Both the position numbers and the translations under genes were made by a program. The notes under the pieces were generated by a model. The model was not told the DNA's origin. It did no database searches and saw nothing but the letters and a program-made list of their open reading frames with translations. A stretch of DNA of 64,000 bases from Pseudomonadota bacterium (GTDB taxonomy: Bacteria; Pseudomonadota; Gammaproteobacteria; Steroidobacterales; Steroidobacteraceae): assembly GCA_021777555.1 (NCBI GenBank), contig JAJYDK010000010.1, forward strand, positions 43,259 to 107,258. Direction: 5' to 3'. This document shows positions 1-64,000 of this stretch, piece after piece (positions within the stretch are counted from its first letter, which is position 1; each line of letters opens with the position of its first letter).

Positions 1-1102
1 CATAGATCAGGTAGAAGGTCTTGGCCTCCTTCGGCTTCGCGTGCAGAGAATGCCGCAGCGACAGCACATCCCCCACGGCATAGGCTGTGGACAGCGACAC
101 GGCCATTGCGCCGATGATGCTGGCATCGATCAGCGCCACCGCGAAGCACACCCCGGCGGCACGTCCCACGTACTTGCCGAGGCCGGCGGCCACGGCACCC
201 GCATCCTGGAACGCGCCAAACTCCGGATGACCGGCAAAGGTCGCCGCGGTGAATGCGATCATGGCGACCGCCCCGATGACCACGAGCACGATCCCCAGCA
301 CCAGGTCGAGCCGCTCGTAATTGACGAAGCGGGTGGTGATGCGCTTGTCGATGACGTAGCTCTGCTGGAAAAACAGCTGCCAGGGGGCCACCGTCGTGCC
401 GACGATGGCGATGATGAGCAGCATGATGTCGCTCAGGCGCCCCGGCGGCAGATGCGGTACCACCAGATCGTGGGCGACCTGCGCCATCGGAGGGTGGATC
501 CAGAGGAACAGCGGCACGAGCAGCAGGCTCGCGAACACCAGCACCATGGAGAAACGCTCGAAGCGCCGGAAATCACCCGTCCCCGCCGCGGCGACGATGA
601 CCACGGCCGCCGCCAGCACGCCGAGCGGACGAGACAGGCCGAGATACCCGAGCGCGAGGCTGATGCCGATGAACTCGGTCACGATGGTGAGCGCGTTCAG
701 CAGGAACAGGTCAATGACACTGAAGGCTCCCCAGAAGCGCCCGAACCGCCTCAGGATGAGCCGGGCATGACCTACGCGCGTCACCGAGCCCAGACGCAGG
801 ACCATCTCCTGGTTGACGTACAGCACCGGCACGAGCAAGAGCAGCGTCCACAACAGCGTCGTGCCGTAGTTCTGCCCCGCCTGGGCATAGGTGCCAAAGG
901 CGCCGGCATCGTTGTCGCCGACCATGACGATGAGACCGGGGCCGAGGATCGCGAGCAGCGTGCGCAGCCGTGGGCCCCATCCGGTACGCGACCCGACCTC
1001 ATGCCGGCGGATGCTGCCGAACGCGCCGTGAATGTCGCCGGCATACGCCTCCTCCTGGAGGACGGGTTCGACGGGCGCCGCGTGATCGTCTGAATAAGAC
1101 AT
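1..1102 (-). CDS. NRAMP-superfamily metal transporter, 3' end outside window
   Basis: The first 367 codons of a polytopic membrane protein are visible. The order of hydrophobic segments and the TM1 text GPGLIVMVGDNDAGAF fit the NRAMP fold, which carries divalent metal ions inward with protons. The metal-site motifs differ from classic MntH: the TM1 DPGN position reads DAGA (residues 65-68), and the TM6 MPHN position reads APWQ in VGTTVAPWQLFFQQS. Substrate is therefore uncertain; loss of the metal-selective methionine would suit Mg2+ or another hard ion. The start at 1102 is chosen because GAGG lies 8 nt upstream; an in-frame ATG at 1108 lies only 2 nt from it. A strong promoter and a roughly 245-nt leader precede the gene. 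Confidence 0.85.
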   Translation of the reverse strand, partial: MSYSDDHAAPVEPVLQEEAYAGDIHGAFGSIRRHEVGSRTGWGPRLRTLLAILGPGLIVMVGDNDAGAFGTYAQAGQNYGTTLLWTLLLLVPVLYVNQEMVLRLGSVTRVGHARLILRRFGRFWGAFSVIDLFLLNALTIVTEFIGISLALGYLGLSRPLGVLAAAVVIVAAAGTGDFRRFERFSMVLVFASLLLVPLFLWIHPPMAQVAHDLVVPHLPPGRLSDIMLLIIAIVGTTVAPWQLFFQQSYVIDKRITTRFVNYERLDLVLGIVLVVIGAVAMIAFTAATFAGHPEFGAFQDAGAVAAGLGKYVGRAAGVCFAVALIDASIIGAMAVSLSTAYAVGDVLSLRHSLHAKPKEAKTFYLIY

Positions 1103-1237
1103 GAGCATTACCTCGATAAACGTCGTCGCGCGCTGCCGCAGTGCGGCATGCGTCAACGTGAGCGCTTCTGGAGGATGCTGTCGCGCGGTCGGCCTGGTGG
1201 TGGCCATCGCGCGGTGTGCACCGTCCCGCAGGGAATT

Positions 1238-1302
1238 GCGAGACGGCGATGAGGCGGGGCAGGAGCCCTCGGCCCGGAGGCGTCTCGCTGATCAGTCAGC
1301 GA
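1238..1302 (-). promoter_or_regulatory. structured leader with two competing hairpins
   Basis: In the leader of the NRAMP gene a perfect 7-bp hairpin (TCGCTGA, loop CTGA, TCAGCGA; 1302-1285) shares four bases with the 5' arm of a second perfect 8-bp helix (GCGAGACG at 1288-1281 pairing with CGTCTCGC at 1245-1238). The two helices cannot both form fully, as expected of a switch. No U-tract follows. I could not match it to the M-box, the yybP-ykoY manganese riboswitch or ykkC. The rest of 1109-1462, between the NRAMP start and the hydrolase stop, shows no convincing gene. Confidence 0.35.
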
Positions 1303-1359
1303 TGAAGCGGCTACTGGGTCCAGGGTCCATTGAATGTCCGGGTGGTTGCGATGCCGCGC

Positions 1360-1387
1360 ATCATATGCATGCGCGTGCCCATGTCAA
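1360..1387 (-). promoter_or_regulatory. sigma70 promoter of the NRAMP gene
   Basis: On the minus strand TTGACA (1387-1382) and TATGAT (1365-1360) are separated by 16 nt. This is close to consensus and would start transcription near 1353, leaving a leader of about 245 nt before the ATG at 1102. Confidence 0.65.
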
Positions 1388-1462
1388 CTCATCTTTTTTG
1401 CGGATTCGCCCAACATCCGCAGTCATCCAACCGCGCCGGCGAAAGGCGCCACGCGCGGGCGC

Positions 1463-2329
1463 CTAGAAGGTGAGCCGCGCGAGAAAGGCATCGATCGCCG
1501 GCACCACGCCAGGCTCATCGAGCAATGGGGCATGACCACGTTCGGCGACAGTCAGGGACTGAAGGTCGGGCTTCTCGCGATGCATGCGCTCGAGTATCGC
1601 GGTGCTCAACAGATCCGAGTGCTCGCCACGGATCACGAGCATGGGCATGGCCGTGAGCCGCGCGAACACCGGCCACAAGCCCTCCGGCACCGCGGCGGCG
1701 GACCGGATGGCCTCCCCGATCATCGGGTCGGAATCGAATACCGGCACGCCGGAGGCGTCCTCGCGATAGCTGCGGCGCGCCAGAGCGGACCACTGCGTCT
1801 CGCTCAAGCCGGGCCAGACCGCGCCGTTCACCTGCCGGTACTGGGCAATCGCTTCCTCCCACGTGCGCACGGGCGCGAGCTTGCCCGCATAGCCGCGGAT
1901 ACGCTCGATCCCGCGCGGATCGGCTTCCGGACCGATGTCATTGACCACGATGCCGGCCACCCGCGACGGCAAACCGGCGGCGAGCAGCATGGCGAGGAGC
2001 CCGCCCAGGGAGGTCCCGATGATGGCCACCCGGGGCAACTCGAGCAGATCCATCAGGCGTTGGAGGTCGCCGAGGTAGATGCCCGGATGATAGTTGCGCC
2101 AGTTCGCATCGCGTGCGGAGAAGCCGCGCCCCCTCAGGTCCGGACATAGGACGCGGTAGCGGGCCGCCAGATGGGGCGCGAGGACCTCGAAGTCGCGGCT
2201 GTTGCGCGTCAATCCAGGCAGGCACAGCACGGGCTGCGCGCGGGGATCGGGCGACTCGTAGAGGCGGCTGTAGAGCGAGAGTCCCTCGGCGGAGCTCCAG
2301 CGGTACTCTCGAAAGCCAGCTTCGGGCAT
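1463..2329 (-). CDS. alpha/beta-fold hydrolase
   Basis: A 288-residue cytoplasmic alpha/beta hydrolase. The nucleophile elbow is GTSLGG with Ser107, an oxyanion-type LPGLTRNSRDF lies near residue 38, and the late GHAPLLDEP supplies the probable catalytic His. The family cleaves esters, amides or C-C bonds; the substrate cannot be read from sequence. The ATG at 2329 is preferred over 2359 because GAGGAGAG lies just upstream, and it begins 10 nt after the stop of the yajR-like gene. The two are therefore probably co-transcribed. Confidence 0.8.
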   Translation of the reverse strand: MPEAGFREYRWSSAEGLSLYSRLYESPDPRAQPVLCLPGLTRNSRDFEVLAPHLAARYRVLCPDLRGRGFSARDANWRNYHPGIYLGDLQRLMDLLELPRVAIIGTSLGGLLAMLLAAGLPSRVAGIVVNDIGPEADPRGIERIRGYAGKLAPVRTWEEAIAQYRQVNGAVWPGLSETQWSALARRSYREDASGVPVFDSDPMIGEAIRSAAAVPEGLWPVFARLTAMPMLVIRGEHSDLLSTAILERMHREKPDLQSLTVAERGHAPLLDEPGVVPAIDAFLARLTF

Positions 2330-2339
2330 GGGACTCTCC

Positions 2340-3704
2340 TCAGGAAGCCGGCGCGGCAACGCCGCCGGCCACGGTCTCGGCCTGTTTCCTGTCGAAGCGC
2401 CTGGAGTCCACCTTGAGATACGCGACGCCCTCTTCCGGCACCACGACCGCCTCGGCCACCCCCGGCACCTCGAGCAGCCGCGCCGACAATCGGCCGCTAT
2501 CCACCACGGAGGCGATGCGCACGATGCGCGAGGTGAGATAACTCGGGCGGCGCATGGTGGCCGCGACGAGCAGCCAGAGCAGCGCGACCGTGCCGGCGGA
2601 TTCGAAGACGGCCACCGCGCCCAGGCGCTGATGGATCCAGCCGCCGGCGAGGCCGCCGACGAAGATCCCGAGGAACTGCGAGCTCGAATACACCCCGGTC
2701 GCCGTGCCCTTGGAGGCGGCCGGCGCGATCTGGGTCACGAGTGACGGCAGGCTCGCCTCCATCACGTTGAAGGCCGTAAAGAACAGCGTGATGGCCGCAA
2801 GGAGCACCCATTTGTGGCCTGCTCCGGCGGCCAGCATGAACTGACTCACCGCGAGCCCCGCCACCGCGGCCACGAGCACCACCTTCATGCGCCTGAGGCG
2901 CTCCCCCACGAGGATGGCCGGCACCATCACCACCACCGACAGCAGCAGGGCCGGCAGGTACACCTGCCACTCGGTGCGGGTCTTCATGCCGAGGGTGCCG
3001 GCAAGGACCACCGGCACGACGAGGAAGCTCGCCGTCAGCATGGCGTGCAGCGCGAAAATCCCGAAATCGAGCCGCAGCAGCTCGGTGTTTCGCAGCGTCG
3101 AGCCGATCATCGCCGGCACCGCCTCGGCGTCGCGGTGGACTCGCAGATGCCGCGGCGTCGGTACGATGAACAGCGTGATGGCGATGCCGAGGACCGCCAG
3201 TGCGGCCATGAACCAGAAAATGCCGCTGATGCCGACCCATGCGCCGAGCACCGGACCGGCCACGATGGCCACCAGGAAGGACAGTCCGATGGTCATGCCG
3301 ATCAGGGCCATGGCCTGGGTGCGATGCTCCTCGCTCGTCAGGTCCCCCACCGTCGCAAGGACCACCGCGCCCACCGGGCCGGCGCCCTGCAGCGCCCGGC
3401 CCCAGATCATCCCGTCGATGGTGTGGGCGCTGGCCGCGACGGCGCTCCCGAGCCCGAACAGCGTGAGGCCGAGCACGATCATCACCTTGCGCCCGAGCCG
3501 GTCCGAGAGCACCCCGAAGGGCATCTGCAGCAGGCCCTGTGTCAGGCCATAGATGCCGAGCGCGAGGCCGATGGTGTACGGGTTCGCCCCCGGGATGCGC
3601 CGCGCGAAGGTGGCGAACACCGGATAGATCATGAACAGGCCCAGCATGCGCACCGAGAACACGGCGGCGAGGGATGTTGCGGCGCGCAGCTCTTTCTTAT
3701 CCAT
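2340..3704 (-). CDS. yajR: YajR-type MFS transporter with C-terminal YAM domain
   Basis: A 454-residue major facilitator, the same length as E. coli YajR as I recall it. FSVRMLGLFMIYPVF, GIYGLTQGLLQMPFGVLSDR (motif A) and TGVYSSSQFLGIFVGG all resemble YajR. After the twelfth helix, about 65 residues (LLEVPGVAEAVVVPEEGVAY and what follows) form the ferredoxin-like YAM domain typical of this subgroup. It is a proton-driven inner-membrane exporter of unknown natural substrate. The start at 3704 (MDKKELRAATSL) aligns with the family; an upstream in-frame extension to 3857 looks non-coding. It is divergent from the DUF190 gene across 151 bp. Confidence 0.85.
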   Translation of the reverse strand: MDKKELRAATSLAAVFSVRMLGLFMIYPVFATFARRIPGANPYTIGLALGIYGLTQGLLQMPFGVLSDRLGRKVMIVLGLTLFGLGSAVAASAHTIDGMIWGRALQGAGPVGAVVLATVGDLTSEEHRTQAMALIGMTIGLSFLVAIVAGPVLGAWVGISGIFWFMAALAVLGIAITLFIVPTPRHLRVHRDAEAVPAMIGSTLRNTELLRLDFGIFALHAMLTASFLVVPVVLAGTLGMKTRTEWQVYLPALLLSVVVMVPAILVGERLRRMKVVLVAAVAGLAVSQFMLAAGAGHKWVLLAAITLFFTAFNVMEASLPSLVTQIAPAASKGTATGVYSSSQFLGIFVGGLAGGWIHQRLGAVAVFESAGTVALLWLLVAATMRRPSYLTSRIVRIASVVDSGRLSARLLEVPGVAEAVVVPEEGVAYLKVDSRRFDRKQAETVAGGVAAPAS

Positions 3705-3855
3705 CAGGACTTCGATTTCAGCCTGGATCGGGCAGGAATTTTCGAGCTTACTTGCATCGGGCCGCATGCGCCACCCGCGGATTCTCTCGATTGAACCGGC
3801 CCCGGGGTGCGCATAGACTGCGTGCAGGACAGATCCCCATACAACAGGTTCGCGC

Positions 3856-4209
3856 ATGCAGGGCTCATTATTCCGCTTCTACGTGCACGAGGACCATCGC
3901 CACCACGGCAGGCTCGTGTGGGAGTGGCTGCTCGAGCAGGGCAACCGCCTCGGCATCCGCGGCGGCTCGGCCTTCAAGGCCATGGCCGGCTTCGGCCGCC
4001 ATCACATGCTGCACGAGGCGCGCTTTTTCGAGCTCGCCGGCTCCCTCACCGTCGAGGTGGAATTCATCGTGACGCAGGAGGAGGCGCAGAAGCTCATCGA
4101 CCTGCTGCACCACGAGAAGGTGCGGCTCTTCTACGCCTACACCCCCGCGTACTTCGGTGTAGTGAACCCCGACGCCTCAGACCCGCCCTCGCTCGCCCAG
4201 GATCCCTGA
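3856..4209 (+). CDS. DUF190 family protein
   Basis: A 117-residue soluble protein. LFRFYVHEDHRHHGRLVWEWLL, GGSAFKAMAGFG and the closing YAYTPAYFGV match DUF190, a PII-like ferredoxin-fold family often found beside CrcB fluoride channels. No crcB is visible here. The role is unknown; a small signalling or sensor protein is the usual guess. It stands alone between the yajR promoter region and the NADH dehydrogenase gene. The 162 bp that follow, to 4371, hold no gene I can support. Confidence 0.8.
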   Translation: MQGSLFRFYVHEDHRHHGRLVWEWLLEQGNRLGIRGGSAFKAMAGFGRHHMLHEARFFELAGSLTVEVEFIVTQEEAQKLIDLLHHEKVRLFYAYTPAYFGVVNPDASDPPSLAQDP

Positions 4210-4371
4210 TCGATCGGCCCGGCGAGCTCTGCGGGCCCACCACCGCCCTGGCGCCGCCCGCAATGGAACACTCCGGGGACCACCCGCGAGGGTCGATCAG
4301 AATGGTTTGACAAAGCGGGCGCGGGCTGACCATTGTGTCCCTCGTGAGCGATGCGGTGCGGGGTTCCGATC

Positions 4372-5721
4372 ATGGCCTCCTCGAGTCGACCCAGGGTTCT
4401 CGTCGTGGGCGGCGGATTTGCCGGCCTCTCGGCCGTGCGTGGGCTCGACGGCACCGATGCCGACCTCGTCCTCATAGACCGCTGCAACCACCACGCGTTC
4501 CAACCACTGCTCTATCAGGTGGCCACGGCGGGCCTCGCCTCGCCATCGATCGCGGCCCCTCTGCGACACATCCTGCGCGATCAGCGCAACGTCACGGTGC
4601 TGCTCGGCGAGGCGCGCTCCATGGACGTCGACGCGAAGCATGTTGAGGTCGATGGCGTCACGCACACCTATGATTACCTCGTGGTGGCGACCGGCAGCAC
4701 CCATGCCTATTTCGGCCACGACGAGTGGGCGAGGTACGCCCCGGGCCTCAAGACGCTGCAGGATGCGCTCGATATCCGGGCCCGCATCCTCACCGCCTTC
4801 GAGCGCGCCGAGGCCGCCGAGGATGCGCAAGATCGCGCCGCATGGCTCACCTTCCTGATCATCGGCGGCGGCGCAACGGGTGTGGAGCTCGCCGGCACGC
4901 TCGCCGAGATTGCCCGCCATACCCTGAAGCGCGAGTTTCGCCGGATCGATCCGGCCAGCGCGAAAATTCTGCTGATCGAGGCCGGTCCCCGGGTCCTGCC
5001 GGCATTTCCGGAGACGCTCTCGCTCAAAGCCCGGCAACAGCTGGAGCGTCTCGGGGTCATCGTGCGCGCCGGCCGCCCCGTCACCCATCTCGATGCGCGC
5101 GGAGTGGAGCTCGGCGAAGAGTCGATCCGCGCGCGCACGGTACTGTGGGCCGCGGGTGTTGCCGCCTCGCCGCTCGGGGCGGCGCTCGGTGCCGGCTCGG
5201 ACCGCACCGGCCGCGTGCCGGTCACCGCGAACCTCTCGATCGCCCGCCATCCCGAGGTGTTCGTCGCCGGCGATCTCGCCTGCCCGCCGCCCGAATGCGG
5301 CTCCATTCCGGCGATCGCGCCCGCCGCGAAGCAGATGGGGCGCTACTGCGCCCAGGCGATCCGGTCAGCCATTGCGGGACGGCCGATCGCCCCCTTCCGC
5401 TATCACCACCACGGCTCGCTCGCCACGATCGGGCGGATGGCGGCGGTGGCGGACTTCGGCCGCATCCGCCTCTCGGGCCTCATCGCCTGGTGGGTATGGC
5501 TCACGGCCCACGTGTACTTCCTGATCGGCTTCCGCAACCGGCTCGTCGTCCTCATCGACTGGGCGGAGGCGTACTGGAGCTATCGGCGCGGCGCGCGGAT
5601 CATATTTTCCGCGCAGCGCGCCCTCGACTCCGCAGGCGCGACCGAGGCGGGCTCACCGCGGCAGAACCGCGATGCCCGCGGCACGGAACCGCAGTCCGTG
5701 CCGCGAGCCGATCACGCTTGA
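4372..5721 (+). CDS. ndh: type II NADH dehydrogenase (NDH-2)
   Basis: A 449-residue FAD-dependent oxidoreductase. The N-terminal Rossmann motif VVGGGFAGL binds FAD, a second one, IIGGGATGVELAGTLAEIA, binds NADH, and FVAGDLACPP is the conserved second FAD segment. The C-terminal stretch WWVWLTAHVYFLIGFRNRLV fits a membrane-associating tail. It should pass electrons from NADH to quinone without pumping protons. The start at 4372 is preferred over an in-frame ATG at 4351, though neither has a strong ribosome site. It converges on the M61 peptidase gene with 12 bp between the stops. Confidence 0.88.
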   Translation: MASSSRPRVLVVGGGFAGLSAVRGLDGTDADLVLIDRCNHHAFQPLLYQVATAGLASPSIAAPLRHILRDQRNVTVLLGEARSMDVDAKHVEVDGVTHTYDYLVVATGSTHAYFGHDEWARYAPGLKTLQDALDIRARILTAFERAEAAEDAQDRAAWLTFLIIGGGATGVELAGTLAEIARHTLKREFRRIDPASAKILLIEAGPRVLPAFPETLSLKARQQLERLGVIVRAGRPVTHLDARGVELGEESIRARTVLWAAGVAASPLGAALGAGSDRTGRVPVTANLSIARHPEVFVAGDLACPPPECGSIPAIAPAAKQMGRYCAQAIRSAIAGRPIAPFRYHHHGSLATIGRMAAVADFGRIRLSGLIAWWVWLTAHVYFLIGFRNRLVVLIDWAEAYWSYRRGARIIFSAQRALDSAGATEAGSPRQNRDARGTEPQSVPRADHA

Positions 5722-5733
5722 GGCCCGATCCGG

Positions 5734-7653
5734 CTACCGCCTGGCGTGCGGCGCCATGATTTTCGCCAGCAGGTCAGGCTTGCCCTTGATGCGCTCGAGA
5801 TGCGGATAACGCGGCCCGCCGAAGTAGCTCACCTCCAGGGTGTGGTGCCAGCCGTCCTTTGAGACGAGGAACCGGGTCGGCTGCTTCGACTTCTGCGCCT
5901 GCTTCATCGCGTACTTCAATACCGCGGGCGAGTAGGCCTGTCCGTCGACCGCCTCGATCTTCATCCCCGGAGCCATGCCCGCGCTCCAAGCGGGCGAGCC
6001 CTCGCGCACGTCACTCAGCGCCCCGGTCTTGCCGACATTGAAGCCGTAGGTCAGCCATTGCGAGTCGAAGTGGTATTGGGCCTCCGCCGCCTGCACGAAC
6101 TGGTTGGGCTTGGCGGTGTACACCAGGCGCCAGCCCGCACGCTCGATCTCGTTGGTCGGTGGCAGCTTCGCCACTTCGTAGACGTGGCGCTGGAAGAAGG
6201 CATGCCAGTCATACGGCACCACCTCGTTGAGCAGATGCTCGATGTCGGCGCGGGTGTAGGTCTTGGTGATCGGCCCCGTGAGCGCCGGCGCCGAGTACAG
6301 GTGCAGGAAGGTGTCGAGCGACTTCTTGTCGTGCGTCTTCTCGCGGATGATGGTGTCCACATCGAGCCACAGCAGCTCACCCTCGATGTAGAAATCTCCG
6401 GCGGTGCGGCGGATCGAGGGGTATTCACCGCTCCCCTGCCAGTAGTAGTACGGCGCCCCGGTGGTGAGATCGATCAGCGGAGTGGTATCGCGGCCCGGTT
6501 CGCTCGCCATGCGGCTGTAGATCATGGCCAGGTACTGCGGATACTCGGCGGGCTTGCGGATACCGGAACGGAACGAGAGCAGGTCGCCCAGGTACTGGTT
6601 CATGCCCTCGTACACCCACAGCAGGTCATCGCGCTGCGGAATCTGGTAGTTGTCGGTGGTGAGGTCGCGCGGCCGGCGGTACTTGCCGTTCCAGGAATGG
6701 GAGAACTCGTGTGTGACCAGGTCGCCGCCGAGGAGCTGCGCCCTGGGGTTCGTCATGAAGTCCGCCGGCGCCCGGTTGTCACTCGACTGGTGGTGCTCGA
6801 CGCCCTCGAAGGTGATGGCGTTCGACAGCGCGAGCAGCGCGTGGTAGTCGCTCCAGTGACGCGATCCATAGAGCGCCAGCGCCTCGGGCGCGACGTTCTT
6901 GTACGCATCGAGGATCTTCGCCGGCGCATCGAGCTCCTGCGGCGCATCGGCGAACATGTCGAGCCACATGTGGGCGCTGCCCTGCTGCCAGAGCAGCACC
7001 TTCCTGTAATAGCGGCCGATGTCGAGCGGCGAGTCGCCGACATAGGTCAGCGGCTCCTCGTCGAAACTGACGAGTTGGCCCGTACGGTTCGCCGTCGTGA
7101 GGGCCGTGCTGTAGCCCCAGCCCTGCGGCAGGATGACGCTCGGCTTGATGTAGTAATGGTGATAATTGATGTCGTTCTGATAGAAGAGCACCCGCGGCCA
7201 GCTGATCACCGCGACATTGGACGAGGCCCGTCTGCTCCCCCCCGAATTGAGGAGCACGGTAAAGCGCACTTTGATGGAGTCGACACCCCGGGGCACGGTG
7301 ACGTGGAAGGCGTACATGTCCACCTTGTCGCGACGCCAGGTGAGCGGCTGACGGTTGGCGCTCACCGTAAGCTGCGAGACATCCGCCAGAGGATTGTGCG
7401 GTCCGTGGAAGCCCGGTATCCACTTCGGATACACGAACGTGAACGGCCCGGGCCGCACCGGAATCTCCATGGTCGCGGTCGCAAAACCCCGGCCGGCGGT
7501 GCTGGCATCGACCACCAGCGTCTCCGGATTGGCCCGGGTGGCCAACGGCGTGGCGTTCGCATTGGGCTCGGGGATCAGGCCCGAGGCGCTCGCGGCGACG
7601 CACAGCCCGAGCGAGGCGACCGCCAGCATCGAACAGATGGACTTCGAGTTCAC
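5734..7653 (-). CDS. exported M61-family metallopeptidase, copy 1
   Basis: A 639-residue secreted zinc aminopeptidase-like protein. The signal peptide is MNSKSICSMLAVASLGLCVA followed by ASASG. An N-terminal beta domain precedes the zinc site HEFSHSW (His315, Glu316, His319), and a PDZ domain closes the protein (GSPAWSAGMAPGMKIEAVDG). M61 enzymes (glycyl aminopeptidase type) trim glycine- or alanine-led peptides. The GTG at 7653 is chosen because AAGGGGG lies 5 nt upstream and the signal peptide then begins directly; an ATG at 7680 is the alternative. It closely resembles the gene just upstream, so the pair arose by tandem duplication. Confidence 0.85.
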   Translation of the reverse strand: MNSKSICSMLAVASLGLCVAASASGLIPEPNANATPLATRANPETLVVDASTAGRGFATATMEIPVRPGPFTFVYPKWIPGFHGPHNPLADVSQLTVSANRQPLTWRRDKVDMYAFHVTVPRGVDSIKVRFTVLLNSGGSRRASSNVAVISWPRVLFYQNDINYHHYYIKPSVILPQGWGYSTALTTANRTGQLVSFDEEPLTYVGDSPLDIGRYYRKVLLWQQGSAHMWLDMFADAPQELDAPAKILDAYKNVAPEALALYGSRHWSDYHALLALSNAITFEGVEHHQSSDNRAPADFMTNPRAQLLGGDLVTHEFSHSWNGKYRRPRDLTTDNYQIPQRDDLLWVYEGMNQYLGDLLSFRSGIRKPAEYPQYLAMIYSRMASEPGRDTTPLIDLTTGAPYYYWQGSGEYPSIRRTAGDFYIEGELLWLDVDTIIREKTHDKKSLDTFLHLYSAPALTGPITKTYTRADIEHLLNEVVPYDWHAFFQRHVYEVAKLPPTNEIERAGWRLVYTAKPNQFVQAAEAQYHFDSQWLTYGFNVGKTGALSDVREGSPAWSAGMAPGMKIEAVDGQAYSPAVLKYAMKQAQKSKQPTRFLVSKDGWHHTLEVSYFGGPRYPHLERIKGKPDLLAKIMAPHARR

Positions 7654-7698
7654 TCCAACCCCCTTGCGATCGTGATTCATCCGCCGGCTTCCCCGCAA

Positions 7699-7730
7699 CG
7701 GCGGCCCGGATCGTGCAATCCGGGCCGCCG
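7699..7730 (-). terminator. hairpin between the two M61 genes
   Basis: A perfect 13-bp inverted repeat (arms 7699-7711 and 7718-7730, 6-nt loop CGTGCA) lies 17 nt after the stop of the upstream M61 gene. No U-tract follows, so it may act as a weak terminator or an mRNA-stabilising stem. Confidence 0.55.
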
Positions 7731-7746
7731 GCAGGGGTTCGAGCGC

Positions 7747-9651
7747 TCAGTGTTTGGCGTGCGGCGCCATGATCTTCGCCAGCAGGTCAGGCTTGCCCTT
7801 GATGCGCTCGAGGTGCGGGTAGCGCGGGCCGCCGAAGTAGCTGACCTCGATGGTGTGGAACCAGCCATCCTTCGAGACGAGGAACTTGGTCGGCTGCTTG
7901 GACTTCTGCGCCTGCTTCATCACGTACTTCAATACCGCGGGCGAGTAGGACTGTCCGTCGACGCCCTCGACTTTCATCCCCGGAGACAGGCCCGCGGTCC
8001 AGGCGGGTGATCCCTCGCGCACATCGCCCACCGCGCCGTTGCGGATCGTGAAGCCGTAGCTCAGCCACTGGGAGTCCATGTGGAACTTCGCCTCCTCGGC
8101 CTGCATGAACTTGTTCGGCTTGGCGGTGTACACCAGGCGCCAGCCGGCGCGCTCGAGCTCCTTGGTCGGGGGAAGCTTGGAAACCTCGTAGACATGGCGC
8201 TGGAAGAACGCATGCCAGTCGTAGGGCACCACCTCGTTGAGCAGATGCTCGATGTCGGCGCGGGTGTAGGTCTTGGTGATAGGCCCGGTGAGCGCCGGGG
8301 CCGAGTACAGGTGCAGGAAGGTGTCGAGCGACTTCCTGCCGTGCGTCTTCTCGCGGATGATGGTGTCCACATCGAGCCACAGCAGCTCACCCTCGGTGTA
8401 GAAGTCCCCGGCCGTGCGGCGGATCGAGGAGTACTCGCCGTGCGCCTCATAGAGGTATGGAGCCGCGGTGGTCAGGTCGATCAGCGGCTCGGTGCGCCGG
8501 CCCGGCTCGCTCGCCATCTGGCTGTAGATCGCCGCGAGGTACTGCGGATACTCGCTCGGCTTGCGGATGCCGGTGCGGAACGAGAGCAGGTCCCCCAGGT
8601 ACTGGTTCATGCCCTCGTACACCCACAGCAGATCCGTGCGCTGCGGAATCTGGAAGTTGAGCGTGGTGAGGTCCCAGGGCCGGCGGTACTTGCCGTTCCA
8701 GGAGTGCGAGAACTCGTGCGTGAGCAGGTCGCCCGCGACGAGCTGCCACTGCGGATCGGTCATGAAGGTGGCCGGCGCCCGGTCATCGCTCGACTGGTGA
8801 TGCTCGATGCCCTCGAAGCCGATCTTGTTCGACAACGTGAGGAGCGAGTGGTAGTCGTGCCAGTGTCGCGAGCCGTACAGCGCCAGCGCCTCCGGCGTCA
8901 TGCGCTTGTACTCATCGAGCACCTTCTTCGACACATCGAGATCCTGGGGCGCGTCGGCGAACATGTCGAGCACCTGCTTCGACTGGCCGTTGCTCCAGAG
9001 CTCGACGCGCTTGAAATAGCGCCCGCAGTCAAGCGGTGAGTCCACCAGCATGTTGAGCGGCACTTCATTGAAGTCCACCCGATCCCCCGACTTGTTGGCC
9101 GAGGTGAGGGCGGTGCCGTAATCCCAGCCCGCGGGCAGGATGATGCTCGCCTTGAAGTAGACGTCATGGGAATTGGTGTCGTTCTGGTAGAACAGCACCC
9201 GGTTCCAGTTCACCACCGCGAGGTTCGGTGTCGACATCACATCGGGCGAGTTCATCAGCACCGTGAACTTCACCTGGATGGAGGAGACGCCCTGCGGCAC
9301 CTCGACGTGGAAGGCGTACATGTCGACCTTGTCGCGCCGCCAGGTGAGCGGCTCGCCGTTGGCGCTCACCTTGATCTGCGAGATGTCGGCGAGCGGCCCG
9401 GTAGGCCCGTGTTCGCCCGGGATCCACTGCGGGTACACGAAGGTGAAGGGACCCGGCCGCACCGGGATCTGCATCGTCGATGTCATGAACCCCCGGCCGG
9501 CGGTGCTGGCATCGAGCACCAGCGTCTCGGGGTTGCTCTGGGTGGCGTAGGACACCGCATGGGCATTGGGCTCGGGAATGATCGCGGCCTGCGCCGCCCC
9601 CAGCCCGAGTGCGGCGATACCAAGGCTCGAAAGAGTCAGAAAGCGCTTCAC
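7747..9651 (-). CDS. exported M61-family metallopeptidase, copy 2
   Basis: A 634-residue paralogue of the downstream gene. The signal peptide is MKRFLTLSSLGIAALGLGAA, cut near AQAA. The zinc motif is HEFSHSW (His312, Glu313, His316), and GSPAWTAGLSPGMKVEGVDG marks the PDZ domain. Long stretches match the downstream copy, most strikingly in the C-terminal half (HLYSAPALTGPITKTYTRAD is identical). The GTG at 9651 has GGAGGG about 7 nt upstream; an ATG at 9663 is possible. Both copies keep the catalytic residues, so both are probably active periplasmic or secreted peptidases. Confidence 0.85.
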   Translation of the reverse strand: MKRFLTLSSLGIAALGLGAAQAAIIPEPNAHAVSYATQSNPETLVLDASTAGRGFMTSTMQIPVRPGPFTFVYPQWIPGEHGPTGPLADISQIKVSANGEPLTWRRDKVDMYAFHVEVPQGVSSIQVKFTVLMNSPDVMSTPNLAVVNWNRVLFYQNDTNSHDVYFKASIILPAGWDYGTALTSANKSGDRVDFNEVPLNMLVDSPLDCGRYFKRVELWSNGQSKQVLDMFADAPQDLDVSKKVLDEYKRMTPEALALYGSRHWHDYHSLLTLSNKIGFEGIEHHQSSDDRAPATFMTDPQWQLVAGDLLTHEFSHSWNGKYRRPWDLTTLNFQIPQRTDLLWVYEGMNQYLGDLLSFRTGIRKPSEYPQYLAAIYSQMASEPGRRTEPLIDLTTAAPYLYEAHGEYSSIRRTAGDFYTEGELLWLDVDTIIREKTHGRKSLDTFLHLYSAPALTGPITKTYTRADIEHLLNEVVPYDWHAFFQRHVYEVSKLPPTKELERAGWRLVYTAKPNKFMQAEEAKFHMDSQWLSYGFTIRNGAVGDVREGSPAWTAGLSPGMKVEGVDGQSYSPAVLKYVMKQAQKSKQPTKFLVSKDGWFHTIEVSYFGGPRYPHLERIKGKPDLLAKIMAPHAKH

Positions 9652-9680
9652 GAATCGACCCTCCATCAGTATTTTTCAGG

Positions 9681-9700
9681 CCGACCCAGGGGTCGGCCGG
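9681..9700. repeat. short perfect inverted repeat
   Basis: GGCCGACCC and GGGTCGGCC face each other across 2 nt, in the gap between the BNR-protein stop (9811) and the M61 start (9651). In the direction of transcription it is followed by an A-run, not a T-run, so terminator activity is doubtful. Confidence 0.4.
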
Positions 9701-9810
9701 CGTCAAACCACCGAGTATGCCACCGGGGCACCGACCGGTTGGTGCCGCCCCCCGGGGTGTGCGGCAGGCCGTGCGGAAGGCGGGATGAAGCGCGCCACGG
9801 GGCCGATCGC

Positions 9811-12800
9811 CTAGGGTGTCAGCGCCGCGCCCGGGACCACCCCGGGCAGCCCGTAGCCGGCCATCGTCCGGTTGAAGCGGCTGACTGCGGTCTGCTCGAA
9901 CTGATCGTAGAGAGTGAGCGCCTTGCGGTACTCGATGTCGAGCATGGCCTTCTGCTGCAAGGTCGCCGCATCCACCGTGTTGTCCGCGCCTTCCAGCAGG
10001 GCATCCAGGGCGAGCAGATGCTCGTGGATGCGATCCGGCACGCGCAGCGTCGACTCCTCCGCGCCGGCGCCGCTGGTGATCTCGAGCTTCGCTGCCTCGT
10101 CCGCCTTGCGGAGCGAGCCGATGGCCGCATCTGCGGCCCGCTGCCGCGGGGAGCCCGTCACCGCCGCCTCGAGCACCCCGAGCTGGCCATCGATGGCGTG
10201 CAGGCGGTTGAGCGCGGTATCGAGCTGCGAGACCTCGTGCAACACCGCCTGGGTCACCTGGTAGCGCTCCGTCATGTCCGCCACGCTCGCGTGCGAGGCG
10301 GGGTCATTGACCACGATGAACGTTTGAGAGGCGCTCTGCCCGCCGATCTCGAGCGTCGCCGTGTAGGTTCCGGGCGGAAGCAGCGCGCCGGCCTTCGGTC
10401 CCCGGTTGTACTTCGGGCCCGAGCTCCAGCGCACCGGGCCGTTGGCGCGCAGATCCCAATGGATGCGATGCAATCCCGCCTCGCCGGACACCCGCGGCAC
10501 CATGCCCTTGACGGACTCCGCCGCAGGCGGGCCGCCCGTCGGGGAAGCGGTCCCCGGCGTCATCGCCACGGGCTTCCCGTGGTGCAGTCCCTTCACGGTG
10601 CGCACGACCTCTCCGGCGGCGTTGCGGATCACGAGCTCCCCGGGTTGCTTCACCGTCTTTGCGAGGTAGTAGCTGAAGGCCGCGCCATAGTGCGGATTCT
10701 GTCCGTAGAACGCGCTGTCGCCCATCCACTCGGTCTGCGACCAGGGCCAGAAGCGCAGCGCGTCCGCGGGCTTGAACAGCGTGAGCGCCGATCGGGCGAC
10801 CTGCGCGTTCCAGCGCTGAAACGGCGCGAGGTCATCGAGGATCCACAGGCCCCGCCCATGGGTCGCCACCACCAGTGAATCGGTCGCCCGATCGAGCGCC
10901 AGGTCATACACCGCGGCATCCGGCAGGCCGAGACCGAACAGGTACCACGTCTTGCCCGCGTTCCATGACACATACAGGCCGTTCTCGAGCCCGGCGAAGT
11001 ACAGATCCGGATCGTGCGGGTCGCGCCGCACCACGTGCGCATAGACCCCCCCGGGCAGGTTGCCGCTGATCGAGGTCCAATGTGCCCCGTAGTCATCGGT
11101 CCGGTACAGGTACGGCTTGAAATCGCCGCTGAAGTGACGATCCACGGCGATGAGCGCGCTGCCCGGATCGGTCGCGGACACATCGATCGACTCCACGCGG
11201 CCCCAGGCCGGCAGATGCGGGATGTGCGCCGTCACATTCGTCCAGTGCCTGCCGCCGTCGCGGGTCAATTGCACCAGCCCGTCATCCGTGCCCACCCAGA
11301 TGACGTTGGGATCGGACTTGGCGGGCGTTATGGTGAGAATCGCGTCATAGTACTCCGCGCCGGAGTTGTCCTGGATCACAGGTCCCCCGGAGGGGCCCTG
11401 CTTCGCCTTGTCGTTGCGGGTGAGATCCGGGCTGATGACCCGCCAGGTTCGGCCGCGGTCCCCGCTCCTGAAGAGCACCTGCGCGCCCGCGTAGAGCACC
11501 TTCGGATCCTCGGGCGAGACGGCGAAGCCGGCCTCCCAGGCGAAACGATAGCGCACCGCGCCAGCGCCGAGACCGGTGTAATCGCCCGGAAAGGGCTCGA
11601 TGTCGTGGATCTGCTGCTCGCTGCGGTTGTAGACGAAGTAGGCGCCGTTCTGCCCGCTGTTGTAGATCAAGTTGGGATCGTCGGCGGCCGGCATGCCGAA
11701 GATGCCGTCATCGCCGTTGAATCCGAACCACGCCCGCTCGGGAATACCGCTCGGGTCCTTGCTGAAGGCCGGCCCGCACCAGGTATTGTTGTCCTGCAGT
11801 CCGCCGCAGACCAGGTAGCGGATCCCGGCGCCGACGGCGACGTGGTAGTACTGCTCGATGGCGATGTTGTGCACGAAGCGCCAGTGCTTGCCGTTGTCGA
11901 GCGAGAGCGCCACCCCTCCGTCGTTCCCCTCGATGATGCGACCGCTGCCGGTCGGATCGATCCAGATTGAGTGATTGTCGACGTGGATGCTCTTGGCGAG
12001 CTTGTGCCAGGCGCGCCCCCCGTCATCGGAGGCGACCAGGAACTCCGACAGGGCGAAAACGTGATCGGGATTCCTCGGATCGACCGCGATGTGCGAGAAA
12101 TAGAAAGGCCGCGAGTCGGCGCCCTGGTACGTGCTCACCATCCGCCAGTGCGCACCCGAGTCGTCCGAGCGCCAGACCACGCCCTGTTTGGTGCCGATGA
12201 CCGCGTAGAGGACATTCGGCGAGCTCGGTGCGATGGCGAGTCCGATGCGCTCCACCGGCCCGGTGGGCAGCCCGTGGCCGGAGAGGCGCCGCCAGGTGAG
12301 CCCGCCGTCGACCGACTTGTAGATCGCATCCTCGGGGCCGCCGGCCGAATAGGTCCACGGCGTGCGGCGGAACCGGTAGGTTGCCGCATACACGATCTCG
12401 GGGTTGCGCGGATCCATCGCGAGGTCGGAAATGCCGACCTCGGGCCCCTTGTAGAGCACCCTCTTCCAGGTGAGTCCGCCGTCGGTCGTGCGGTACACAC
12501 CGCGCTCCGGGCTGTCCTTCCAGGGACTGCCCATGGCCGCCACCAGCACGGTGTCGGTGTGCAGCGGATCGATGACGACGCGGGAGATCTGCGAGGTGCC
12601 CGCGAGACCGAGATGGCTCCAGGTGAGACCGCCGTCGGTCGATTTGTAGATGCCATCGCCGAAGGAGACGTCATTGCGCACGTTCGCCTCGCCTGTGCCG
12701 GCCCAGACCACCGCCGGATTGTGCGGGTCGACCGCGAGGGCACCGATCGAGGCGACGGGCTCGTGCTGAAAGAGCGCCTTCCAGGTGATGCCGCCGTCTT

Positions 12801-13059
12801 CGGTGCGGAAGACGCCCCCGTCCGCGCCTCCGACGTAGTAGATGTCGGGATTGCCCGGCACGCCGGCGACCGCGGTCACTCGTCCGCCGGCGATGGCCGG
12901 TCCGATCTGGCGGAAATGCACGGCGCGGCTCACCGGCATCGGCAGCCTCGTGCGGCCGTGAGCGTTCTCCTGTTGCGGGCCGGACCGCGCGGCGAGGGCG
13001 AGCGGTGAGAGCAGGATCAAACAGGCCGCTAGGGCCCGGGTACGGGCGGACACTTGCAT
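9811..13059 (-). CDS. exported BNR/sortilin-like beta-propeller protein
   Basis: A 1082-residue protein with a signal peptide (ALAACLILLSPLALAA). The first two thirds repeat BNR/Asp-box text such as GGVFRTEDGGITW, DGIYKSTDGGLTW, RGVYRTTDGGLTW and AIYKSVDGGLTW, spaced as in sialidase- or VPS10-type beta-propellers. The last 300 residues contain a beta-rich segment (RIHWDLRANGPVRW) and a helical tail. Relatives are labelled glycosyl hydrolase or sortilin-like, but I see no proven catalytic residue; peptide or glycan binding is equally possible. The start at 13059 is chosen over a GTG at 13071. Confidence 0.8.
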   Translation of the reverse strand: MQVSARTRALAACLILLSPLALAARSGPQQENAHGRTRLPMPVSRAVHFRQIGPAIAGGRVTAVAGVPGNPDIYYVGGADGGVFRTEDGGITWKALFQHEPVASIGALAVDPHNPAVVWAGTGEANVRNDVSFGDGIYKSTDGGLTWSHLGLAGTSQISRVVIDPLHTDTVLVAAMGSPWKDSPERGVYRTTDGGLTWKRVLYKGPEVGISDLAMDPRNPEIVYAATYRFRRTPWTYSAGGPEDAIYKSVDGGLTWRRLSGHGLPTGPVERIGLAIAPSSPNVLYAVIGTKQGVVWRSDDSGAHWRMVSTYQGADSRPFYFSHIAVDPRNPDHVFALSEFLVASDDGGRAWHKLAKSIHVDNHSIWIDPTGSGRIIEGNDGGVALSLDNGKHWRFVHNIAIEQYYHVAVGAGIRYLVCGGLQDNNTWCGPAFSKDPSGIPERAWFGFNGDDGIFGMPAADDPNLIYNSGQNGAYFVYNRSEQQIHDIEPFPGDYTGLGAGAVRYRFAWEAGFAVSPEDPKVLYAGAQVLFRSGDRGRTWRVISPDLTRNDKAKQGPSGGPVIQDNSGAEYYDAILTITPAKSDPNVIWVGTDDGLVQLTRDGGRHWTNVTAHIPHLPAWGRVESIDVSATDPGSALIAVDRHFSGDFKPYLYRTDDYGAHWTSISGNLPGGVYAHVVRRDPHDPDLYFAGLENGLYVSWNAGKTWYLFGLGLPDAAVYDLALDRATDSLVVATHGRGLWILDDLAPFQRWNAQVARSALTLFKPADALRFWPWSQTEWMGDSAFYGQNPHYGAAFSYYLAKTVKQPGELVIRNAAGEVVRTVKGLHHGKPVAMTPGTASPTGGPPAAESVKGMVPRVSGEAGLHRIHWDLRANGPVRWSSGPKYNRGPKAGALLPPGTYTATLEIGGQSASQTFIVVNDPASHASVADMTERYQVTQAVLHEVSQLDTALNRLHAIDGQLGVLEAAVTGSPRQRAADAAIGSLRKADEAAKLEITSGAGAEESTLRVPDRIHEHLLALDALLEGADNTVDAATLQQKAMLDIEYRKALTLYDQFEQTAVSRFNRTMAGYGLPGVVPGAALTP

Positions 13060-13288
13060 CGTGGATCTCACTTTCGCGCGCCGCCCGGACGCCCCGGCGA
13101 CGCGAACCTTGTCCTGAAGCGTGCCAAGTTAGCCGAGCATCGGGGGGTTGGCCAGCCTCGGTGCGCGAAGCTCGTCGCGGCGCGCGGCCGTTCTGCCGCA
13201 AGCGGCATGCTCCGATCCTGCTATATTGTCCAATGCCGTGGCGATCCGGCCACGAGAGCGGAATTGCGCGCTGGACTGGAGAACGACG

Positions 13289-13543
13289 GTGCCACTATAT
13301 GAATACCGCTGCCCGGCCAACGGGCGGGTGGTCGAGGTGCGCCACAAGATGGCCGAAAGACTCACCACCTGGGGCGAGCTGTGCGAGCGCGCCGGTCTGC
13401 CGAGCGGGGACTGCGCCCCGCACTCGCCCATCGAGAAGCTGATCTCCGCCGGATTCATCGGCAGTGCGCCCGAGTCGGCCTGCGATGCTCCGGGCTGCGC
13501 AGCCGGCGGATGCGGCGCGGGCCTGTGCGGCGGGGATTTCTGA
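13289..13543 (+). CDS. small FmdB-like zinc-ribbon protein
   Basis: An 84-residue protein beginning PLYEYRCPANGRVVEVRHKM, like the FmdB putative regulatory family. The usual paired CxxC knuckles are not intact: one Cys follows YR, and the rest cluster in the tail CDAPGCAAGGCGAGLCGG. It may bind metal in another way. The GTG start at 13289 has GGAG 8 nt upstream. It precedes the potassium-channel gene by 22 nt, so the two may be co-transcribed. Function unknown. Confidence 0.65.
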   Translation: MPLYEYRCPANGRVVEVRHKMAERLTTWGELCERAGLPSGDCAPHSPIEKLISAGFIGSAPESACDAPGCAAGGCGAGLCGGDF

Positions 13544-13565
13544 GCCGACCCCGGAGGCGTTTCGC

Positions 13566-14789
13566 GTGCGACTCCCCCCGGCCCGGCGCATGAGAGTGCA
13601 GGCCGCACGGCACCGCACGGCCCGTTTCCTGCACACACGCGCCTGGTTCCCGCACGTGCCTCTCGCCGTCATCGTGGGCGTGCAGGGGCTGCTGCACATT
13701 CTGTTCGCCTCGGGCTCGCTGCGGCCGCTGCTGGCCACGTGGGCCGGCAGCTCTCCGATCGCCTCGCTCGCCGGCGGCCTCGGCATCCTGCAAATCGGCG
13801 CCGCATCGCATGCGGTCATCGGAGTGCTGCTCATCCTGGTCGCCTTCGGGATGCTGTGGCGGTCGCGGGTCGCCTGGATGCTGGCGCTCGTACTGACGCT
13901 GCTCGCGGTGGTGACCCTGGAGCTCTCGCCGCTCGCGCGGGCCTCGCGTCCGCTCGAGATCTTCGGCGTCGTGCAGCTTCTTCTGCTGCTCGCCTCCCGC
14001 GACAGTTTCACGCGCGCCAATCTCGCCACGGCCACGCTGTTTGCGCTCACGGGACTGCTGTTCACGCTGGGATACGGCACGCTCGGGGCCCTCGCTCTCG
14101 GCGCCGGCTTCAATCCGCCGATCCGCGATCTCACCAACGCCCTGTATTTCGCCGTCGAGACCGTGTCGACCGTGGGGTACGGGGACATTGCGCCGGTCGC
14201 CCCCGAGGCACGGCTGTTCACGATCTCCCTGATCGTGCTCGGTCTGGCGGTGTTCGCCACGGCGCTACCGGCGATCGCCGGCCCCCTGATCGACAAACGT
14301 CTGATGAACCTGCTGCAGCCGGGAAGGAGAAAGAAAGTGAAGCGCGCTTCGCACATCATCGTCGTGGGCGACGGCCCGCTCGCACTGGACACCGCCCGCG
14401 CGCTTTCGGCACGCAATCTCACCGTCACCGTCATCCGCTCCGCAAAGCCCGAAGACGGCGCGCCTCAGCCCGAGGATCTGATCATCGGAGACGGCAGCGA
14501 CGCGCAGGTCCTGCAGCACGCCGGCGTCACCGAGGCCCGCACCGTGCTCGCATTGAGCGAGGACGACGCGTACAACGCCTTCGTCGTGCTGGCTGCCAAA
14601 GAGATGAACCCCTCGCTGCGCACCGTGGCGGCGGTGAGCGACACCCGCAATACCGGCCGCATCGCCCGGACAAGGCCCGATGTGCTGCTCACGCTGCCGC
14701 TGCTCGGCGGAGAGCTGCTGGCCATGGCCTTGAGCGGCGAGCCGATCAACACCGACGCGCTGATCACCCAGCTGATGAAGCTCGGTTAG
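13566..14789 (+). CDS. kch: Kch-type voltage-gated potassium channel
   Basis: A 407-residue inner-membrane channel. Five or six hydrophobic helices lead to the pore loop, whose filter TVGYGD lies at residues 202-207, followed by the inner helix and a cytosolic RCK/TrkA-N domain (HIIVVGDGPLALDTARAL) that gates the pore. Layout and length resemble E. coli Kch (about 417 residues). The GTG at 13566 is chosen because GGAGG lies 8 nt upstream; ATG 13590 has no ribosome site. The stop overlaps the convergent patatin gene by 4 nt. Confidence 0.82.
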   Translation: MRLPPARRMRVQAARHRTARFLHTRAWFPHVPLAVIVGVQGLLHILFASGSLRPLLATWAGSSPIASLAGGLGILQIGAASHAVIGVLLILVAFGMLWRSRVAWMLALVLTLLAVVTLELSPLARASRPLEIFGVVQLLLLLASRDSFTRANLATATLFALTGLLFTLGYGTLGALALGAGFNPPIRDLTNALYFAVETVSTVGYGDIAPVAPEARLFTISLIVLGLAVFATALPAIAGPLIDKRLMNLLQPGRRKKVKRASHIIVVGDGPLALDTARALSARNLTVTVIRSAKPEDGAPQPEDLIIGDGSDAQVLQHAGVTEARTVLALSEDDAYNAFVVLAAKEMNPSLRTVAAVSDTRNTGRIARTRPDVLLTLPLLGGELLAMALSGEPINTDALITQLMKLG

Positions 14790-16030
14790 CGCGAGCGCCG
14801 CGCGACGGTGCCGCCGCCAGCCGGGCACTGCGCCGGATCCCTCTGCTCGCGCGGGCGGGCCTCCATGTTGAGCATGTTGGCCTGCGTCGGCGTCATCCAC
14901 AACAGTCCCTGCGCCGCGCAGCGCTCGCCGTAGGCGAACAGTGCGCGCATGTGCCGCGGACCGAAATCGAAATCGGCGCTGGAGGGGAATCCCGGCGGTA
15001 TCTGCGTGATATGCAACTGCATGCCCAACTGCCGCGCGATCGCCTGCGACTCGACGACCGTCGAGCGCGTCGAGGCGGTTATCCCGGCGGAGATGCTGCG
15101 CGAGATGACATCGACCGTATTGATGGGTGTCCTGTCCGGCGCCGAGGCGAGCTTGCCGTTGATGATGACGTACACATCGGCGCCGCGCAGCGGGGCCAGG
15201 TCCTGCGGCCGCAGCCCCGCGACCAGCGGGAAGATGAACATGGGCGTCGTGACACCACCGTCGACATGCAGCTCATCGTATTGGCGGCCCCCGTCATGCA
15301 CCGGGATGACCACCGGTGGGAACACCCCCGGGACGCTCGCCGAGGCGATGATGACCTTGCGAAACAGCGCCAGCGCGCGCTTGCCGCCCTTTGCCGCGAT
15401 CGCGCCCATGTCCCACAGGACGGTCTCCTGCGAGTCGAGATCGGTCGTTGCAATGATCAGGCGCCGGCCCTTGCTCGTCGCGCGCGCCACCGCGCCCAGC
15501 ATCGCCGGTGTGATGTGGCGGTCGATCAGGTCGCTCAACCGGTCATGCCCGAACCAGCCGAGCGGCGCGAGGATCAGCTGCGTGAAGCGCCATCCGAGGG
15601 AACCGACCGGCGGGTGGCGCCGGGAGTCCTCGATCGTCGCCCGCAATCCGGCATCCCAGGCCGGACCGAGAAATGCGAATGGCGCGATGATCGCGCCGGC
15701 GCTGACGCCCGTCACGAGCTCGAAGCGGGGCCGCTCGTGCGCCTCGGACAGGCCCACGAGCGCGCCGGCCCCGAACGCCCCGCTCGAGCCGCCGCCCGAG
15801 AGCGCGAGGATATTGACGCGCCGTCCCGCGGCGGCGCGGCGAATGCCCTCGAGAAATTGAGGCGCCTGCTCGGTATAGCCGGTGAGATCGGTCGTCACCA
15901 GACGGACCGGAGAGGTATATCCAACCGGCTCGGTGTGATTGATGGCGCTCGGAGGCGGAGGACGCCGCGCCAGCGTGGCGCAGCCGCCGAGCAGCATCAG
16001 AGAGGCAATCCACAGTAGCGTGCCGCGCAT
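14786..16030 (-). CDS. patatin-like phospholipase lipoprotein
   Basis: A 414-residue lipid acyl hydrolase. The N-terminus MRGTLLWIASLMLLGGC is a lipoprotein signal with the acylated Cys at 17. The oxyanion loop is GGGSSGAFG (79-87), the nucleophile motif GVSAG (Ser110), and the catalytic Asp sits in VDGGV. It probably hydrolyses phospholipids or other acyl esters from a membrane anchor in the periplasm. A TTG start at 16060 is possible but would spoil the signal peptide. It lies downstream of the acyl-ligase fusion, 128 bp away, and could share its transcript. Confidence 0.82.
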   Translation of the reverse strand: MRGTLLWIASLMLLGGCATLARRPPPPSAINHTEPVGYTSPVRLVTTDLTGYTEQAPQFLEGIRRAAAGRRVNILALSGGGSSGAFGAGALVGLSEAHERPRFELVTGVSAGAIIAPFAFLGPAWDAGLRATIEDSRRHPPVGSLGWRFTQLILAPLGWFGHDRLSDLIDRHITPAMLGAVARATSKGRRLIIATTDLDSQETVLWDMGAIAAKGGKRALALFRKVIIASASVPGVFPPVVIPVHDGGRQYDELHVDGGVTTPMFIFPLVAGLRPQDLAPLRGADVYVIINGKLASAPDRTPINTVDVISRSISAGITASTRSTVVESQAIARQLGMQLHITQIPPGFPSSADFDFGPRHMRALFAYGERCAAQGLLWMTPTQANMLNMEARPREQRDPAQCPAGGGTVARRSR

Positions 16031-16158
16031 CGAGGTTGTCAGCTCATTGGCTCCCCTCAAGGACTCCCGGTGATTTCCGCTGCCTGAAGCCTGTGCCGTG
16101 CGCGGCCGGATGGGAATAGGCGAAATTGCGGATGCCGGCTCGGCAAGCCCTCAGGCTC

Positions 16159-18999
16159 TCAGGTGAGATCCGGCTCGCCACAATGGCGCAGGATATGCGC
16201 GCGCGCCTCATCCCTCAGGCGCACGGCCGCCGCAAAGACGTCCTCCCGCTCGCCGGCGCAGAGCGGCGGACCGATCACCGCATGGACCGGGGCTCGGCGG
16301 GGCAGCCACCGGCCTTCGCGCATGACGTCCCGGGTCCCGCGTAATGCGACGGCGATGACGGGAACCCGGGCGGCGGCGGCGGCCTGGAAGGCCCCGAGAT
16401 GGAAGGCGCGCAGCCCGGTCACGCCCGTGAACGTGCCCTCTGGAAACAGCACCAGGGAATCTCCGCCTCGAAGCGCTTCGGTGAGCCGCCCGACTTCGGC
16501 GGTGCTCTCTCCGGGGGCGAACCGCTCGATGAACACGGTTCCCATCCTGCGCAGATACCCCCCCAGCACCGGTACCCGCGCGAGCTCCGCCTTCGCCCCG
16601 AAACGATGGCGCTCCCTCAGCAGGGCGCTGATCAGCAGGCTGTCCACATAACTTGCGTGGTTGACCACGAGAACATGGGGCGTTCGCAGATCGCCCTGCC
16701 CCTGCCACGTGGCAACGAGCGGGAAGCGCAACACACGCACAACCCGGGCCGCCGCCCGATGATTGAGCCGCCAGCGCCGCAGCGGACTGCCCACGCATCC
16801 GGTGAGCACCACCGTCGGGAGGGCGAAGACCAGCAGGACACCCCAGGCGCACAGACCGAACATCACGCCCATCGCCCTCTCGAGACGCCGATGCGCCGCG
16901 AGCGAGACGCTGCCGCGGAACAGCCGCAGCATCTGCACGAAGGGGCTTCTCGGAGCCCGTCCGAGCGCGCCCTCCAGGTACGCCTGGCGGGTGGCGGCAC
17001 GACGCAATTTTCCGCTCGAGGTCTTGAGCACGCTGTGCGGCGCGAGCAGCAGAACCTCATCCGCCGGCTCTCCCAGGGTGCTCGTGATGCGCTCCATGAT
17101 CCGTCTCGTCAAGGCGTCGCGTTGCGACGCATCGCTCACGCGCGTTTCCGCCACGACGATGAGCCGCTCAGTGCCGATCGCGTCGGCCATCGCGCCGAAG
17201 ACCGCCACACAGCCCTTGCGGACGCCCTCGATCGCTCCGACTGCGCTTTCGATTTCCTCCGGATAGATGTGCCTCCCGCGCCGGATGACCATGTCCTTGG
17301 CACGGCCGGTGATATAGAGCTCGCCGGCGGCGATGTAGGCCCTGTCGCCGGTATTGCGCCAGTTCCCGCTGAGCAGGCGCGCGGTCGCATCCGCATTTCG
17401 GTAGTAACCGCCGGTGGCGGAAGGACCCTCGAACTGCAGCGCCCCCTCGGTTCGCTCGGCAACCTCGGCGCCCCGCTCATCGACGATGCGCAGACGGTAG
17501 CCGGCCAGCGGCCTGCCGCTTGACACGAAGGCAATCGCCTGCGATGCGCCGACCGGCACCGGTTGGGCACGCCCGCTGCGCGAGAGCAGTTCCCGGTCGA
17601 TCCGATCCACCAGAGGTCCGCGGCCGAGCGGCGGGAAGGTGAGCCCCACGCCCACCTCGGCGAGTCCGTACACCGGCGTCAGCGCCTGCGGAGGCAAGCC
17701 GCACGGGGCGAAGCGCCGCAGAAAGCGCTCGATCGTTTCGGGGTAGACCGGCTCGGCGCCGTTGAAGGCAATGCGTAGCGAGGACAGATCCAGCCCTGTC
17801 AATTCCTCGTCCGACACGCGTTGCGCGGCGAACTCGTAGCCGAAATTGGGCGCGGCGGTCAGCGTGCCGCGATACTCGCCGATCGCGCGCAGCCAGCGCG
17901 CCGGCCGCGCCAGAAACGCGTCCGGCGGCATGAGGACGAGAAGGCAGCCGTGGTAGAGCGAGCCGAGCCAGGCGCCGATCAGTCCCATGTCGTGATAGAG
18001 GGGGAGCCAGCTCACGAAGACATCCCGATCGCTCGCACCGATGGCAGTCCCCATTGCGCGGATGTTCGCCAACAGCTGGCCATGGGTGAGAACGACCCCT
18101 TTCGGCGATCCGGTGCTGCCGGAGGTGTACTGCAACAGGGCGATAGAGTCCCCCGAGAGCGGCATCGGCGCCGGCCCGGCCTCGCCCCCTCGCCCGAGGT
18201 CCGCGACCGTGAGAATGTGGCGCAGCGCGCGCACGCGGGATTTCAGCCAATGGGCCAATCGATGCGCTTCCCGGACGGTGATCAGGGCTTCGGCGCCCGC
18301 GTTGGCCAGGATCTCGGTGTGCCGGCGCACGTGATCCTCCAGCTGGTGACCGTGGGCGGGCGGATAGAGGGGCACGGGGAGGAGTCCCGCGAGCAGCACG
18401 CCAAAGAAGACGTGGAGGTAGTCCACCGAGGTGGGCAACATCAGCGCCACCGGCGCGCCGCGCGAGAGGCCGTACCGGCCGAGCCCGGCGGCGATGGCCC
18501 GCGCGCCCTCGAGAAGCGCCGCGTAGCTCAATTCTCGGGGTCCGGAGTCCCCGAGCACGATGGCATGCGTGGCCCCGGGGTGGCGATCGACTCGCCAACT
18601 CAGCGCTTCTGTCAGGGTGCGCGCCTCATCGGGCGCCGCGCCGTCTGCGCGGGGCAAGGCCCGCACGCTGACCGCGGGAGCGCCGAAGAGGCGGGCCCCG
18701 GCCGGCCGGACGGCCTTCGGGGCATCGCTCAGCACTCTCAGCAGGTCCCCGAGGGTTTCGGCGCCATCGAGCGCCGCCGCGGAAAGCTCGATCCCGAGCG
18801 CCTCCTCGAGCCGATTGACGAGCTCGGCACGCGCAAGGCTGTCGAACCCGAGATCCGCATCGAGACGGCTCCGCGGATGCAGAACGGGGGATGGAGCCTT
18901 GCGATGCAGCTCCCGGTAGAGCGCATCGATCACCGACTCGGCGATCCTCTCCCGGGCGTCAGCGGCCGGCAGCGGATTCGGATCGGGAACGGGCGACAT
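16159..18999 (-). CDS. ACP / fatty acyl-AMP ligase / PlsC acyltransferase fusion
   Basis: A 946-residue three-part enzyme. Residues 15-95 form an acyl carrier protein with the phosphopantetheine site DLGFDSL (Ser54). Residues 130-670 form an AMP-forming ligase (YTSGSTGSPKG at 291-301) whose VPLYPP and RHTEILANAGA text resembles fatty acyl-AMP ligases. Residues 760-946 form a PlsC-type acyltransferase with NHASYVDS (His781, Asp786) and FPEGTFTG. Predicted action: activate a free fatty acid, load it on the internal ACP and hand it to a lysolipid, as in E. coli Aas but with the domains in another order. GGCGGGA lies 6 nt before the ATG. The TolC-like gene ends 26 nt upstream, suggesting one transcript. 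Confidence 0.85.
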   Translation of the reverse strand: MSPVPDPNPLPAADARERIAESVIDALYRELHRKAPSPVLHPRSRLDADLGFDSLARAELVNRLEEALGIELSAAALDGAETLGDLLRVLSDAPKAVRPAGARLFGAPAVSVRALPRADGAAPDEARTLTEALSWRVDRHPGATHAIVLGDSGPRELSYAALLEGARAIAAGLGRYGLSRGAPVALMLPTSVDYLHVFFGVLLAGLLPVPLYPPAHGHQLEDHVRRHTEILANAGAEALITVREAHRLAHWLKSRVRALRHILTVADLGRGGEAGPAPMPLSGDSIALLQYTSGSTGSPKGVVLTHGQLLANIRAMGTAIGASDRDVFVSWLPLYHDMGLIGAWLGSLYHGCLLVLMPPDAFLARPARWLRAIGEYRGTLTAAPNFGYEFAAQRVSDEELTGLDLSSLRIAFNGAEPVYPETIERFLRRFAPCGLPPQALTPVYGLAEVGVGLTFPPLGRGPLVDRIDRELLSRSGRAQPVPVGASQAIAFVSSGRPLAGYRLRIVDERGAEVAERTEGALQFEGPSATGGYYRNADATARLLSGNWRNTGDRAYIAAGELYITGRAKDMVIRRGRHIYPEEIESAVGAIEGVRKGCVAVFGAMADAIGTERLIVVAETRVSDASQRDALTRRIMERITSTLGEPADEVLLLAPHSVLKTSSGKLRRAATRQAYLEGALGRAPRSPFVQMLRLFRGSVSLAAHRRLERAMGVMFGLCAWGVLLVFALPTVVLTGCVGSPLRRWRLNHRAAARVVRVLRFPLVATWQGQGDLRTPHVLVVNHASYVDSLLISALLRERHRFGAKAELARVPVLGGYLRRMGTVFIERFAPGESTAEVGRLTEALRGGDSLVLFPEGTFTGVTGLRAFHLGAFQAAAAARVPVIAVALRGTRDVMREGRWLPRRAPVHAVIGPPLCAGEREDVFAAAVRLRDEARAHILRHCGEPDLT

Positions 19000-19025
19000 C
19001 GGATCCCGCCTGCCCGCGGCGCGCC

Positions 19026-20324
19026 TCAGAGCGCCCCTGCCGCATAAGCCAGTCGCAATCGCGAGAGCGCCTCATCGAGCACCGCGTCGTCGTAGTTCTG
19101 CGCCGCACGGGTCTCGAGGGTGACGGCCTCGAGGACCTGGGTGTTGGAGGCGAGGCCCGCTCCGTACAACTCCCGCGAGATGCGCAGGTTCTCGGCCGCC
19201 TGCGCCGTCGCCGAGCGCGAGGCGGCCAGGCGGGCGCGGGCCGCCGAGAGCGCCAGCCAGTCGGCGCGCACCTCGAGCTCGATGCGCGAACGCAGATCCT
19301 CGAGCCGCCGCCGCTCCGCGCGGCTCTGCGCCCGCAAGGCATCGGCCTCGTTCGCGGCCTGCCCGCCGTCGAAGAGCTTCCAGGTGAGTCCCACGCCCAC
19401 CGTCGAGAAGTTCTCGCGATTGAGGATCTGGTTGTCGAAATGCGTGACTCCGCCTACCGCGGCAAGCTGCGGCAGTCGCTTCGCGGTCTCGGCGCGCGCC
19501 CGCGAGGCAAGCGAGCCGGCCTCGGAGGCGAGCGCGGTGAGTTCGTTGCGCGAGGCGAGCGCCCGCTGCACGAGCGAGGTGAGCGGCAGATCATCGACCG
19601 CAAAGGCCGGAAGCTCCTGTGCGAGCCGCGGCACGCGCTCGAGCGGCTCTCCGATCAGGCGGTTGTAGTCGGCCCGCGCGATGTCCACCGCATTGGCGGC
19701 GCTCACCCGTCCCTCCTCGGCATTGGCCAAGGCGACTTCGGCGGCGAGCAGATCGCTCTTGGCCACCAGCTGGCGGTGAAACTTGGCCTGCACGTCCCGC
19801 AGGTGCGCATGCAGGCTCGTGACGGCCGAGTCGGCCACCTTGAGGCGGCTCTGAGCCCGCAGCACCCCGACATAGGCCTGCGCCACCGCCAGCTTCAGGT
19901 CCGCGACCGTGGCCCGCTCGTCAGCGGAGGCGGCCGAGACTCCGGACTTTGCGGCATCGATCCCCGCCGTGATCGCCCCGCCGCTGTAGATCGGGATCTT
20001 CATCTGCACCGTGCCGCTGACATACTGATTGTTGCGGAAGATGGGACCCGAACGGAATGACAGCGCGGGCGTCACCACATCGAGCTCCGGCGCCTGGCCG
20101 AGATGCGTGTAACCGACATTGGCGCTCACGCTCGGCCAGCGTGCATCGCGCGCCGCGCGCTCCCGGTCGCGAGCGCTCTGCACCTCCGCCACGGCCGCCG
20201 CCAAGCTCTGATTGCGCGCAATGGCCATCCGCCAGGCCTGTTGCAGTGTCTCGGAAAGCGCGGGCCTCGCCGCAACCGCCATCACCAGCGCCGCGATGAT
20301 GCCGCGTGCACGCGATGATCTCAT
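19026..20324 (-). CDS. TolC-family outer membrane efflux protein, SQR cluster
   Basis: A 432-residue outer-membrane factor with a signal peptide (GIIAALVMAVAARPALS). It shows the TolC duplicated pattern of long helices and short strands, for example NQSLAAAVAEVQSARDRERA near the N-terminus. It should form the trimeric exit duct for the RND pump encoded two genes upstream. Its ATG overlaps the SQR stop as ATGA, so translation is coupled. In-frame codons further upstream lie inside the SQR gene and are rejected. Confidence 0.85.
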   Translation of the reverse strand: MRSSRARGIIAALVMAVAARPALSETLQQAWRMAIARNQSLAAAVAEVQSARDRERAARDARWPSVSANVGYTHLGQAPELDVVTPALSFRSGPIFRNNQYVSGTVQMKIPIYSGGAITAGIDAAKSGVSAASADERATVADLKLAVAQAYVGVLRAQSRLKVADSAVTSLHAHLRDVQAKFHRQLVAKSDLLAAEVALANAEEGRVSAANAVDIARADYNRLIGEPLERVPRLAQELPAFAVDDLPLTSLVQRALASRNELTALASEAGSLASRARAETAKRLPQLAAVGGVTHFDNQILNRENFSTVGVGLTWKLFDGGQAANEADALRAQSRAERRRLEDLRSRIELEVRADWLALSAARARLAASRSATAQAAENLRISRELYGAGLASNTQVLEAVTLETRAAQNYDDAVLDEALSRLRLAYAAGAL

Positions 20325-21601
20325 GGCTTGGTGCCCTTGAGCGAAACGATGCCGAGGAGCTTGAGCACGTATTTCTCGTAGACGGGCGTAGTCGATCCGG
20401 TGCGGATCTTGCGCAGGAAGTACTTCTCGAACGCGATCTTGCCAAGATGCACCCACTTGCCGACCTTTGCCCAGGTGACATTGCGCGGCGGGATCTCCGG
20501 CAGCGCCACGAACGCCGCTCCGGTGTCGCCGAAGTCGGCGAGGCATATGGCATTCCAGGTCGCCCGCGCGTTCGCCGCCCGCCCGCCGATATCCGCGGCG
20601 ACGTTCTCGCAGATTGCCGTCACCATCGACTCGATCATGTAGCCGGTCTTCGGCGCACCGGTCGGCACCGGGGTCGCCTCGACGGGAGGGATGGCCACGC
20701 ACACCCCGGCCGAGAATATGTTGGGGTACTTCGTGGATCGCTGGTGCTCGTCGATGAGCACGAAGCCGCGCGCGTTGCACAGCCCGGGAACGGCGGCCAC
20801 CGCATCCACGCCCTTGAACGCCGGCAGCACCATCGCGAACCGGAAGGCCACCTGATGCTCCTTTCGAGGCTTGCCGTCCTCGTCATGCTCGAGCACCGTC
20901 ATGGACTCCCCGCCGACGGCGCTCACCTTGGCGTTGGTGATCCATTTGATGTGGCGCTGGCGAAGCTCGGATTCCATCAGGCCCTTGCTGTCGCCCACGC
21001 CGCCGAGGCCCATGTGCCCGATATACGGCTCGCTCGTGACAAAGGTCATCGGCACGCGGTCGCGGATCTTGCGCTTGCGAAGATCTGCATCGACGATCAT
21101 CGCGAACTCATACGCCGGTCCGAAGCAACTCGCCCCCTGTGCCGCCCCGATCACGACCGGTCCCGGCCGCTCGAGGAACAGCTGGTATCTCTCCCAGGCG
21201 CGCACGGCGTGCTCCTGGGTGCACACCGATTCCGTATGCCCATCGGGCCCGAGGCCCGGCACCTCATCGAAGGCGAGCTTCGGTCCCGTCGCGATCACCA
21301 GATAGTCGTAATCGAGGGAGCGGCCGTCTGCGAGCGTGAGCGTGCGCCGCTCGGCGTCGATCGAGACGACCGGGTGGTCGATCCAGTCGATTCCCTTGGC
21401 CGCGAGCGGCTCGCGCAGCGCGATGCGGGTCTTGGCGAGATTCCGCCAGCCTACGGCCACCCAGGGATTGGACGGAGTGAACTCAAAGTATGGCGACGAT
21501 CCGATGAGCGTGACGCGGTGCGCCTTGCTGAGACGCTTGCGCATCTCGTAGGCGCACGGCACTCCGCCCAGGCCCGCACCGATGATGGCGACATGTGCCA
21601 T
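20321..21601 (-). CDS. sqr: type I sulfide:quinone oxidoreductase
   Basis: A 426-residue membrane-associated flavoprotein that oxidises sulfide to polysulfide or persulfide and reduces quinone. From memory the sequence aligns almost throughout with Acidithiobacillus ferrooxidans SQR (PYFEFTPSNPW, ATGPKLAFDEVPG, ASCFGPAYEFAM, VPTGAPKTGYMIESM). All three redox cysteines are present at 127, 159 and 353 (128, 160 and 356 in the reference). FAD binds at IIGAGLGG. The start at 21601 aligns with the family (MAHV). The gene lies between the RND pump and the TolC-like gene, and upstream a persulfide-sensor-like regulator faces the cluster, so sulfide control is likely. Confidence 0.92.
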   Translation of the reverse strand: MAHVAIIGAGLGGVPCAYEMRKRLSKAHRVTLIGSSPYFEFTPSNPWVAVGWRNLAKTRIALREPLAAKGIDWIDHPVVSIDAERRTLTLADGRSLDYDYLVIATGPKLAFDEVPGLGPDGHTESVCTQEHAVRAWERYQLFLERPGPVVIGAAQGASCFGPAYEFAMIVDADLRKRKIRDRVPMTFVTSEPYIGHMGLGGVGDSKGLMESELRQRHIKWITNAKVSAVGGESMTVLEHDEDGKPRKEHQVAFRFAMVLPAFKGVDAVAAVPGLCNARGFVLIDEHQRSTKYPNIFSAGVCVAIPPVEATPVPTGAPKTGYMIESMVTAICENVAADIGGRAANARATWNAICLADFGDTGAAFVALPEIPPRNVTWAKVGKWVHLGKIAFEKYFLRKIRTGSTTPVYEKYVLKLLGIVSLKGTKP

Positions 21602-21671
21602 GGCAACCCCCAGGAGAGACGATCTCGCGTGCAAGTGACGTGAATGGGAACCGGGATGGCGCGGCCGTCAC

Positions 21672-24600
21672 TCATGAGCCTGCGCCCCGAGCGCGCAGCG
21701 CGCGCGCTTCCTTCCGCTTCAGGTAGGCGTAATAGAGGACCGGGATCACGATCAATGTCAGCAGCGTCGAGACGAAGATGCCGAACAGGAGCGACACCGC
21801 GAGCCCGTTGAAGATCGGGTCGGGAAGGATGAACATGGCGCCGAGCATGGCCGCGACCGCCGTCAGCGCGATCGGCTTGGCGCGGATCGCTCCGGCGCGC
21901 ACCACCGCCTCCTCGATGGGGAAGCCGGCGCGCACCGCCCCGTCGATGAAATCGACCAGCAGGATGGAATTGCGCACGATGATGCCCGCGAGAGCGATCA
22001 TGCCGATCATCGATGTGGCCGTGAACTGATCCCCGAGCAGCGCATGCCCGGGCAGCACGCCGATGATGGTGAGCGGAATCGGCGCCATGATGATGAGCGG
22101 CACCATGTAGGAGCCGAACTGCGCCACGATCAGCAGATAGATCAGCGCGAGACCCACCGAGTAGGCGATTCCCATGTCGCGGAAGGTCTCGTAGGTGATC
22201 TGCCACTCCCCGCTCCATTTGAGCGAGAAGCGGCTCGGATTGGACGGAACACTGATGAATCGCTGCTCGAGCGGCTGGCCGGCGACGGTGAGCCGGCGCA
22301 GCCTCGCGGAGATGTCGAACATGCCATAGAGCGGGCTGTCGAGCGGTCCGGCCATGTCCCCCATGACATAGGTCACCGGCATGAGGTCCTTGTGATAGAT
22401 CGCCCCGTCCCACACGCTCCTGTGCACGCGCACCAGCTCCGAGAGCGGCACCAGCGCCCCATCCGCGGCCCGCACCCGCAGCGCCAGCAGTCTCGTCATT
22501 CGCGCCTGGTCGGCCGGAGAAAGCTCGAGCCTCACCGGGATCAATTCGCGCTCGCGGCCGATGTGCACGTAGGTCGCATCGAAGCCCGAGAGCGCCATGG
22601 CGAGCGTGCGGGTGATCTGCGCCTGCGAGACCCCGAGGAGCGAAGCCTTCTGCCGCTCGACATCGATCACGAGCCTCCTCGAGCGCGCATCGACGCTGTC
22701 ATCCGTATCGACGATGTCGGGCGTCGTGTCGAACACCTTGCGGATGCGCAGCGCGAGCTGCCGCTGCATGGCATAGCTCGGCCCGAAGATCTCCGCGACG
22801 ATGGGCGCGAGAACCGGCGGTCCGGGCGGCACTTCGACCACCTGCAACGAGGCGCCGAACCTGCGGGCCACCGCCGCGAGCGCCGGCCGGACTGCGAGCG
22901 CGATGGCGTGACTCTGGCGATGACGCTTGTCCTTGGGGATCAGTTCCACGGCGATCTCGCCGTATCGCGGGCCCTGGCGCAGGTAGTACTGGCGCACCAG
23001 GCCGTTGAAATTCACCGGCGCATGGGTCCCGGCGTACACCTGGTAGTCGGTCACCTCCGGCACCCGCGCGATCACCTGCGCGAGCGCATCGAGCACGCGG
23101 GCGGTTGTTTCGACGGTCGTGCCGACCGGCATCTCCACCACCACCTCGAATTCCGATTTGTTGTCGAAGGGCAGCATCTTCATGACCACGGTCTTGGTCA
23201 CGACGAGGCCCACCGCGACCACGATCGCCGCGACGATCGCCCAATAGAGCCGGTGGCGCCGCTTGCGCCCGGCGGGGCCGGCGAGAAACGGCCCGACCAG
23301 GCGTTGAAACAGCCTGAGCAGCGGCGGGTCCGCGGCGTGCTCCGTGGCCGGTATGTGGCTGTGCGAGAGGAGCTTGCGGCACAGCCACGGGGTGAACATC
23401 AGCGCCACGCCGAGCGAGATCAACATGCCGGAGCTGGCGTTGATCGGGATGGGGCTCATGTAGGGCCCCATCAGACCGCCGACGAAGGCCATCGGCAGGA
23501 GCGCGGCGATCACCGTGAAGGTGGCGAGAATGGTCGGTCCGCCGACCTCATCGACCGCCACAGGAATGATGTCGCTCAGCGTGCCGCCGCCCAGGCGCGC
23601 GTGCCGATGGATGTTCTCGACCACGACGATCGCATCGTCCACCAGGATGCCGATCGAGAAGATGAGCGCGAACAGCGACACCCTGTTGATGGTGAAGCCC
23701 CAGGCCCAGGAGGCGAACAGCGTCGCCGCCAGGGTCACCCCGACCGCCGCGCCCACCACCAGCGCCTCGCGCCGGCCCATGGTGAGAATGACGAGCAGCA
23801 CGACCGATACGGTGGCGAAGATGAGCTTCTCGATGAGCTTCATCGCCTTCTCATCGGCCGTATGCCCGTAGTCGCGCGTGACCGTGACGTTCACACCCGC
23901 CGGGATGTAGGTTCCGCGCAGCTGCTGCACCCGCTTGATCACCTCATCGGCGATGGTGCTGGCGTTGGTGCCGGTCTTCTTGGCGATCTCGATGGTGACG
24001 GCCGGCGCGTAGCTCACCTTGGTCAGGTCGCGCGTGGCCGCGCCCGGCCCCGTGCCGAACCATACGTACGACTGCGGCGCATCGGGCGCGAAGGCGACGT
24101 CTGCAACGTCGGCCAGGTACACCGGCCGCCCCGCGTGCACGCCGACCACCAGATGCGCCACCTCCTCCCGGCCGGCGAGAAACTGTCCGGCCTCAACCGG
24201 GATCACCCGGTTGCCGCCGATGAGCGAGCCGGCCTGAAGTGTCAGGTTGGCCGCCTCGAGAGAATGCGCGATATCGCCCGGGGCGAGTCCGTAGACGGCG
24301 AGCTTGCTCGGATCGAGACGCACGCGCACGAGGCTTTGGGGGGCTCCGATCACCGCGACCCGGCGTGTTCCGGGCACTCGCTTCAGCTGCGTCTCGATCG
24401 AGCGGGCGACCTGCCCGAGCTGGTACGAGCCGCGCTGCCCGTCCTTCGTCCACAAAGTGAGCGTCAGGATGGGCACATCGTCGATGCCCATCGGGCGCAC
24501 CAGCGGCCGCAGGATGCCGGAGTTGGCGGGCCACAGGTCGCGATGCGAGTAGATCGCGTTGTACAGCCGCACGATGGCCGTGGTGCGCGACTGGCCCACC

Positions 24601-24908
24601 TCGTATTCCACCGTGAGGACCGCGAGCCCCGGTCGCGAGACCGAATAGATGTGTTTGACTCCGCGGATCTCCCCCAGCACCTGCTCCATGGGCGTGGTCA
24701 CCTGGCGCTCCACCTGCCTCGAAGAGGCGCCCGGGAACGGGATGAATACGTTGGCGAACGTGACCTTGATCTGAGGGTCTTCCTCGCGCGGGGTGATGGC
24801 GAGGGCGAACAGCCCCATGGCCACCGCCAGGATCGCGAGCAGCGGGGTGATCTGGTTGTGCAGGAAGCGGCTCGCGAGGCGGCCGCTGAAGCCGAGCTGC
24901 CCGCTCAT
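21672..24908 (-). CDS. RND efflux pump inner-membrane subunit, SQR cluster
   Basis: A 1078-residue proton-driven transporter of the HAE type. The TM4 segment GILVDDAIVVVENIHRH carries the Asp pair of drug exporters rather than the metal-exporter pattern. Two large periplasmic loops follow TM1 and TM7. The start MSGQLGFSGRL at 24908 follows a GGGGGG ribosome site. It is third in a leftward run: DUF2892 protein, membrane-fusion protein, this pump, SQR, TolC-like protein. The cargo is unknown; the company of SQR suggests sulfur compounds or products of sulfide stress, which is inference only. Confidence 0.88.
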   Translation of the reverse strand: MSGQLGFSGRLASRFLHNQITPLLAILAVAMGLFALAITPREEDPQIKVTFANVFIPFPGASSRQVERQVTTPMEQVLGEIRGVKHIYSVSRPGLAVLTVEYEVGQSRTTAIVRLYNAIYSHRDLWPANSGILRPLVRPMGIDDVPILTLTLWTKDGQRGSYQLGQVARSIETQLKRVPGTRRVAVIGAPQSLVRVRLDPSKLAVYGLAPGDIAHSLEAANLTLQAGSLIGGNRVIPVEAGQFLAGREEVAHLVVGVHAGRPVYLADVADVAFAPDAPQSYVWFGTGPGAATRDLTKVSYAPAVTIEIAKKTGTNASTIADEVIKRVQQLRGTYIPAGVNVTVTRDYGHTADEKAMKLIEKLIFATVSVVLLVILTMGRREALVVGAAVGVTLAATLFASWAWGFTINRVSLFALIFSIGILVDDAIVVVENIHRHARLGGGTLSDIIPVAVDEVGGPTILATFTVIAALLPMAFVGGLMGPYMSPIPINASSGMLISLGVALMFTPWLCRKLLSHSHIPATEHAADPPLLRLFQRLVGPFLAGPAGRKRRHRLYWAIVAAIVVAVGLVVTKTVVMKMLPFDNKSEFEVVVEMPVGTTVETTARVLDALAQVIARVPEVTDYQVYAGTHAPVNFNGLVRQYYLRQGPRYGEIAVELIPKDKRHRQSHAIALAVRPALAAVARRFGASLQVVEVPPGPPVLAPIVAEIFGPSYAMQRQLALRIRKVFDTTPDIVDTDDSVDARSRRLVIDVERQKASLLGVSQAQITRTLAMALSGFDATYVHIGRERELIPVRLELSPADQARMTRLLALRVRAADGALVPLSELVRVHRSVWDGAIYHKDLMPVTYVMGDMAGPLDSPLYGMFDISARLRRLTVAGQPLEQRFISVPSNPSRFSLKWSGEWQITYETFRDMGIAYSVGLALIYLLIVAQFGSYMVPLIIMAPIPLTIIGVLPGHALLGDQFTATSMIGMIALAGIIVRNSILLVDFIDGAVRAGFPIEEAVVRAGAIRAKPIALTAVAAMLGAMFILPDPIFNGLAVSLLFGIFVSTLLTLIVIPVLYYAYLKRKEARALRARGAGS

Positions 24909-24945
24909 GCCGGGCCCCCGGCGCGACCGCGCGCCGCCTCGGCGC

Positions 24946-26019
24946 TCATCGCGGCGTCCCTGACACGCCCGGGAAGGGCTCGAGGCGCTGCATGGCCGCG
25001 AGCGGCTCGAGCGCAACGCGATCGCCCGCCACCAGTCCGGAGAGCACCTCGATGCGATCTCCGAGGCGCTCGCCCAGGCGCACCTGCTGCATCAGCACGT
25101 TGCCGTTGGGCTGGACGAGGTAGACCGCCGTGACTTCGCTGCGGCGCACGATGGCCCGTGCCGGCACGAGCAGCGCGGCGCTTCGCCCGGTGGTGAACGC
25201 CACCTGCACGATCTCGCCGGGATAAAGACCGGTGATCTCGTTCGGCAGCCTGAGTCGGACGGTGAACGTGTTGGACAGCGAGGATGCCACCGGGAAGACG
25301 GTCACGTGCGTCGCGGGAATCGCCCGGCCCTCGAGAAACACGGTACCGGCGTTCGCCTTGCGCACCGCGCCGGCGATCGACTGGGGGATGCTCACCACGA
25401 CACGCAGATCCCCCAGCGAGGCCACTTTCATCAGGGGCGTTCCCGGGGCCACCGCCTCGCCGGCCTGCACCAGCCGTTCGGCGATCACTCCCGCATAGGG
25501 CGCCCGTATCTGCGTGTAGGCGACGCCCTCGCCGGCGCTGACGACCGCGGCCCGGGCCGCATTCAGCTGGGCCACCGCGGCGTCTCGATCGGCCGTCACC
25601 CGGTCGAAGTCCGCCTTCGGCACCACCTGCCGCTCGTACATGTCGCGAATGCGTCGATAGCGCGTCTGCGCCTCCGTGGCCCTGGCCTCGGCCGCGTGCA
25701 ACGCGGCCCGCGCCTGAGTCAGATCGGCGCGCTGGATGGTGGAGCGGAGCCGCATGAGCAACGCGCCAGCGGGCACGACATCGTCCACATCGTGATAGAC
25801 GGATGCGACACGCCCGGAGGTCTGGGCGGTCACCGTCGCCCGGTTGACCGCCTGGACGACACCATCGAAGCGCCGTTGCGCGGAGGTCTGCTCGGGCTCG
25901 ACCAGCACCGATGCGAGGGACGCCTCGCTCCGGGCGGGCGGCGGAGCATGCCGCGCGCCGCATCCCGAGAGCACCCCTGCCGCCAGAATGGCGGCCAGCC
26001 TGAACCGTGACCCTCTCAT
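24946..26019 (-). CDS. RND membrane-fusion lipoprotein, SQR cluster
   Basis: A 357-residue periplasmic adaptor. The signal ends at the lipobox LSGC, which would anchor it to the inner membrane. A biotinyl-lipoyl-like half (TAQTSGRVASVYHDVDD), a helical hairpin around residues 95-150, and the second lipoyl half with IRAPYAGVIAERLVQAGEAV follow in order. It should link the RND pump to the TolC-like protein. The start at 26019 is fixed by the lipoprotein signal; the gene follows the DUF2892 stop by 26 nt and precedes the pump by 37 nt. Confidence 0.87.
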   Translation of the reverse strand: MRGSRFRLAAILAAGVLSGCGARHAPPPARSEASLASVLVEPEQTSAQRRFDGVVQAVNRATVTAQTSGRVASVYHDVDDVVPAGALLMRLRSTIQRADLTQARAALHAAEARATEAQTRYRRIRDMYERQVVPKADFDRVTADRDAAVAQLNAARAAVVSAGEGVAYTQIRAPYAGVIAERLVQAGEAVAPGTPLMKVASLGDLRVVVSIPQSIAGAVRKANAGTVFLEGRAIPATHVTVFPVASSLSNTFTVRLRLPNEITGLYPGEIVQVAFTTGRSAALLVPARAIVRRSEVTAVYLVQPNGNVLMQQVRLGERLGDRIEVLSGLVAGDRVALEPLAAMQRLEPFPGVSGTPR

Positions 26020-26045
26020 GTGTCGCCCGCCTTGCGTGGTCCGCC

Positions 26046-26246
26046 TCAGAACGCTGCGCCCGGCTTGACGCCGAGCCGTTTCAGCAACATCGCGAGCGGG
26101 CAGAGGCCGGTGAATGCCGCCTGCAGCAGGTTCGCGCCCACGAAAAGCGGCAGCAGCAGCCACCACGGATTGACCAGCCAGCCGAGCAGAGTCCCGATGA
26201 GCACCACTGTCCCGGCGAAGACGAATACAACGCGATCGATTGACAT
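26046..26246 (-). CDS. DUF2892 / YgaP-like two-helix membrane protein
   Basis: A 66-residue inner-membrane protein with two hydrophobic segments around LIGTLLGWLVNPWWLLLPLF and the conserved NLLQAAFTGLCPLAMLLKRLG. This is the membrane module found at the C-terminus of the YgaP rhodanese and as a stand-alone gene in sulfide operons. The Cys in GLCP is conserved in the family. It is the first gene of the leftward SQR/RND run, directly behind the operator-bearing promoter. The precise role is unknown. Confidence 0.82.
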   Translation of the reverse strand: MSIDRVVFVFAGTVVLIGTLLGWLVNPWWLLLPLFVGANLLQAAFTGLCPLAMLLKRLGVKPGAAF

Positions 26247-26302
26247 AGCGGCCTCCAGTGCGGCGCGGCGGACGGCACGATTCGCTCCGTCCCGACCGGA
26301 TA

Positions 26303-26330
26303 AGTATATTAGGATACGCTAATTTAGCAA
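26303..26330 (-). promoter_or_regulatory. promoter of the SQR/RND operon
   Basis: On the minus strand TTGCTA (26330-26325) and TATACT (26308-26303) are 16 nt apart. The inverted repeat ATTAG-6-CTAAT lies in the spacer, so a bound regulator would block RNA polymerase. Confidence 0.6.
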
Positions 26331-26342
26331 ATGGTAATTTAG
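26308..26342. promoter_or_regulatory. probable SqrR/BigR-type operator
   Basis: ATTAG (26308-26312) and CTAAT (26319-26323) form a perfect inverted repeat with a 6-nt spacer, the size expected for an ArsR-family dimer. TAATTTAG occurs twice (26320-26327, 26335-26342), placing a second half-site near the regulator's own promoter. The AT-rich patch stands out in GC-rich surroundings. Confidence 0.6.
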
Positions 26343-26366
26343 TAAGGTGTGCGGTAAACTGCGGTC

Positions 26367-26735
26367 GTGATCAAAGATCGCAAGTCCTCCCCAGCGATGC
26401 GCCGCCGGCGCAAAGCGCATCCCGTCGTCTCGCTCGGGCGCGCCGCGCGCGACCTGCAGCCGCATTGCACCCAGGCGGCGGGCGTTCTGCGGGCGCTCGC
26501 CAATGAACAGCGGCTGGTGATCCTGTGCCATCTCGTACCCGGGCCTCTCTCGGTGGGCCAGCTCAATGAGTGCGTACCGCTCAGCCAGTCGGCCCTGTCG
26601 CAGCATCTGGCGGTGCTGCGACAGGCCGCGGTCGTGCGCACGGAGCGGCAGTCGCAGACGGTGTACTACTCCCTGACTCCCGGCCTCGTCACGCGGCTGC
26701 TCGGCGTGCTGCACGAGGAATTTTGCGGCGTCTGA
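26367..26735 (+). CDS. ArsR-family persulfide sensor, SqrR/BigR/YgaV type
   Basis: A 122-residue winged-helix repressor (ALANEQRLVILCHLV, then the recognition region LSQSALSQHLAVLRQ). Cys54 (ILC) and Cys120 (EEFC) are 66 residues apart, the same spacing I recall for Cys41/Cys107 of SqrR and Cys42/Cys108 of BigR, which form a tetrasulfide link with reactive sulfur and release DNA. Metal ligands of classic ArsR proteins are absent. A possible -10, TAAACT (26355-26360), would start RNA almost at the GTG, so the mRNA may be leaderless; ATG 26397 is the alternative start. It is divergent from the SQR/RND operon. Confidence 0.85.
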   Translation: MIKDRKSSPAMRRRRKAHPVVSLGRAARDLQPHCTQAAGVLRALANEQRLVILCHLVPGPLSVGQLNECVPLSQSALSQHLAVLRQAAVVRTERQSQTVYYSLTPGLVTRLLGVLHEEFCGV

Positions 26736-26786
26736 CCCCCCGTGGTTCAATAGGGGGATTCCACCTCGGAATTTCCTCAAACCACC

Positions 26787-27851
26787 ATGCCTTCCCTGTT
26801 CGACCCGCTCGTCATGGGCGAGCTCACGCTCCCCAACCGCATCGTCATGGCGCCTCTGACGCGCTCACGGGCAGATGGGCGGCGCGTGCCGAACGGCCTG
26901 ATGATCGAGTACTACCGTCAGCGAGCCTCGGCGGGCCTGATCATCTCGGAGGCCACGGTGGTCACCCCCATGGGCGTTGGCTATGCGGACACCCCGGGAA
27001 TCTGGTCGGATGAGCAGGTCGCGGGCTGGCGCGAGGTGACCGGCGCGGTGCATGAGGCGGGGGGGAGGATCTTCCTGCAGCTGTGGCACGTCGGCAGGGT
27101 GTCGCATCCCCTGTTTCTCGACGGCGAGCGTCCGGTGGCCCCAAGCGCCGTCGCGCCGCAGGGACACGTCAGCCTGGTCAGGCCCAAGACCCCTTATGTC
27201 ATACCGCGTGCGCTCGGGCGCGAGGAGATCCCCGGGATCATCGCCGCCTTCGCGCATGGAGCGAGAAATGCCGAGCGCGCCGGCTTCGACGGTGTGGAGC
27301 TGCACGGCGCCAATGGGTACCTGCTCGACCAGTTCCTGCAGGACGGCTCCAATCGCCGTGATGACGACTACGGTGGCTCGGTGGAAAACCGCGCCCGGCT
27401 CCTGCTCGAAGCGACCGATGCGGCGATCGCGGTCTGGGGTCCCGGGCGGGTCGGCGTGCATCTGGCGCCGCGGGGCGATTCCCATTCCATGGGGGATTCC
27501 GATCGCGCGGCGACCTTCGGCCACGTGGTCCGGGAACTCGCCCGGCGCAGGATCGCTTTCCTGTTCGCGCGCGAGCATCCCGAAGGCGGGCGGCTCGGCC
27601 CGCAGCTGAAGACCGCCTTCGGCGGCGTTTACATCGCCAACGAGAAGCTGACGCACGCGAGCGCCCAGGACCTGCTCGACCGCGGCGAAGCCGACGCTGT
27701 GGCCTTCGGCAAGCTCTTCATCGCCAATCCCGACCTCGTCGAGCGCTTCAGGAGCGGCGCGCCGCTGAATGACCCCAGGCCGGAGCTGTTCTACGGCGGC
27801 GGCCCGGCGGGCTATACCGACTACCCTGTCCTGCCGGAAACCGAAGCCTAG
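26787..27851 (+). CDS. nemA: old yellow enzyme, NemA-type ene reductase
   Basis: A 354-residue FMN-dependent TIM-barrel enzyme that reduces activated C=C bonds with NAD(P)H. Seen: MAPLTRSRADGRRVPN at the start, QLWHVGRVSHP, and the substrate-binding pair in ELHGANGYLLDQFLQDGSNRR. DYGGSVENRARLLLE and YIANEKLT are also typical. Length fits NemA/XenB. It follows the persulfide sensor by 51 bp on the same strand; it might be co-regulated, since this class also responds to thiol stress, but that is conjecture. Confidence 0.9.
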   Translation: MPSLFDPLVMGELTLPNRIVMAPLTRSRADGRRVPNGLMIEYYRQRASAGLIISEATVVTPMGVGYADTPGIWSDEQVAGWREVTGAVHEAGGRIFLQLWHVGRVSHPLFLDGERPVAPSAVAPQGHVSLVRPKTPYVIPRALGREEIPGIIAAFAHGARNAERAGFDGVELHGANGYLLDQFLQDGSNRRDDDYGGSVENRARLLLEATDAAIAVWGPGRVGVHLAPRGDSHSMGDSDRAATFGHVVRELARRRIAFLFAREHPEGGRLGPQLKTAFGGVYIANEKLTHASAQDLLDRGEADAVAFGKLFIANPDLVERFRSGAPLNDPRPELFYGGGPAGYTDYPVLPETEA

Positions 27852-27877
27852 AGAGGCGCCGGCTCGGCGCCATCGCC

Positions 27878-28732
27878 ATGAGCGGCCGCGAATCCATGCC
27901 AAGCGCTCCGATCCGTCCCGGGGAGCCGGTGCGCCTCACCGAGAAGGTCTGGCGCCTCACCTGCGCCAACCCCGGCACGATGACCGGCCCCGGAACCAAC
28001 ACCTACCTGGTCGGCGCGGCGGACGAGTGGACCGTCATCGACCCGGGGCCGGTGAGCGAGCGGCACCTGCACGCGATGCTCGCCGCCGCGCCGGGCATAC
28101 AGCGCATCCTCGTCACGCACACCCATCCGGATCACTCTCCGGGCGCGCTGGCATTGCATGGGGCGACGCGCGCCGACCGGGTCGGACGCCGCAGTCCCCA
28201 CCCGCGCTCGCAGGACCCGAGCTTCGACCCCCAGCGCGAGCCCGCCGACGGGGACCGTCTGCGGCTCGGGGCGGGGATCACGATCCGTGTCCTGCACACC
28301 CCGGGCCACGCCTCCAACCATCTGTGCTACCTGTTGGAGGAGGAACGGCTGCTGTTCACGGGCGATCACGTGATCCAGGGCTCCACCGTGGTCATCGACC
28401 CGCCGGATGGCGACATGAGCGCCTACCTTGCCTCCCTGGAACGGCTGCTCGCAGAAGATCTGGCCTTTCTCGCACCCGGCCACGGCACCCTGATACCGCA
28501 GCCTCACGAGGCGGTGCGCGCCCTCATCCGCCACCGCCTGCGGCGCGAAGCCAAGGTGCTCGCGAGATTGCAGGACTCCGCCCCGCTGGCGCTCGACTCC
28601 CTGCTCACCCGCGCCTATGACGATGTGCCGGCCCATCTGCATCCGCTTGCCGAGCGATCCCTGCTCGCGCATCTTTTGAAGCTCGAAGCCGAGGGACTCG
28701 CGCGTCAGCTCAACGGCATCTGGAGTGCCTGA
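27878..28732 (+). CDS. metallo-beta-lactamase-fold hydrolase, LACTB2-like
   Basis: A 284-residue two-zinc hydrolase. The motif HTHPDH (81-86) gives His81, His83, Asp85 and His86, with further ligands in HTPGHASNHLCYLL and FTGDHVIQG. The C-terminal winged-helix tail (EGLARQLNGIW) and the opening NPGTMTGPGTNTYLVG are typical of LACTB2/RNase-Z-related proteins. The substrate could be RNA or a thioester. It follows the ene reductase by 26 nt and converges on the second RND gene with 6 bp between stops. Confidence 0.82.
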   Translation: MSGRESMPSAPIRPGEPVRLTEKVWRLTCANPGTMTGPGTNTYLVGAADEWTVIDPGPVSERHLHAMLAAAPGIQRILVTHTHPDHSPGALALHGATRADRVGRRSPHPRSQDPSFDPQREPADGDRLRLGAGITIRVLHTPGHASNHLCYLLEEERLLFTGDHVIQGSTVVIDPPDGDMSAYLASLERLLAEDLAFLAPGHGTLIPQPHEAVRALIRHRLRREAKVLARLQDSAPLALDSLLTRAYDDVPAHLHPLAERSLLAHLLKLEAEGLARQLNGIWSA

Positions 28733-28738
28733 ATCCGC

Positions 28739-31700
28739 TCACCGCGCCGCCGGCCACCGCCGCTCGACCAGTCCCACCAGCACCGGCATCGCCAGCAGCA
28801 CCAGCGGCAACTGCACCAGCGCACCGGCGATGATGGCGATCGCGAGCGGCTGCAGCATCTGGTCTCCCGAACCGCTGATCGCGGCCCCGAGCGGCACCAG
28901 CGCCAGGATCATGGCGAGGGTGCTCATGGTGATCGGGCGCAGACGATTGAGCGCGGCCTCGTAGATCGCCTTGCGCGGCGACATGGTCTTCAGCAGCTCC
29001 TGGTACTCCGAGATCAGGAAGATCGCCATCTCGGTCGAGATGCCGACGATCATCACCATGCCCATCATCGCCGTGATGTTGAGCTCGACGTGGGTCAGCC
29101 ACAGGCCGATGAACACCGCCAGCGTCGAGAACAGCGAGCTCGCGATGATGATGACCGGGATCGAGAAGGTTTCGTAGAGAAACAACAGCAGAATGATCTC
29201 CGCCACCACCGCGGCTCCGAACACCTTGATCATGCCGTGGATCGCCATCTGCTGCTGCCTGTATTGACCCCCGAGGGTGTAGTACACACCCGCAGGCAGC
29301 AACCCCGGCTTCTCGAGCACGCGCTGCACGGCGGCCATGGTGGAGCCCAGGTCGTGCCCGCCGCCGATCTGCGCGGTCACCGGCACGATCTGCGCGAGGT
29401 TGTCGCGGGTGAGCTCCGGCTGCCCGGCCACGAATCTCACTTTCGCCACGGTGCCGAGCCTGAGCACCTGGCCGTTCGGGGAATGGATGGGCAGGCTCGC
29501 GAGCTGGTCACGGTAGATATGGCCTTCCGGCGGATCGAGCCAGAGCCTGACGCCGATGTCCTGCACCGTGCCGAGGTACTTGGTCACGACCTTGCCGTGC
29601 AGGTAGTGATAGACCTGACTGCGCACGTCGGCGACGGTCATTCCCTCGAGCGCGGCCGCGGCCGGATCGACGTGGATGTCGAGCGCATCGCCGGCGGGGA
29701 TCACGCCGTTGTTGACGGATGCCGGCTCGATCCCGGGCACCTTGCCGATCGCATCGGCCACCCTGTTGGCGACGACCGGCAGCATCGCGGGATCCTTGGC
29801 GCTCAGCGAGATGACGACCGGTTGGCGCCGGCCCACCATGTCGCCGATCATGTCGCCCATCAGCTGGTGGGTATCGAAATCGAGACCGGGCACCTGATCG
29901 GTCACCTTCCGGGTGACCTCGTCCATCACCTTCCAGATGTCGGGTCGCTTGGAAGGATCGATCAGACGGACGAAGAAATCGCCCTGATAGGCCTCGTTGA
30001 GATCCCCGCCCAGCCCGGCGCCGGTGCGGCGCGAGTACGTATAGACATAGGGATCGTGCTTGAGGATCCCCTCGACCTCCTCCAGCTCGCGATTGGTCTC
30101 CCCGAGTGATGTGCCCGGGGCCGCCTGGTAATCAAGAACGAACCCGCCCTCGTCCATCCTCGGCAGGAAGCCGCTGCCGACATTGCGGTAGGCGATGTAT
30201 CCGAGGGCCACGAGCACCGCGAGCGCCGGCACGAGCAGCATCGGCCGATCCGCCAGCTTCCCCAATGCGCGGCCATGGATGCGCTTGAGCCAGGTCTCCT
30301 TGCCGTGCGAAGGATCCTCGAAGCGCGCGAAATCGATCAGGCCGCGGGCCAGCAACGGCACCGCGAGCGCCGTCAGGATCAGCGAGATGATCAGCGCCGA
30401 GGCCATGGTGAGCGAGAGGAACTTGAAGAACGCCCCGGTGATGCCCGAGAGGAAGGCGAGAGGAATGAAGATGATGATGGTCGCCAGACTCGAACCGAGC
30501 AGCGGCGAGAGGAATTCACGGGCCGCGGTGAGCACCGTCTTGTGCGGATCTTCGATGCCGGGCACGCCGGTGCGCCGGGCGATATGCTCGATCATCACGA
30601 TCACATCGTCGATCAGCAGGCCGATGGCCGCCGCGATGCCCCCGAGCGTCATGATGTTGAAGGTCATGCCGAGCAGCGACAGCAGCAGCACCGTGATCAG
30701 CACCGACAGCGGCACCACCATCATCGCCACCAGTGTGACCCGCCAGTTGCGCAGGAACGCGAACAGCACGATTCCCGCGAACACCAGCCCGATGAGAATC
30801 GCCTCCTCGAGCGCCGCGATGGAGGACCCGACGAGCTGCGTCTGGTCGTACCACTTGTACAGGTGGATCGCCTTCGGCTGGGTCTTCATGAACACCGAGA
30901 GCTTCTTTGCCACTTCCCCGGCGAGCGTCAGCGAGTCGGCCGTGTCCTGCTGATAGACGTCGAACGTGACCGCCGGCTTGCCGTCATCATCCACCAGCAG
31001 CCACTGCGGCACGGTGCCCATGGAGATCTTGGCGAGATCCGCCAGGCGCACGATGCCGTTCTGCCCCGTATGCAGCACGACGTTGCGCACGGAACGGATC
31101 GAGGTGAAGGCATTGTTGCCGATCGCCAGGAACATCAGGTCGTTGTCTTCCAGTCGCCCGACCGCCGAGATGGTGTTGGTGCTCGCCAGCGCCTGCGATA
31201 CGTCCGCGAGCGTCAGGCCGTAGGCCTTGAGTTTCTGCGGATCCACGGACACCTGCACTTCGGGCGTCTCGCCACCGAGGACCCCGACCCGCCTCACCCC
31301 CGGGATGCCCGTGAGCAGCGGCACGATCTGGTATTCAGCGAGCTGGCGCAGCGCCGTCGGGGGGACGGTCTTCGAGATGAGCGCGTACGACACGAACGGC
31401 ATGATGATGTTCGGGCTCATCTGGATGATGTCGTACGTCGTGCCCTGGGGCAGCGCCGGCAGCTTCTGGGCAAACGCTGCATCGACCGCGAGCAGCGCCT
31501 GGTTCATGTTCGAGCCCCAGGGGAAATCGACGAAGATCTCGGCGGCGCCGCGCGAGGTCGTCGAGCTGACGTCCTGCGCGCCCGGGACCGCGCGCGCCAC
31601 CCGCTCGAGCGGCTCGGTCACATCGACCAGCATCTGCCGTGCGGGCATGCTGCCTGCGTTCACCTCGACACGGATGCGGGGAAAGCTCGTGACCGGGAAC

Positions 31701-31807
31701 AGGCCGACCGGGAGTGAGATGGCCGCGAACGCCCCGGCCAGCGCCAGCGCGAATGCGATGGTGATCAGCGAGCGCCGATGATGCTCGACCCAGGATGAGA
31801 AGCTCAC
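28739..31807 (-). CDS. RND efflux pump inner-membrane subunit, second system
   Basis: A 1022-residue RND transporter. It has PVGLFPVTSFPRIRVEVNAG after TM1, the TM4 segment GLLIDDVIVMIEHIARR (HAE-type Asp pair), and the second-half motif GMVMIVGISTEMAIFLISEY. The start overlaps the membrane-fusion gene stop as ATGA. With the next two genes it forms a full tripartite exporter, and it is divergent from a two-component pair. The substrate is not readable; a cupredoxin gene sits beyond the sensor kinase, so a copper link is possible but unproven. Confidence 0.87.
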   Translation of the reverse strand: MSFSSWVEHHRRSLITIAFALALAGAFAAISLPVGLFPVTSFPRIRVEVNAGSMPARQMLVDVTEPLERVARAVPGAQDVSSTTSRGAAEIFVDFPWGSNMNQALLAVDAAFAQKLPALPQGTTYDIIQMSPNIIMPFVSYALISKTVPPTALRQLAEYQIVPLLTGIPGVRRVGVLGGETPEVQVSVDPQKLKAYGLTLADVSQALASTNTISAVGRLEDNDLMFLAIGNNAFTSIRSVRNVVLHTGQNGIVRLADLAKISMGTVPQWLLVDDDGKPAVTFDVYQQDTADSLTLAGEVAKKLSVFMKTQPKAIHLYKWYDQTQLVGSSIAALEEAILIGLVFAGIVLFAFLRNWRVTLVAMMVVPLSVLITVLLLSLLGMTFNIMTLGGIAAAIGLLIDDVIVMIEHIARRTGVPGIEDPHKTVLTAAREFLSPLLGSSLATIIIFIPLAFLSGITGAFFKFLSLTMASALIISLILTALAVPLLARGLIDFARFEDPSHGKETWLKRIHGRALGKLADRPMLLVPALAVLVALGYIAYRNVGSGFLPRMDEGGFVLDYQAAPGTSLGETNRELEEVEGILKHDPYVYTYSRRTGAGLGGDLNEAYQGDFFVRLIDPSKRPDIWKVMDEVTRKVTDQVPGLDFDTHQLMGDMIGDMVGRRQPVVISLSAKDPAMLPVVANRVADAIGKVPGIEPASVNNGVIPAGDALDIHVDPAAAALEGMTVADVRSQVYHYLHGKVVTKYLGTVQDIGVRLWLDPPEGHIYRDQLASLPIHSPNGQVLRLGTVAKVRFVAGQPELTRDNLAQIVPVTAQIGGGHDLGSTMAAVQRVLEKPGLLPAGVYYTLGGQYRQQQMAIHGMIKVFGAAVVAEIILLLFLYETFSIPVIIIASSLFSTLAVFIGLWLTHVELNITAMMGMVMIVGISTEMAIFLISEYQELLKTMSPRKAIYEAALNRLRPITMSTLAMILALVPLGAAISGSGDQMLQPLAIAIIAGALVQLPLVLLAMPVLVGLVERRWPAAR

Positions 31808-32865
31808 TCAGCGGCCCCGCTCTTCGCCGGGTCGGCCAGCCGAATCCGCATGCCGTCATCGAGCTGATAGTTGCCGGTCAGCACCACGGGCGCGCGCGGA
31901 TCGAGTGCGCCGGAGATGACGTTCATGGCGTTGACCTCATCCAGCACCTGCACCGGAACCTTGTGCGCGATGCCGTTGACCGCCTGGACCACGTAGGTCG
32001 CCCCGCTGTTGTTGATCAGAATCGCCTTGTGCGGCACCACGTAGCCGCGCACCTGGGCGGTGGTGATGCGGGCCACGGCGAACTCACCGGGCAGAAACTT
32101 CCCCGGGGGCAGCGCGATCTGCACCGGCACCAGCCCGTTGCTCGGATCGGTTGCCGCGCCACACAGCACGACTCGCCCGTTCATCCATTGATCGGTGCCG
32201 GTCGCCTTCACCGCGGCGGCATCCCCCGCGTGGATCCGCAGCGCGACCGCGGGCACCACACCAGCGGCCAGCACCAGCCGGTTTGGCGCGGCGAGCGTCA
32301 GCATCGGGGAGCCCTCGCTCAGGATGTCCCCGGGATGAACCGACAGCCCGGTGACGACGGCCGTGAACGGAGCGCGCACGACATGGCCGCCGCCGGCCCC
32401 CGCTGCCCGCAGCGCCACAAGCGTCGCACGCGCGTCGCTCTGCGATTTCTCCGCCTGCGCGAGCTGCTGGCCGGTCGCCAGGTGCAGCTTCAGGAGTTGG
32501 CGCGTGTTCCTGACCAGATCCTCCGCCACCGTCAGGCTCGATTTCGCCTGCTGATAGGCCGCGCCCGACTGCGAGCTCGGCATCAGTGTCAGGAGAGGCC
32601 CGCCGGCGCGCACCCGTTCACCGAGGTGTGTCTGCACGGCTCCAACCACTGCGGACCCCGGCGCCATCAACGACGTGCCACCGGTGTTGCTTGCGCGTAC
32701 CACCCCGTAGGCGTTCAGCACTCGCGGCAGACTGCCTTCCTTGAGTCGAGTCAGCGTCACCAGCGCGCTCGGACCTTGGGCGGCGCCCACGGCCAGCGCC
32801 GGCGGCAGCGGCAGGATGGTGGCGACCGCCAGGCAGACGATCCTTGCAATCATTCGAGGACTCAT
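31804..32865 (-). CDS. RND membrane-fusion protein, second system
   Basis: A 353-residue periplasmic adaptor with a cleavable signal (VCLAVATILPLPPALAVGAA). Lipoyl-type halves (GSAVVGAVQTHLGERVRAGG and APFTAVVTGLSVHPGDILSE) flank a short helical hairpin. No His/Met-rich metal-binding tail is seen, unlike CusB. It sits 9 nt after the TolC-like gene and overlaps the pump gene by 4 nt, so the three are co-expressed. Confidence 0.85.
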   Translation of the reverse strand: MSPRMIARIVCLAVATILPLPPALAVGAAQGPSALVTLTRLKEGSLPRVLNAYGVVRASNTGGTSLMAPGSAVVGAVQTHLGERVRAGGPLLTLMPSSQSGAAYQQAKSSLTVAEDLVRNTRQLLKLHLATGQQLAQAEKSQSDARATLVALRAAGAGGGHVVRAPFTAVVTGLSVHPGDILSEGSPMLTLAAPNRLVLAAGVVPAVALRIHAGDAAAVKATGTDQWMNGRVVLCGAATDPSNGLVPVQIALPPGKFLPGEFAVARITTAQVRGYVVPHKAILINNSGATYVVQAVNGIAHKVPVQVLDEVNAMNVISGALDPRAPVVLTGNYQLDDGMRIRLADPAKSGAAE

Positions 32866-32874
32866 GGCTTTCTC

Positions 32875-34314
32875 TCAAGTTTGCGGCGCAGCGATGCGCG
32901 TCTCGGGCAGCCCCCGGGCGAGCTCCACGGTCATGACGATATCGGCCTCGCCGAGCGCGCGGGCGAGAGTGACCGCCTCCAGCTCCCGATTGAGAGCCGT
33001 GGTCTCGTAATCGGCGAGCGCACGCTGGTCGATCGCGCCCAGCGCGTAGGCCCTTTGGGCGGAACTCGACAGCGTGGCGGCAGCGGCGGCGGCGTGCTGG
33101 GCAACGCTCACATCGCGCTTCAGGCGCCGGATCTGGGCCGCCAGCCCCTTCACCGCGCCCACCGCCGCATCGAGCCGGGCCTGGTACTGCTCATGCAGCG
33201 TGAGGCGCGTCGCGCGCGCGATGGCAATCTGCCCCTGGTTGCGATCGAAGAGGGGCAGATCGAACGTAGCGGTGGGGCCCACGGAGCGCACATTGCCCGT
33301 GTCCTGACCCCAGGCGGCGCCGAGCAGAAAGGCGGGAAACTGCCCGATGATGGCCGTCCGCACGTCCTCGTCCGCGGACCGGTAGCCGAGCTTGAGCGCC
33401 ACCAGGTCGGGACGACGGTCCGGGAGGCCTGCCAGCAGCGGCCCGAGATCCTTCGGCGGCGGCGCCAGGGACGGCGCGGCAAGGGTGAAGCGCACGTTCG
33501 GCTCGAGCCCGAGCAGGGCATCGAGCGCCTGCCAGTTCTGCAGCTGCGCGAGAGACAGCGAGGCGAGCGCCCGATCCGCGGAGGCCTTGGCGGCGAGCAG
33601 CGGGGCAAGCGCGGTCAGGGCGAGGCTGCCCGCCTGGGCGGCGATGCGGGCCTGGCGCACTTCCAGACCGACCATCGCGACCTCCCGCCGACTGAGATCG
33701 ACGGCCACCCCGCCCCAGTACAGATCGAGCGCCAGGAGCCGGGCCTTCTGGGCGACCTGCCACTGCTGCCAGAGCAGATCGGCGTTCACCTGCCGAGTCA
33801 GGAAGCGAGCCGACTTCACCCGCGTGTGGTAGGTGAGAATCGCCTTGACGTCCTGCGTGAGAGACGCCGTCCACGCCGCGTGCGTGATGTCGTGGCCGCC
33901 CAGCAGCTGCGCGTAGCTGACGCTCGCGGAGGGGTTCGGCAGCAAGGAGGCCTGCAGGAGGCCCGCCTGCGCCAGATCCATCTCGCCGCGCTGCACGCGC
34001 AACTGCGGATCGTTGAGCACGGCCAGCAGACCGACATCGGTCAGCGTCAGCGGCTTGTCGGTGGCGATGCGGCGCGGCGCCTCACCCGGGCCTGGACCCG
34101 GGACCTGCGTATGCAGCCCCGAAAGCCCGCTGGCCAGATCAGGTGCGTGTGCCAGGGGCAGCGCATGGTAGAAAGCACAGCCGCCGAGCAGTGTCGCGCC
34201 GGCGAGCGCCGCCGAAAACGTGCGCAACAAGGGTCTGGCGAATGCAAACCGACCCCGGACCGGGACGTTCGGGATCGGGGGAGCGGTGCTGCTCGTACCA
34301 CCAATCGGAGACAT
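32875..34314 (-). CDS. TolC-family outer membrane lipoprotein, second system
   Basis: A 479-residue outer-membrane factor. The N-terminus has a lipoprotein-type signal (LAGATLLGGC), as in NodT/CusC relatives. The duplicated TolC pattern of long helices follows, including ALDALLGLEPNVRFTL and the closing EAVTLARALGEADIVMTVEL. The start at 34314 is set by the signal; earlier in-frame codons run through the regulatory gap and are rejected. It is the first gene of the second RND operon. Confidence 0.83.
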   Translation of the reverse strand: MSPIGGTSSTAPPIPNVPVRGRFAFARPLLRTFSAALAGATLLGGCAFYHALPLAHAPDLASGLSGLHTQVPGPGPGEAPRRIATDKPLTLTDVGLLAVLNDPQLRVQRGEMDLAQAGLLQASLLPNPSASVSYAQLLGGHDITHAAWTASLTQDVKAILTYHTRVKSARFLTRQVNADLLWQQWQVAQKARLLALDLYWGGVAVDLSRREVAMVGLEVRQARIAAQAGSLALTALAPLLAAKASADRALASLSLAQLQNWQALDALLGLEPNVRFTLAAPSLAPPPKDLGPLLAGLPDRRPDLVALKLGYRSADEDVRTAIIGQFPAFLLGAAWGQDTGNVRSVGPTATFDLPLFDRNQGQIAIARATRLTLHEQYQARLDAAVGAVKGLAAQIRRLKRDVSVAQHAAAAAATLSSSAQRAYALGAIDQRALADYETTALNRELEAVTLARALGEADIVMTVELARGLPETRIAAPQT

Positions 34315-34392
34315 CGGGTGATCGCCTTTCCGAAACTCGCACAGGGATTGGGCTCCCTCGGGAGCCGGATGCGGATACCTTGGCAGCCATTG

Positions 34393-34408
34393 CTGACCAA
34401 GTCCTGAC
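34393..34408 (-). promoter_or_regulatory. 11-bp-spaced direct repeat before the second RND operon
   Basis: CTGAC occurs at 34393-34397 and 34404-34408, so GTCAG repeats at an 11-bp step on the minus strand. It mirrors the stronger repeat at 34494-34512 in the opposite orientation. This is the pattern of OmpR/PhoB-family sites, and the neighbouring response regulator is the obvious candidate to bind it. Confidence 0.45.
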
Positions 34409-34493
34409 GGGCCGGCGGGCGCCCCGCCCCGCGCGCAAACGGGTCTCACAGAGGCCCGCGACGGCGCCGGACGGCCGTCTGCCCACGCCAGCG

Positions 34494-34528
34494 TGGTCAG
34501 CACTTGGTCAGCTTTGCCGGGATAATAT
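34494..34528 (+). promoter_or_regulatory. PhoB-like box and -10 of the two-component operon
   Basis: TGGTCAGC is perfectly repeated at 34494-34501 and 34505-34512 (11-bp step). Ten bases later comes the -10 TAATAT (34523-34528) with no proper -35 between. This matches promoters where an OmpR/PhoB-family activator replaces the -35, so autoregulation by the following response regulator is likely. Confidence 0.6.
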
Positions 34529-34566
34529 GGCATCTGGCGCATTATGCGCGCCGGAGCCGAAGCCGA

Positions 34567-35247
34567 ATGAGAGTGTTGCTGGTCGAGGACAACCAGGCGA
34601 TCTGCGAGATGATCGCCGATCACCTGCGCGAGCGCGGGTTCGCGGTCGATGCGGTGGGCAGCGGCGAGCAGGCGCTCTCGGCCGCGCGGGTCGCGCGGAT
34701 CGATGCCGCCGTGCTCGATCTCGGTCTGCCGGACACCGATGGGATGCGGCTGCTCGCCTCACTGCGCGATCACCAGCCGGATCTTCCCGCCATCATCGTG
34801 ACGGCGCGCGACGGCGTTGATGACCGGCTGCGCGGCCTCAACTCCGGTGCCGATGACTACATCGTGAAGCCGTTCAACCTGCTCGAGCTCGAGGCGCGGC
34901 TGCGCGCCGTGCTGCGCCGCGCCGGCAGCCGCCGTGAGACCCGATATTCCCTGGGCGGCATCACCTTCGACACCGTCACCCGGCAAGCCTCCGCCCTCGG
35001 CAAGCCTCTCGATCTGACACGCCGCGAGGCGGCTCTGCTCGAGGAGCTGATGCGGGTGCCCGGGCAGGTGATCACCAAGGACAGGCTCGAGGACCGCCTG
35101 TATGCGCTGGAGGATGCCGGCAGCGCGAATGCGCTCGAAGCGGCGGTCTCGCGCCTGCGGCGCAAGCTCTCCGGTGCGCAGGCCCGCCTTGCCATCGAGA
35201 CCAAGTGGGGCATCGGCTACCGCCTGGTGGAGAGCGGCGATACATGA
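34567..35247 (+). CDS. OmpR/PhoB-family response regulator
   Basis: A 226-residue DNA-binding response regulator. The receiver domain has the acidic pocket in VEDNQ, the phospho-acceptor Asp51 in VLDLGLPDTDG and Lys in IVKPFNLLE. A winged-helix output domain (GGITFDTVTRQASALGKPLD through WGIGYRLVES) follows. It resembles QseB/CusR-type regulators. Its stop overlaps the kinase start as ATGA. It probably controls the divergent RND operon and its own transcription through the 11-bp-spaced repeats in the gap. Confidence 0.88.
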   Translation: MRVLLVEDNQAICEMIADHLRERGFAVDAVGSGEQALSAARVARIDAAVLDLGLPDTDGMRLLASLRDHQPDLPAIIVTARDGVDDRLRGLNSGADDYIVKPFNLLELEARLRAVLRRAGSRRETRYSLGGITFDTVTRQASALGKPLDLTRREAALLEELMRVPGQVITKDRLEDRLYALEDAGSANALEAAVSRLRRKLSGAQARLAIETKWGIGYRLVESGDT

Positions 35248-36611
35248 GCCGTCCTCACAGCCTGCGGCTGCGCCTGCTCGGAGTGATGTTCGCGGTCTTT
35301 GCGCTCGGACTCGGCGCATCGTTCGCCTCCTACCGGTTCGAAGTGCACAACATCATCGGCGGCCTGGAGGCGCGTACCGTGCAGAACCAGGCGCGCGACC
35401 TGCTCGATGCGCTCAATACCTCCGCGGGCACGCTGCGCGTGAGTCTGCCGCCCGATTGGAGCCGGGTATACGCCGATCCGTCGCGCCAGTTCACGTACAC
35501 CGTGTTCGACCGCAATCGCCGCCCGCTCGCCTGGTCGGCGAATCTCGCCGGGCCGTTGGAATACATCCCGGTGGATGCCAAGGGCCCGATCGGACCGGTG
35601 GAATTCACCGGCGTGGGCGCCTCGCGGCGCACGGTCGTCGCCGCAAGAGGTTCGCACGGGGACGTCATCGTGGTGGCGCGCAAGGGCATCAGCCGCGACA
35701 CGCTCATCGACAGCCTCTTCGAGGAGGACTCCGAGCACGTCTCGGTGCTCATTCCCTTCGCACTGCTCGGGCTCGCCCTGATCTGGCTCATCAGCGGCTG
35801 GAGCCTGCGCCCCATCGAGCGGGCCTCGCGCGAGGCGGCCCGGGTCGGGCCGCGCCAGCCGGACCTGCGCATTTCCGCGGATGATCTGCCGAGGGAGATC
35901 GGCCCCCTCGTCGAGGCCGTCAACGGCGCTCTCGAGCGGCTCTCGCACGCCTACGCGGCCGAGCGGCGGCTCACGGCGGATGCCGCCCACGAGCTGCGTA
36001 CGCCGCTCGCGGTGCTCAATTTGCGCCTGCAGCGCGCCCGTCTCACCGGCACGACCGACTGGCCGGCGCTCGAGCGCGAGCTCGCCCAGATGGGGCGCCT
36101 GGTCGATCAGCTCATCGATCTCGCCCGCAAGGAATCTCTGTCGCACGAGCGGCAGGCGCAGGTGCTGCCCGTGCTCAACCTCTCACGCCTGGTCCGCGAG
36201 GCGGCCGCACAGGTCCTGCCCCTGATGGAAGCGCAGGGACGGCGGTTGGACATCGACGTTCCGGACACAGTGCAGCTGCGCGGCCGCGCGGACGACCTGC
36301 GCGACATGGTGCGCAATCTCCTCGACAATGCCCTCGTACACGGCCGCGGCACGGTGAGCGCGCGGATCCTGACACCAACGGACAGCTCCGGGATAGTGAC
36401 GATCGAGGTGGCCGATGAAGGCCCCGGAGTACCGCCCGGCCAGGAAGACTCCATCTTCGAGCGCTTCCACCGGCTGAACGCCCAGACCCCGGGCTCGGGC
36501 CTCGGGCTCGCCATCGTGCGTCAGGTGGCGCGCAGCCACGGCGGAGATGCGCGCTTCCTGCCCGGAGAGGGGCGAATCATCGTGCAGCTTCCCTTGCAGC
36601 GAGACGCGTGA
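35244..36611 (+). CDS. membrane sensor histidine kinase
   Basis: A 455-residue kinase partner of the preceding regulator. TM1 is LLGVMFAVFALGLGASFASY, a periplasmic domain of about 140 residues follows, then TM2 (VLIPFALLGLALIWLISGW), a HAMP-like linker, the H-box DAAHELRTPLAV (His249), and the ATPase boxes NLLDNALVHG, DEGPGVP and GSGLGLAIV. The periplasmic part resembles QseC/TctE-type sensors. The stimulus is unknown. The start at 35244 gives ATGA coupling. Confidence 0.87.
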   Translation: MSRPHSLRLRLLGVMFAVFALGLGASFASYRFEVHNIIGGLEARTVQNQARDLLDALNTSAGTLRVSLPPDWSRVYADPSRQFTYTVFDRNRRPLAWSANLAGPLEYIPVDAKGPIGPVEFTGVGASRRTVVAARGSHGDVIVVARKGISRDTLIDSLFEEDSEHVSVLIPFALLGLALIWLISGWSLRPIERASREAARVGPRQPDLRISADDLPREIGPLVEAVNGALERLSHAYAAERRLTADAAHELRTPLAVLNLRLQRARLTGTTDWPALERELAQMGRLVDQLIDLARKESLSHERQAQVLPVLNLSRLVREAAAQVLPLMEAQGRRLDIDVPDTVQLRGRADDLRDMVRNLLDNALVHGRGTVSARILTPTDSSGIVTIEVADEGPGVPPGQEDSIFERFHRLNAQTPGSGLGLAIVRQVARSHGGDARFLPGEGRIIVQLPLQRDA

Positions 36612-36732
36612 CGCGGCGGCCGAGCCCCTGCCGGGTAGCGCGCACCCGGCGCGCACGGTGCGCCGCTCGCCTTGCGGGATATCGACCGGGTGCTGCCTCT
36701 GGCGCACGCCACCATTGCGGATCCGACCTGCG

Positions 36733-36747
36733 GCCGCCTCAGGCGGC
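36733..36747. terminator. GC hairpin between convergent genes
   Basis: GCCGCC and GGCGGC pair across a 3-nt loop, in the gap between the kinase stop and the cupredoxin stop. No clear T-run; a weak two-way terminator is possible. Confidence 0.3.
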
Positions 36748-36776
36748 GGCGCGCTCGGCCCCACGAATGTGGACTT

Positions 36777-37322
36777 TCACGGCCGATGCACGGCCGGGAC
36801 AACCTTCAGGGTCCCGTACATTCCCGCCCGATAGTGGCCCGGAACATGGCACGCGTACTGCATGGTCATGGGCCGCGTGAACGTCCAGATGAGCGAGGCG
36901 GTGGCGCCCTTTGCAATGCTCACGCCATTCGGATCGGTCATCCCGGCGTTCGGATGGGCCGCCATCTCGCGGTCGTGTTGCTTCTGCTCTTGCGCGGTGC
37001 CCAGTATGAATTCGTGATCGACCACCCCCTCGTTCGTGATCACGAACTTGACGGTCTCGCCGACCTCGACCGTCACGGTCGCGGGAGAGAATTTGAACTC
37101 GGTCGCGATGATGTGGATCACCCGATCGACAGCCGATGCCCTGCCGGGATGGCCGAACGGGAAGCTCGCAGAGTGTGACAGCATCCGCCCGCTCGCCCCA
37201 CCCATTGGCATCCCGCCCCTGCTCATGCCGGTCGGCGCCATGGCCGTGGCCTGACCCAGGGCGGGCGCGATCATGATGACCGCGGCGAAGGCGGCCAGAT
37301 GCCTGGGCTGGAAATACCTCAC
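36777..37322 (-). CDS. periplasmic cupredoxin
   Basis: A 181-residue blue-copper-type protein. The signal peptide (HLAAFAAVIMIAPALGQATA) is followed by a Gly/Met-rich linker and one cupredoxin domain. Copper ligands are His103 (VDHEF), Cys158 (YACHVPGH), His163 and Met168, the standard set. The GTG at 37322 has GGAGG 6 nt upstream. It may carry electrons or bind copper in the periplasm. It converges on the sensor kinase gene. Confidence 0.83.
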   Translation of the reverse strand: MRYFQPRHLAAFAAVIMIAPALGQATAMAPTGMSRGGMPMGGASGRMLSHSASFPFGHPGRASAVDRVIHIIATEFKFSPATVTVEVGETVKFVITNEGVVDHEFILGTAQEQKQHDREMAAHPNAGMTDPNGVSIAKGATASLIWTFTRPMTMQYACHVPGHYRAGMYGTLKVVPAVHRP

Positions 37323-37786
37323 GATGAACCTCCGAGTTGGATTGCGAAAGCGAGTGGGCGCCGAAAGCACCGCTTGCAGACGCCAGCCGTCCGGGCGATC
37401 GTGGTTCCTGGCGCACTCCGATCTCGGTGCCGGTACCCGGATAAGCCGCCAACAGGATACACCTCGAGCCGCGTGTCGGCAGTCACCGCCCGCTCGAACG
37501 CATCTTCGAGGTCATGATCTGCGACATCGGCACCCATCCGGTTTCGGCGTTCGGCAGGCCGCGCCATCTGAGGCGTAGCCAGACGGCACGCACCGAAGAG
37601 CTGCCGCAGGCGCCCCAGGGGGATGAATCATCGAGTAATCTCCCCCGGTGACCAATGACCAATCCCACCTTGTCACGTTCAATGAGGGCCACCAGTACAG
37701 ATCGACGCTGCAGGCCGGGGCACGCGGCACAAGTCATTGACATGCGTGGCCCTCGGCCTGACAGGGCGGATCAACCCTCGCGCGGC
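37323..37786. other. 464-bp gap without a supported gene
   Basis: The region lies between the cupredoxin start and the flavoprotein stop. Short open frames exist on both strands but none has a good ribosome site or recognisable motif. A tandem TGACCAA repeat near 37647 is the only local structure seen. Confidence 0.4.
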
Positions 37787-40700
37787 TCAAGGACGCGTGC
37801 CCAGTTGCCTGAGACAGCGGTCTATCCATCGCCGCGTGAGCTTCTCCAGAGTCGAGTTCTGCCTGAGGCGCGCATCGAGCGTCGCGAAGTCGACGTGATC
37901 GAGCGGCTGATCCTGGTTGAAGCACGAGAACACGTACACGGTCGCGCCGGTGGCCGGATCCGTAAGCGGCTGCAGGCAACTGCCGCAGATTTCCTTCATC
38001 ATGCACTGCATCGGCGAGTTGATCGAGCCGATGGCCACGTGATGGGGCTTGAGGTACGGACGCAATGCTCGCGAGCGCGCGCGCGCCACCGCCGACATCA
38101 TGCCCTGCGAGCCGATGGCGATGATGCGATCGACTTCCTCGAGGCGGATGGCGGGAGGCCCGAGCGCCCCGGAGGCATACGCTACGACGGCATCGATCAC
38201 GGAGCCCGTGAAGCTGCGGTCCTGCGGCCTGCCTGCAACGAAACCCGGCGGCTCCTCGCAGCACCAGATGACCACATCCGCCGCCTGCTCGATCTGGCCG
38301 ATCTTGTAGCGATCCCTCTGGCGGCGATATGCGGCGAAATAGAGCACGCGCGATCCGGCGGCGCGCAGCGCAGCGCCGATCGAGAACAGCACCGCATTGC
38401 CGAGGCCACCGCCGAGCAGCGCCACGGTGACCCCGGAGGGGATGTCGGTCGGGGTGCCCGTGGGTCCCATCAACACGACCGGCTCGCCCGGCGCGAGCGA
38501 GGCGCACAGGTCCGATGAGCCGCCCATCTCGAGCGCGATGGTGGAGATGAGCCCTTGGCGAGACTCGACCGAGGCTCCGGTGAGCGCGAGGCCCTCCATG
38601 GCGAGTGTGGTGTCCCCGGTGCGCGGCGCGAGCGCCTCGAAGTTCTGCAGGCGATAGAACTGCCCCGGGGCGAAGCGACGGGCGGCGAAGGGGGCGCGCA
38701 CCACCACCTCGACGATGTTGGGCGCCAGGCGGTGGACCGCCTCGACCCTGGCGCGCAGTCCGTCCTCGAGCCGCCCGAGAAAGGCGGCCTCATCGAGGTC
38801 CGAGGCGGGCGCCCTGCGCGCGAGCACGCGCGTGAGCACCGGATACCCTTGTTTGGCGCTCGCCATCGCCTTGACCACGTTCCCGAAATAGGACGGGTGG
38901 AGGTCGCCGAAGAAGCTGAGGAATCGCCCGTCGGGACGCCTGTGCAGCAGCACCCGCGGCTCATCGGGCTTCGGGTTGGCGCGCTCAGCGCTCACCGGCG
39001 CGCCTTGCTCGTCGCAGGGCTGGAAATAACGCTGTGCGAGCGGCAGATCTAGCGCCTCCTCGCGCGCCACCACCGTGTTGGGCTGAGTTCCGGCGGCGAC
39101 CAGGATCGTGCCCGCGGGCAGCACGCGCTCGCCGCCCTCACTCCAGCGGCCAGTTTCCCCGCGCCGCATCACCGCGACACGCAGTGCCGCCGCATGCCCG
39201 TGGTTGTCCACTTCCACCGCGCGCGGATCGAGTCCCTCGGCGAACCGCACGCCCTCTTCCAGCGCCTTGGCCACCTCCTCGTGGTTTACGGTGTAGGCCG
39301 GGCTGTCGAGGAGGCGCCTGCGGTAGGCGATGGTCACTCCGCCCCACTCCTCGAGCAGCTCTCGCAGCCTCACCTCCCGGTGCTCGCGCCCGGCCGCCTC
39401 GCGTTCAGCGCGGATCGCTCGTGCATGGCTGAGAAACACCTCGGCGGTCTGCGCCTCCTCGGCGCTCCAGGACGCGCGCACCGTGTCCTCGCCACACTCG
39501 GCGGCGAGGACCTCGAAGCGGTGCAGAAACTTCTCCACCTGCACCGGGTAGTAGGCGAGCGCCTCGGTCGCGGCATCGATCGCCGTGAGGCCCCCTCCGA
39601 TCACCACCACCGGCAGGCGGATCTCGAGGTTGGCGATCGAGTCGCGCTTGGCCGCCCCGGTGAGCTGCAGCGCCATGAGGAAATCGGAGGCGGTGCGTAC
39701 CCCGCGTGCCAGGCCATTCGGGAGCTCGAGCATCGTCGGGCGGCCCGCGCCGACTGCGAGTGCGATGTGATCGAAGCCGAGCGCGAAGGCGTCCTCGAGG
39801 GTGATCGTGCCGCCGAAACGCACGCCGCCGAACAGCGCGAATTCGTGCCGCCGCTCGAGCATCAGACGGATCAGCTTCAGGAAGTTCTTGTCCCAGCGCA
39901 CGGTGATGCCGTACTCGGCGACCCCGCCGAAGCCGGCCATCCGGCGCCGATCGAGCGGCTCGTGAAGCTCACGCACCTCGCGCACCGGCCGGAAGCGGCG
40001 CCGCTCGCCGCCGAGCCCGACGCCGGAAAGGCCCTCATCCAGTGGCTCGATTTTCAGTCCATCGATCCCGATCACGGTATGCCCGTCGTTGAGCAGGTGA
40101 TGCGCCAGAGTGAATCCCGCGGGCCCAAGACCTACGATCAACACCCGTCTGCCGCTCGGGGGCTTCGGGTACGGACGGCGCAGATCCAGGGGATTCCAAC
40201 GGGTGAGAAGGCTGTAGATCTCAAATCCGTAGGGAAGCTCGAGCACATCGCGCAGGGTGCGCGTCTCCGCCTGCGGGATGTCGACCGGCTGCTGCTTCTG
40301 GTAGATGCAGCTGCGCATGCAGTCGTTGCAGATGCGATGGCCGGTCGCGGCGACCATCGGGTTGTCGAGCGTGATCGCCGCGAGCGCCGCGATCGGAAAG
40401 CCTTCGGCCTTCAACTGCTGGAACTCGGAAATCCGCTCCCCGAGCGGACAGCCGGTCAGGGGTCTCCCGAAAGCATCGGCACGAAATGCCCTGGGCGGGG
40501 CCTCGGGGGCGTTCCTCGCGCCCTTTTCCGCAAATCCGTGCGAGCAGGAATCCTTGCCCTGGTTGTGGCACCAGATGCAGTAGTGCACCTGATCGAGCGC
40601 GCTCTTCAGATCGGCGCCGCCGTCGGTGAGCTCGAAACCATCGCGGCGGCGCAGGTGCTCCGGTGGGGCCCGGTAACTGCGAACGCCAGCGGTTTCCTCG

Positions 40701-41299
40701 ACGGCGATGGGCAGCAGATGCTGCGCATCGAGCTTCGCGGGTGCCTTGAACAGCACTCCGGCGCGATGCCGGCGCTTGCCCTCCTCCGTCCAGACCGCCC
40801 AAGCCGCGTAACGCAGCGCCAGCTCGAGATCCTCGCAGTGTGCCTGAGGCGCCTCTTCCCACCGCGCCACCTGCCGGGCGAAGGCGAGCTCATCGAACGG
40901 ACCGCCCAGGCGCGAGCGGATCTGCGCCTCGAGCGACTCGCCATCGAGGCCCGCCGCCTCGACCGGGGTGATCTTTTTCATGGCGCGCCGCTGCACGAAC
41001 AGGCGTTTGCAGGCGTAGAGCGGGGCCAACTCGCGGTGGCGGGCCGCCAGCGCGCCCGCCTCGGCGCCGATGCAGAACAGATCGGCCAGAAAATCCTCGA
41101 GGTGCGGAGCGAGCTCGAGCATCAGCGCCGAGCGCGCCGCCTGATCGAGAGACTCCGGCTCGCCACGCGCCTCCCCGAGGCGGCGCGCGAGATCGGGATC
41201 GGCCGCCGCTAGGAATTCCCGATACGCCCGGTCGAGGCGCTCGAGCCCCTGGCGCCGGTACAGATCCTCAGCGGTGAGTCCGTATGCGGGCTTGAGCAT
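37787..41299 (-). CDS. large Fe-S flavoprotein oxidoreductase (GltD-like plus PyrK-like)
   Basis: A 1170-residue cytosolic redox enzyme. The N-terminal third is helical, with Cys clusters at 241/244/252 and 324/327/331 (CNDCMRSC) like the Fe-S region of GltD relatives. The middle is a pyridine-nucleotide flavoprotein (VGLGPAGFTLAHHLLNDGH and VVIGGGLTAIDAATEAL). The C-terminal third resembles PyrK/ferredoxin-NAD reductase (APGQFYRLQNF, ALLGGGLGNAVLFSIG) and ends with a Cys set, CMMKEICGSC plus a later FSC, fit for a 2Fe-2S centre. It could pass electrons between NAD(P)H and a ferredoxin-like carrier. No strong ribosome site is seen before 41299. Function not established. Confidence 0.75.
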   Translation of the reverse strand: MLKPAYGLTAEDLYRRQGLERLDRAYREFLAAADPDLARRLGEARGEPESLDQAARSALMLELAPHLEDFLADLFCIGAEAGALAARHRELAPLYACKRLFVQRRAMKKITPVEAAGLDGESLEAQIRSRLGGPFDELAFARQVARWEEAPQAHCEDLELALRYAAWAVWTEEGKRRHRAGVLFKAPAKLDAQHLLPIAVEETAGVRSYRAPPEHLRRRDGFELTDGGADLKSALDQVHYCIWCHNQGKDSCSHGFAEKGARNAPEAPPRAFRADAFGRPLTGCPLGERISEFQQLKAEGFPIAALAAITLDNPMVAATGHRICNDCMRSCIYQKQQPVDIPQAETRTLRDVLELPYGFEIYSLLTRWNPLDLRRPYPKPPSGRRVLIVGLGPAGFTLAHHLLNDGHTVIGIDGLKIEPLDEGLSGVGLGGERRRFRPVREVRELHEPLDRRRMAGFGGVAEYGITVRWDKNFLKLIRLMLERRHEFALFGGVRFGGTITLEDAFALGFDHIALAVGAGRPTMLELPNGLARGVRTASDFLMALQLTGAAKRDSIANLEIRLPVVVIGGGLTAIDAATEALAYYPVQVEKFLHRFEVLAAECGEDTVRASWSAEEAQTAEVFLSHARAIRAEREAAGREHREVRLRELLEEWGGVTIAYRRRLLDSPAYTVNHEEVAKALEEGVRFAEGLDPRAVEVDNHGHAAALRVAVMRRGETGRWSEGGERVLPAGTILVAAGTQPNTVVAREEALDLPLAQRYFQPCDEQGAPVSAERANPKPDEPRVLLHRRPDGRFLSFFGDLHPSYFGNVVKAMASAKQGYPVLTRVLARRAPASDLDEAAFLGRLEDGLRARVEAVHRLAPNIVEVVVRAPFAARRFAPGQFYRLQNFEALAPRTGDTTLAMEGLALTGASVESRQGLISTIALEMGGSSDLCASLAPGEPVVLMGPTGTPTDIPSGVTVALLGGGLGNAVLFSIGAALRAAGSRVLYFAAYRRQRDRYKIGQIEQAADVVIWCCEEPPGFVAGRPQDRSFTGSVIDAVVAYASGALGPPAIRLEEVDRIIAIGSQGMMSAVARARSRALRPYLKPHHVAIGSINSPMQCMMKEICGSCLQPLTDPATGATVYVFSCFNQDQPLDHVDFATLDARLRQNSTLEKLTRRWIDRCLRQLGTRP

Positions 41300-41766
41300 C
41301 GTGGGCGGTCACGCAGTGGTTGTCAGCGGCCAGCTGGAAAAACGGCGCGCGCGCCGGGCGATGGAGGCCAAGATGGGTCCCATACCGCCGGGCAACGGTT
41401 GCCAGGCCCCGTAGCAGGCCTTACCCGCGTCGATGAAGCTGTCTGCCGCATGAAGGGATGCGTCCAGTCGATACGAGCCGTATCCTGAACATACGCGTTT
41501 TCGAGCCGGGATGCGACGTCGGCCCGGGTAAGGAAAGTCCTGTCGCCTGACGACACGGACGACTCTTGCGTATCCCGGCCTGCCCGCTTGATGGACATCA
41601 AGGCGCCGGCTCCTCCGGACGCGCACCGTGGTTCATGTCGTCCTCCGATACGTTTTTCCAGAAGGATCGCGATGTCGCCCGCCTCGAAGCGCTCGGAGGG
41701 CTGCCGTACGCCGACGCACCCGGCCTTTCCCGTTCCCGACAGGCCACGATCAACGAGGAGATATCC
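41300..41766. other. 467-bp divergent regulatory gap
   Basis: The space between the flavoprotein and the DUF2249 gene holds an FNR/DNR palindrome (41588-41601) and a GAGGAG ribosome site at its right end. I see no supportable gene in it. Confidence 0.4.
41588..41601. promoter_or_regulatory. FNR/DNR box 1
   Basis: TTGAT-GGAC-ATCAA is a perfect match to the TTGAT-N4-ATCAA site of FNR/DNR proteins. It lies 166 bp before the DUF2249 gene and 289 bp before the divergent flavoprotein gene. Confidence 0.65.
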
Positions 41767-42012
41767 ATGACACCACCGAAAATTCTCGACGTTCGCACGC
41801 TCATTCCAATGGAGCGCCACCGCGTGATCTTCGAAACCTACGGCAAGCTCGAGCTCGGCGAGAGCTTCGTACTGGTGAACGACCATGACCCGAAACCCCT
41901 CTACTACCAGTTCGAGGCCGAACACACGGGTAATTTCTCGTGGAATTACCGGGAGCAGGGACCGGGTACGTGGCAGGTGGAGATCGGCCGCACCGCGGCC
42001 ACGCGCCGCTGA
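41767..42012 (+). CDS. DUF2249 domain protein
   Basis: An 81-residue protein made of one DUF2249 domain (LDVRTLIPMERHRVIFETYG, then FVLVNDHDPKPLYYQFEAEH). This TusA-like small fold is common beside nitric oxide and denitrification genes. The His in NDHDP is a family hallmark. GAGGAG 6 nt upstream fixes the start. An FNR/DNR box lies upstream. The biochemical role is unknown. The DGC pseudogene starts 19 bp later. Confidence 0.8.
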   Translation: MTPPKILDVRTLIPMERHRVIFETYGKLELGESFVLVNDHDPKPLYYQFEAEHTGNFSWNYREQGPGTWQVEIGRTAATRR

Positions 42013-42030
42013 GCACCGAATCGCGCTTTG

Positions 42031-42319
42031 ATGCGCACGAATCCCAAGCCACTCGTCTATTCCTGCTCCGGCTGCTCGAGCGCCGCGCAAATGGCCAATC
42101 ACCTCGCATTGCGGCTCGATCGCGCCGGGCTTGCCGATATGTCGTGCATCGCGGGCGTCGAACCCACCACCCACCTCCTGTTGAGCGAGCTAGGTGTAAA
42201 GAAGCGCGCGCACCGACTTCGATGCCGATGAGGCCCATGGCATCTACATCGAGAAGATCGCGCCCGCCGCAATGGCCCTCAGCGGGCCGGCGACCGCGCT
42301 GACGGCCCCGCCACGCTAA
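42031..42319 (+). pseudogene. broken DGC-family (putative zinc-binding) protein
   Basis: The first frame encodes LVYSCSGCSSAAQMANHLAL and MSCIAGV, typical of the DGC-domain family, then jumps directly to EPTTHLLLSELGVKKR. The family's central DGC-containing segment is missing, apparently an in-frame deletion near 42155. Near 42210 the reading shifts by one base: TDFDADEAHGIYIEKIAP continues in the next frame to a TAA at 42317, while the original frame stops at 42231. Intact relatives run about 110-140 residues through both parts. The product is probably lost. Family assignment is by recalled motif. Confidence 0.65.
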
Positions 42320-42633
42320 TCCCGGACACCAAAATGCGCCTTGGCGGCGGGCGTCATCAGCCGTGGCGACCATGCCGGCAGCCACACGAGGTTCACCTCC
42401 ACGTCCGTCACACCCGGCAGACTTTTGCTGCGTTCGTGGACACCTGACAGGATGTAGTCCTGAGCGGGACACCCCGGCGTCGTCATGGTCATGGTGATCT
42501 TGACCAGGCCACCCTCCACTTCCAGTTCGTAGAGCAGGCCGAGATCGACGATGTTGTAGCCCAGTTCGGGGTCGATCACCTCATGCAGGGCATTCAGGAC
42601 GTGTTCCCGATTCAATGCGCTCCCGTCGCCCAT
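42316..42633 (-). CDS. MIP18/DUF59 Fe-S assembly-type protein
   Basis: A 105-residue DUF59 protein (VLNALHEVIDPELGYNIVDLG, MTTPGCPAQDYI, VNLVWLPAWSP). The conserved Cys is in TPGCPA. The family (SufT, PaaD, MIP18) helps build or insert Fe-S clusters. It begins 4 nt before the stop of the tandem DUF2249 gene region and lies in the leftward run with it and the oxidase-like membrane protein. It overlaps the DGC pseudogene end. Confidence 0.85.
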   Translation of the reverse strand: MGDGSALNREHVLNALHEVIDPELGYNIVDLGLLYELEVEGGLVKITMTMTTPGCPAQDYILSGVHERSKSLPGVTDVEVNLVWLPAWSPRLMTPAAKAHFGVRD

Positions 42634-42637
42634 GGGA

Positions 42638-43162
42638 TCACTCCGCGTGCCGGATCAGAAGCCGCACGCCCTCGCCCACCTTCTCGGTATGGATGGCGGC
42701 GCCTCGTGCCTGCAGCTCCGGATAGAGGAAGACCGGATCTCGCTCGTTGAGCGCTTCGAGGACTTGTCCGGGAGCAAGATGCTCGAGCGCATCGAGGATG
42801 CGGATCATCGGCTCCGGGGGCTCGAGGCCGCGGTTGTCGAGAATCGCGCTGGGCTTGGGCCAGTCGGCGATGGTGGAGTGCCGGGCCGGATCCTTTGTGC
42901 TCGAAGCCGCGGACGATGCCGGCGCCGATTGCGATGACCGGGGCGAGAACAGCACTTCCCATTCGCCCTCGCCCCGCCGTAGCTCCTCGTGATCGAATCC
43001 CTTGCGGCCGAGCAGCGCATACAACGGCATGGGCTCGAACGGGACGAGCAGCCGCAGCGACTGTCCCACGGCGAGGCCACCGACCGCCTTCAGGATTCGG
43101 GGCAATGGCTCGCCTCCCGTGCGCAGCTCCTCGCGAACATCCAGGGTGAACGGCTCGGTCAT
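42638..43162 (-). CDS. two-domain DUF2249 protein
   Basis: A 174-residue protein with two DUF2249-like domains, residues 5-72 (LDVREELRTGGEPLPRILKA) and 105-172 (LDNRGLEPPEPMIRILDALE), joined by a Ser/Ala-rich linker. Its ATG overlaps the stop of the membrane protein gene, so translation is coupled. DUF2249 proteins recur near NO-related genes; a heme or metal role has been suggested but not shown here. Confidence 0.78.
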   Translation of the reverse strand: MTEPFTLDVREELRTGGEPLPRILKAVGGLAVGQSLRLLVPFEPMPLYALLGRKGFDHEELRRGEGEWEVLFSPRSSQSAPASSAASSTKDPARHSTIADWPKPSAILDNRGLEPPEPMIRILDALEHLAPGQVLEALNERDPVFLYPELQARGAAIHTEKVGEGVRLLIRHAE

Positions 43163-44508
43163 GGTGATCCTCTCGGGTCAGGCAGGAATGGGGGCGCGTC
43201 GGGCCGGGAATTCGGCGGGCGCGCGTAATGGCCACGCCAGGCGCGCCAGTACTCGGTGATGAGACCAAGGGTCGAGATCGTCACGAGCGCAAAGTCGAAT
43301 CGGAAGGCCAGCCCGCTGCGCAGGAGCACGCTGACCGCCCCGAGCAGAACCCCGAGGAAGTAGAGCGCGAACCACCGACGGCCACGCCGTTCCCTGACCA
43401 GATCCTGCACACGAGGCACGACCCCGCCGCGCCCGAGATGACTGCCGTAGCGGCTCAGCCAGGTGAGAAAGGGAACGATCTTGTACAGCTGCGTGAGCGC
43501 GAGCCCCGTGAGCCACCCGAATATCAGTAGAAAGACGACGAGCGGCGATCCCACGTCGGGATGGCCGGTCGCAAGAAAGACGGCGGCGAGCATCGTGGCG
43601 ATCCCCAGGAACCCGAAGGCGCCCGACACGGCCCGGTTATGCGCTTCGATGAGCGCGCGCCTGCGGGTGCGATAAATGCGGACGATGTCCCAGAGATAGA
43701 GCGTCACGGCGAGCCCGATCGCCACGTATCCCGTCCATTGCGCGATCCGCAGCGGCTCCGCCGTCAGCCAGATCCGCGCCACGCCGGCCCCGATGGCCAG
43801 GGCGAAACCCGCGGCACCGAGGACGTGAACGCACTCTCCGGTGATCCCACGCTCCTCCGGGGCGAGCATGAACATGGGAAACAGTTTGTAGCCGACCCCC
43901 ATCGCCGTGAGCGTGAACCATCCTCCCAGTCCGGCGATCGCGTGATCGCCGACACTGGACATGAGTGGCGCCAGATTTGGCGTCAGGGGCGCCACGGTGA
44001 GCGCCAGGGCGAACGACAGGCCGAGGGTCACCGTGAGGATCAGGAAAATCAGTCCGCTGAGGATCATCCGTCCCGGCAGTGGCAACGGGCGCGAGCGGAA
44101 CAACGGCACACCGATGTTCCAGCAGCCGAGCAGCACCCCCACGATCACCACGGCGCCACCGGAGGGCAGCGCAATGGCAAGCTCCCTCGAGCCACCGCCG
44201 AATCCGATGAAGCCGCAGACCATGCCCGCGAGGCCGGCCTCGAGGATCGCGACCGTCGCGAGCGCCAGCGGCTGACTCGGGAGCGGGCGACAGGTGATCA
44301 CCGGGACGAACTGGAACAACGCCCCGAGCATCAACAGCGACAGCCAGCCGATCACCAGCAGATGCACCACGATGAGCGTCCCGGGCGCGGAGATCGCCCG
44401 AGCCGGCCATGTCACACCGGCCAGAATCAGCCCCTGCGCCGCCACGAAGTTGACGAGCGCGCAGGCGAAGGCGGGCAGGGTCGAGCGCGAGAGGCGTTTG
44501 CTGATCAT
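43159..44508 (-). CDS. polytopic membrane protein, oxidase-subunit-I-like
   Basis: A 449-residue protein with about twelve membrane helices. Helix text such as VVHLLVIGWLSLLMLGALFQ and HAIAGLGGWFTLTAMGVGYK, each with one His near a helix start, resembles heme-copper oxidase subunit I or NnrS-like proteins, but the full His set of a catalytic oxidase is not evident. A heme-binding or NO-response membrane role is plausible. The ATG at 44508 follows a run of seven Gs 5 nt away. It heads a leftward run with the DUF2249 and DUF59 genes. Confidence 0.6.
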   Translation of the reverse strand: MISKRLSRSTLPAFACALVNFVAAQGLILAGVTWPARAISAPGTLIVVHLLVIGWLSLLMLGALFQFVPVITCRPLPSQPLALATVAILEAGLAGMVCGFIGFGGGSRELAIALPSGGAVVIVGVLLGCWNIGVPLFRSRPLPLPGRMILSGLIFLILTVTLGLSFALALTVAPLTPNLAPLMSSVGDHAIAGLGGWFTLTAMGVGYKLFPMFMLAPEERGITGECVHVLGAAGFALAIGAGVARIWLTAEPLRIAQWTGYVAIGLAVTLYLWDIVRIYRTRRRALIEAHNRAVSGAFGFLGIATMLAAVFLATGHPDVGSPLVVFLLIFGWLTGLALTQLYKIVPFLTWLSRYGSHLGRGGVVPRVQDLVRERRGRRWFALYFLGVLLGAVSVLLRSGLAFRFDFALVTISTLGLITEYWRAWRGHYARPPNSRPDAPPFLPDPRGSP

Positions 44509-44549
44509 GGCTGCCCCCCCAAGCGTCCTCGTCATGCCCCGAGTCCGCC

Positions 44550-44563
44550 TTGACGGGCGTCAA
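44550..44563. promoter_or_regulatory. FNR/DNR box 2
   Basis: TTGAC-GGGC-GTCAA is a perfect palindrome of the FNR/DNR form. It lies between the regulator stop and the membrane-protein start at 44508. The usual -41.5 spacing would put the RNA start only about 7 nt before that start codon, so the exact use is unclear. Confidence 0.5.
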
Positions 44564-44566
44564 GCG

Positions 44567-45253
44567 TCAGTGCATGTGGCGACGGAGCGTGTCGACATCG
44601 GTGATCGTCACATCCTCGCCTGAAACCTCGATCAGACCCTCATCGCTCAATCCCCGCAACGTGCGCGAGAGCGTCTCGGGGGTGACGGCCACGTGCGCGG
44701 CGATCACCATCTTGCGCGTCGGAAGCGTCACGATGACCCGTCCCTGGGCGTTGCGAGGCACGAGTCCGAGCAGGTAGTGCACCACGCGGTAGCGACTGTT
44801 TTGCAGCGCCAGCGTCTCGATTTCATCCCAGTGCGCCTGGATGCGCACGGCCATCTGCGCCATCACGGCCTGGCAGGTGGCGAAGGACTCGCGCAGGATG
44901 CCGAGGAATGTCTCGCGATCGAAGGCCATGAGCTGCGCGGGCTCGACAGCCTGGCCGGACACCGGGTAGCGGGGCGCCTCCATGAACAGGATGCTCTCGG
45001 CAAAGGTCTGAGACGGCCGGATGAGCCGCATGATCTTCTCGTTCCCCTCGGGCGAGAGGCGGTACAGCTTGACGCAGCCGCTGCGCAACAGAAAGAACTG
45101 CGTCGCGGCGTCCCCGTGAGCGAACAGGCGCTCCCCCGCGGCGATACGCCGCAGGGCGGCGCTCGCCAGCAACCGCTCGAGCTGAGCCTCTGTCAGCGCG
45201 CAGAACAGATAGTGGTGACGCAGCTCGCGCGCGAGGACGGTGTCTGTCTGCAT
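44567..45253 (-). CDS. Crp/FNR-family regulator, DNR-like
   Basis: A 228-residue regulator: cyclic-nucleotide-type beta-roll (GERLFAHGDAATQFFLLRSG), dimer helix and helix-turn-helix. The recognition helix TPETLSRTLRGL has the E..SR pattern that reads TTGAY half-sites. The N-terminal Cys triad of FNR is missing, so an oxygen-labile Fe-S cluster is unlikely; DNR-type NO/heme sensing fits the neighbours. The start at 45253 is preferred over an extension to 45358. Matching palindromes occur on both sides of the gene. Confidence 0.82.
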   Translation of the reverse strand: MQTDTVLARELRHHYLFCALTEAQLERLLASAALRRIAAGERLFAHGDAATQFFLLRSGCVKLYRLSPEGNEKIMRLIRPSQTFAESILFMEAPRYPVSGQAVEPAQLMAFDRETFLGILRESFATCQAVMAQMAVRIQAHWDEIETLALQNSRYRVVHYLLGLVPRNAQGRVIVTLPTRKMVIAAHVAVTPETLSRTLRGLSDEGLIEVSGEDVTITDVDTLRRHMH

Positions 45254-45363
45254 GCCCCTGCCTGTCTGAGGATGACCAAGACTCACTGTATCACGCGATC
45301 GCGGGATCGGAGCGCAGAGCGGCCGGCCGGCGATCTCATCCGGACAATCGTCCGCCACGGTAC

Positions 45364-45377
45364 TTGACGGGAATCAA
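45364..45377. promoter_or_regulatory. FNR/DNR box 3, before fdxA
   Basis: TTGAC-GGGA-ATCAA lies in the divergent gap between the regulator and fdxA. TAGTCT (45401-45406) is a fair -10; the implied start near 45412 is about 42 bp from the site centre, as in class II activation. Confidence 0.65.
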
Positions 45378-45445
45378 GGTCCGCGCGAGCGCCCCAACGC
45401 TAGTCTTTCCGGCACGAGCCGCGCCAGGCGGCCAAGGAGCGAGCC

Positions 45446-45769
45446 GTGACCCACGTCGTCACCGAGAACTGCATCAAGTGCAAGTACACCGACTGCGTCG
45501 AGGTCTGCCCGGTGGATTGCTTCCACGCCGGACCCAACATGCTGGTGATCGACCCGGAGGAATGCATCGACTGCACCTTGTGCGTGGAGGAGTGCCCGGC
45601 GGAAGCGATATTTCCGGAAGACGAGGTGCCGGCGGGCCAGCAGCACTTCCTCGAGCTGAACAGGCAGCTCGCTCCCGGGTGGCCGGTGCTCGCGCAGAAG
45701 ATCCCCGCGCCCGAGGATGCTGCGCAATGGGACGGGGTGCCCGAGAAGCTGCCGCTTCTCGAGCGCTGA
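45446..45769 (+). CDS. fdxA: 7Fe ferredoxin
   Basis: A 107-residue ferredoxin with one 3Fe-4S and one 4Fe-4S centre. [20 protein letters not shown] and the second motif [12 protein letters not shown] match FdxA of Azotobacter and Pseudomonas, and the C-terminal extension has the family length. AGGAG lies 6-7 nt before the GTG. The FNR/DNR box and -10 in front indicate control by the divergent regulator. It probably supplies low-potential electrons in the NO or low-oxygen response. Confidence 0.92.
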
Positions 45770-45794
45770 CGGCCTTCGTGCCGCACGGGCGAGG

Positions 45795-46334
45795 TCAGGG
45801 GATCTCGCAGCCAATCGCATTCCTGATGATGGCCGAGCGCGCCTCGACACACGGCCCGCAGCGCAGCTCCCGGAACAGCCCCTTCTCCTCGCGCTCGTGG
45901 TGATGCTCGATGAGGCGCTTGAAGGTGCCTTCGTGATCCAACAGGACGATGAGCACACGCGAAGTGATGCCATCGCGGCACGCGTGCGCCAGGCTCGCCC
46001 GGGCCTTGTACAGAAGCAACTCGATGCGCCGGTGCTCGGCGTGGTAGACATCGCCCGGCCACCTGGGGATCCGCAGGTGCGCGCACTGCGGCAGCAGATA
46101 CCGCTCCTCGAGCTCGATATGGCGCTTCAGGTGCTGCGAGTATTCATCGAGAAGCCGCGCGGCATCCTCCCACCGGCGATCCACCAGGGCGTCCTGGTGA
46201 CGCGCAAAGAGATCCTCCAGGTGATCGTGCTGCTCGAGCAGCAGGCCGATCGGATCCGCGCTCGCATCCATGTCCACACCCCATGCTGCCGCGAGGGGCC
46301 CCTCGCAATGACCTGGACCGCAAAAGCCGCACAT
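45795..46334 (-). CDS. hemerythrin-like HHE protein
   Basis: About 179 residues with the non-heme di-iron His/Glu pattern: EQHDHLEDLF, HIELEERYLLP, YHAEHRRIELL and HHHEREEKGLF. Such proteins bind oxygen or NO, or aid Fe-S repair. The N-terminus MCGFCGPGHC is unusually Cys-rich if the ATG at 46334 is used; ATG 46271 would remove it, and both are possible. The FNR/DNR box about 115 bp upstream, with a CAGGAT -10 at 46418-46413, supports DNR control. Confidence 0.8.
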   Translation of the reverse strand: MCGFCGPGHCEGPLAAAWGVDMDASADPIGLLLEQHDHLEDLFARHQDALVDRRWEDAARLLDEYSQHLKRHIELEERYLLPQCAHLRIPRWPGDVYHAEHRRIELLLYKARASLAHACRDGITSRVLIVLLDHEGTFKRLIEHHHEREEKGLFRELRCGPCVEARSAIIRNAIGCEIP

Positions 46335-46441
46335 CACCCACCGCCATCGGCGCGTCCAACCGCATGAGGTGACTCATGACCGCACCGTACCGCGCGGGTT
46401 CCGGCACGCACGATCCTGTCACGACTCGTTCCGGGGACGCC

Positions 46442-46455
46442 TTGATTCGCATCAG
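46442..46455. promoter_or_regulatory. FNR/DNR box 4, before the hemerythrin gene
   Basis: TTGAT-TCGC-ATCAG matches the FNR/DNR palindrome with one end mismatch. On the minus strand CAGGAT (46418-46413) is a possible -10, giving a start about 42 bp from the site centre. Confidence 0.55.
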
Positions 46456-46512
46456 ACAGGGCTGGGCGGGCGCCCTGGGCCCAGCGGCGCAGTCTCTCGC
46501 CAAGCTGATTCG

Positions 46513-46878
46513 TCAGGGTGTCGGGGCGGCGAGCCATTCTTCGAACTCCCGCACCGACCTCTCGAAGCGCGGCTTGTAGGTCGGATCCGCCGCATGGCTG
46601 GTCGGATCGGCGAGCGCCTGGCGGTAGATGGCACGCGTTCGCCCGACCCACTCGCGCGTAGCCTCGAGCCCATCTCGGTCCAGCAGGAACTCGATCCGCC
46701 GCAGCTCGGATCGAGGCGCTTCGCACCCCGCATCGCGCCCACTCGCCCCTTCGGCACCCGCCCGCGTCTCGGACGCCGACCTGACTTCGAGCGCATCGGG
46801 GACCAGCTCGTGCATGAGGCACGCCGGGGAGGCGAATTGACGCGGCTCACCATCCGGATCATCCGCATACTCACGCAT
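46513..46878 (-). CDS. hypothetical protein
   Basis: A 121-residue protein of unknown family. The C-terminal half, ELRRIEFLLDRDGLEATREW, then a TRAIYRQAL helix and KPRFERSVREFEEWL, looks like a compact helical domain; the N-terminal half is low-complexity. The ATG at 46878 has a strong GGGGGG ribosome site and lies one base past the stop of the next hypothetical gene, so the two are coupled. It is the last gene of a leftward run that begins with the AhpD-like gene. Confidence 0.6.
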   Translation of the reverse strand: MREYADDPDGEPRQFASPACLMHELVPDALEVRSASETRAGAEGASGRDAGCEAPRSELRRIEFLLDRDGLEATREWVGRTRAIYRQALADPTSHAADPTYKPRFERSVREFEEWLAAPTP

Positions 46879-46879
46879 G

Positions 46880-47212
46880 TCACCCCCCGCCCGAGCAGCC
46901 GGCGCCGCCGCGTTTGGCGGAGAAGCAGAAGCCGCGATGCTTCGTCGGAGCGCCGTGCTCGGAGTCGTAGCCTCCGGTCAGGTCATTGAGCGCACTCATG
47001 ACGGCATCGAGCTGGCTGGGCTCCCCGCCCCCCATGCCCTCCTCTTCCGCCACCGCGAGCTCGGCGGCATCGTAGGCCCACAGACACAGAATTTCGAGCT
47101 TCCTGTCCCGGGATAGACCGGCGCTCTTCAGAACCTCCCCGGGACCATCGAATGTGCCGGCCGGATCGAGCAGCGCCCGTGTCAGGTCCGTGGGTGAGAG
47201 TTGAGCCTTCAT
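46880..47212 (-). CDS. hypothetical protein with Gly/Cys-rich tail
   Basis: A 110-residue protein of unknown family. The opening LSPTDLTRALLDPAGTFDGP and the helix RKLEILCLWAYDAAELAVAE are well formed. The tail, FCFSAKRGGAGCSGGG, might bind metal. AGAGGG 7 nt upstream supports the start. It lies between the DUF488 gene and the other hypothetical gene in the same direction. Confidence 0.6.
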   Translation of the reverse strand: MKAQLSPTDLTRALLDPAGTFDGPGEVLKSAGLSRDRKLEILCLWAYDAAELAVAEEEGMGGGEPSQLDAVMSALNDLTGGYDSEHGAPTKHRGFCFSAKRGGAGCSGGG

Positions 47213-47231
47213 GATGCGACCCTCTCAAGGT

Positions 47232-47597
47232 TCAGTGCAGGAGAACGTCCCGCAGCACGACCGCCTGGTTGTGCAGCTCGTCGTGTGCGGCATAGACGAG
47301 TGTGAGCGGTCGGTCGCGGGCGATGCGCCGCAACTCATCGAGCAGCGCAGCCTTGTCTTTGAGCTCGGCGCGGTAGCGGCGCTGGAATTCCTCCCAGCGA
47401 GCCGGGTCGTGTGCGAACCACTGCCGCAGCGCGGTGCTCGGGGCCACCTCCCGCGCCCACTGTTCGATGGCCGCATCGCTCTTTTTCAGGCCCCTGGGCC
47501 AGATCCGATCCACCAGCACCCGGACACCGTCGCGTGTCGAGGACGGCAGGTATGCGCGCTTGATGCGCACGTCGAACATTTCATTGGACTGTGCCAT
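47232..47597 (-). CDS. DUF488 family protein
   Basis: A 121-residue cytosolic protein. VRIKRAYLPSSTRDGVRVLV, DRIWPRGLKK and LRQWFAHDPARWEEFQRRY are characteristic of DUF488. The family is widespread; its function is unknown. GGAG 6 nt upstream of 47597 fixes the start. It is 45 bp after the AhpD-like stop and 19 bp before the next hypothetical gene. Confidence 0.85.
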   Translation of the reverse strand: MAQSNEMFDVRIKRAYLPSSTRDGVRVLVDRIWPRGLKKSDAAIEQWAREVAPSTALRQWFAHDPARWEEFQRRYRAELKDKAALLDELRRIARDRPLTLVYAAHDELHNQAVVLRDVLLH

Positions 47598-47642
47598 GAC
47601 GGGCTCCGCTATCTTCGGGAAAACGATACATCGGCCCTCCGG

Positions 47643-47993
47643 TCACCCCCCGCCCTGGTGGGGATGGCCTTCTTGCATCGCCGCGAGGGCGACCGCCGCA
47701 TGCGCGTACGCCCCTCCCGCGCGCATTTCGGCGGCAACCCAGATGGCCTCCATGATTTCCTCCGGGGTGGCCCCATGGCGCAATGCGCTCTTGGTGTGAC
47801 CGCGGATGCAATAGGGACACTGGGTCACATGCGCCACGGCGACCGCAATGAGTTGCTTGACCTTCACCGCCAGCGCGCCGTCGGCGAACACCTGGTGGCT
47901 GAAGGCCTGGAACGCCTTCTCGGTTTCGGGGGCGAGCGCGCGACGCTGTTCGCTCAGCCTCGGTGAGCTATTGGGGTAGACGGAATCGGACAT
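47643..47993 (-). CDS. AhpD-like carboxymuconolactone decarboxylase-family protein
   Basis: A 116-residue helical protein with the redox motif CPYCIRGH (Cys59, Cys62, His66) and KSALRHGATPEEIMEAIWVA, as in AhpD-type peroxidase or disulfide reductases. It probably handles peroxide or nitrosative stress. The start at 47993 has GGAGGACC before it. It heads a leftward run with the DUF488 gene and two unknowns and is divergent from norZ across 430 bp. Confidence 0.83.
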   Translation of the reverse strand: MSDSVYPNSSPRLSEQRRALAPETEKAFQAFSHQVFADGALAVKVKQLIAVAVAHVTQCPYCIRGHTKSALRHGATPEEIMEAIWVAAEMRAGGAYAHAAVALAAMQEGHPHQGGG

Positions 47994-48209
47994 CGCTGGT
48001 CCTCCTCGGGCATGCGCACTGGCAACAGAGTCTTTCCGCAGGGATCCGGGGTCGGGCACCGAGCACCGCGCCTCCGGCTCCCGGCTTCGAAGTTTTCTCG
48101 CCATGCGCGGTGCGCACAATGATCTCGATCAAGACTTCCCCCGGCGGCCTCATCGCCCCAGCCTCGATGACACGGGCTTCCCGGGCTTGCGACGAAGGTC
48201 ACAGTGCGT

Positions 48210-48223
48210 TTGACAGCCGTCAA
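48210..48223. promoter_or_regulatory. FNR/DNR box 5, before norZ
   Basis: TTGAC-AGCC-GTCAA is a perfect palindrome in the gap between the AhpD-like gene and norZ. TAACGT (48247-48252) is a possible -10 for norZ, with a start near 48258, about 42 bp from the site centre. The norZ leader would be about 166 nt. Confidence 0.65.
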
Positions 48224-48423
48224 GGCATCGCTCCCGGGGACCGCGGTAACGTCTCGCGGGGTCGGCACATGGGCGGGTGCGCGCGGCGCGCTCGAAAGCA
48301 TGCGCGACCCGAATTAGCACGTATTGCCCAAGTGTACTACGGGCAGGCCACAATATCGTAATACGACCATTTTCCGGACACGGACCGCTACGGGGCCGGG
48401 CATTGGACCGCTGCCGGGAGACC

Positions 48424-50763
48424 ATGATGACCATCGAGGCCAGAACGACCGCCCTAAGCCACGAGGACCCCGTGAGCAATGTCCTGAAGTGGACGCTGTT
48501 CGCGGTGGCGCTCATCACCTTTGCGCTGCTCGGCTGGTCGACCGGCCAGACGTATCGATTCGCGCCCGACACTCCGGTGCGCTTTCTCGCCCCGGATGGC
48601 ACAACGGTCCTGACCGCAGCCGACATCGAAGCCGGCAAGGCCGGCTTCCAGCGTGCCGACCTCATGGACTACGGAAGCCTCTACGGCATGGGCTCGTACT
48701 TCGGGGAGGACTACACGGCCGCCGATCTCGTCAAGCTGGCCACCCTCACCGAGGGTGAGCTCGCACAGGCTCGGTTCGGCAAGCCCCTCGCGGCGCTCTC
48801 GGTCGAGGAGCGTGCCGCGGTCAAGATCGACATGCAGCGGGACTTGCAGGGCGTCGACCTGACTCGACCCGTCGTCACGCTGCCCGCCGCACTCGCCCGG
48901 GCCATCTCGACACTGCGCGATGAGATCGCCGTTTCGCTCCTTCATCCGGATTACGAGAAGGGCTGGACGCAGGCCCACAGTCTCGATGCGGCCACCGCGC
49001 AGAAGACCGCCGACTTTCTCATCTACTCCTCGCTCACCACGGTGGCCCGCCGCCCGGGCGGGGTCGCGTCCTGGACGCAGAACTGGCCGTACGAGCCGCT
49101 GGTCGGCAACACTCCGACCACCAGCACATTCATCTGGACCTGGGTCAGCATCGGCTTCACCTTCTTCGCCTTCGGCGCGGTGATTTTTCTGTACGAGCGC
49201 TACATCCACACGTCGGATCACGGACCTTTCGAGCCGACGCTCGAGATGCGGCCGCTCACCGCCAGCCAGCGCCGCGTGGGCAAGTACTTCCTGGTCGTCG
49301 CCGGAGTGCTGCTGCTGCAGATTCTCGCCGGCTCGATCATGGCGCACTATTACACCGACCGGACCGGTTTCTATGGGATTCCGGTCGATCGGTTCCTGCC
49401 CTTCAATTTCCTGCGCGACGTGCACATCCAGTCGCCGATCGTGTGGATCGGGCTCTCCTGGATCGGCGCGGGACTGTTCCTCGCGCCGAGCATCAGCCGC
49501 GGCGAGCCCAAAGGCCAGGCCTGGCTGGTCGATGCGCTGTTCTGGGTGACGCTCGCGATCGTGGTCGGGGCGCTCGCCGGCAACTACCTCGACATCATGG
49601 GCTACCTGCACAGGGGCTGGTTCTGGTTCGGCCAGCAGGGGCTCTCCTACATCCAGCTCGGCCGCGCGTGGCAGATCGGGTTCTTCGCGGGCCTCGCCAT
49701 CTGGAGCGTGCTGATGTTCCGGGCACTCTGGCCGGATCGCACATCCGCCGCAGCGGCCACCCGGGCGTTCTGGTCCGGGCGTATCCGTCTCGAGCATCTG
49801 CTCTGGGCCTCGACGGCCAACATCGCCCTCCTCTACGTGTTCGGCATGATCCCCCTCACCGGCATCGAGAAGTCCTTCACCATCACCGACTTCTGGCGTT
49901 GGTGGGTGGTACATCTGTGGGTGGAGCAGTCCTTCGAGTTCTTCGCCGCGGCCGTGAGCGCCTATCTGCTGATGGCGACCGGGCTCATCTCGAGAAAACT
50001 GGCCGAGCGCGGGGTCTACCTCGAGCTGATCCTCATCTTCCTGGGTGGAGTGCTCGGCACCGGACACCACCTGTACTGGGTGGGCGCGCCCGGCATGTGG
50101 GTGCCGGTCGGCTCGATGTTCTCCTTCATCGAGGTGCTGCCGCTGCTGCTGCTGGTCATCGAAGCGATTCAGAATCACCGCCTGATCAAGGCGACCGCGC
50201 AGTTCAAGTATGGCCTCGCCTACCTCTACGTCCTGGGGGCCGCGTTCTGGAACTTCGTGGGAGCGGGAGTGTTCGGCGGCGGCACGCTGAACGCGCCGCT
50301 CATCAACTACTATGAGCACGGCACCTTCCTCACGCTCAACCACGCGCACACCGCGCTCTTCGGGGCCTTCGGGCTGCTCGGCATCGGACTCATCTACTTC
50401 TGCCTGCGCTACGCGGCGGGCGAGGAGCATGCGTTCACCGAGAAGACCGGCCGCTGGGCGTTCTGGCTCTACAACGGCGGCCTCGTGCTGTGGATCCTCC
50501 TCAACTTCTTCCCCATCGGCTGGCCGCAGCTCGCGGCGGTCTACGAGCATGGGTACGCGTACGCCCGCAGCCTCGCCTTCTACAACACGACGGTCTTCTG
50601 GCAGTGGATGCGCATGCCCGGTGACATCGTCTTCGCGCTGGGCGCACTGCTCATGGCCTCGGACTTCCTGGTCAAGCTCCGTCCGCTCATCCGCCCCGCC
50701 GCGACACCCACCCGCGGCGGATTGAGTGCACTCACCCCTCAGCCCCGCAAGGAGGCGCAGTGA
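48424..50763 (+). CDS. norZ: quinol-dependent nitric oxide reductase
   Basis: A 779-residue single-subunit enzyme that reduces NO to N2O with quinol. An N-terminal TM and periplasmic domain (fused NorC-like, without heme c) precedes a twelve-helix NorB core. The metal ligands are His497 (HLWVEQ), His548-His549 (GTGHHLYW) and the heme-binding His640/His642 (LNHAHTALFG). GGGAG precedes the ATG pair at 48424/48427. It lies behind an FNR/DNR box; DNR-type control of nor genes is well known. Confidence 0.93.
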   Translation: MMTIEARTTALSHEDPVSNVLKWTLFAVALITFALLGWSTGQTYRFAPDTPVRFLAPDGTTVLTAADIEAGKAGFQRADLMDYGSLYGMGSYFGEDYTAADLVKLATLTEGELAQARFGKPLAALSVEERAAVKIDMQRDLQGVDLTRPVVTLPAALARAISTLRDEIAVSLLHPDYEKGWTQAHSLDAATAQKTADFLIYSSLTTVARRPGGVASWTQNWPYEPLVGNTPTTSTFIWTWVSIGFTFFAFGAVIFLYERYIHTSDHGPFEPTLEMRPLTASQRRVGKYFLVVAGVLLLQILAGSIMAHYYTDRTGFYGIPVDRFLPFNFLRDVHIQSPIVWIGLSWIGAGLFLAPSISRGEPKGQAWLVDALFWVTLAIVVGALAGNYLDIMGYLHRGWFWFGQQGLSYIQLGRAWQIGFFAGLAIWSVLMFRALWPDRTSAAAATRAFWSGRIRLEHLLWASTANIALLYVFGMIPLTGIEKSFTITDFWRWWVVHLWVEQSFEFFAAAVSAYLLMATGLISRKLAERGVYLELILIFLGGVLGTGHHLYWVGAPGMWVPVGSMFSFIEVLPLLLLVIEAIQNHRLIKATAQFKYGLAYLYVLGAAFWNFVGAGVFGGGTLNAPLINYYEHGTFLTLNHAHTALFGAFGLLGIGLIYFCLRYAAGEEHAFTEKTGRWAFWLYNGGLVLWILLNFFPIGWPQLAAVYEHGYAYARSLAFYNTTVFWQWMRMPGDIVFALGALLMASDFLVKLRPLIRPAATPTRGGLSALTPQPRKEAQ

Positions 50764-50893
50764 CCCCGGGGATGCCTCGCGCTCGCGGGAGTCGGTAGAC
50801 GCGGCCTCTCGGCCCCCGTTCCCTCAAAGCCCATTGAAGCAGCGACCCGACACCCCCAATATCGGGGGTGTCGGACTGCGGAGCACCGGGGAA

Positions 50894-51763
50894 ATGATCG
50901 AGGCGAGCCTGTCGAGTTTTGAGCATGAGGTCATCGAGGCTTCCCGGCAGACGCCGGTGCTGGTGGACTTCTGGGCGCCCTGGTGCGGTCCCTGCCGGGC
51001 GCTTGGACCCGTTCTCGAGCGGGTGGAGCAGAGCTCTGGCGGGCGCTTCAAGCTGGTCAAGGTCAATTCCGACGAGAACCCCGAGCTCTCGCAGCAGTAC
51101 ATGGTGCGGAGCATCCCCTACGTCCTCGCCTTCGTCGACGGCGTGCCGGTGGATGGCTTCGTCGGCGCCCTGCCTGAAGGACAGGTGCGGCAATTCCTCG
51201 AGCGGCTGCTGCCCGGGCCCGGTGAGACCGAACGACGCAAGGCGCTCAAACTGATCGAGCAAGGCGATCTCACCGGCGCGCTCGCCGCGTTGCGGTCGGC
51301 CATTTCGCTCGAGCCGGGGAACGATGCCGCGAAGCTGGACCTCGCGGATATCGTGCTGAACAGGCTTCCCACCGCCCCCGATGAGCAGCAGCTCGCGGAA
51401 GCGCAATACGCTCTGTCTTCAGTTGGCCCGGCGGCGCAGGCCGATGCACGGTGGCGCGCCCTGGATCTGCGCCTCACGAGCTTGCGCAGCACGGCCTCAT
51501 TGCCGGATGTGCAGTCGCTGCGCGCCCGCGTGGCCGCGAACCCGGCCGATCTGGCGGCCCGAATGGAGCTCGCACAGCGTCACATCGCAGACCGTGAGTT
51601 GGAGAGCGCGCTCGATCAGCTGCTCGAGGTCATCAAGCGGGACCGGAAAGAGCAGGGTGAGACCGCCCGCCGCACTTTCCTGTCGGTGCTCGATCTGGCC
51701 GCCGACCGGCCAGGTTTCGTGACGGATTATCGCCGGCGGCTGTCGATGGTGTTGAATAGATAG
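50894..51763 (+). CDS. cnoX: CnoX-like thioredoxin with TPR tail
   Basis: A 289-residue protein. An N-terminal thioredoxin domain with WAPWCGPC (Cys31, Cys34) is followed by about 160 residues of TPR-like helices (GDLTGALAALRSAISLEPGN). The layout is that of CnoX/YbbN, a chaperedoxin that guards proteins from chlorine stress; E. coli YbbN has an SxxC site, while this copy keeps both cysteines. GGGG lies just before the ATG at 50894. It follows norZ by 130 bp. Confidence 0.85.
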   Translation: MIEASLSSFEHEVIEASRQTPVLVDFWAPWCGPCRALGPVLERVEQSSGGRFKLVKVNSDENPELSQQYMVRSIPYVLAFVDGVPVDGFVGALPEGQVRQFLERLLPGPGETERRKALKLIEQGDLTGALAALRSAISLEPGNDAAKLDLADIVLNRLPTAPDEQQLAEAQYALSSVGPAAQADARWRALDLRLTSLRSTASLPDVQSLRARVAANPADLAARMELAQRHIADRELESALDQLLEVIKRDRKEQGETARRTFLSVLDLAADRPGFVTDYRRRLSMVLNR

Positions 51764-52008
51764 TCAGCGTCCTGCCCTGACACGTCATTGGCCCGAATTC
51801 GGGCTTCGGCGACCCGAGACGCCACTCCAGCTTCCTTCAGGCGGTCTGCAAATTTGCGCGTGCAAACATCAACAGCGTCGCCCCAACACGCGCATTCTCA
51901 CGTGAAAGTCGACATCAAGTCTGCGCGCAAGGCCGGAGATAGAGCCTCCCCCTGACGACACATAGGCTCCACGCGATTGCAGCTCTCCCGGCGGATCCGG
52001 CTCCGGGC
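51764..52008. other. 245-bp gap with one palindrome
   Basis: No gene is supported. GCCCGAATTCGGGC (51791-51804) could be a weak terminator for the CnoX-like gene. Confidence 0.35.
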
Positions 52009-52356
52009 TTACTGCCGCACACCGTTGGAGTGCGCCAGAAGGGCGTCGACTTCCGCCTCGGCGGCCAACCAGTCCTCGACCTCCCCGCCCGGGGCGAAGC
52101 CACGCTGCTCGGCGTGGAAAAAGGCGGCCTCGGCGATCATGGCTCGCCTTTGATCGTCGGACACGGCCGCAGTCTGCGCAGGGGGAGCGGCCTGCACCGG
52201 CTTCGCGCGGCGCGGCGCGGCCTTCGTGGAACTCTTCGCTGGGGCCTTGGCGGCCGTTTGCGTCGGAGTCGCACCGGGAACGTGTCCCGGCGGTGATGTG
52301 GGCGTCCGGGTGGGCGTCTGGGGGCTGCGGGTGGGGTCGGAGCGACGGGTGGCCAT
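52009..52356 (-). CDS. DUF2934 family protein
   Basis: A 115-residue protein. The first 65 residues are Thr/Pro/Ala/Lys-rich and disordered. The C-terminal half, RRAMIAEAAFFHAEQRGFAP, then GGEVEDWLAAEAEVDALL, is the DUF2934 domain. Function unknown. It stands alone between two gene-poor gaps. Confidence 0.75.
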   Translation of the reverse strand: MATRRSDPTRSPQTPTRTPTSPPGHVPGATPTQTAAKAPAKSSTKAAPRRAKPVQAAPPAQTAAVSDDQRRAMIAEAAFFHAEQRGFAPGGEVEDWLAAEAEVDALLAHSNGVRQ

Positions 52357-52995
52357 GAATACTCCTCAGAGTGGCTCGATAAACATATGGCGGCACGCAC
52401 GGCGCAACGGTCCGCATGCCGCCCCGGTCCCCCTCCTGGACCGCTCGAAAGCATAAGCCCATTCCACCCGGCGTGCGACACCGGAAAACGCGTAACGGCG
52501 GTGCGCGCTGTCGCCGGATGTGGACAACTCGCCAGACTGTCTGGTCCCTGTCCGGTGACTGTGCGCTGTCCATCGAGCGGACATTGTCACAGTCCTGCAT
52601 GACGATGACGTGACCGGATCCTTCCCTTGCATTTCAATCACTTATATCGAGAAAGGTCGCTGGCATGGCACGTGCATTCATCCTGCCAGCCACCCTGAGC
52701 ATCCTCAATTCCAGCTCACCGGGCGCCCTGGGGGCTGCGCGAGGCGCTCGAGACCCAAGGCGACACCCTGTTCTCCATGGAAGTATCCGGTGAGAGCGCG
52801 TTCTACCATCTCTCACGGCACTCCTGACCTGCTGCACAACCAGCCGCAGCAGCTGATTCCGCTCCAAGCAGCGCACGAGGGAGTTGAGCACCCAGCCGGA
52901 ATGACAAACATCGATTCGGTACGGTAGAGTCCGCCGAGGGATCGATCTCACCTGGAAAGCGTTGACACTGTGATCGGCATCGGGGAGCTGTGGCG
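52357..52995. other. 639-bp gene-poor gap with a possible coding remnant
   Basis: No intact gene is supported. At about 52725-52830 (+) one frame reads APWGLREALETQGDTLFSME and goes on through SGESAFYHLSRHS to a stop, a protein-like stretch with no start in that frame. It may be a remnant or chance. GGGGAG before 52996 serves the following gene. Confidence 0.35.
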
Positions 52996-55086
52996 GTGAA
53001 TGCTCGTGACCCCCTGTCCTCGAGGATCCTCTCGACGCTGCTGACGACCCGCTCCGCCCAGGTGCCCTGGCGGGTGTTGCTGCGCAATACCGCCGCGGCG
53101 ATCGTGCCGCTCGCACTCGGCATCGCAAGCGGCCGGCTCCTCGCCGGGATCGCCATGGCGGTCGGAGCGGTCGTCACCATGTATTCCGACCAGCCCGGTC
53201 CCTACCGGCAGCGCCTCACGCGCCTGCTCGCGGTGTCCGCCGCGGGGGGTGTCGCGACCTTTCTCGGGCTGACCTTGCGCGAGCACTTCCCGGCGCTGCT
53301 CGCGGCCAGCCTCGTTGTCGGTTTCGCGGGGGCCCTGCTCGTGGTCTTCGGTGATGCCATCGCCCGCGTCGGCATGGTCGCCATGATGCTGCTCGTCATA
53401 GCGACCGACCTGCCCGCCTCCACTCTTGCGGCGCAGCTGCAATTGACCGCGGCGGTCACCGCCGGCGGGCTGCTGTTGACCCTGTTCTCGATCGCCGCCT
53501 GGCCGCTGCAGCGCTACGGGCCGGAGCGCGACGCCCTGTCGGAGGTTTACCGCGGGCTGGCTGCGCTCGCCCGTCAGCCGCAGCGCGGTGACACGGCGCC
53601 CGAGCTCACCGAGAGCATGACCACACTGCAGCACACGCTCCTCGGCGCGCATCGCGCGCGTGGCCCGGTGATGGACACGTTCGGTGTGCTGCTCGAGTTG
53701 GCCGAGCGCATCCGCCTGGAGCTGATCGCCTTGTCGGCCACCGATCCCGGTGAGGCCATCGGCCGGGTCGTTCAGGGCGAAGCGGCCCGCGCGCTCGATG
53801 GCGTTTCGGCGGTCATCATGGCCGGTCACGACAGCTCCCAGGCGCTCGCCGGCGCGCTGAATGCGCTGCACTCGGCCGAGCATGTGCTCGGGGCCCATGA
53901 GCAGACCCTCGCCGCGGCCCCGTGGCGCCACTTTCAATCCCTCTCCGGCCAGCTCTCCGCGGCCGCGCGCAATGCCGGTCGTGCCGATGCCCGGGGCGCG
54001 CAGCGCCATGTGCGGGAGGAGCTGGATCTGCCCCGCGCACTGCGGCCACAATCGATCCTCGCGACCGTGACCGCCAGTCTCTCCCCACGCTCGGCGGCTT
54101 TTCGTCACGCCATCCGCAGCGCCGCCTGCTTCGCCGCCGCGCTGTGGCTCGGGCGGCTGCTCGGAATCGGACACGGCTACTGGGCACCGATGACGGTGGC
54201 GATCGTGCTGCGGGCCGATTATGCGGCCACCTGGAGCTATGGCGTGCTGCGTGTCGCCGGCACGGTGCTGGGATTGGTGTTGACCACGGCGCTGCTGCAC
54301 TTTCTGCCCGCGGACCCGTGGGTACGCCTGGCGGTGATGGCGTTGCTCTGCGCCGGATTCCGCTACTTCGGCACCGTGCACTACGGGGTGGCGGTCGCCT
54401 GCCTCACGGGCATGGTGGTGCTGCTGCTGGCCCTGGCCGGCGAAGCGCCCGAACCCACGATGATCGCCCGACTCCTCAACACCGTGGTGGGCAGTGCCAT
54501 GGCGCTCACCGCCTATGGCCTGTGGCCGACGTGGGAACGGGGCCGTGCCCGCGGGATGTTGGCGCGCCTGCTGCACGCCTATGCGACCTACCTGGCCAGC
54601 CTCGGTGCGGCCAGCGGAGCACACGAGCGCGGCGTGGCGCGCCTCGCCGCGCGTGTCGCGCGCGGCAACGCCGAGGCCTCCGTGAAACGGCTCCTGGTCG
54701 AGCCCGCCACACCAGCGCCGCTGGCGGAGCTGGCGCAATCCCTTCTCACCAACAGCAACCGGCTGGCGCTCACCATCATGACCCTGGAGGCCTCACTGAG
54801 CCACTCGCGGCGGCCCGCGGAGCGACCCGAGGATGAGCTCATCCGTCAGAGCGCCGAGGCGCTGCGCCAGGTGGCCGAAGCACTGCGCACGGAGCAGTCC
54901 CCGAGCGGGCTGCCGCCGATACGCGCCCTGCAATGGCATCTGGCTCAGCGGCTCGCAGCGAATGCCGACGCCGGCGCGAGCGCCGAACTGGAAGGCCTCA
55001 GCGACCGCCTCGTCGACAACATCAACACCCTGGCCCACATAGTGGGGCGCGCCGCGCCGGTACGGGGGCTCCCGCAGCCGGCGTAG
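52996..55086 (+). CDS. FUSC-family inner-membrane protein
   Basis: A 696-residue protein with two membrane blocks (residues 30-160 and 370-510) separated by a soluble helical region, the layout of FUSC/YccS/AaeB-type proteins. WLGRLLGIGHGYWAPMTVAI opens the second block as in that family. It may export aromatic acids or act in envelope stress. GTG 52996 has GGGGAG 8 nt upstream; GTG 52990 is too close. It converges on galU with 17 bp between stops. Confidence 0.75.
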   Translation: MNARDPLSSRILSTLLTTRSAQVPWRVLLRNTAAAIVPLALGIASGRLLAGIAMAVGAVVTMYSDQPGPYRQRLTRLLAVSAAGGVATFLGLTLREHFPALLAASLVVGFAGALLVVFGDAIARVGMVAMMLLVIATDLPASTLAAQLQLTAAVTAGGLLLTLFSIAAWPLQRYGPERDALSEVYRGLAALARQPQRGDTAPELTESMTTLQHTLLGAHRARGPVMDTFGVLLELAERIRLELIALSATDPGEAIGRVVQGEAARALDGVSAVIMAGHDSSQALAGALNALHSAEHVLGAHEQTLAAAPWRHFQSLSGQLSAAARNAGRADARGAQRHVREELDLPRALRPQSILATVTASLSPRSAAFRHAIRSAACFAAALWLGRLLGIGHGYWAPMTVAIVLRADYAATWSYGVLRVAGTVLGLVLTTALLHFLPADPWVRLAVMALLCAGFRYFGTVHYGVAVACLTGMVVLLLALAGEAPEPTMIARLLNTVVGSAMALTAYGLWPTWERGRARGMLARLLHAYATYLASLGAASGAHERGVARLAARVARGNAEASVKRLLVEPATPAPLAELAQSLLTNSNRLALTIMTLEASLSHSRRPAERPEDELIRQSAEALRQVAEALRTEQSPSGLPPIRALQWHLAQRLAANADAGASAELEGLSDRLVDNINTLAHIVGRAAPVRGLPQPA

Positions 55087-55103
55087 AGAGGACTGTCGAT
55101 TCC

Positions 55104-56153
55104 TCAGGTGGACGTGGACTGCGATGCCCGTGCGCCCCGGCGACGCGAACCCGAACCGGATGCGTGAGCGCCCGTGCCCGCGGCGTGGCCGTTGGCGGCA
55201 TGACCATTTGACTTGCCCGTCGCCCGGCCGGCGCCATCGGGGGCGCGGCGCGCGGGTTTCGCCCCCGCGCTGCGCTGCAGCCCGTGCAGATAACGGCGGA
55301 ACTCCTTCCCGAGCACCGGATGGCCCAGGGCGTACTCGACCGTGGCCTGCAGATACCCGAGCTTGCTGCCGCAGTCATAGCGCTTGCCTTCGAAGCGGTA
55401 GGCGTAGACCGCCTCCTCCCGCATCAGCGCGGCAATGCCGTCGGTGAGTTGGATCTCCCCGCCCGCGCCCTGCCCCAGCTTCTCCAGGTGCTCGAAGATC
55501 GACGGCGCCAGAACGTAACGCCCCACCACGCCGAGATTGGAAGGCGCCGCCGAGGGCTTGGGTTTCTCGACGATGCTGCGCACGCGACTGGTCGCGGATT
55601 TGTCGGCCTCGACCGCGACGATGCCGTACTTGTCCGTATCGGAGCGCGGCACGACCTGCACGCCGAGCACGCTCGCCCGTTTGGCCTCGTACACGTCGGC
55701 CATCTGCTTGAGACAGGCCACGTCGCTGCGAATCAGGTCATCAGCGAGATGGACGAAGAACGGCTCGGAGCCCACGGCCGGCTGCGCGCACAGCACCGCG
55801 TGCCCGAGCCCGAGAGGCGCCGGCTGGCGGATGTAGATGCAGGAGGCGTAGGAGGGCAGCACGCTGCGCAGCTGATTGAGGAGCTGGCTCTTGCCCTGGC
55901 GCATGAGCAGCTGCTCGAGCTCCTGGTCGGAGTCGAAGTGATCCTCGATGGCGCGCTTGGCGGCTCCCGTGATGAACACCAGGCGCGTGGCGCCGGCCGC
56001 GAGCGCCTCTTCGACCGCGTACTGGATGAGCGGCTTGTCGACCACCGGCAGCATCTCCTTGGGGCTCGCCTTGGTGGCGGGCAGGAAGCGCGTGCCGCGG
56101 CCGGCAACGGGAAACACGGCGGTACGGATGATCGACCTCGGCGGGGTGCGCAT
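55104..56153 (-). CDS. galU: UTP-glucose-1-phosphate uridylyltransferase with long tail
   Basis: A 349-residue GalU. Seen: [20 protein letters not shown] (nucleotide loop), [27 protein letters not shown], and [10 protein letters not shown]. It makes UDP-glucose for envelope polysaccharides. The catalytic part ends near YLHGL (about residue 290); the last 55 residues are Gly/Ala/Arg/Lys-rich and disordered, longer than usual. It lies downstream of lapB across 42 bp. Confidence 0.9.
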
Positions 56154-56195
56154 CGCAGTCTCCTGAATGGCTTTGTTGCGAGTGTAGTGACAGCC

Positions 56196-57317
56196 CTAGC
56201 TCATGGCCAGCTCGCCAGGCTTCCCGGCCCATTTGAACACCGCCGGCCGCATGCTGTCCCAGGCGCGGCATTTGGGGCAGCGCCAGTACCAGCCGACGCT
56301 GTGCAATCCACAATCCTCGCATTGGTAGCGCCCGCCGGTGTCGCCAATCCGATTCAGCAGCAAGGCGAGCGAGGTCGCCTCCGCGGCGGAGCCCGCCTCG
56401 GAGCCGGCCACCAGGTCCGGCAGGCGCGTGAGCTGCGCCGGCGGCAGCGCCGTCGCCAACAGCCAGGCGAGCTGCCGGGGGCTGATCGAGCCGCCCCGCC
56501 GCAGCCGCGCCCACAACTCCCCGAGCACATCTTCCGTGCATCCCAGGCGCCAGAGCGCGAGCACGCGCGGGATGATCTCGATCGCGAGGTCGGGGGACTC
56601 CTCGATGACCTTCAGATAAAGCGCGAGCGCACCGGTGGAATCTCCGCTGAGCTCGGCAATGCGCCCGGCGAGCACGTCCGCCCGGGGAAGATCCTCCTGG
56701 TGGGTGCGCGCCTGTCGCAGCAGCGTGGACGCCCTGACGGTTTCGCCCTGGGTGAGCGCCTGCTCGGCGAGCTCGCACAGATAGTGCGCGGCGACCCTGC
56801 GCCGCTCCGCCTGCACCGACTCCGGCAGAGCGTGCAGGGTCTTCAGCGCGTTCGCCCAATCGCCCTGGGACTCGTAGATGCGCAGCAGATGATCGAGCGC
56901 GACGTCGCGGTACTCCCTCGAGGCCGAGAGCTCCTCGAACAGCCGTTCGGCCCTGTCCATCAGCCCGGCGCCGAGGTAATCCAACGCGAGCGCAAAGGCC
57001 GCCTTGTCGCGCAGCGCCGCCGCCCCCTGCTCGCGCAGGCGCGAATGAATGGCGATCGCCCGATCCACCTCGCCGCGGCGCCGGAAAAGGCTCCCCAGCG
57101 CAAACTGGATTTCCGCCGCGTCGCCGGCCTCGGCCATGCGTGCGAACACCTCGACGGCGTGGTCGAAGCGGTCGTTGATCAGATGATCCAGGCCGACGTA
57201 GTAATCGCGCGGGAGCCGCACAGTGCGCTGGGCGCCGGTGAGCCTGCCGAGGAGCCATGCGGCAACGCCAATCGCCACGAAGGACAATGCGAGCAGGTAG
57301 GCGGGCAGCTCGATCAC
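56196..57317 (-). CDS. lapB: lipopolysaccharide assembly protein B
   Basis: A 373-residue inner-membrane protein: N-terminal anchor (LLALSFVAIGVAAWLLGRL), about nine TPR repeats, and a C-terminal rubredoxin-like zinc site (CEDCGLHSVGWYWRCPKC). LapB/YciM controls LpxC turnover by FtsH and couples LPS assembly. It normally follows lapA; here the 91-bp gap to ihfB cannot hold lapA. Confidence 0.92.
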   Translation of the reverse strand: MIELPAYLLALSFVAIGVAAWLLGRLTGAQRTVRLPRDYYVGLDHLINDRFDHAVEVFARMAEAGDAAEIQFALGSLFRRRGEVDRAIAIHSRLREQGAAALRDKAAFALALDYLGAGLMDRAERLFEELSASREYRDVALDHLLRIYESQGDWANALKTLHALPESVQAERRRVAAHYLCELAEQALTQGETVRASTLLRQARTHQEDLPRADVLAGRIAELSGDSTGALALYLKVIEESPDLAIEIIPRVLALWRLGCTEDVLGELWARLRRGGSISPRQLAWLLATALPPAQLTRLPDLVAGSEAGSAAEATSLALLLNRIGDTGGRYQCEDCGLHSVGWYWRCPKCRAWDSMRPAVFKWAGKPGELAMS

Positions 57318-57408
57318 GGAATCATTATGCGCTGCGGGCAGCTCTTGCGGGATTCCAGTTCATGCGCTGAAGCGCAGGACTCGCGGCGGCTCGCCGTGCG
57401 GCGGGGAG

Positions 57409-57711
57409 TCAGCCTCTGATGGGCTGTCCCGCGCCTTCGTTGACCCGTTCCCTGAGGTCCTTGCCCGCCTTGAAATGCGGCACGTGCTTGCCGGAAAGCG
57501 CCACCGCCTCCCCGGTCTTGGGATTCCGGCCCTGGCGGGGCGGACGGAAGTGAAGGCTGAAACTGCCGAAGCCGCGGATCTCGATACGCTCGCCCTGCGC
57601 CAGCGCATCGCTCATGACCTCGAGGATCTGTTTGAGCGCCAGTTCGACATCCTTGGCCGGCAGGTGCTTCTGCTTGGCGGCGATGATTTCGATGAGCTCG
57701 GACTTGGTCAT
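57409..57711 (-). CDS. ihfB: integration host factor beta subunit
   Basis: A 100-residue DNA-bending protein of the HU/IHF family. [20 protein letters not shown], the arm [20 protein letters not shown] and GEAV are IHF-beta hallmarks. It pairs with IhfA to bend DNA at promoters and recombination sites. It follows rpsA by 53 bp, with a hairpin between, and precedes lapB, the usual gammaproteobacterial order. Confidence 0.95.
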
Positions 57712-57726
57712 GTTATTCGAAATTCA

Positions 57727-57754
57727 CCGCCGCTCCCCCGCGGGAGAGCGGCGG
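57727..57754 (-). terminator. hairpin after rpsA
   Basis: CCGCCGCTC and GAGCGGCGG pair across a GC-rich 10-nt loop, starting 10 nt after the rpsA stop. The base run that follows is only weakly T-rich, so read-through into ihfB is likely. Confidence 0.6.
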
Positions 57755-57764
57755 CGTTGAGGCT

Positions 57765-59441
57765 TCAGCCACGATCCCCGATATGCTCTTTCAGCAGATC
57801 ACCGAGGCTCGTGCCGGTGGACGCGGACTCGGAGGAGCGGTAGCTCTGCACCGCCTCGGCCTCCTCATGCGCCTCCTTGGCCTTGATCGACAGCGAGATG
57901 GTGCGCGACTTGCGGTCGACGCCGGTGAACTTCGCCTCGACCTCATCACCCACCTTGAGCACGGTACGCGCATCCTCGATGCGGTCGCGGCCGAGCTCCG
58001 AGGCACGCAGCTGCCCCTCGACCCCGTTGCCGAGGTCGATGATCGCGCCGCGGGCATCGACTTCCCGGACCACGCCCTTGACGATGGTGCCCTTGGGGTT
58101 CTCGGCGATGTAGCTCGAGAACGGATCCTTGGCGAGCTGCTTGATCCCGAGGCTGATGCGCTCGCGCTCCGGATCGATCGACAGCACCATGGCCTCGACC
58201 TGCTGGCCCTTCTGGAAGCTCCGTACCGCCTCCTCCCCGGGCAGGTCCCAGGAGATGTCCGACAGATGCACCAGACCGTCGATGTTGCCGGAGAGGCCGA
58301 TGAAGATGCCGAAGTCGGTGATCGACTTGATCAGGCCGCTCACGTGATCGCCGCGGTTGAAGTTCTCGGCGAACTCCTTCCACGGATTGGCCTGGCACTG
58401 CTTCAAGCCGAGGGAGATGCGGCGACGGTCCTCGTCCACATCGAGCACCATGACCTCGACTTCCTGTCCGGTGTGCACCACCTTGGCGGGATTGACGTTC
58501 TTGTTGGTCCAGTCCATCTCCGACACGTGCACCAGGCCCTCGACGCCGTCCTCGATTTCGACGAACGCGCCGTAGTCGGCGATGTTGGTGACCTTGCCGA
58601 ACACGCGGGTGTGGGCCGGGTAGCGCCGCGCGATGTTCTCCCACGGATCGGCGCCGAGCTGCTTCAGACCGAGGCTCACGCGCGAGCGCTCGCGGTCGAA
58701 CTTGAGGATGCGCACCTCGATCTCATCTCCCACCTTGACGACCTCGGAGGGGTGCTTGACGCGCTTCCAGGCCATGTCGGTGATGTGCAGCAGACCGTCG
58801 ATGCCGCCCAGGTCGACGAATGCGCCGTAGTCGGTCAGGTTCTTGACCGCGCCGCGCACGACCGAGCCTTCCTGCAGGTTGTCGAGCAGCGCGCTGCGCT
58901 CCGCGGAGAACTCCTGCTCGACCACTGCACGACGCGATACCACGACGTTGTTGCGCTTCTGGTCGAGTTTGATGACTTTGAACTCGAGCGGCTTGCCCTC
59001 GAGATAGGCGGTGTCGCGCACCGGGCGCACATCGACCAGCGATCCGGGCAGAAACGCCCGGACATTGTCGATCTCCACGGTGAAGCCGCCCTTGACGCGG
59101 CCCGTGATGACGCCGGTGACGATCTCGGACTTGTTGAAAGCGTCCTCGAGCCGCGTCCAGGTGCGGGCGCGCTTGGCCTTCTCACGGGACAGGCGCGTCT
59201 CGCCGGTGCCGTCCTCCACCGAATCGAGAGCCACCTCGACCTGATCGCCGGCCGCAACCTCTACCTCCCCGCGCTCGTTCTTGAACTGCTCGAGGGGGAT
59301 GACGGCTTCGGACTTCAGGCCTACGTTGACGACCACCACATCGGGTGTGACATCCACGACCAGCCCGGTGAGGATCATGCCGGGGCGAATACGCTGATTG
59401 GCGAGACTTTGCTCGAAGAGCTGTGCAAAACTTTCTGTCAT
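57765..59441 (-). CDS. rpsA: 30S ribosomal protein S1
   Basis: A 558-residue six-domain S1 protein that helps mRNA bind the ribosome. The start [13 protein letters not shown] is the family start; 59462 and 59477 are in-frame alternatives that would add unusual residues. S1 domain text such as [40 protein letters not shown] and [20 protein letters not shown] repeats through the protein. It lies between cmk and ihfB, as in many proteobacteria. Confidence 0.96.
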
Positions 59442-59617
59442 ACCTTCACTCGCACGGCCCATGGTGGGCTCGTGCACGTCACTGGAGCCATTGCTTCCGC
59501 TGCGGCCCAGGCAGATGCAAACACGGCGCGCGCATCCTCATCACGCACCGACCGGAAAATCTTCAGCGAGCCCCTTTTACCGGAGCACTCGCTCTTGCGA
59601 CAGCGGGGCTCGGGATA

Positions 59618-60295
59618 TCACGCCCAGAGCGTGCGACGCCGGCCCAACTCGATCACGCGATCGACGACTTCCGCAACCGAAAGTCCCGTCGAGTCGATCA
59701 CCTCGGCGTCTGACGCGGGGACGAGCGGGGCGACCGCCCGGCTCGAGTCCCTCGCATCGCGCTCGGCGATCTCGCGCGAAAGGGCGGAGAGGCTAGCACC
59801 GGAACCCTTTTCTTTCAACTGGTTATAGCGCCTCAGCGCCCGCTCTGAGGCGCTGGCGGTAAGAAATATCTTCAAAGCCGCCTCGGGGAAGACGACGGTG
59901 CCCATGTCGCGGCCATCGGCCACCAGTCCCGGGGGCTCGGCGAAGGCGCGCTGGCGGGCGAGCAGCGCCGAGCGCACCTCGGGCCAGGCGGCCACGCGGG
60001 AGGCACCCTGCCCAGCCTCCTCGGTCCGGATCTCGCCTGTCACCTCCCGTCCATCGAGGAGGACCCGCTCCGCCTCCTGTTCCACCGCGAACCGAACGTC
60101 CATGGACACGGCGAGGCCGGCGTGACCGCGGACATCGCTCTGGTCAAGGCCACGCTTGCGCCCGGCCATCGCCACCAGGCGGTACAGCGCGCCACTGTCG
60201 AGCAGATGCCATCCCGCATGGCGCGCCACCGCCCTGCCGATGGTTCCCTTGCCCGAGCCGCTCGGGCCATCGAGGGTGAGGATCGGGACGCTCAC
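59618..60295 (-). CDS. cmk: cytidylate kinase
   Basis: A 225-residue kinase that phosphorylates CMP/dCMP. The P-loop is LDGPSGSGKGTIGRAVA, followed by LLDSGALYR (CMP site) and LVADGRDMGTVVFP. Its GTG overlaps the aroA stop as GTGA, so translation is coupled. rpsA begins 176 bp downstream and probably has its own promoter there. Confidence 0.94.
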   Translation of the reverse strand: MSVPILTLDGPSGSGKGTIGRAVARHAGWHLLDSGALYRLVAMAGRKRGLDQSDVRGHAGLAVSMDVRFAVEQEAERVLLDGREVTGEIRTEEAGQGASRVAAWPEVRSALLARQRAFAEPPGLVADGRDMGTVVFPEAALKIFLTASASERALRRYNQLKEKGSGASLSALSREIAERDARDSSRAVAPLVPASDAEVIDSTGLSVAEVVDRVIELGRRRTLWA

Positions 60296-61611
60296 GCCGC
60301 CTCGATCGAGAGACCGGCGGTCCGCGCCAGCTCGAGAAAGCCCGGGAATGAGGTGGCGACATTGGCGACGTCGCGGATTTCGATCGGGCCGCGCGCGGCG
60401 AGTCCCGCGATCGTGAAGGCCATGGCGATACGGTGATCCCCATGGCTCTCGATGATGCCGCCCGAGAAACCGGTGCCGCCTCGGATCCACAGGCCATCCT
60501 CGAGCAGGCGGTTCTCCACCTCGAGAGTGGTCAGCCCCTCGGCCATGGCCGCCAGGCGATCGCTTTCCTTGACGCGCAGCTCCTGCGCCCCCCGCACCAG
60601 CGTCTCGCCCTCCGCGAGCGATGCGGCGATGAAGAAAGCCGGAAACTCGTCGATCGACAGGGGGACCAGCTCCTCGGGCACCTCGATGCCGCGCAGACGG
60701 CTCTTGTGCACCTCTATATCGGCAATAGGCTCGCCACGCCCGTCCGGGGCGCCGTGCGGGTGCAGCCGGATATCGGCGCCCATCCGCTTGAGCATCGTCA
60801 GGAGCCCGGTTCGGGTCGGGTTCACGCCCACGTTGCGCAACAGCAGGCCACGCTCGGCGGCAAGGCAGCCCGCCACCATGAAGAACGCGGCCGAGGAGAA
60901 GTCGGCGGGCACCGTGATGGCCGTCCCCTTGAGTCTCTGCCCGCCGTCGATCGAGACGCTCGGTCCGTCACGCACCACCGAGACGCCGAAGGCGCTCAGC
61001 ATGCGCTCGGTGTGATCCCGCGAGGGAGCGGGCTCGGTCACGCGGGTGCGGCCGGCGGCGCGCAGCCCGGCCAGAAGCACTGCGGATTTCACCTGGGCGC
61101 TCGCCACGGGCAGCCGATAATCGATCCCTCTGAGCTCGGGCGTGCCGTGAATCACGACCGGGGGACGGCCTTCGCGAGTCTCGATCCGCGCGCCCATCTG
61201 GCGCAGCGGACCGGCCACCCGTTCCATAGGCCGCCGGGTGAGCGACTCGTCGCCGACCAGCACCGAATCGAACCGCTGTGGCGCCAGCAGGCCCATGAAC
61301 AGGCGCATGGCCGTACCGGCGTTGCCCATGTCGAGAGCCGAGGAAGACCCGCGCAATCCCTCGACCCCCACCCCTTCAATGCGCACACGCTCGGCCTGCG
61401 GCCGCTCGATGCGTACGCCGAGCGCGCCGAGCGCGCCGAGCGTCGAGAGGCAGTCCGCTCCCGCGAGAAATCCCGTGATCTCGGTCTGCCCTTCAGCAAT
61501 CGCGCCGAGCATCAGCGACCGGTGTGAAATCGACTTGTCGCCGGGCACCGTGAGCTCGCCCGCCACCTCACCGCCGGGTGCGACCCGGTAATGCGCCCCT
61601 TTTCCGCCCAT
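60292..61611 (-). CDS. aroA: 3-phosphoshikimate 1-carboxyvinyltransferase
   Basis: A 439-residue EPSP synthase of the shikimate pathway. Seen: VPGDKSISHRSLMLGAIAEG, LDMGNAGTAMRLFMGLL and the late GDHRIAMAFTIAGL. The ATG at 61611 (MGGKGAHYR) is preferred with GAGGG upstream; a GTG at 61626 is possible. It follows pheA by 16 bp and is coupled to cmk. Confidence 0.94.
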   Translation of the reverse strand: MGGKGAHYRVAPGGEVAGELTVPGDKSISHRSLMLGAIAEGQTEITGFLAGADCLSTLGALGALGVRIERPQAERVRIEGVGVEGLRGSSSALDMGNAGTAMRLFMGLLAPQRFDSVLVGDESLTRRPMERVAGPLRQMGARIETREGRPPVVIHGTPELRGIDYRLPVASAQVKSAVLLAGLRAAGRTRVTEPAPSRDHTERMLSAFGVSVVRDGPSVSIDGGQRLKGTAITVPADFSSAAFFMVAGCLAAERGLLLRNVGVNPTRTGLLTMLKRMGADIRLHPHGAPDGRGEPIADIEVHKSRLRGIEVPEELVPLSIDEFPAFFIAASLAEGETLVRGAQELRVKESDRLAAMAEGLTTLEVENRLLEDGLWIRGGTGFSGGIIESHGDHRIAMAFTIAGLAARGPIEIRDVANVATSFPGFLELARTAGLSIEAA

Positions 61612-61627
61612 CGTCGTCACCCTCACC

Positions 61628-62764
61628 TCAAAGAACCGCGCGGGGATAGGAGCCCAACAGCCGGAACAGCGACGCGCGCTGCTTCAAGGAGGCAAGAGCC
61701 CGGGCCACGTGCGGCTCGTCCGCGTGGCCGTCGATATCGATGAAGAACACATAGTCCCACTTGCGCCGGTGCGATGGACGTGACTCGATGCGGGTCATGC
61801 TGACGCGGTGGTGCGCCAGGGGCTCGAGCAGCCGGTACAGCGCCCCCGGTGCGTCGGTATGCCCGACCGAGACCAGGAGCGTGGTGCGGTCCTGCCCGCT
61901 CGGAGCAAGGAGCTTGCGGCCGAGCACCAGAAAGCGCGTGGTGTTGTCGGCGCGATCCTCGATCTGCGCCGCGAGCACCTTCAGTCCGTAGACCTCGGCG
62001 GCCGTCTCGCCGGCGATGGCGGCGGTGCCACGCTCGTCGCGGGCCCGGCGGGCGGCCTCGCCATTGCTCGAGGCGGGGATCTGCTCGACCTCGGGCAGGT
62101 GCTCCTGCAGCCAGTTGCGGCATTGGGCGAGGGACTGCGGATGCGAGCAGATGCGCACGATGCGCCCGAGCGCGCTCATGTTGCCCATCAGATGATGATG
62201 AATGCGCAGCTCCACCTCGCCGCAGATCTTCAGCGGCGAGGTGAGAAAGCGATCGAGCGTGTGGTTGACCGTGCCCTCGGTGGAGTTCTCGATCGGCACC
62301 ACGCCGAAGTCCGCCGCCGCCGACTCGACCTCCTGAAAGACCTCATCGATCGAGCCGAGCGGCAGCGCGCGCACCGAGTGGCCGAAATGGGTGAGCACCG
62401 CGGTCTGGCTGAAAGTGGCCTCGGGCCCGAGGTAGGCGACCTTCAGCGGCTCCTGCTGCGCGAGGCACGCCGACATGATCTCGCGAAAGAGCCGCAGCAC
62501 CTCCTCATCGCGCAGCGGTCCGCGGTTTCGCTCCCGGACGCGGCGCAGAACCTCGGCCTCGCGCTCCGGGCGATAGAAATCGATGGTCCTGCCGTCGCGG
62601 CTCTTGGAGATCCCGACCTGCTGCGCGAGGCGCGCTCGCTCGTTGAGCAGCTGTTGGATCTTCTCATCGACCGCATCGATCCGGCCGCGCACCGCGGCCA
62701 GGGCCTTGCCCGGGGGTGCGGCGCCGGCGCGCGTTCTGCTGGAGGGGGATTTTTGCCTGGTCAT
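61628..62764 (-). CDS. pheA: bifunctional chorismate mutase / prephenate dehydratase
   Basis: A 378-residue enzyme of phenylalanine synthesis. An AroQ mutase domain (RIDAVDEKIQQLLNERARLA) leads into the dehydratase (VAYLGPEATFSQTAVLTHFG, PIENSTEGTVNHTLDRF) and a C-terminal ACT domain with the feedback motif IESRPSHRRKWDY. The start at 62764 is chosen over 62815, which would overlap serA. It lies between serA and aroA. Confidence 0.94.
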   Translation of the reverse strand: MTRQKSPSSRTRAGAAPPGKALAAVRGRIDAVDEKIQQLLNERARLAQQVGISKSRDGRTIDFYRPEREAEVLRRVRERNRGPLRDEEVLRLFREIMSACLAQQEPLKVAYLGPEATFSQTAVLTHFGHSVRALPLGSIDEVFQEVESAAADFGVVPIENSTEGTVNHTLDRFLTSPLKICGEVELRIHHHLMGNMSALGRIVRICSHPQSLAQCRNWLQEHLPEVEQIPASSNGEAARRARDERGTAAIAGETAAEVYGLKVLAAQIEDRADNTTRFLVLGRKLLAPSGQDRTTLLVSVGHTDAPGALYRLLEPLAHHRVSMTRIESRPSHRRKWDYVFFIDIDGHADEPHVARALASLKQRASLFRLLGSYPRAVL

Positions 62765-62789
62765 TCGTGTCGGATTGAAAGTGAGCCGT

Positions 62790-63959
62790 TCAGATGAGAT
62801 ATGCCGACAGGACACCCTCGATGGGGCGCAGCTTCGCGATGAGGCCCTCGCCGGCCGGTCCGCTGAGGTCGATCAGCGTGTAAGCGAACTCCCCCCGCGA
62901 TTTGTTGAGGAGGTTTTCGATGCCAAGCCCCGCCGCCGCCAGGCAGCCGCAGATCGGCCCGAACCGGCTGGGCGCGTTGCGGCTCGCGATGGCGAGGCGG
63001 GTCACTCCGGGGGGCCGGGGAAGCTGCGCCTCCGGATAGTTGACGCTGTTGCGGATGTTGCCGTTTTCCAGGAAGTCGCGCAGCTGGTCCGCGGCCATGA
63101 CCGCGCAGTTGTCGGCGGCCTCCGAGGTCGATGCGCCGAGGTGCGGCAGGGTGATGACCCGGGGATGGCTCTTCAGCAGGCTGCTCGGAAAATCGCACAC
63201 GTACGCGTGCAGCCGTCCGGCATCGAGCGCGGCCACGACCTGGGAATCCTCGACGATGCCGGGGCGCGAGAAGTTCAGCAGCACCCCGCCCTTCTGCATG
63301 AGCTTCACGCGATACTCGTTGACGAGGCCACGGGTCTGCTCGTTGAGCGGCACGTGCACCGTGACGAAATCCGAGCGCGCGAACAGGTCATCGAGCGACA
63401 GCGCCTGCTCGACGCCCGCGGACAGCTGCCCCGCGCGCTGCACGGTGATCTTCGGATCGTAGCCGAGCACCTGCATGCCGAGGGCGGCGGCCGCGTTGGC
63501 CACCTCGACCCCGACCGCCCCGAGACCGACCACCCCCAGGATGCGGCCGGCCAGCTCGAAGCCGAAGAACGCCTGGCGGCCGCTCGCCACCTGCGCATCG
63601 ATCGAGGCGTCATCGCCCTTGAGGCCGCGCGCAAAAGCCCAGGCCTGGCAGATGTTGCGCGCCGCGAGAAACAGGCTCGCGAGGACCAGCTCCTTGACCG
63701 CGTTGGCGTTGGCACCGGGGGCATTGAACACCGGTACGCCGCGGGCGCTGAGGGCCTCCACCGGTATGTTGTTGACACCCGCGCCCGCGCGGCCCACGGC
63801 GCGCACCGTATCCGCAATGACCATCCGGTGCATGTCGGCCGAGCGCACCAGGATGGCGTGCGGCCGGTCGAGTCCCGAGGCGACCTCGTAGCGCTCGCGC
63901 GGCAGCCGCTCGAGCCCCCGGGCGCTGATGTGGTTTAGCGTCAGGATGCGGTATTTCAT
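62790..63959 (-). CDS. serA: D-3-phosphoglycerate dehydrogenase
   Basis: A 389-residue enzyme of serine synthesis. NAD site LGVVGLGAVGVEVANAAAAL, substrate and catalytic segments VGRAGAGVNNIPVEAL, LLNFSRPGIV and LPHLGASTSEAADN (catalytic His). A short C-terminal ACT-like part (FAYTLIDLSGPAGEGLIAKL) follows without the middle domain of long SerA forms. It follows serC and precedes pheA, with 25 bp between. Confidence 0.92.
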   Translation of the reverse strand: MKYRILTLNHISARGLERLPRERYEVASGLDRPHAILVRSADMHRMVIADTVRAVGRAGAGVNNIPVEALSARGVPVFNAPGANANAVKELVLASLFLAARNICQAWAFARGLKGDDASIDAQVASGRQAFFGFELAGRILGVVGLGAVGVEVANAAAALGMQVLGYDPKITVQRAGQLSAGVEQALSLDDLFARSDFVTVHVPLNEQTRGLVNEYRVKLMQKGGVLLNFSRPGIVEDSQVVAALDAGRLHAYVCDFPSSLLKSHPRVITLPHLGASTSEAADNCAVMAADQLRDFLENGNIRNSVNYPEAQLPRPPGVTRLAIASRNAPSRFGPICGCLAAAGLGIENLLNKSRGEFAYTLIDLSGPAGEGLIAKLRPIEGVLSAYLI

Positions 63960-63970
63960 GCGCAGGAGCC

Positions 63971-64000
63971 CTACCCGTGGCGGCGCTCGAACTCCTTCAT
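63971..64000 (-). CDS. serC: phosphoserine aminotransferase, last codons only
   Basis: The final nine residues, MKEFERRHG, and a TAG stop run in from the right edge. They match the usual SerC C-terminus, and serC commonly sits just before serA/pheA in this gene order. Only the end is visible, so the call rests on this short match and context. Confidence 0.55.
   Translation of the reverse strand: MKEFERRHG

Follow-up and report, generated by a model that had tools for sequence, protein, structure and literature searches.

How bacteria move the sulfur made by sulfide:quinone oxidoreductase (SQR) out of the cell is, to our knowledge, an open question, and no described transporter for an extracellular-sulfur route appears among the literature matches listed. 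The locus analysed here, part of a 64,000-nucleotide stretch of DNA (the window) from a member of the Steroidobacteraceae, raises this question by placing an SQR gene among the genes of an RND pump; a small conserved block that combines a single sensor, a single operator-like site and a single pump would allow sulfur export to be tested in named relatives. The reading that we favour, with moderate confidence, is that a persulfide-released ArsR-family repressor faces the genes DUF2892-MFP-RND-SQR-TolC, which would likely combine sulfide oxidation with efflux of a toxic sulfur by-product, probably as a defence against sulfide stress, and that lipid genes, likely gained recently, are probably carried along behind them.

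The repressor gene (26367-26735, forward strand; Pfam HTH_5, NCBIfam HTH_metalloreg) is divergent, across 120 nt, from a run of genes on the reverse strand. This run starts with a DUF2892/YgaP-like transmembrane protein of 66 aa and a single cysteine, C49 (26046-26246; PF11127, 43.1 bits against a Pfam YgaP-like_TM cut-off of 25.3), followed after 26 nt by the periplasmic adaptor (MFP; 24946-26019; TIGR01730, 209 bits, above the cut-off), which has a lipobox-like Cys20, and after another 37 nt by a HAE-1-like RND inner-membrane pump of 1078 aa with a VDDA motif (21672-24908; PF00873, 487.5 bits). The SQR gene (426 aa; 20321-21601) lies 70 nt further on and overlaps by 4 nt, in an ATGA, the gene for a TolC-family outer-membrane channel (19026-20324; PF02321, 181.3 bits), which is separated by 26 nt from a gene for a 946-aa fusion of an acyl carrier protein (ACP), a fatty acyl-AMP ligase and a PlsC-type acyltransferase (16159-18999; PF00550, PF00501, PF01553). 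These six leftward genes and the ArsR gene had been listed in the initial annotation, and open reading frames, profile matches and coordinates returned all of them at the same places and with the same numbers, the ATGA junction and the 26-nt gap included; what had been missed is a seventh leftward gene for a patatin-like phospholipase (14786-16030; PF01734, 75.8 bits), with a lipobox-like start and GGG and GVSAG motifs, which lies 128 nt past the fusion gene and whose stop overlaps that of a convergent ion-channel gene. The start codons were chosen among in-frame candidates. Judging by the spacing, the run from DUF2892 to TolC would be transcribed as one message.

The SQR aligns over its full length with the solved chain 3sz0 (547 bits), of the 3sz0/3t31 group that we take to be from Acidithiobacillus ferrooxidans, and its Cys127, Cys159 and Cys353 (138, 170 and 364 in the longer reading frame), presumably the redox cysteines, align with cysteines of that chain. 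Together with a Pyr_redox_2 match of 75.3 bits, this gives the FAD disulfide-oxidoreductase fold with its three cysteines; contrary to the solved group, the window SQR, with its predicted activity, belongs to a pump operon. The pump has the parts of a HAE-1 tripartite system side by side, namely an RND permease with the TM4 aspartate pair, an adaptor and a TolC-family channel. The closest solved chain to the permease is 6vej (235 bits), whose alignment has the same RNS motif in the region where AcrB has its TM10 lysine. The pump path holds one cysteine in the RND protein, none in TolC and only the lipobox cysteine in the adaptor, which argues against a thiol relay. Export does not seem to be required for persulfide clearance, since a protein similar to the dioxygenase part of Blh is encoded elsewhere in the genome (404 bits, below the cut-off of 625). 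A search for SoxY in the same genome gave no match, a result that is uninformative, with the control positive in 0 of 14 genomes.

The ArsR protein scores above the cut-off for both winged-helix profiles (HTH_5, 35.5 bits; HTH_metalloreg, 83.6 bits) and has cysteines at positions 34, 54, 69 and 120. The 66-residue spacing of Cys54 and Cys120 had been noticed before and was recovered from the sequence; both residues align with the two cysteines of the solved ArsR chain 13ct/6o8l, which we take to be Rhodobacter capsulatus SqrR, and with those of HlyU chains. Among 37 distinct ArsR matches of at least 45 bits, the range that this count covers (weaker matches, mostly betaproteobacterial loci, are left out and six duplicate loci removed), the pair is kept in 35, the two exceptions being weak matches of 45-46 bits, whereas C34 varies and C69 is absent from every other match. 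Since the score against the curated BigR equivalog NF040642 is 75.5 bits, below its cut-off of 155, we term this protein SqrR/BigR-like and not BigR. According to the accessible text of two papers, SqrR, BigR, SoxR, sHdrR and HlyU are sulfane-sulfur-responsive ArsR repressors (PMC12423496; PMC5823870), and regulators of the SqrR/BigR type seem, in the former, from 2025, to control RND pump genes too. The window protein resembles this group in its ArsR fold, its aligned cysteine pair and the adjoining sulfur genes, and differs from it in the BigR score and in an operator-like ATTAG-N6-CTAAT. By analogy with these regulators, it is predicted to be released by persulfide.

A promoter-like TTGCTA-16-TATACT (26303-26330, reverse strand), found in a scan for sigma-70-like sites, precedes DUF2892 and holds in its spacer the palindrome ATTAGCGTATCCTAAT (26308-26323), which touches the -10 box. 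ATTAG-N6-CTAAT occurs at this single place in the whole 4.0-Mb genome, and on this search for the exact sequence we reject the idea of a large set of genes controlled through an identical operator. A strict palindrome TTAG-N5..8-CTAA is present in 21 of 35 ArsR upstream regions (the window counted, the repeat loci L087-L092 and L098 all removed), against 0.135 expected, while 11 of them, including that of the same-genus locus L046, have neither the strict nor a relaxed form. A palindrome search tuned to long arms gave nothing useful. The promoter is the sole sigma-70-like site between 13000 and 27000, a count that is not significant given the 1.2 expected from shuffles. The cysteine pair, the SQR cysteines and the unique operator-like palindrome on the promoter bear out the earlier proposal of an SqrR/BigR-like ArsR beside an SQR-RND operon.

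The same core recurs in relatives, as a search for its gene order, recommended in the initial annotation, made evident. It covered 28 SQR loci, 26 of the same genus, one of the same family and one of the same order; L065 and L066, with only a distant 27% paralogue, were excluded, and G035, with a partial SQR, lay outside the fetched loci. SQR has RND upstream of it in 27 of the 28 and is followed by TolC in 24; 20 loci extend 4 kb or more beyond the start of RND, and all of these contain the adaptor and DUF2892, with an ArsR match scoring 45 bits or higher in 16. Two loci of the same genus, L059 and L060, are arranged differently: they have a gap of 1.8 kb and gave no TolC match. In L062 an intervening stop splits the SQR into two parts. 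SQR itself is present in only 27 of the 57 other same-genus genomes, many of which are incomplete.

Beyond the genus, the best 80 named SQR loci were considered, a choice that biases the linkage rate toward near relatives and that keeps L087-L092 and L098, whose genomes already occur in the first set; six of these seven were those removed from the ArsR count. At least 5 kb of flank on each side is available in 42 of these loci, with an RND at 50% identity or more in 31 (it is absent in 11), DUF2892 in 29, an ArsR-like gene, weak matches included, in 27, and all three in 24. The order MFP-SQR-RND-DUF2892 is seen in L155 (Uliginosibacterium) and L156 (Rhodocyclaceae), and other orders with SQR and RND linked occur in Arenimonas, Thermomonas and Acidovorax; in L161 (Arenimonas maotaiensis), for instance, an ArsR gene faces SQR-DUF2892-MFP-RND and the strict operator palindrome is present. 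Across the class, the window RND and SQR are mostly unlinked. In a sample of 276 class genomes, with the two best candidates scored per genome and the counts 82, 48 and 5 read by hand, the RND clade (at least 52% identity) occurs in at least 82, and 48 genomes have both it and this SQR type among the matches listed, within 5 kb of each other in only 5 of them, the window genome included; two further class genomes have an RND of 43-44% near SQR. An RND subfamily specific to SQR is ruled out, as 34 of the at least 82 genomes lack this SQR among the matches listed.

A precedent for this core comes from Azospira suillum PS, where Dsui_3440-3443, encoding an unknown protein, RND, SQR and MFP, form one operon (2017, PMC5358917). 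As far as the accessible text of that report goes, the operon was a Bar-seq hit highly expressed under H2S-oxidising conditions, and its deletion did not slow H2S oxidation, a result that is not decisive, the oxidation being perchlorate-driven (PMC5358917). In both operons SQR, RND and MFP are accompanied by one additional, uncharacterised gene, with the three named genes adjacent on one strand in the window; the Azospira order is instead MFP-SQR-RND-unknown, and the accessible text mentions no TolC, ArsR or lipid genes (PMC5358917). The gene order in L155 and L156 is the basis on which we relate the two operons by homology. Since the SQR-RND-MFP operon is already published, the window core is a variation on an already known sort of operon (PMC5358917). 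The initial annotation knew of no description of the complete set, which holds for the seven genes, as none was found among the literature matches listed (titles and abstract starts, supplements being outside the scope), but not for their core, described for Azospira at least in the accessible text (PMC5358917).

The favoured reading would work as follows. In the absence of sulfide, the ArsR protein would sit on ATTAG-N6-CTAAT between the -35 and -10 boxes, a position that suggests that RNA polymerase is blocked. SQR would oxidise sulfide to sulfane sulfur and pass the electrons to quinone, as is established for its family and consistent with the three cysteines present here, and this sulfane sulfur is predicted to form a bridge between Cys54 and Cys120 that frees the repressor from its site, as established for relatives such as SoxR. 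The operon would then be made as a single message, as its spacing suggests, and the MFP-RND-TolC pump may expel reactive sulfur species, or a toxin derived from one, as its candidate substrate. The fusion and the patatin would be expressed at most by read-through.

The fusion keeps the motifs of all three domains, as the patatin does its own, and fatty acyl-AMP ligases are among the solved proteins that match the fusion best; by its domain content, it would activate a fatty acid onto its own ACP and transfer it to a lysolipid. Among the closest known systems is the Aas-type acyl-ACP synthetase/lysophospholipid acyltransferase, which likewise joins fatty-acid activation on ACP and a PlsC-type transferase in one protein, whereas the fusion has the order ACP-ligase-PlsC, an ACP of its own and a ligase nearest to fatty acyl-AMP ligases, and scores far below the cut-offs of acyl-ACP--phospholipid acyltransferase models. 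Its family is large (at least 7888 proteins at E of 1e-150 or below), and 16 of its loci, 15 with the fusion and one with the ligase alone, gave no match to SQR, MFP, TolC or patatin and showed no partner common to all of them. As a separate observation, L197, L198, L199 and L204 share an upstream gene that belongs to one cluster and that encodes a BON-domain protein in the one that was scanned.

The pump may export a sulfur product. It seems to us rather doubtful that the block from ArsR to TolC, gated by persulfide, serves solely to export what SQR itself makes at the inner membrane, polysulfide or zero-valent sulfur, which would leave the cell through the coupled RND-TolC path. Somewhat better placed, though still short of even chances, is a pump that serves as a general exporter of stress compounds or toxicants, such as hydrophobic compounds or metal-sulfide complexes, co-regulated with SQR but handling no sulfur product: the wide occurrence of the RND clade, often without SQR and seldom linked to it, and the nearly cysteine-free pump path speak for it, as does the metal-sulfide toxicity proposed by the Azospira authors in the accessible text (PMC5358917). 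It has against it the physical linkage of RND to SQR in nearly all relatives' loci, the single dedicated operator-like site and the co-occurrence across genomes, with the RND clade in 48 of 83 SQR genomes and 34 of 193 others among the matches listed (Fisher odds ratio 6.4, p 7e-11, a rough test that ignores phylogeny). As for the signal, ArsR proteins sense diverse ones, and the low BigR score and the third and fourth cysteines (34 and 69) would suit a sensor of metal or another signal instead of persulfide; yet we hold this to be unlikely, as it is the pair aligned with SqrR-type and HlyU chains, and not these extra residues, that is conserved, and the gene sits next to SQR.

Least probable of all is the proposal of the initial annotation that SQR and sulfur export form one system, under persulfide control, with the fusion as a repair enzyme for membrane lipids, the patatin being added to it. 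The 26-nt gap, the lack of a promoter-like site between TolC and the fusion, the intact motifs and the fact that the two lipid enzymes could plausibly cut and refill lipids as a pair all make it attractive, and the insertion is likely older than the split from G014, since that genome keeps the patatin and a scrap of the fusion between TolC and the channel gene, where the window has both genes whole. However, an intact fusion beside SQR is found in the window genome only, in none of the 28 relatives' loci (of which 22 can be read past TolC), and no fusion-like match of at least 200 bits occurs in the best 80 named loci, three of which have weak ligase matches of 24-28%; the fusion family resides elsewhere in the loci examined. 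The absence of a conserved neighbourhood is what the initial annotation itself had taken as evidence against its idea, and the lipid-repair link is left unsupported; we reject a role for lipid repair in the system. The lipobox would also place the patatin outside the inner membrane, with the fusion in the cytosol. Close gene spacing alone is no evidence of a shared system, as the fusion looked operonic and yet is found at this site in one lineage only. Fusion and patatin likely entered the site not long ago, in a single lineage, and probably do not belong to the core but are carried along with it. In 13 of the 22 readable relatives the convergent ion-channel gene comes directly after TolC, within 20 bp in 11 relatives; the patatin lies beside SQR in just one of the 28 loci (an 89% relative, in G014), and the fusion is decayed in the nearest relative that can be read there (97% in SQR).

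The ArsR gene (26367-26735, plus strand) faces, across 120 nt, a minus-strand run of DUF2892 (26046-26246), MFP (24946-26019), RND (21672-24908), SQR (sulfide:quinone oxidoreductase, 20321-21601), TolC (19026-20324), an ACP/AMP-ligase/PlsC fusion (16159-18999) and a patatin-like lipase (14786-16030), with intergenic distances, from DUF2892 to patatin in order, of 26, 37, 70, -4, 26 and 128 nt. The ATGA overlap at the SQR/TolC junction (-4 nt), the 26-nt gap between TolC and the fusion and the spacing of Cys54 and Cys120 in ArsR are exactly as described in the initial annotation, whose coordinates also include the patatin gene, yet without naming it. The window comes from a 4.0 Mb draft genome of 117 contigs, and its closest named records, among the matches listed, are gammaproteobacterial or Steroidobacteraceae metagenome genomes.

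The ArsR-SQR-pump block is best read as a sulfide-stress operon, in which SQR would oxidise sulfide at the membrane, ArsR would be released by sulfane sulfur, and the pump would remove a toxic product. Judged by homology, only the oxidation of sulfide by SQR is strongly backed among these proposed steps. This protein matches the solved SQR 3sz0 over its full length (547 bits), with retention in that alignment of cysteines 138, 170 and 364 (long-ORF numbering), which we take to be the redox cysteines. The RND protein belongs to the AcrB/AcrD/AcrF family (487.5 bits) and carries a VDDA motif, its closest solved chain being 6vej (235 bits); within the pump, RND has a single cysteine, TolC has none, and MFP has no other than that of its lipobox.

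A serious rival to the export of an SQR product is a pump for general detoxification. Across 276 genomes sampled from the class (hand-read counts), the RND clade, defined at 52% identity or more, is present in at least 82 and the SQR type of the window in 83, and their co-occurrence in 48 is above chance (odds ratio 6.4, without phylogenetic correction). Both genes lie within 5 kb of each other in just five of these 48, the window genome included, and with linkage this rare the pump is not specific to SQR at class level; beyond the five, genomes G265 and G280 have a 43-44% RND close to SQR. By this distribution, the linked block belongs to particular lineages. An unlinked protein of the genome matches Blh in its dioxygenase part (404 bits, below the cut-off of 625), its best solved matches being metallo-beta-lactamase-fold proteins (427, 394 and 391 bits) and its score against the human persulfide dioxygenase ETHE1 88.5 bits. 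Export would therefore not be the sole way to clear persulfide.

SQR was found in 30 of the 99 genomes searched, own genome included, and in 27 of the 57 other same-genus genomes; stretches from 28 of the 29 other SQR genomes were compared, and two further stretches, L065 and L066, which have just a 27% paralogue, were left out. The initial annotation proposed that the same gene order be sought elsewhere, and this order recurs for the core, with RND preceding SQR in 27/28 loci, but not for the fusion, which gives no hit of at least 50 bits in any of the 28. TolC lies 3' of SQR in 24/28, contig ends cutting some of the remainder, and the same-genus loci L059 and L060 show a 1.8-kb RND-SQR gap and no TolC hit. 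Where at least 4 kb precede the RND gene, MFP and DUF2892 are present in 20/20 loci and ArsR (at least 45 bits) in 16/20. Among the best 80 named SQR loci of the matches listed, 42 are flanked by 5 kb or more at both ends; RND at 50% identity or higher occurs in 31 of them and is missing from 11, DUF2892 occurs in 29, an ArsR-like hit (weak ones included) in 27, and the three together in 24. Gene order varies among named loci, being ArsR | SQR-DUF2892-MFP-RND in Thermomonas (L120, L158), Arenimonas (L161) and a Lysobacteraceae genome (L113), and MFP-SQR-RND-DUF2892 in L155 and L156.

Azospira suillum PS has an operon of an unknown gene, RND pump, SQR and MFP, which was a Bar-seq hit with high expression in H2S-oxidising conditions, and whose deletion left the rate of perchlorate-linked H2S oxidation unchanged (PMC5358917). 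A 2025 paper on sHdrR/SoxR reports that RND pump genes, too, seem to be targets of such regulators (PMC12423496). The core is therefore a variant of an already known operon type (PMC5358917). On the seven-gene set, as on an RND exporter of the SQR product, our search of titles and abstract openings, with few subscription papers, showed nothing among the matches listed.

ArsR scores above the cut-off of the general ArsR model and below that of the BigR equivalog (75.5 vs 155), its closest solved chains being HlyU, NolR, SqrR-type and BigR. Of 37 distinct ArsR hits scoring 45 bits or more, 35 retain both C54 and C120, the two exceptions scoring 45-46 bits, while weaker ArsR hits lie mostly in betaproteobacterial loci; C34 is variable. 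Cys69 of the window protein appears in no other hit checked, most having Arg. A strict TTAG-N5..8-CTAA palindrome lies 5' of ArsR in 21/35 regions, window included, against 0.135 expected from shuffles, a significance overstated by the relatedness of the sequences; three further regions have a relaxed form and 11 have neither. Two overlapping TTAG-N6-CTAA matches lie 5' of ArsR in locus L056. The window palindrome sits between TTGCTA and TATACT, the sole sigma-70-like site in 13000-27000, an ordinary count with 1.2 expected. The genome has a single ATTAG-N6-CTAAT, at the ArsR-DUF2892 site, and no copy of its reversed control; such a lone operator-like site fits a dedicated local repressor, and ArsR is predicted to bind there and be released by persulfide.

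Downstream of ArsR, on the same strand, lie an old-yellow-enzyme-type flavin oxidoreductase (26787-27851) and an MBL-fold hydrolase with a BLACT_WH domain (27878-28732). The flavin enzyme stays beside ArsR in many genus relatives, so the same switch may have a second arm at 26787-28732. Next to this arm, on the minus strand, lies another RND set (RND, MFP, OEP; 28739-34623), its RND gene being in place in many relatives.

The lipid genes probably have a different history. The sole fusion remains in the 28 loci are two pieces between TolC and patatin in L037 (genome G014, SQR 97%), of 24 and 23 residues with 62.5 and 60.9% identity, likely the remnant of a lost fusion gene; these ligase-domain scraps are mutually one base out of frame. 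L037 also holds the only close patatin relative (89%), the remaining ones in the 99 genomes having 34-46% identity at other sites. Of the 28 loci, 22 are readable for at least 500 bases past TolC (19 of them for at least 4.9 kb); 13 of the 22 have the convergent ion-channel gene within 300 bp of TolC, 11 within 20 bp (hit-end distances), and in the window the sequence where patatin ends matches the end of that gene; in L044 a run of N separates TolC from it. We read this as insertion of fusion and patatin between TolC and the channel gene in an ancestor of the window and G014 genomes, the fusion having probably decayed later in G014; G022, the other close relative (SQR 95%), ends inside TolC and is uninformative.

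The fusion ligase is closest to fatty acyl-AMP ligases, and the motifs DSL (ACP), TSGSTG, HASYVD and FPEGT were found. The fusion has at least 7888 protein matches at E <=1e-150, with all three domains in 119 of the 120 matches listed, query included. Among 148 genomes searched, relatives occur in 14 other same-genus genomes (55-63%) and in G082, from another family (50%), other matches being confined mostly to ligase regions. In ten of the 14, SQR is present as well, on a different contig. The 15 fusion loci and the ligase-only L212 (7.0-19.5 kb) give no SQR, MFP, TolC, ArsR, DUF2892 or patatin hit, and one weak 25% RND hit occurs in L205. Elsewhere, the window encodes two tandem M61-type peptidases (5734-9666, minus) and, at 37787-41299, a 1170-aa flavoprotein like PRK06567 (glutamate-synthase-beta-like/hydroxylase; 762 bits, under the cut-off of 1072).
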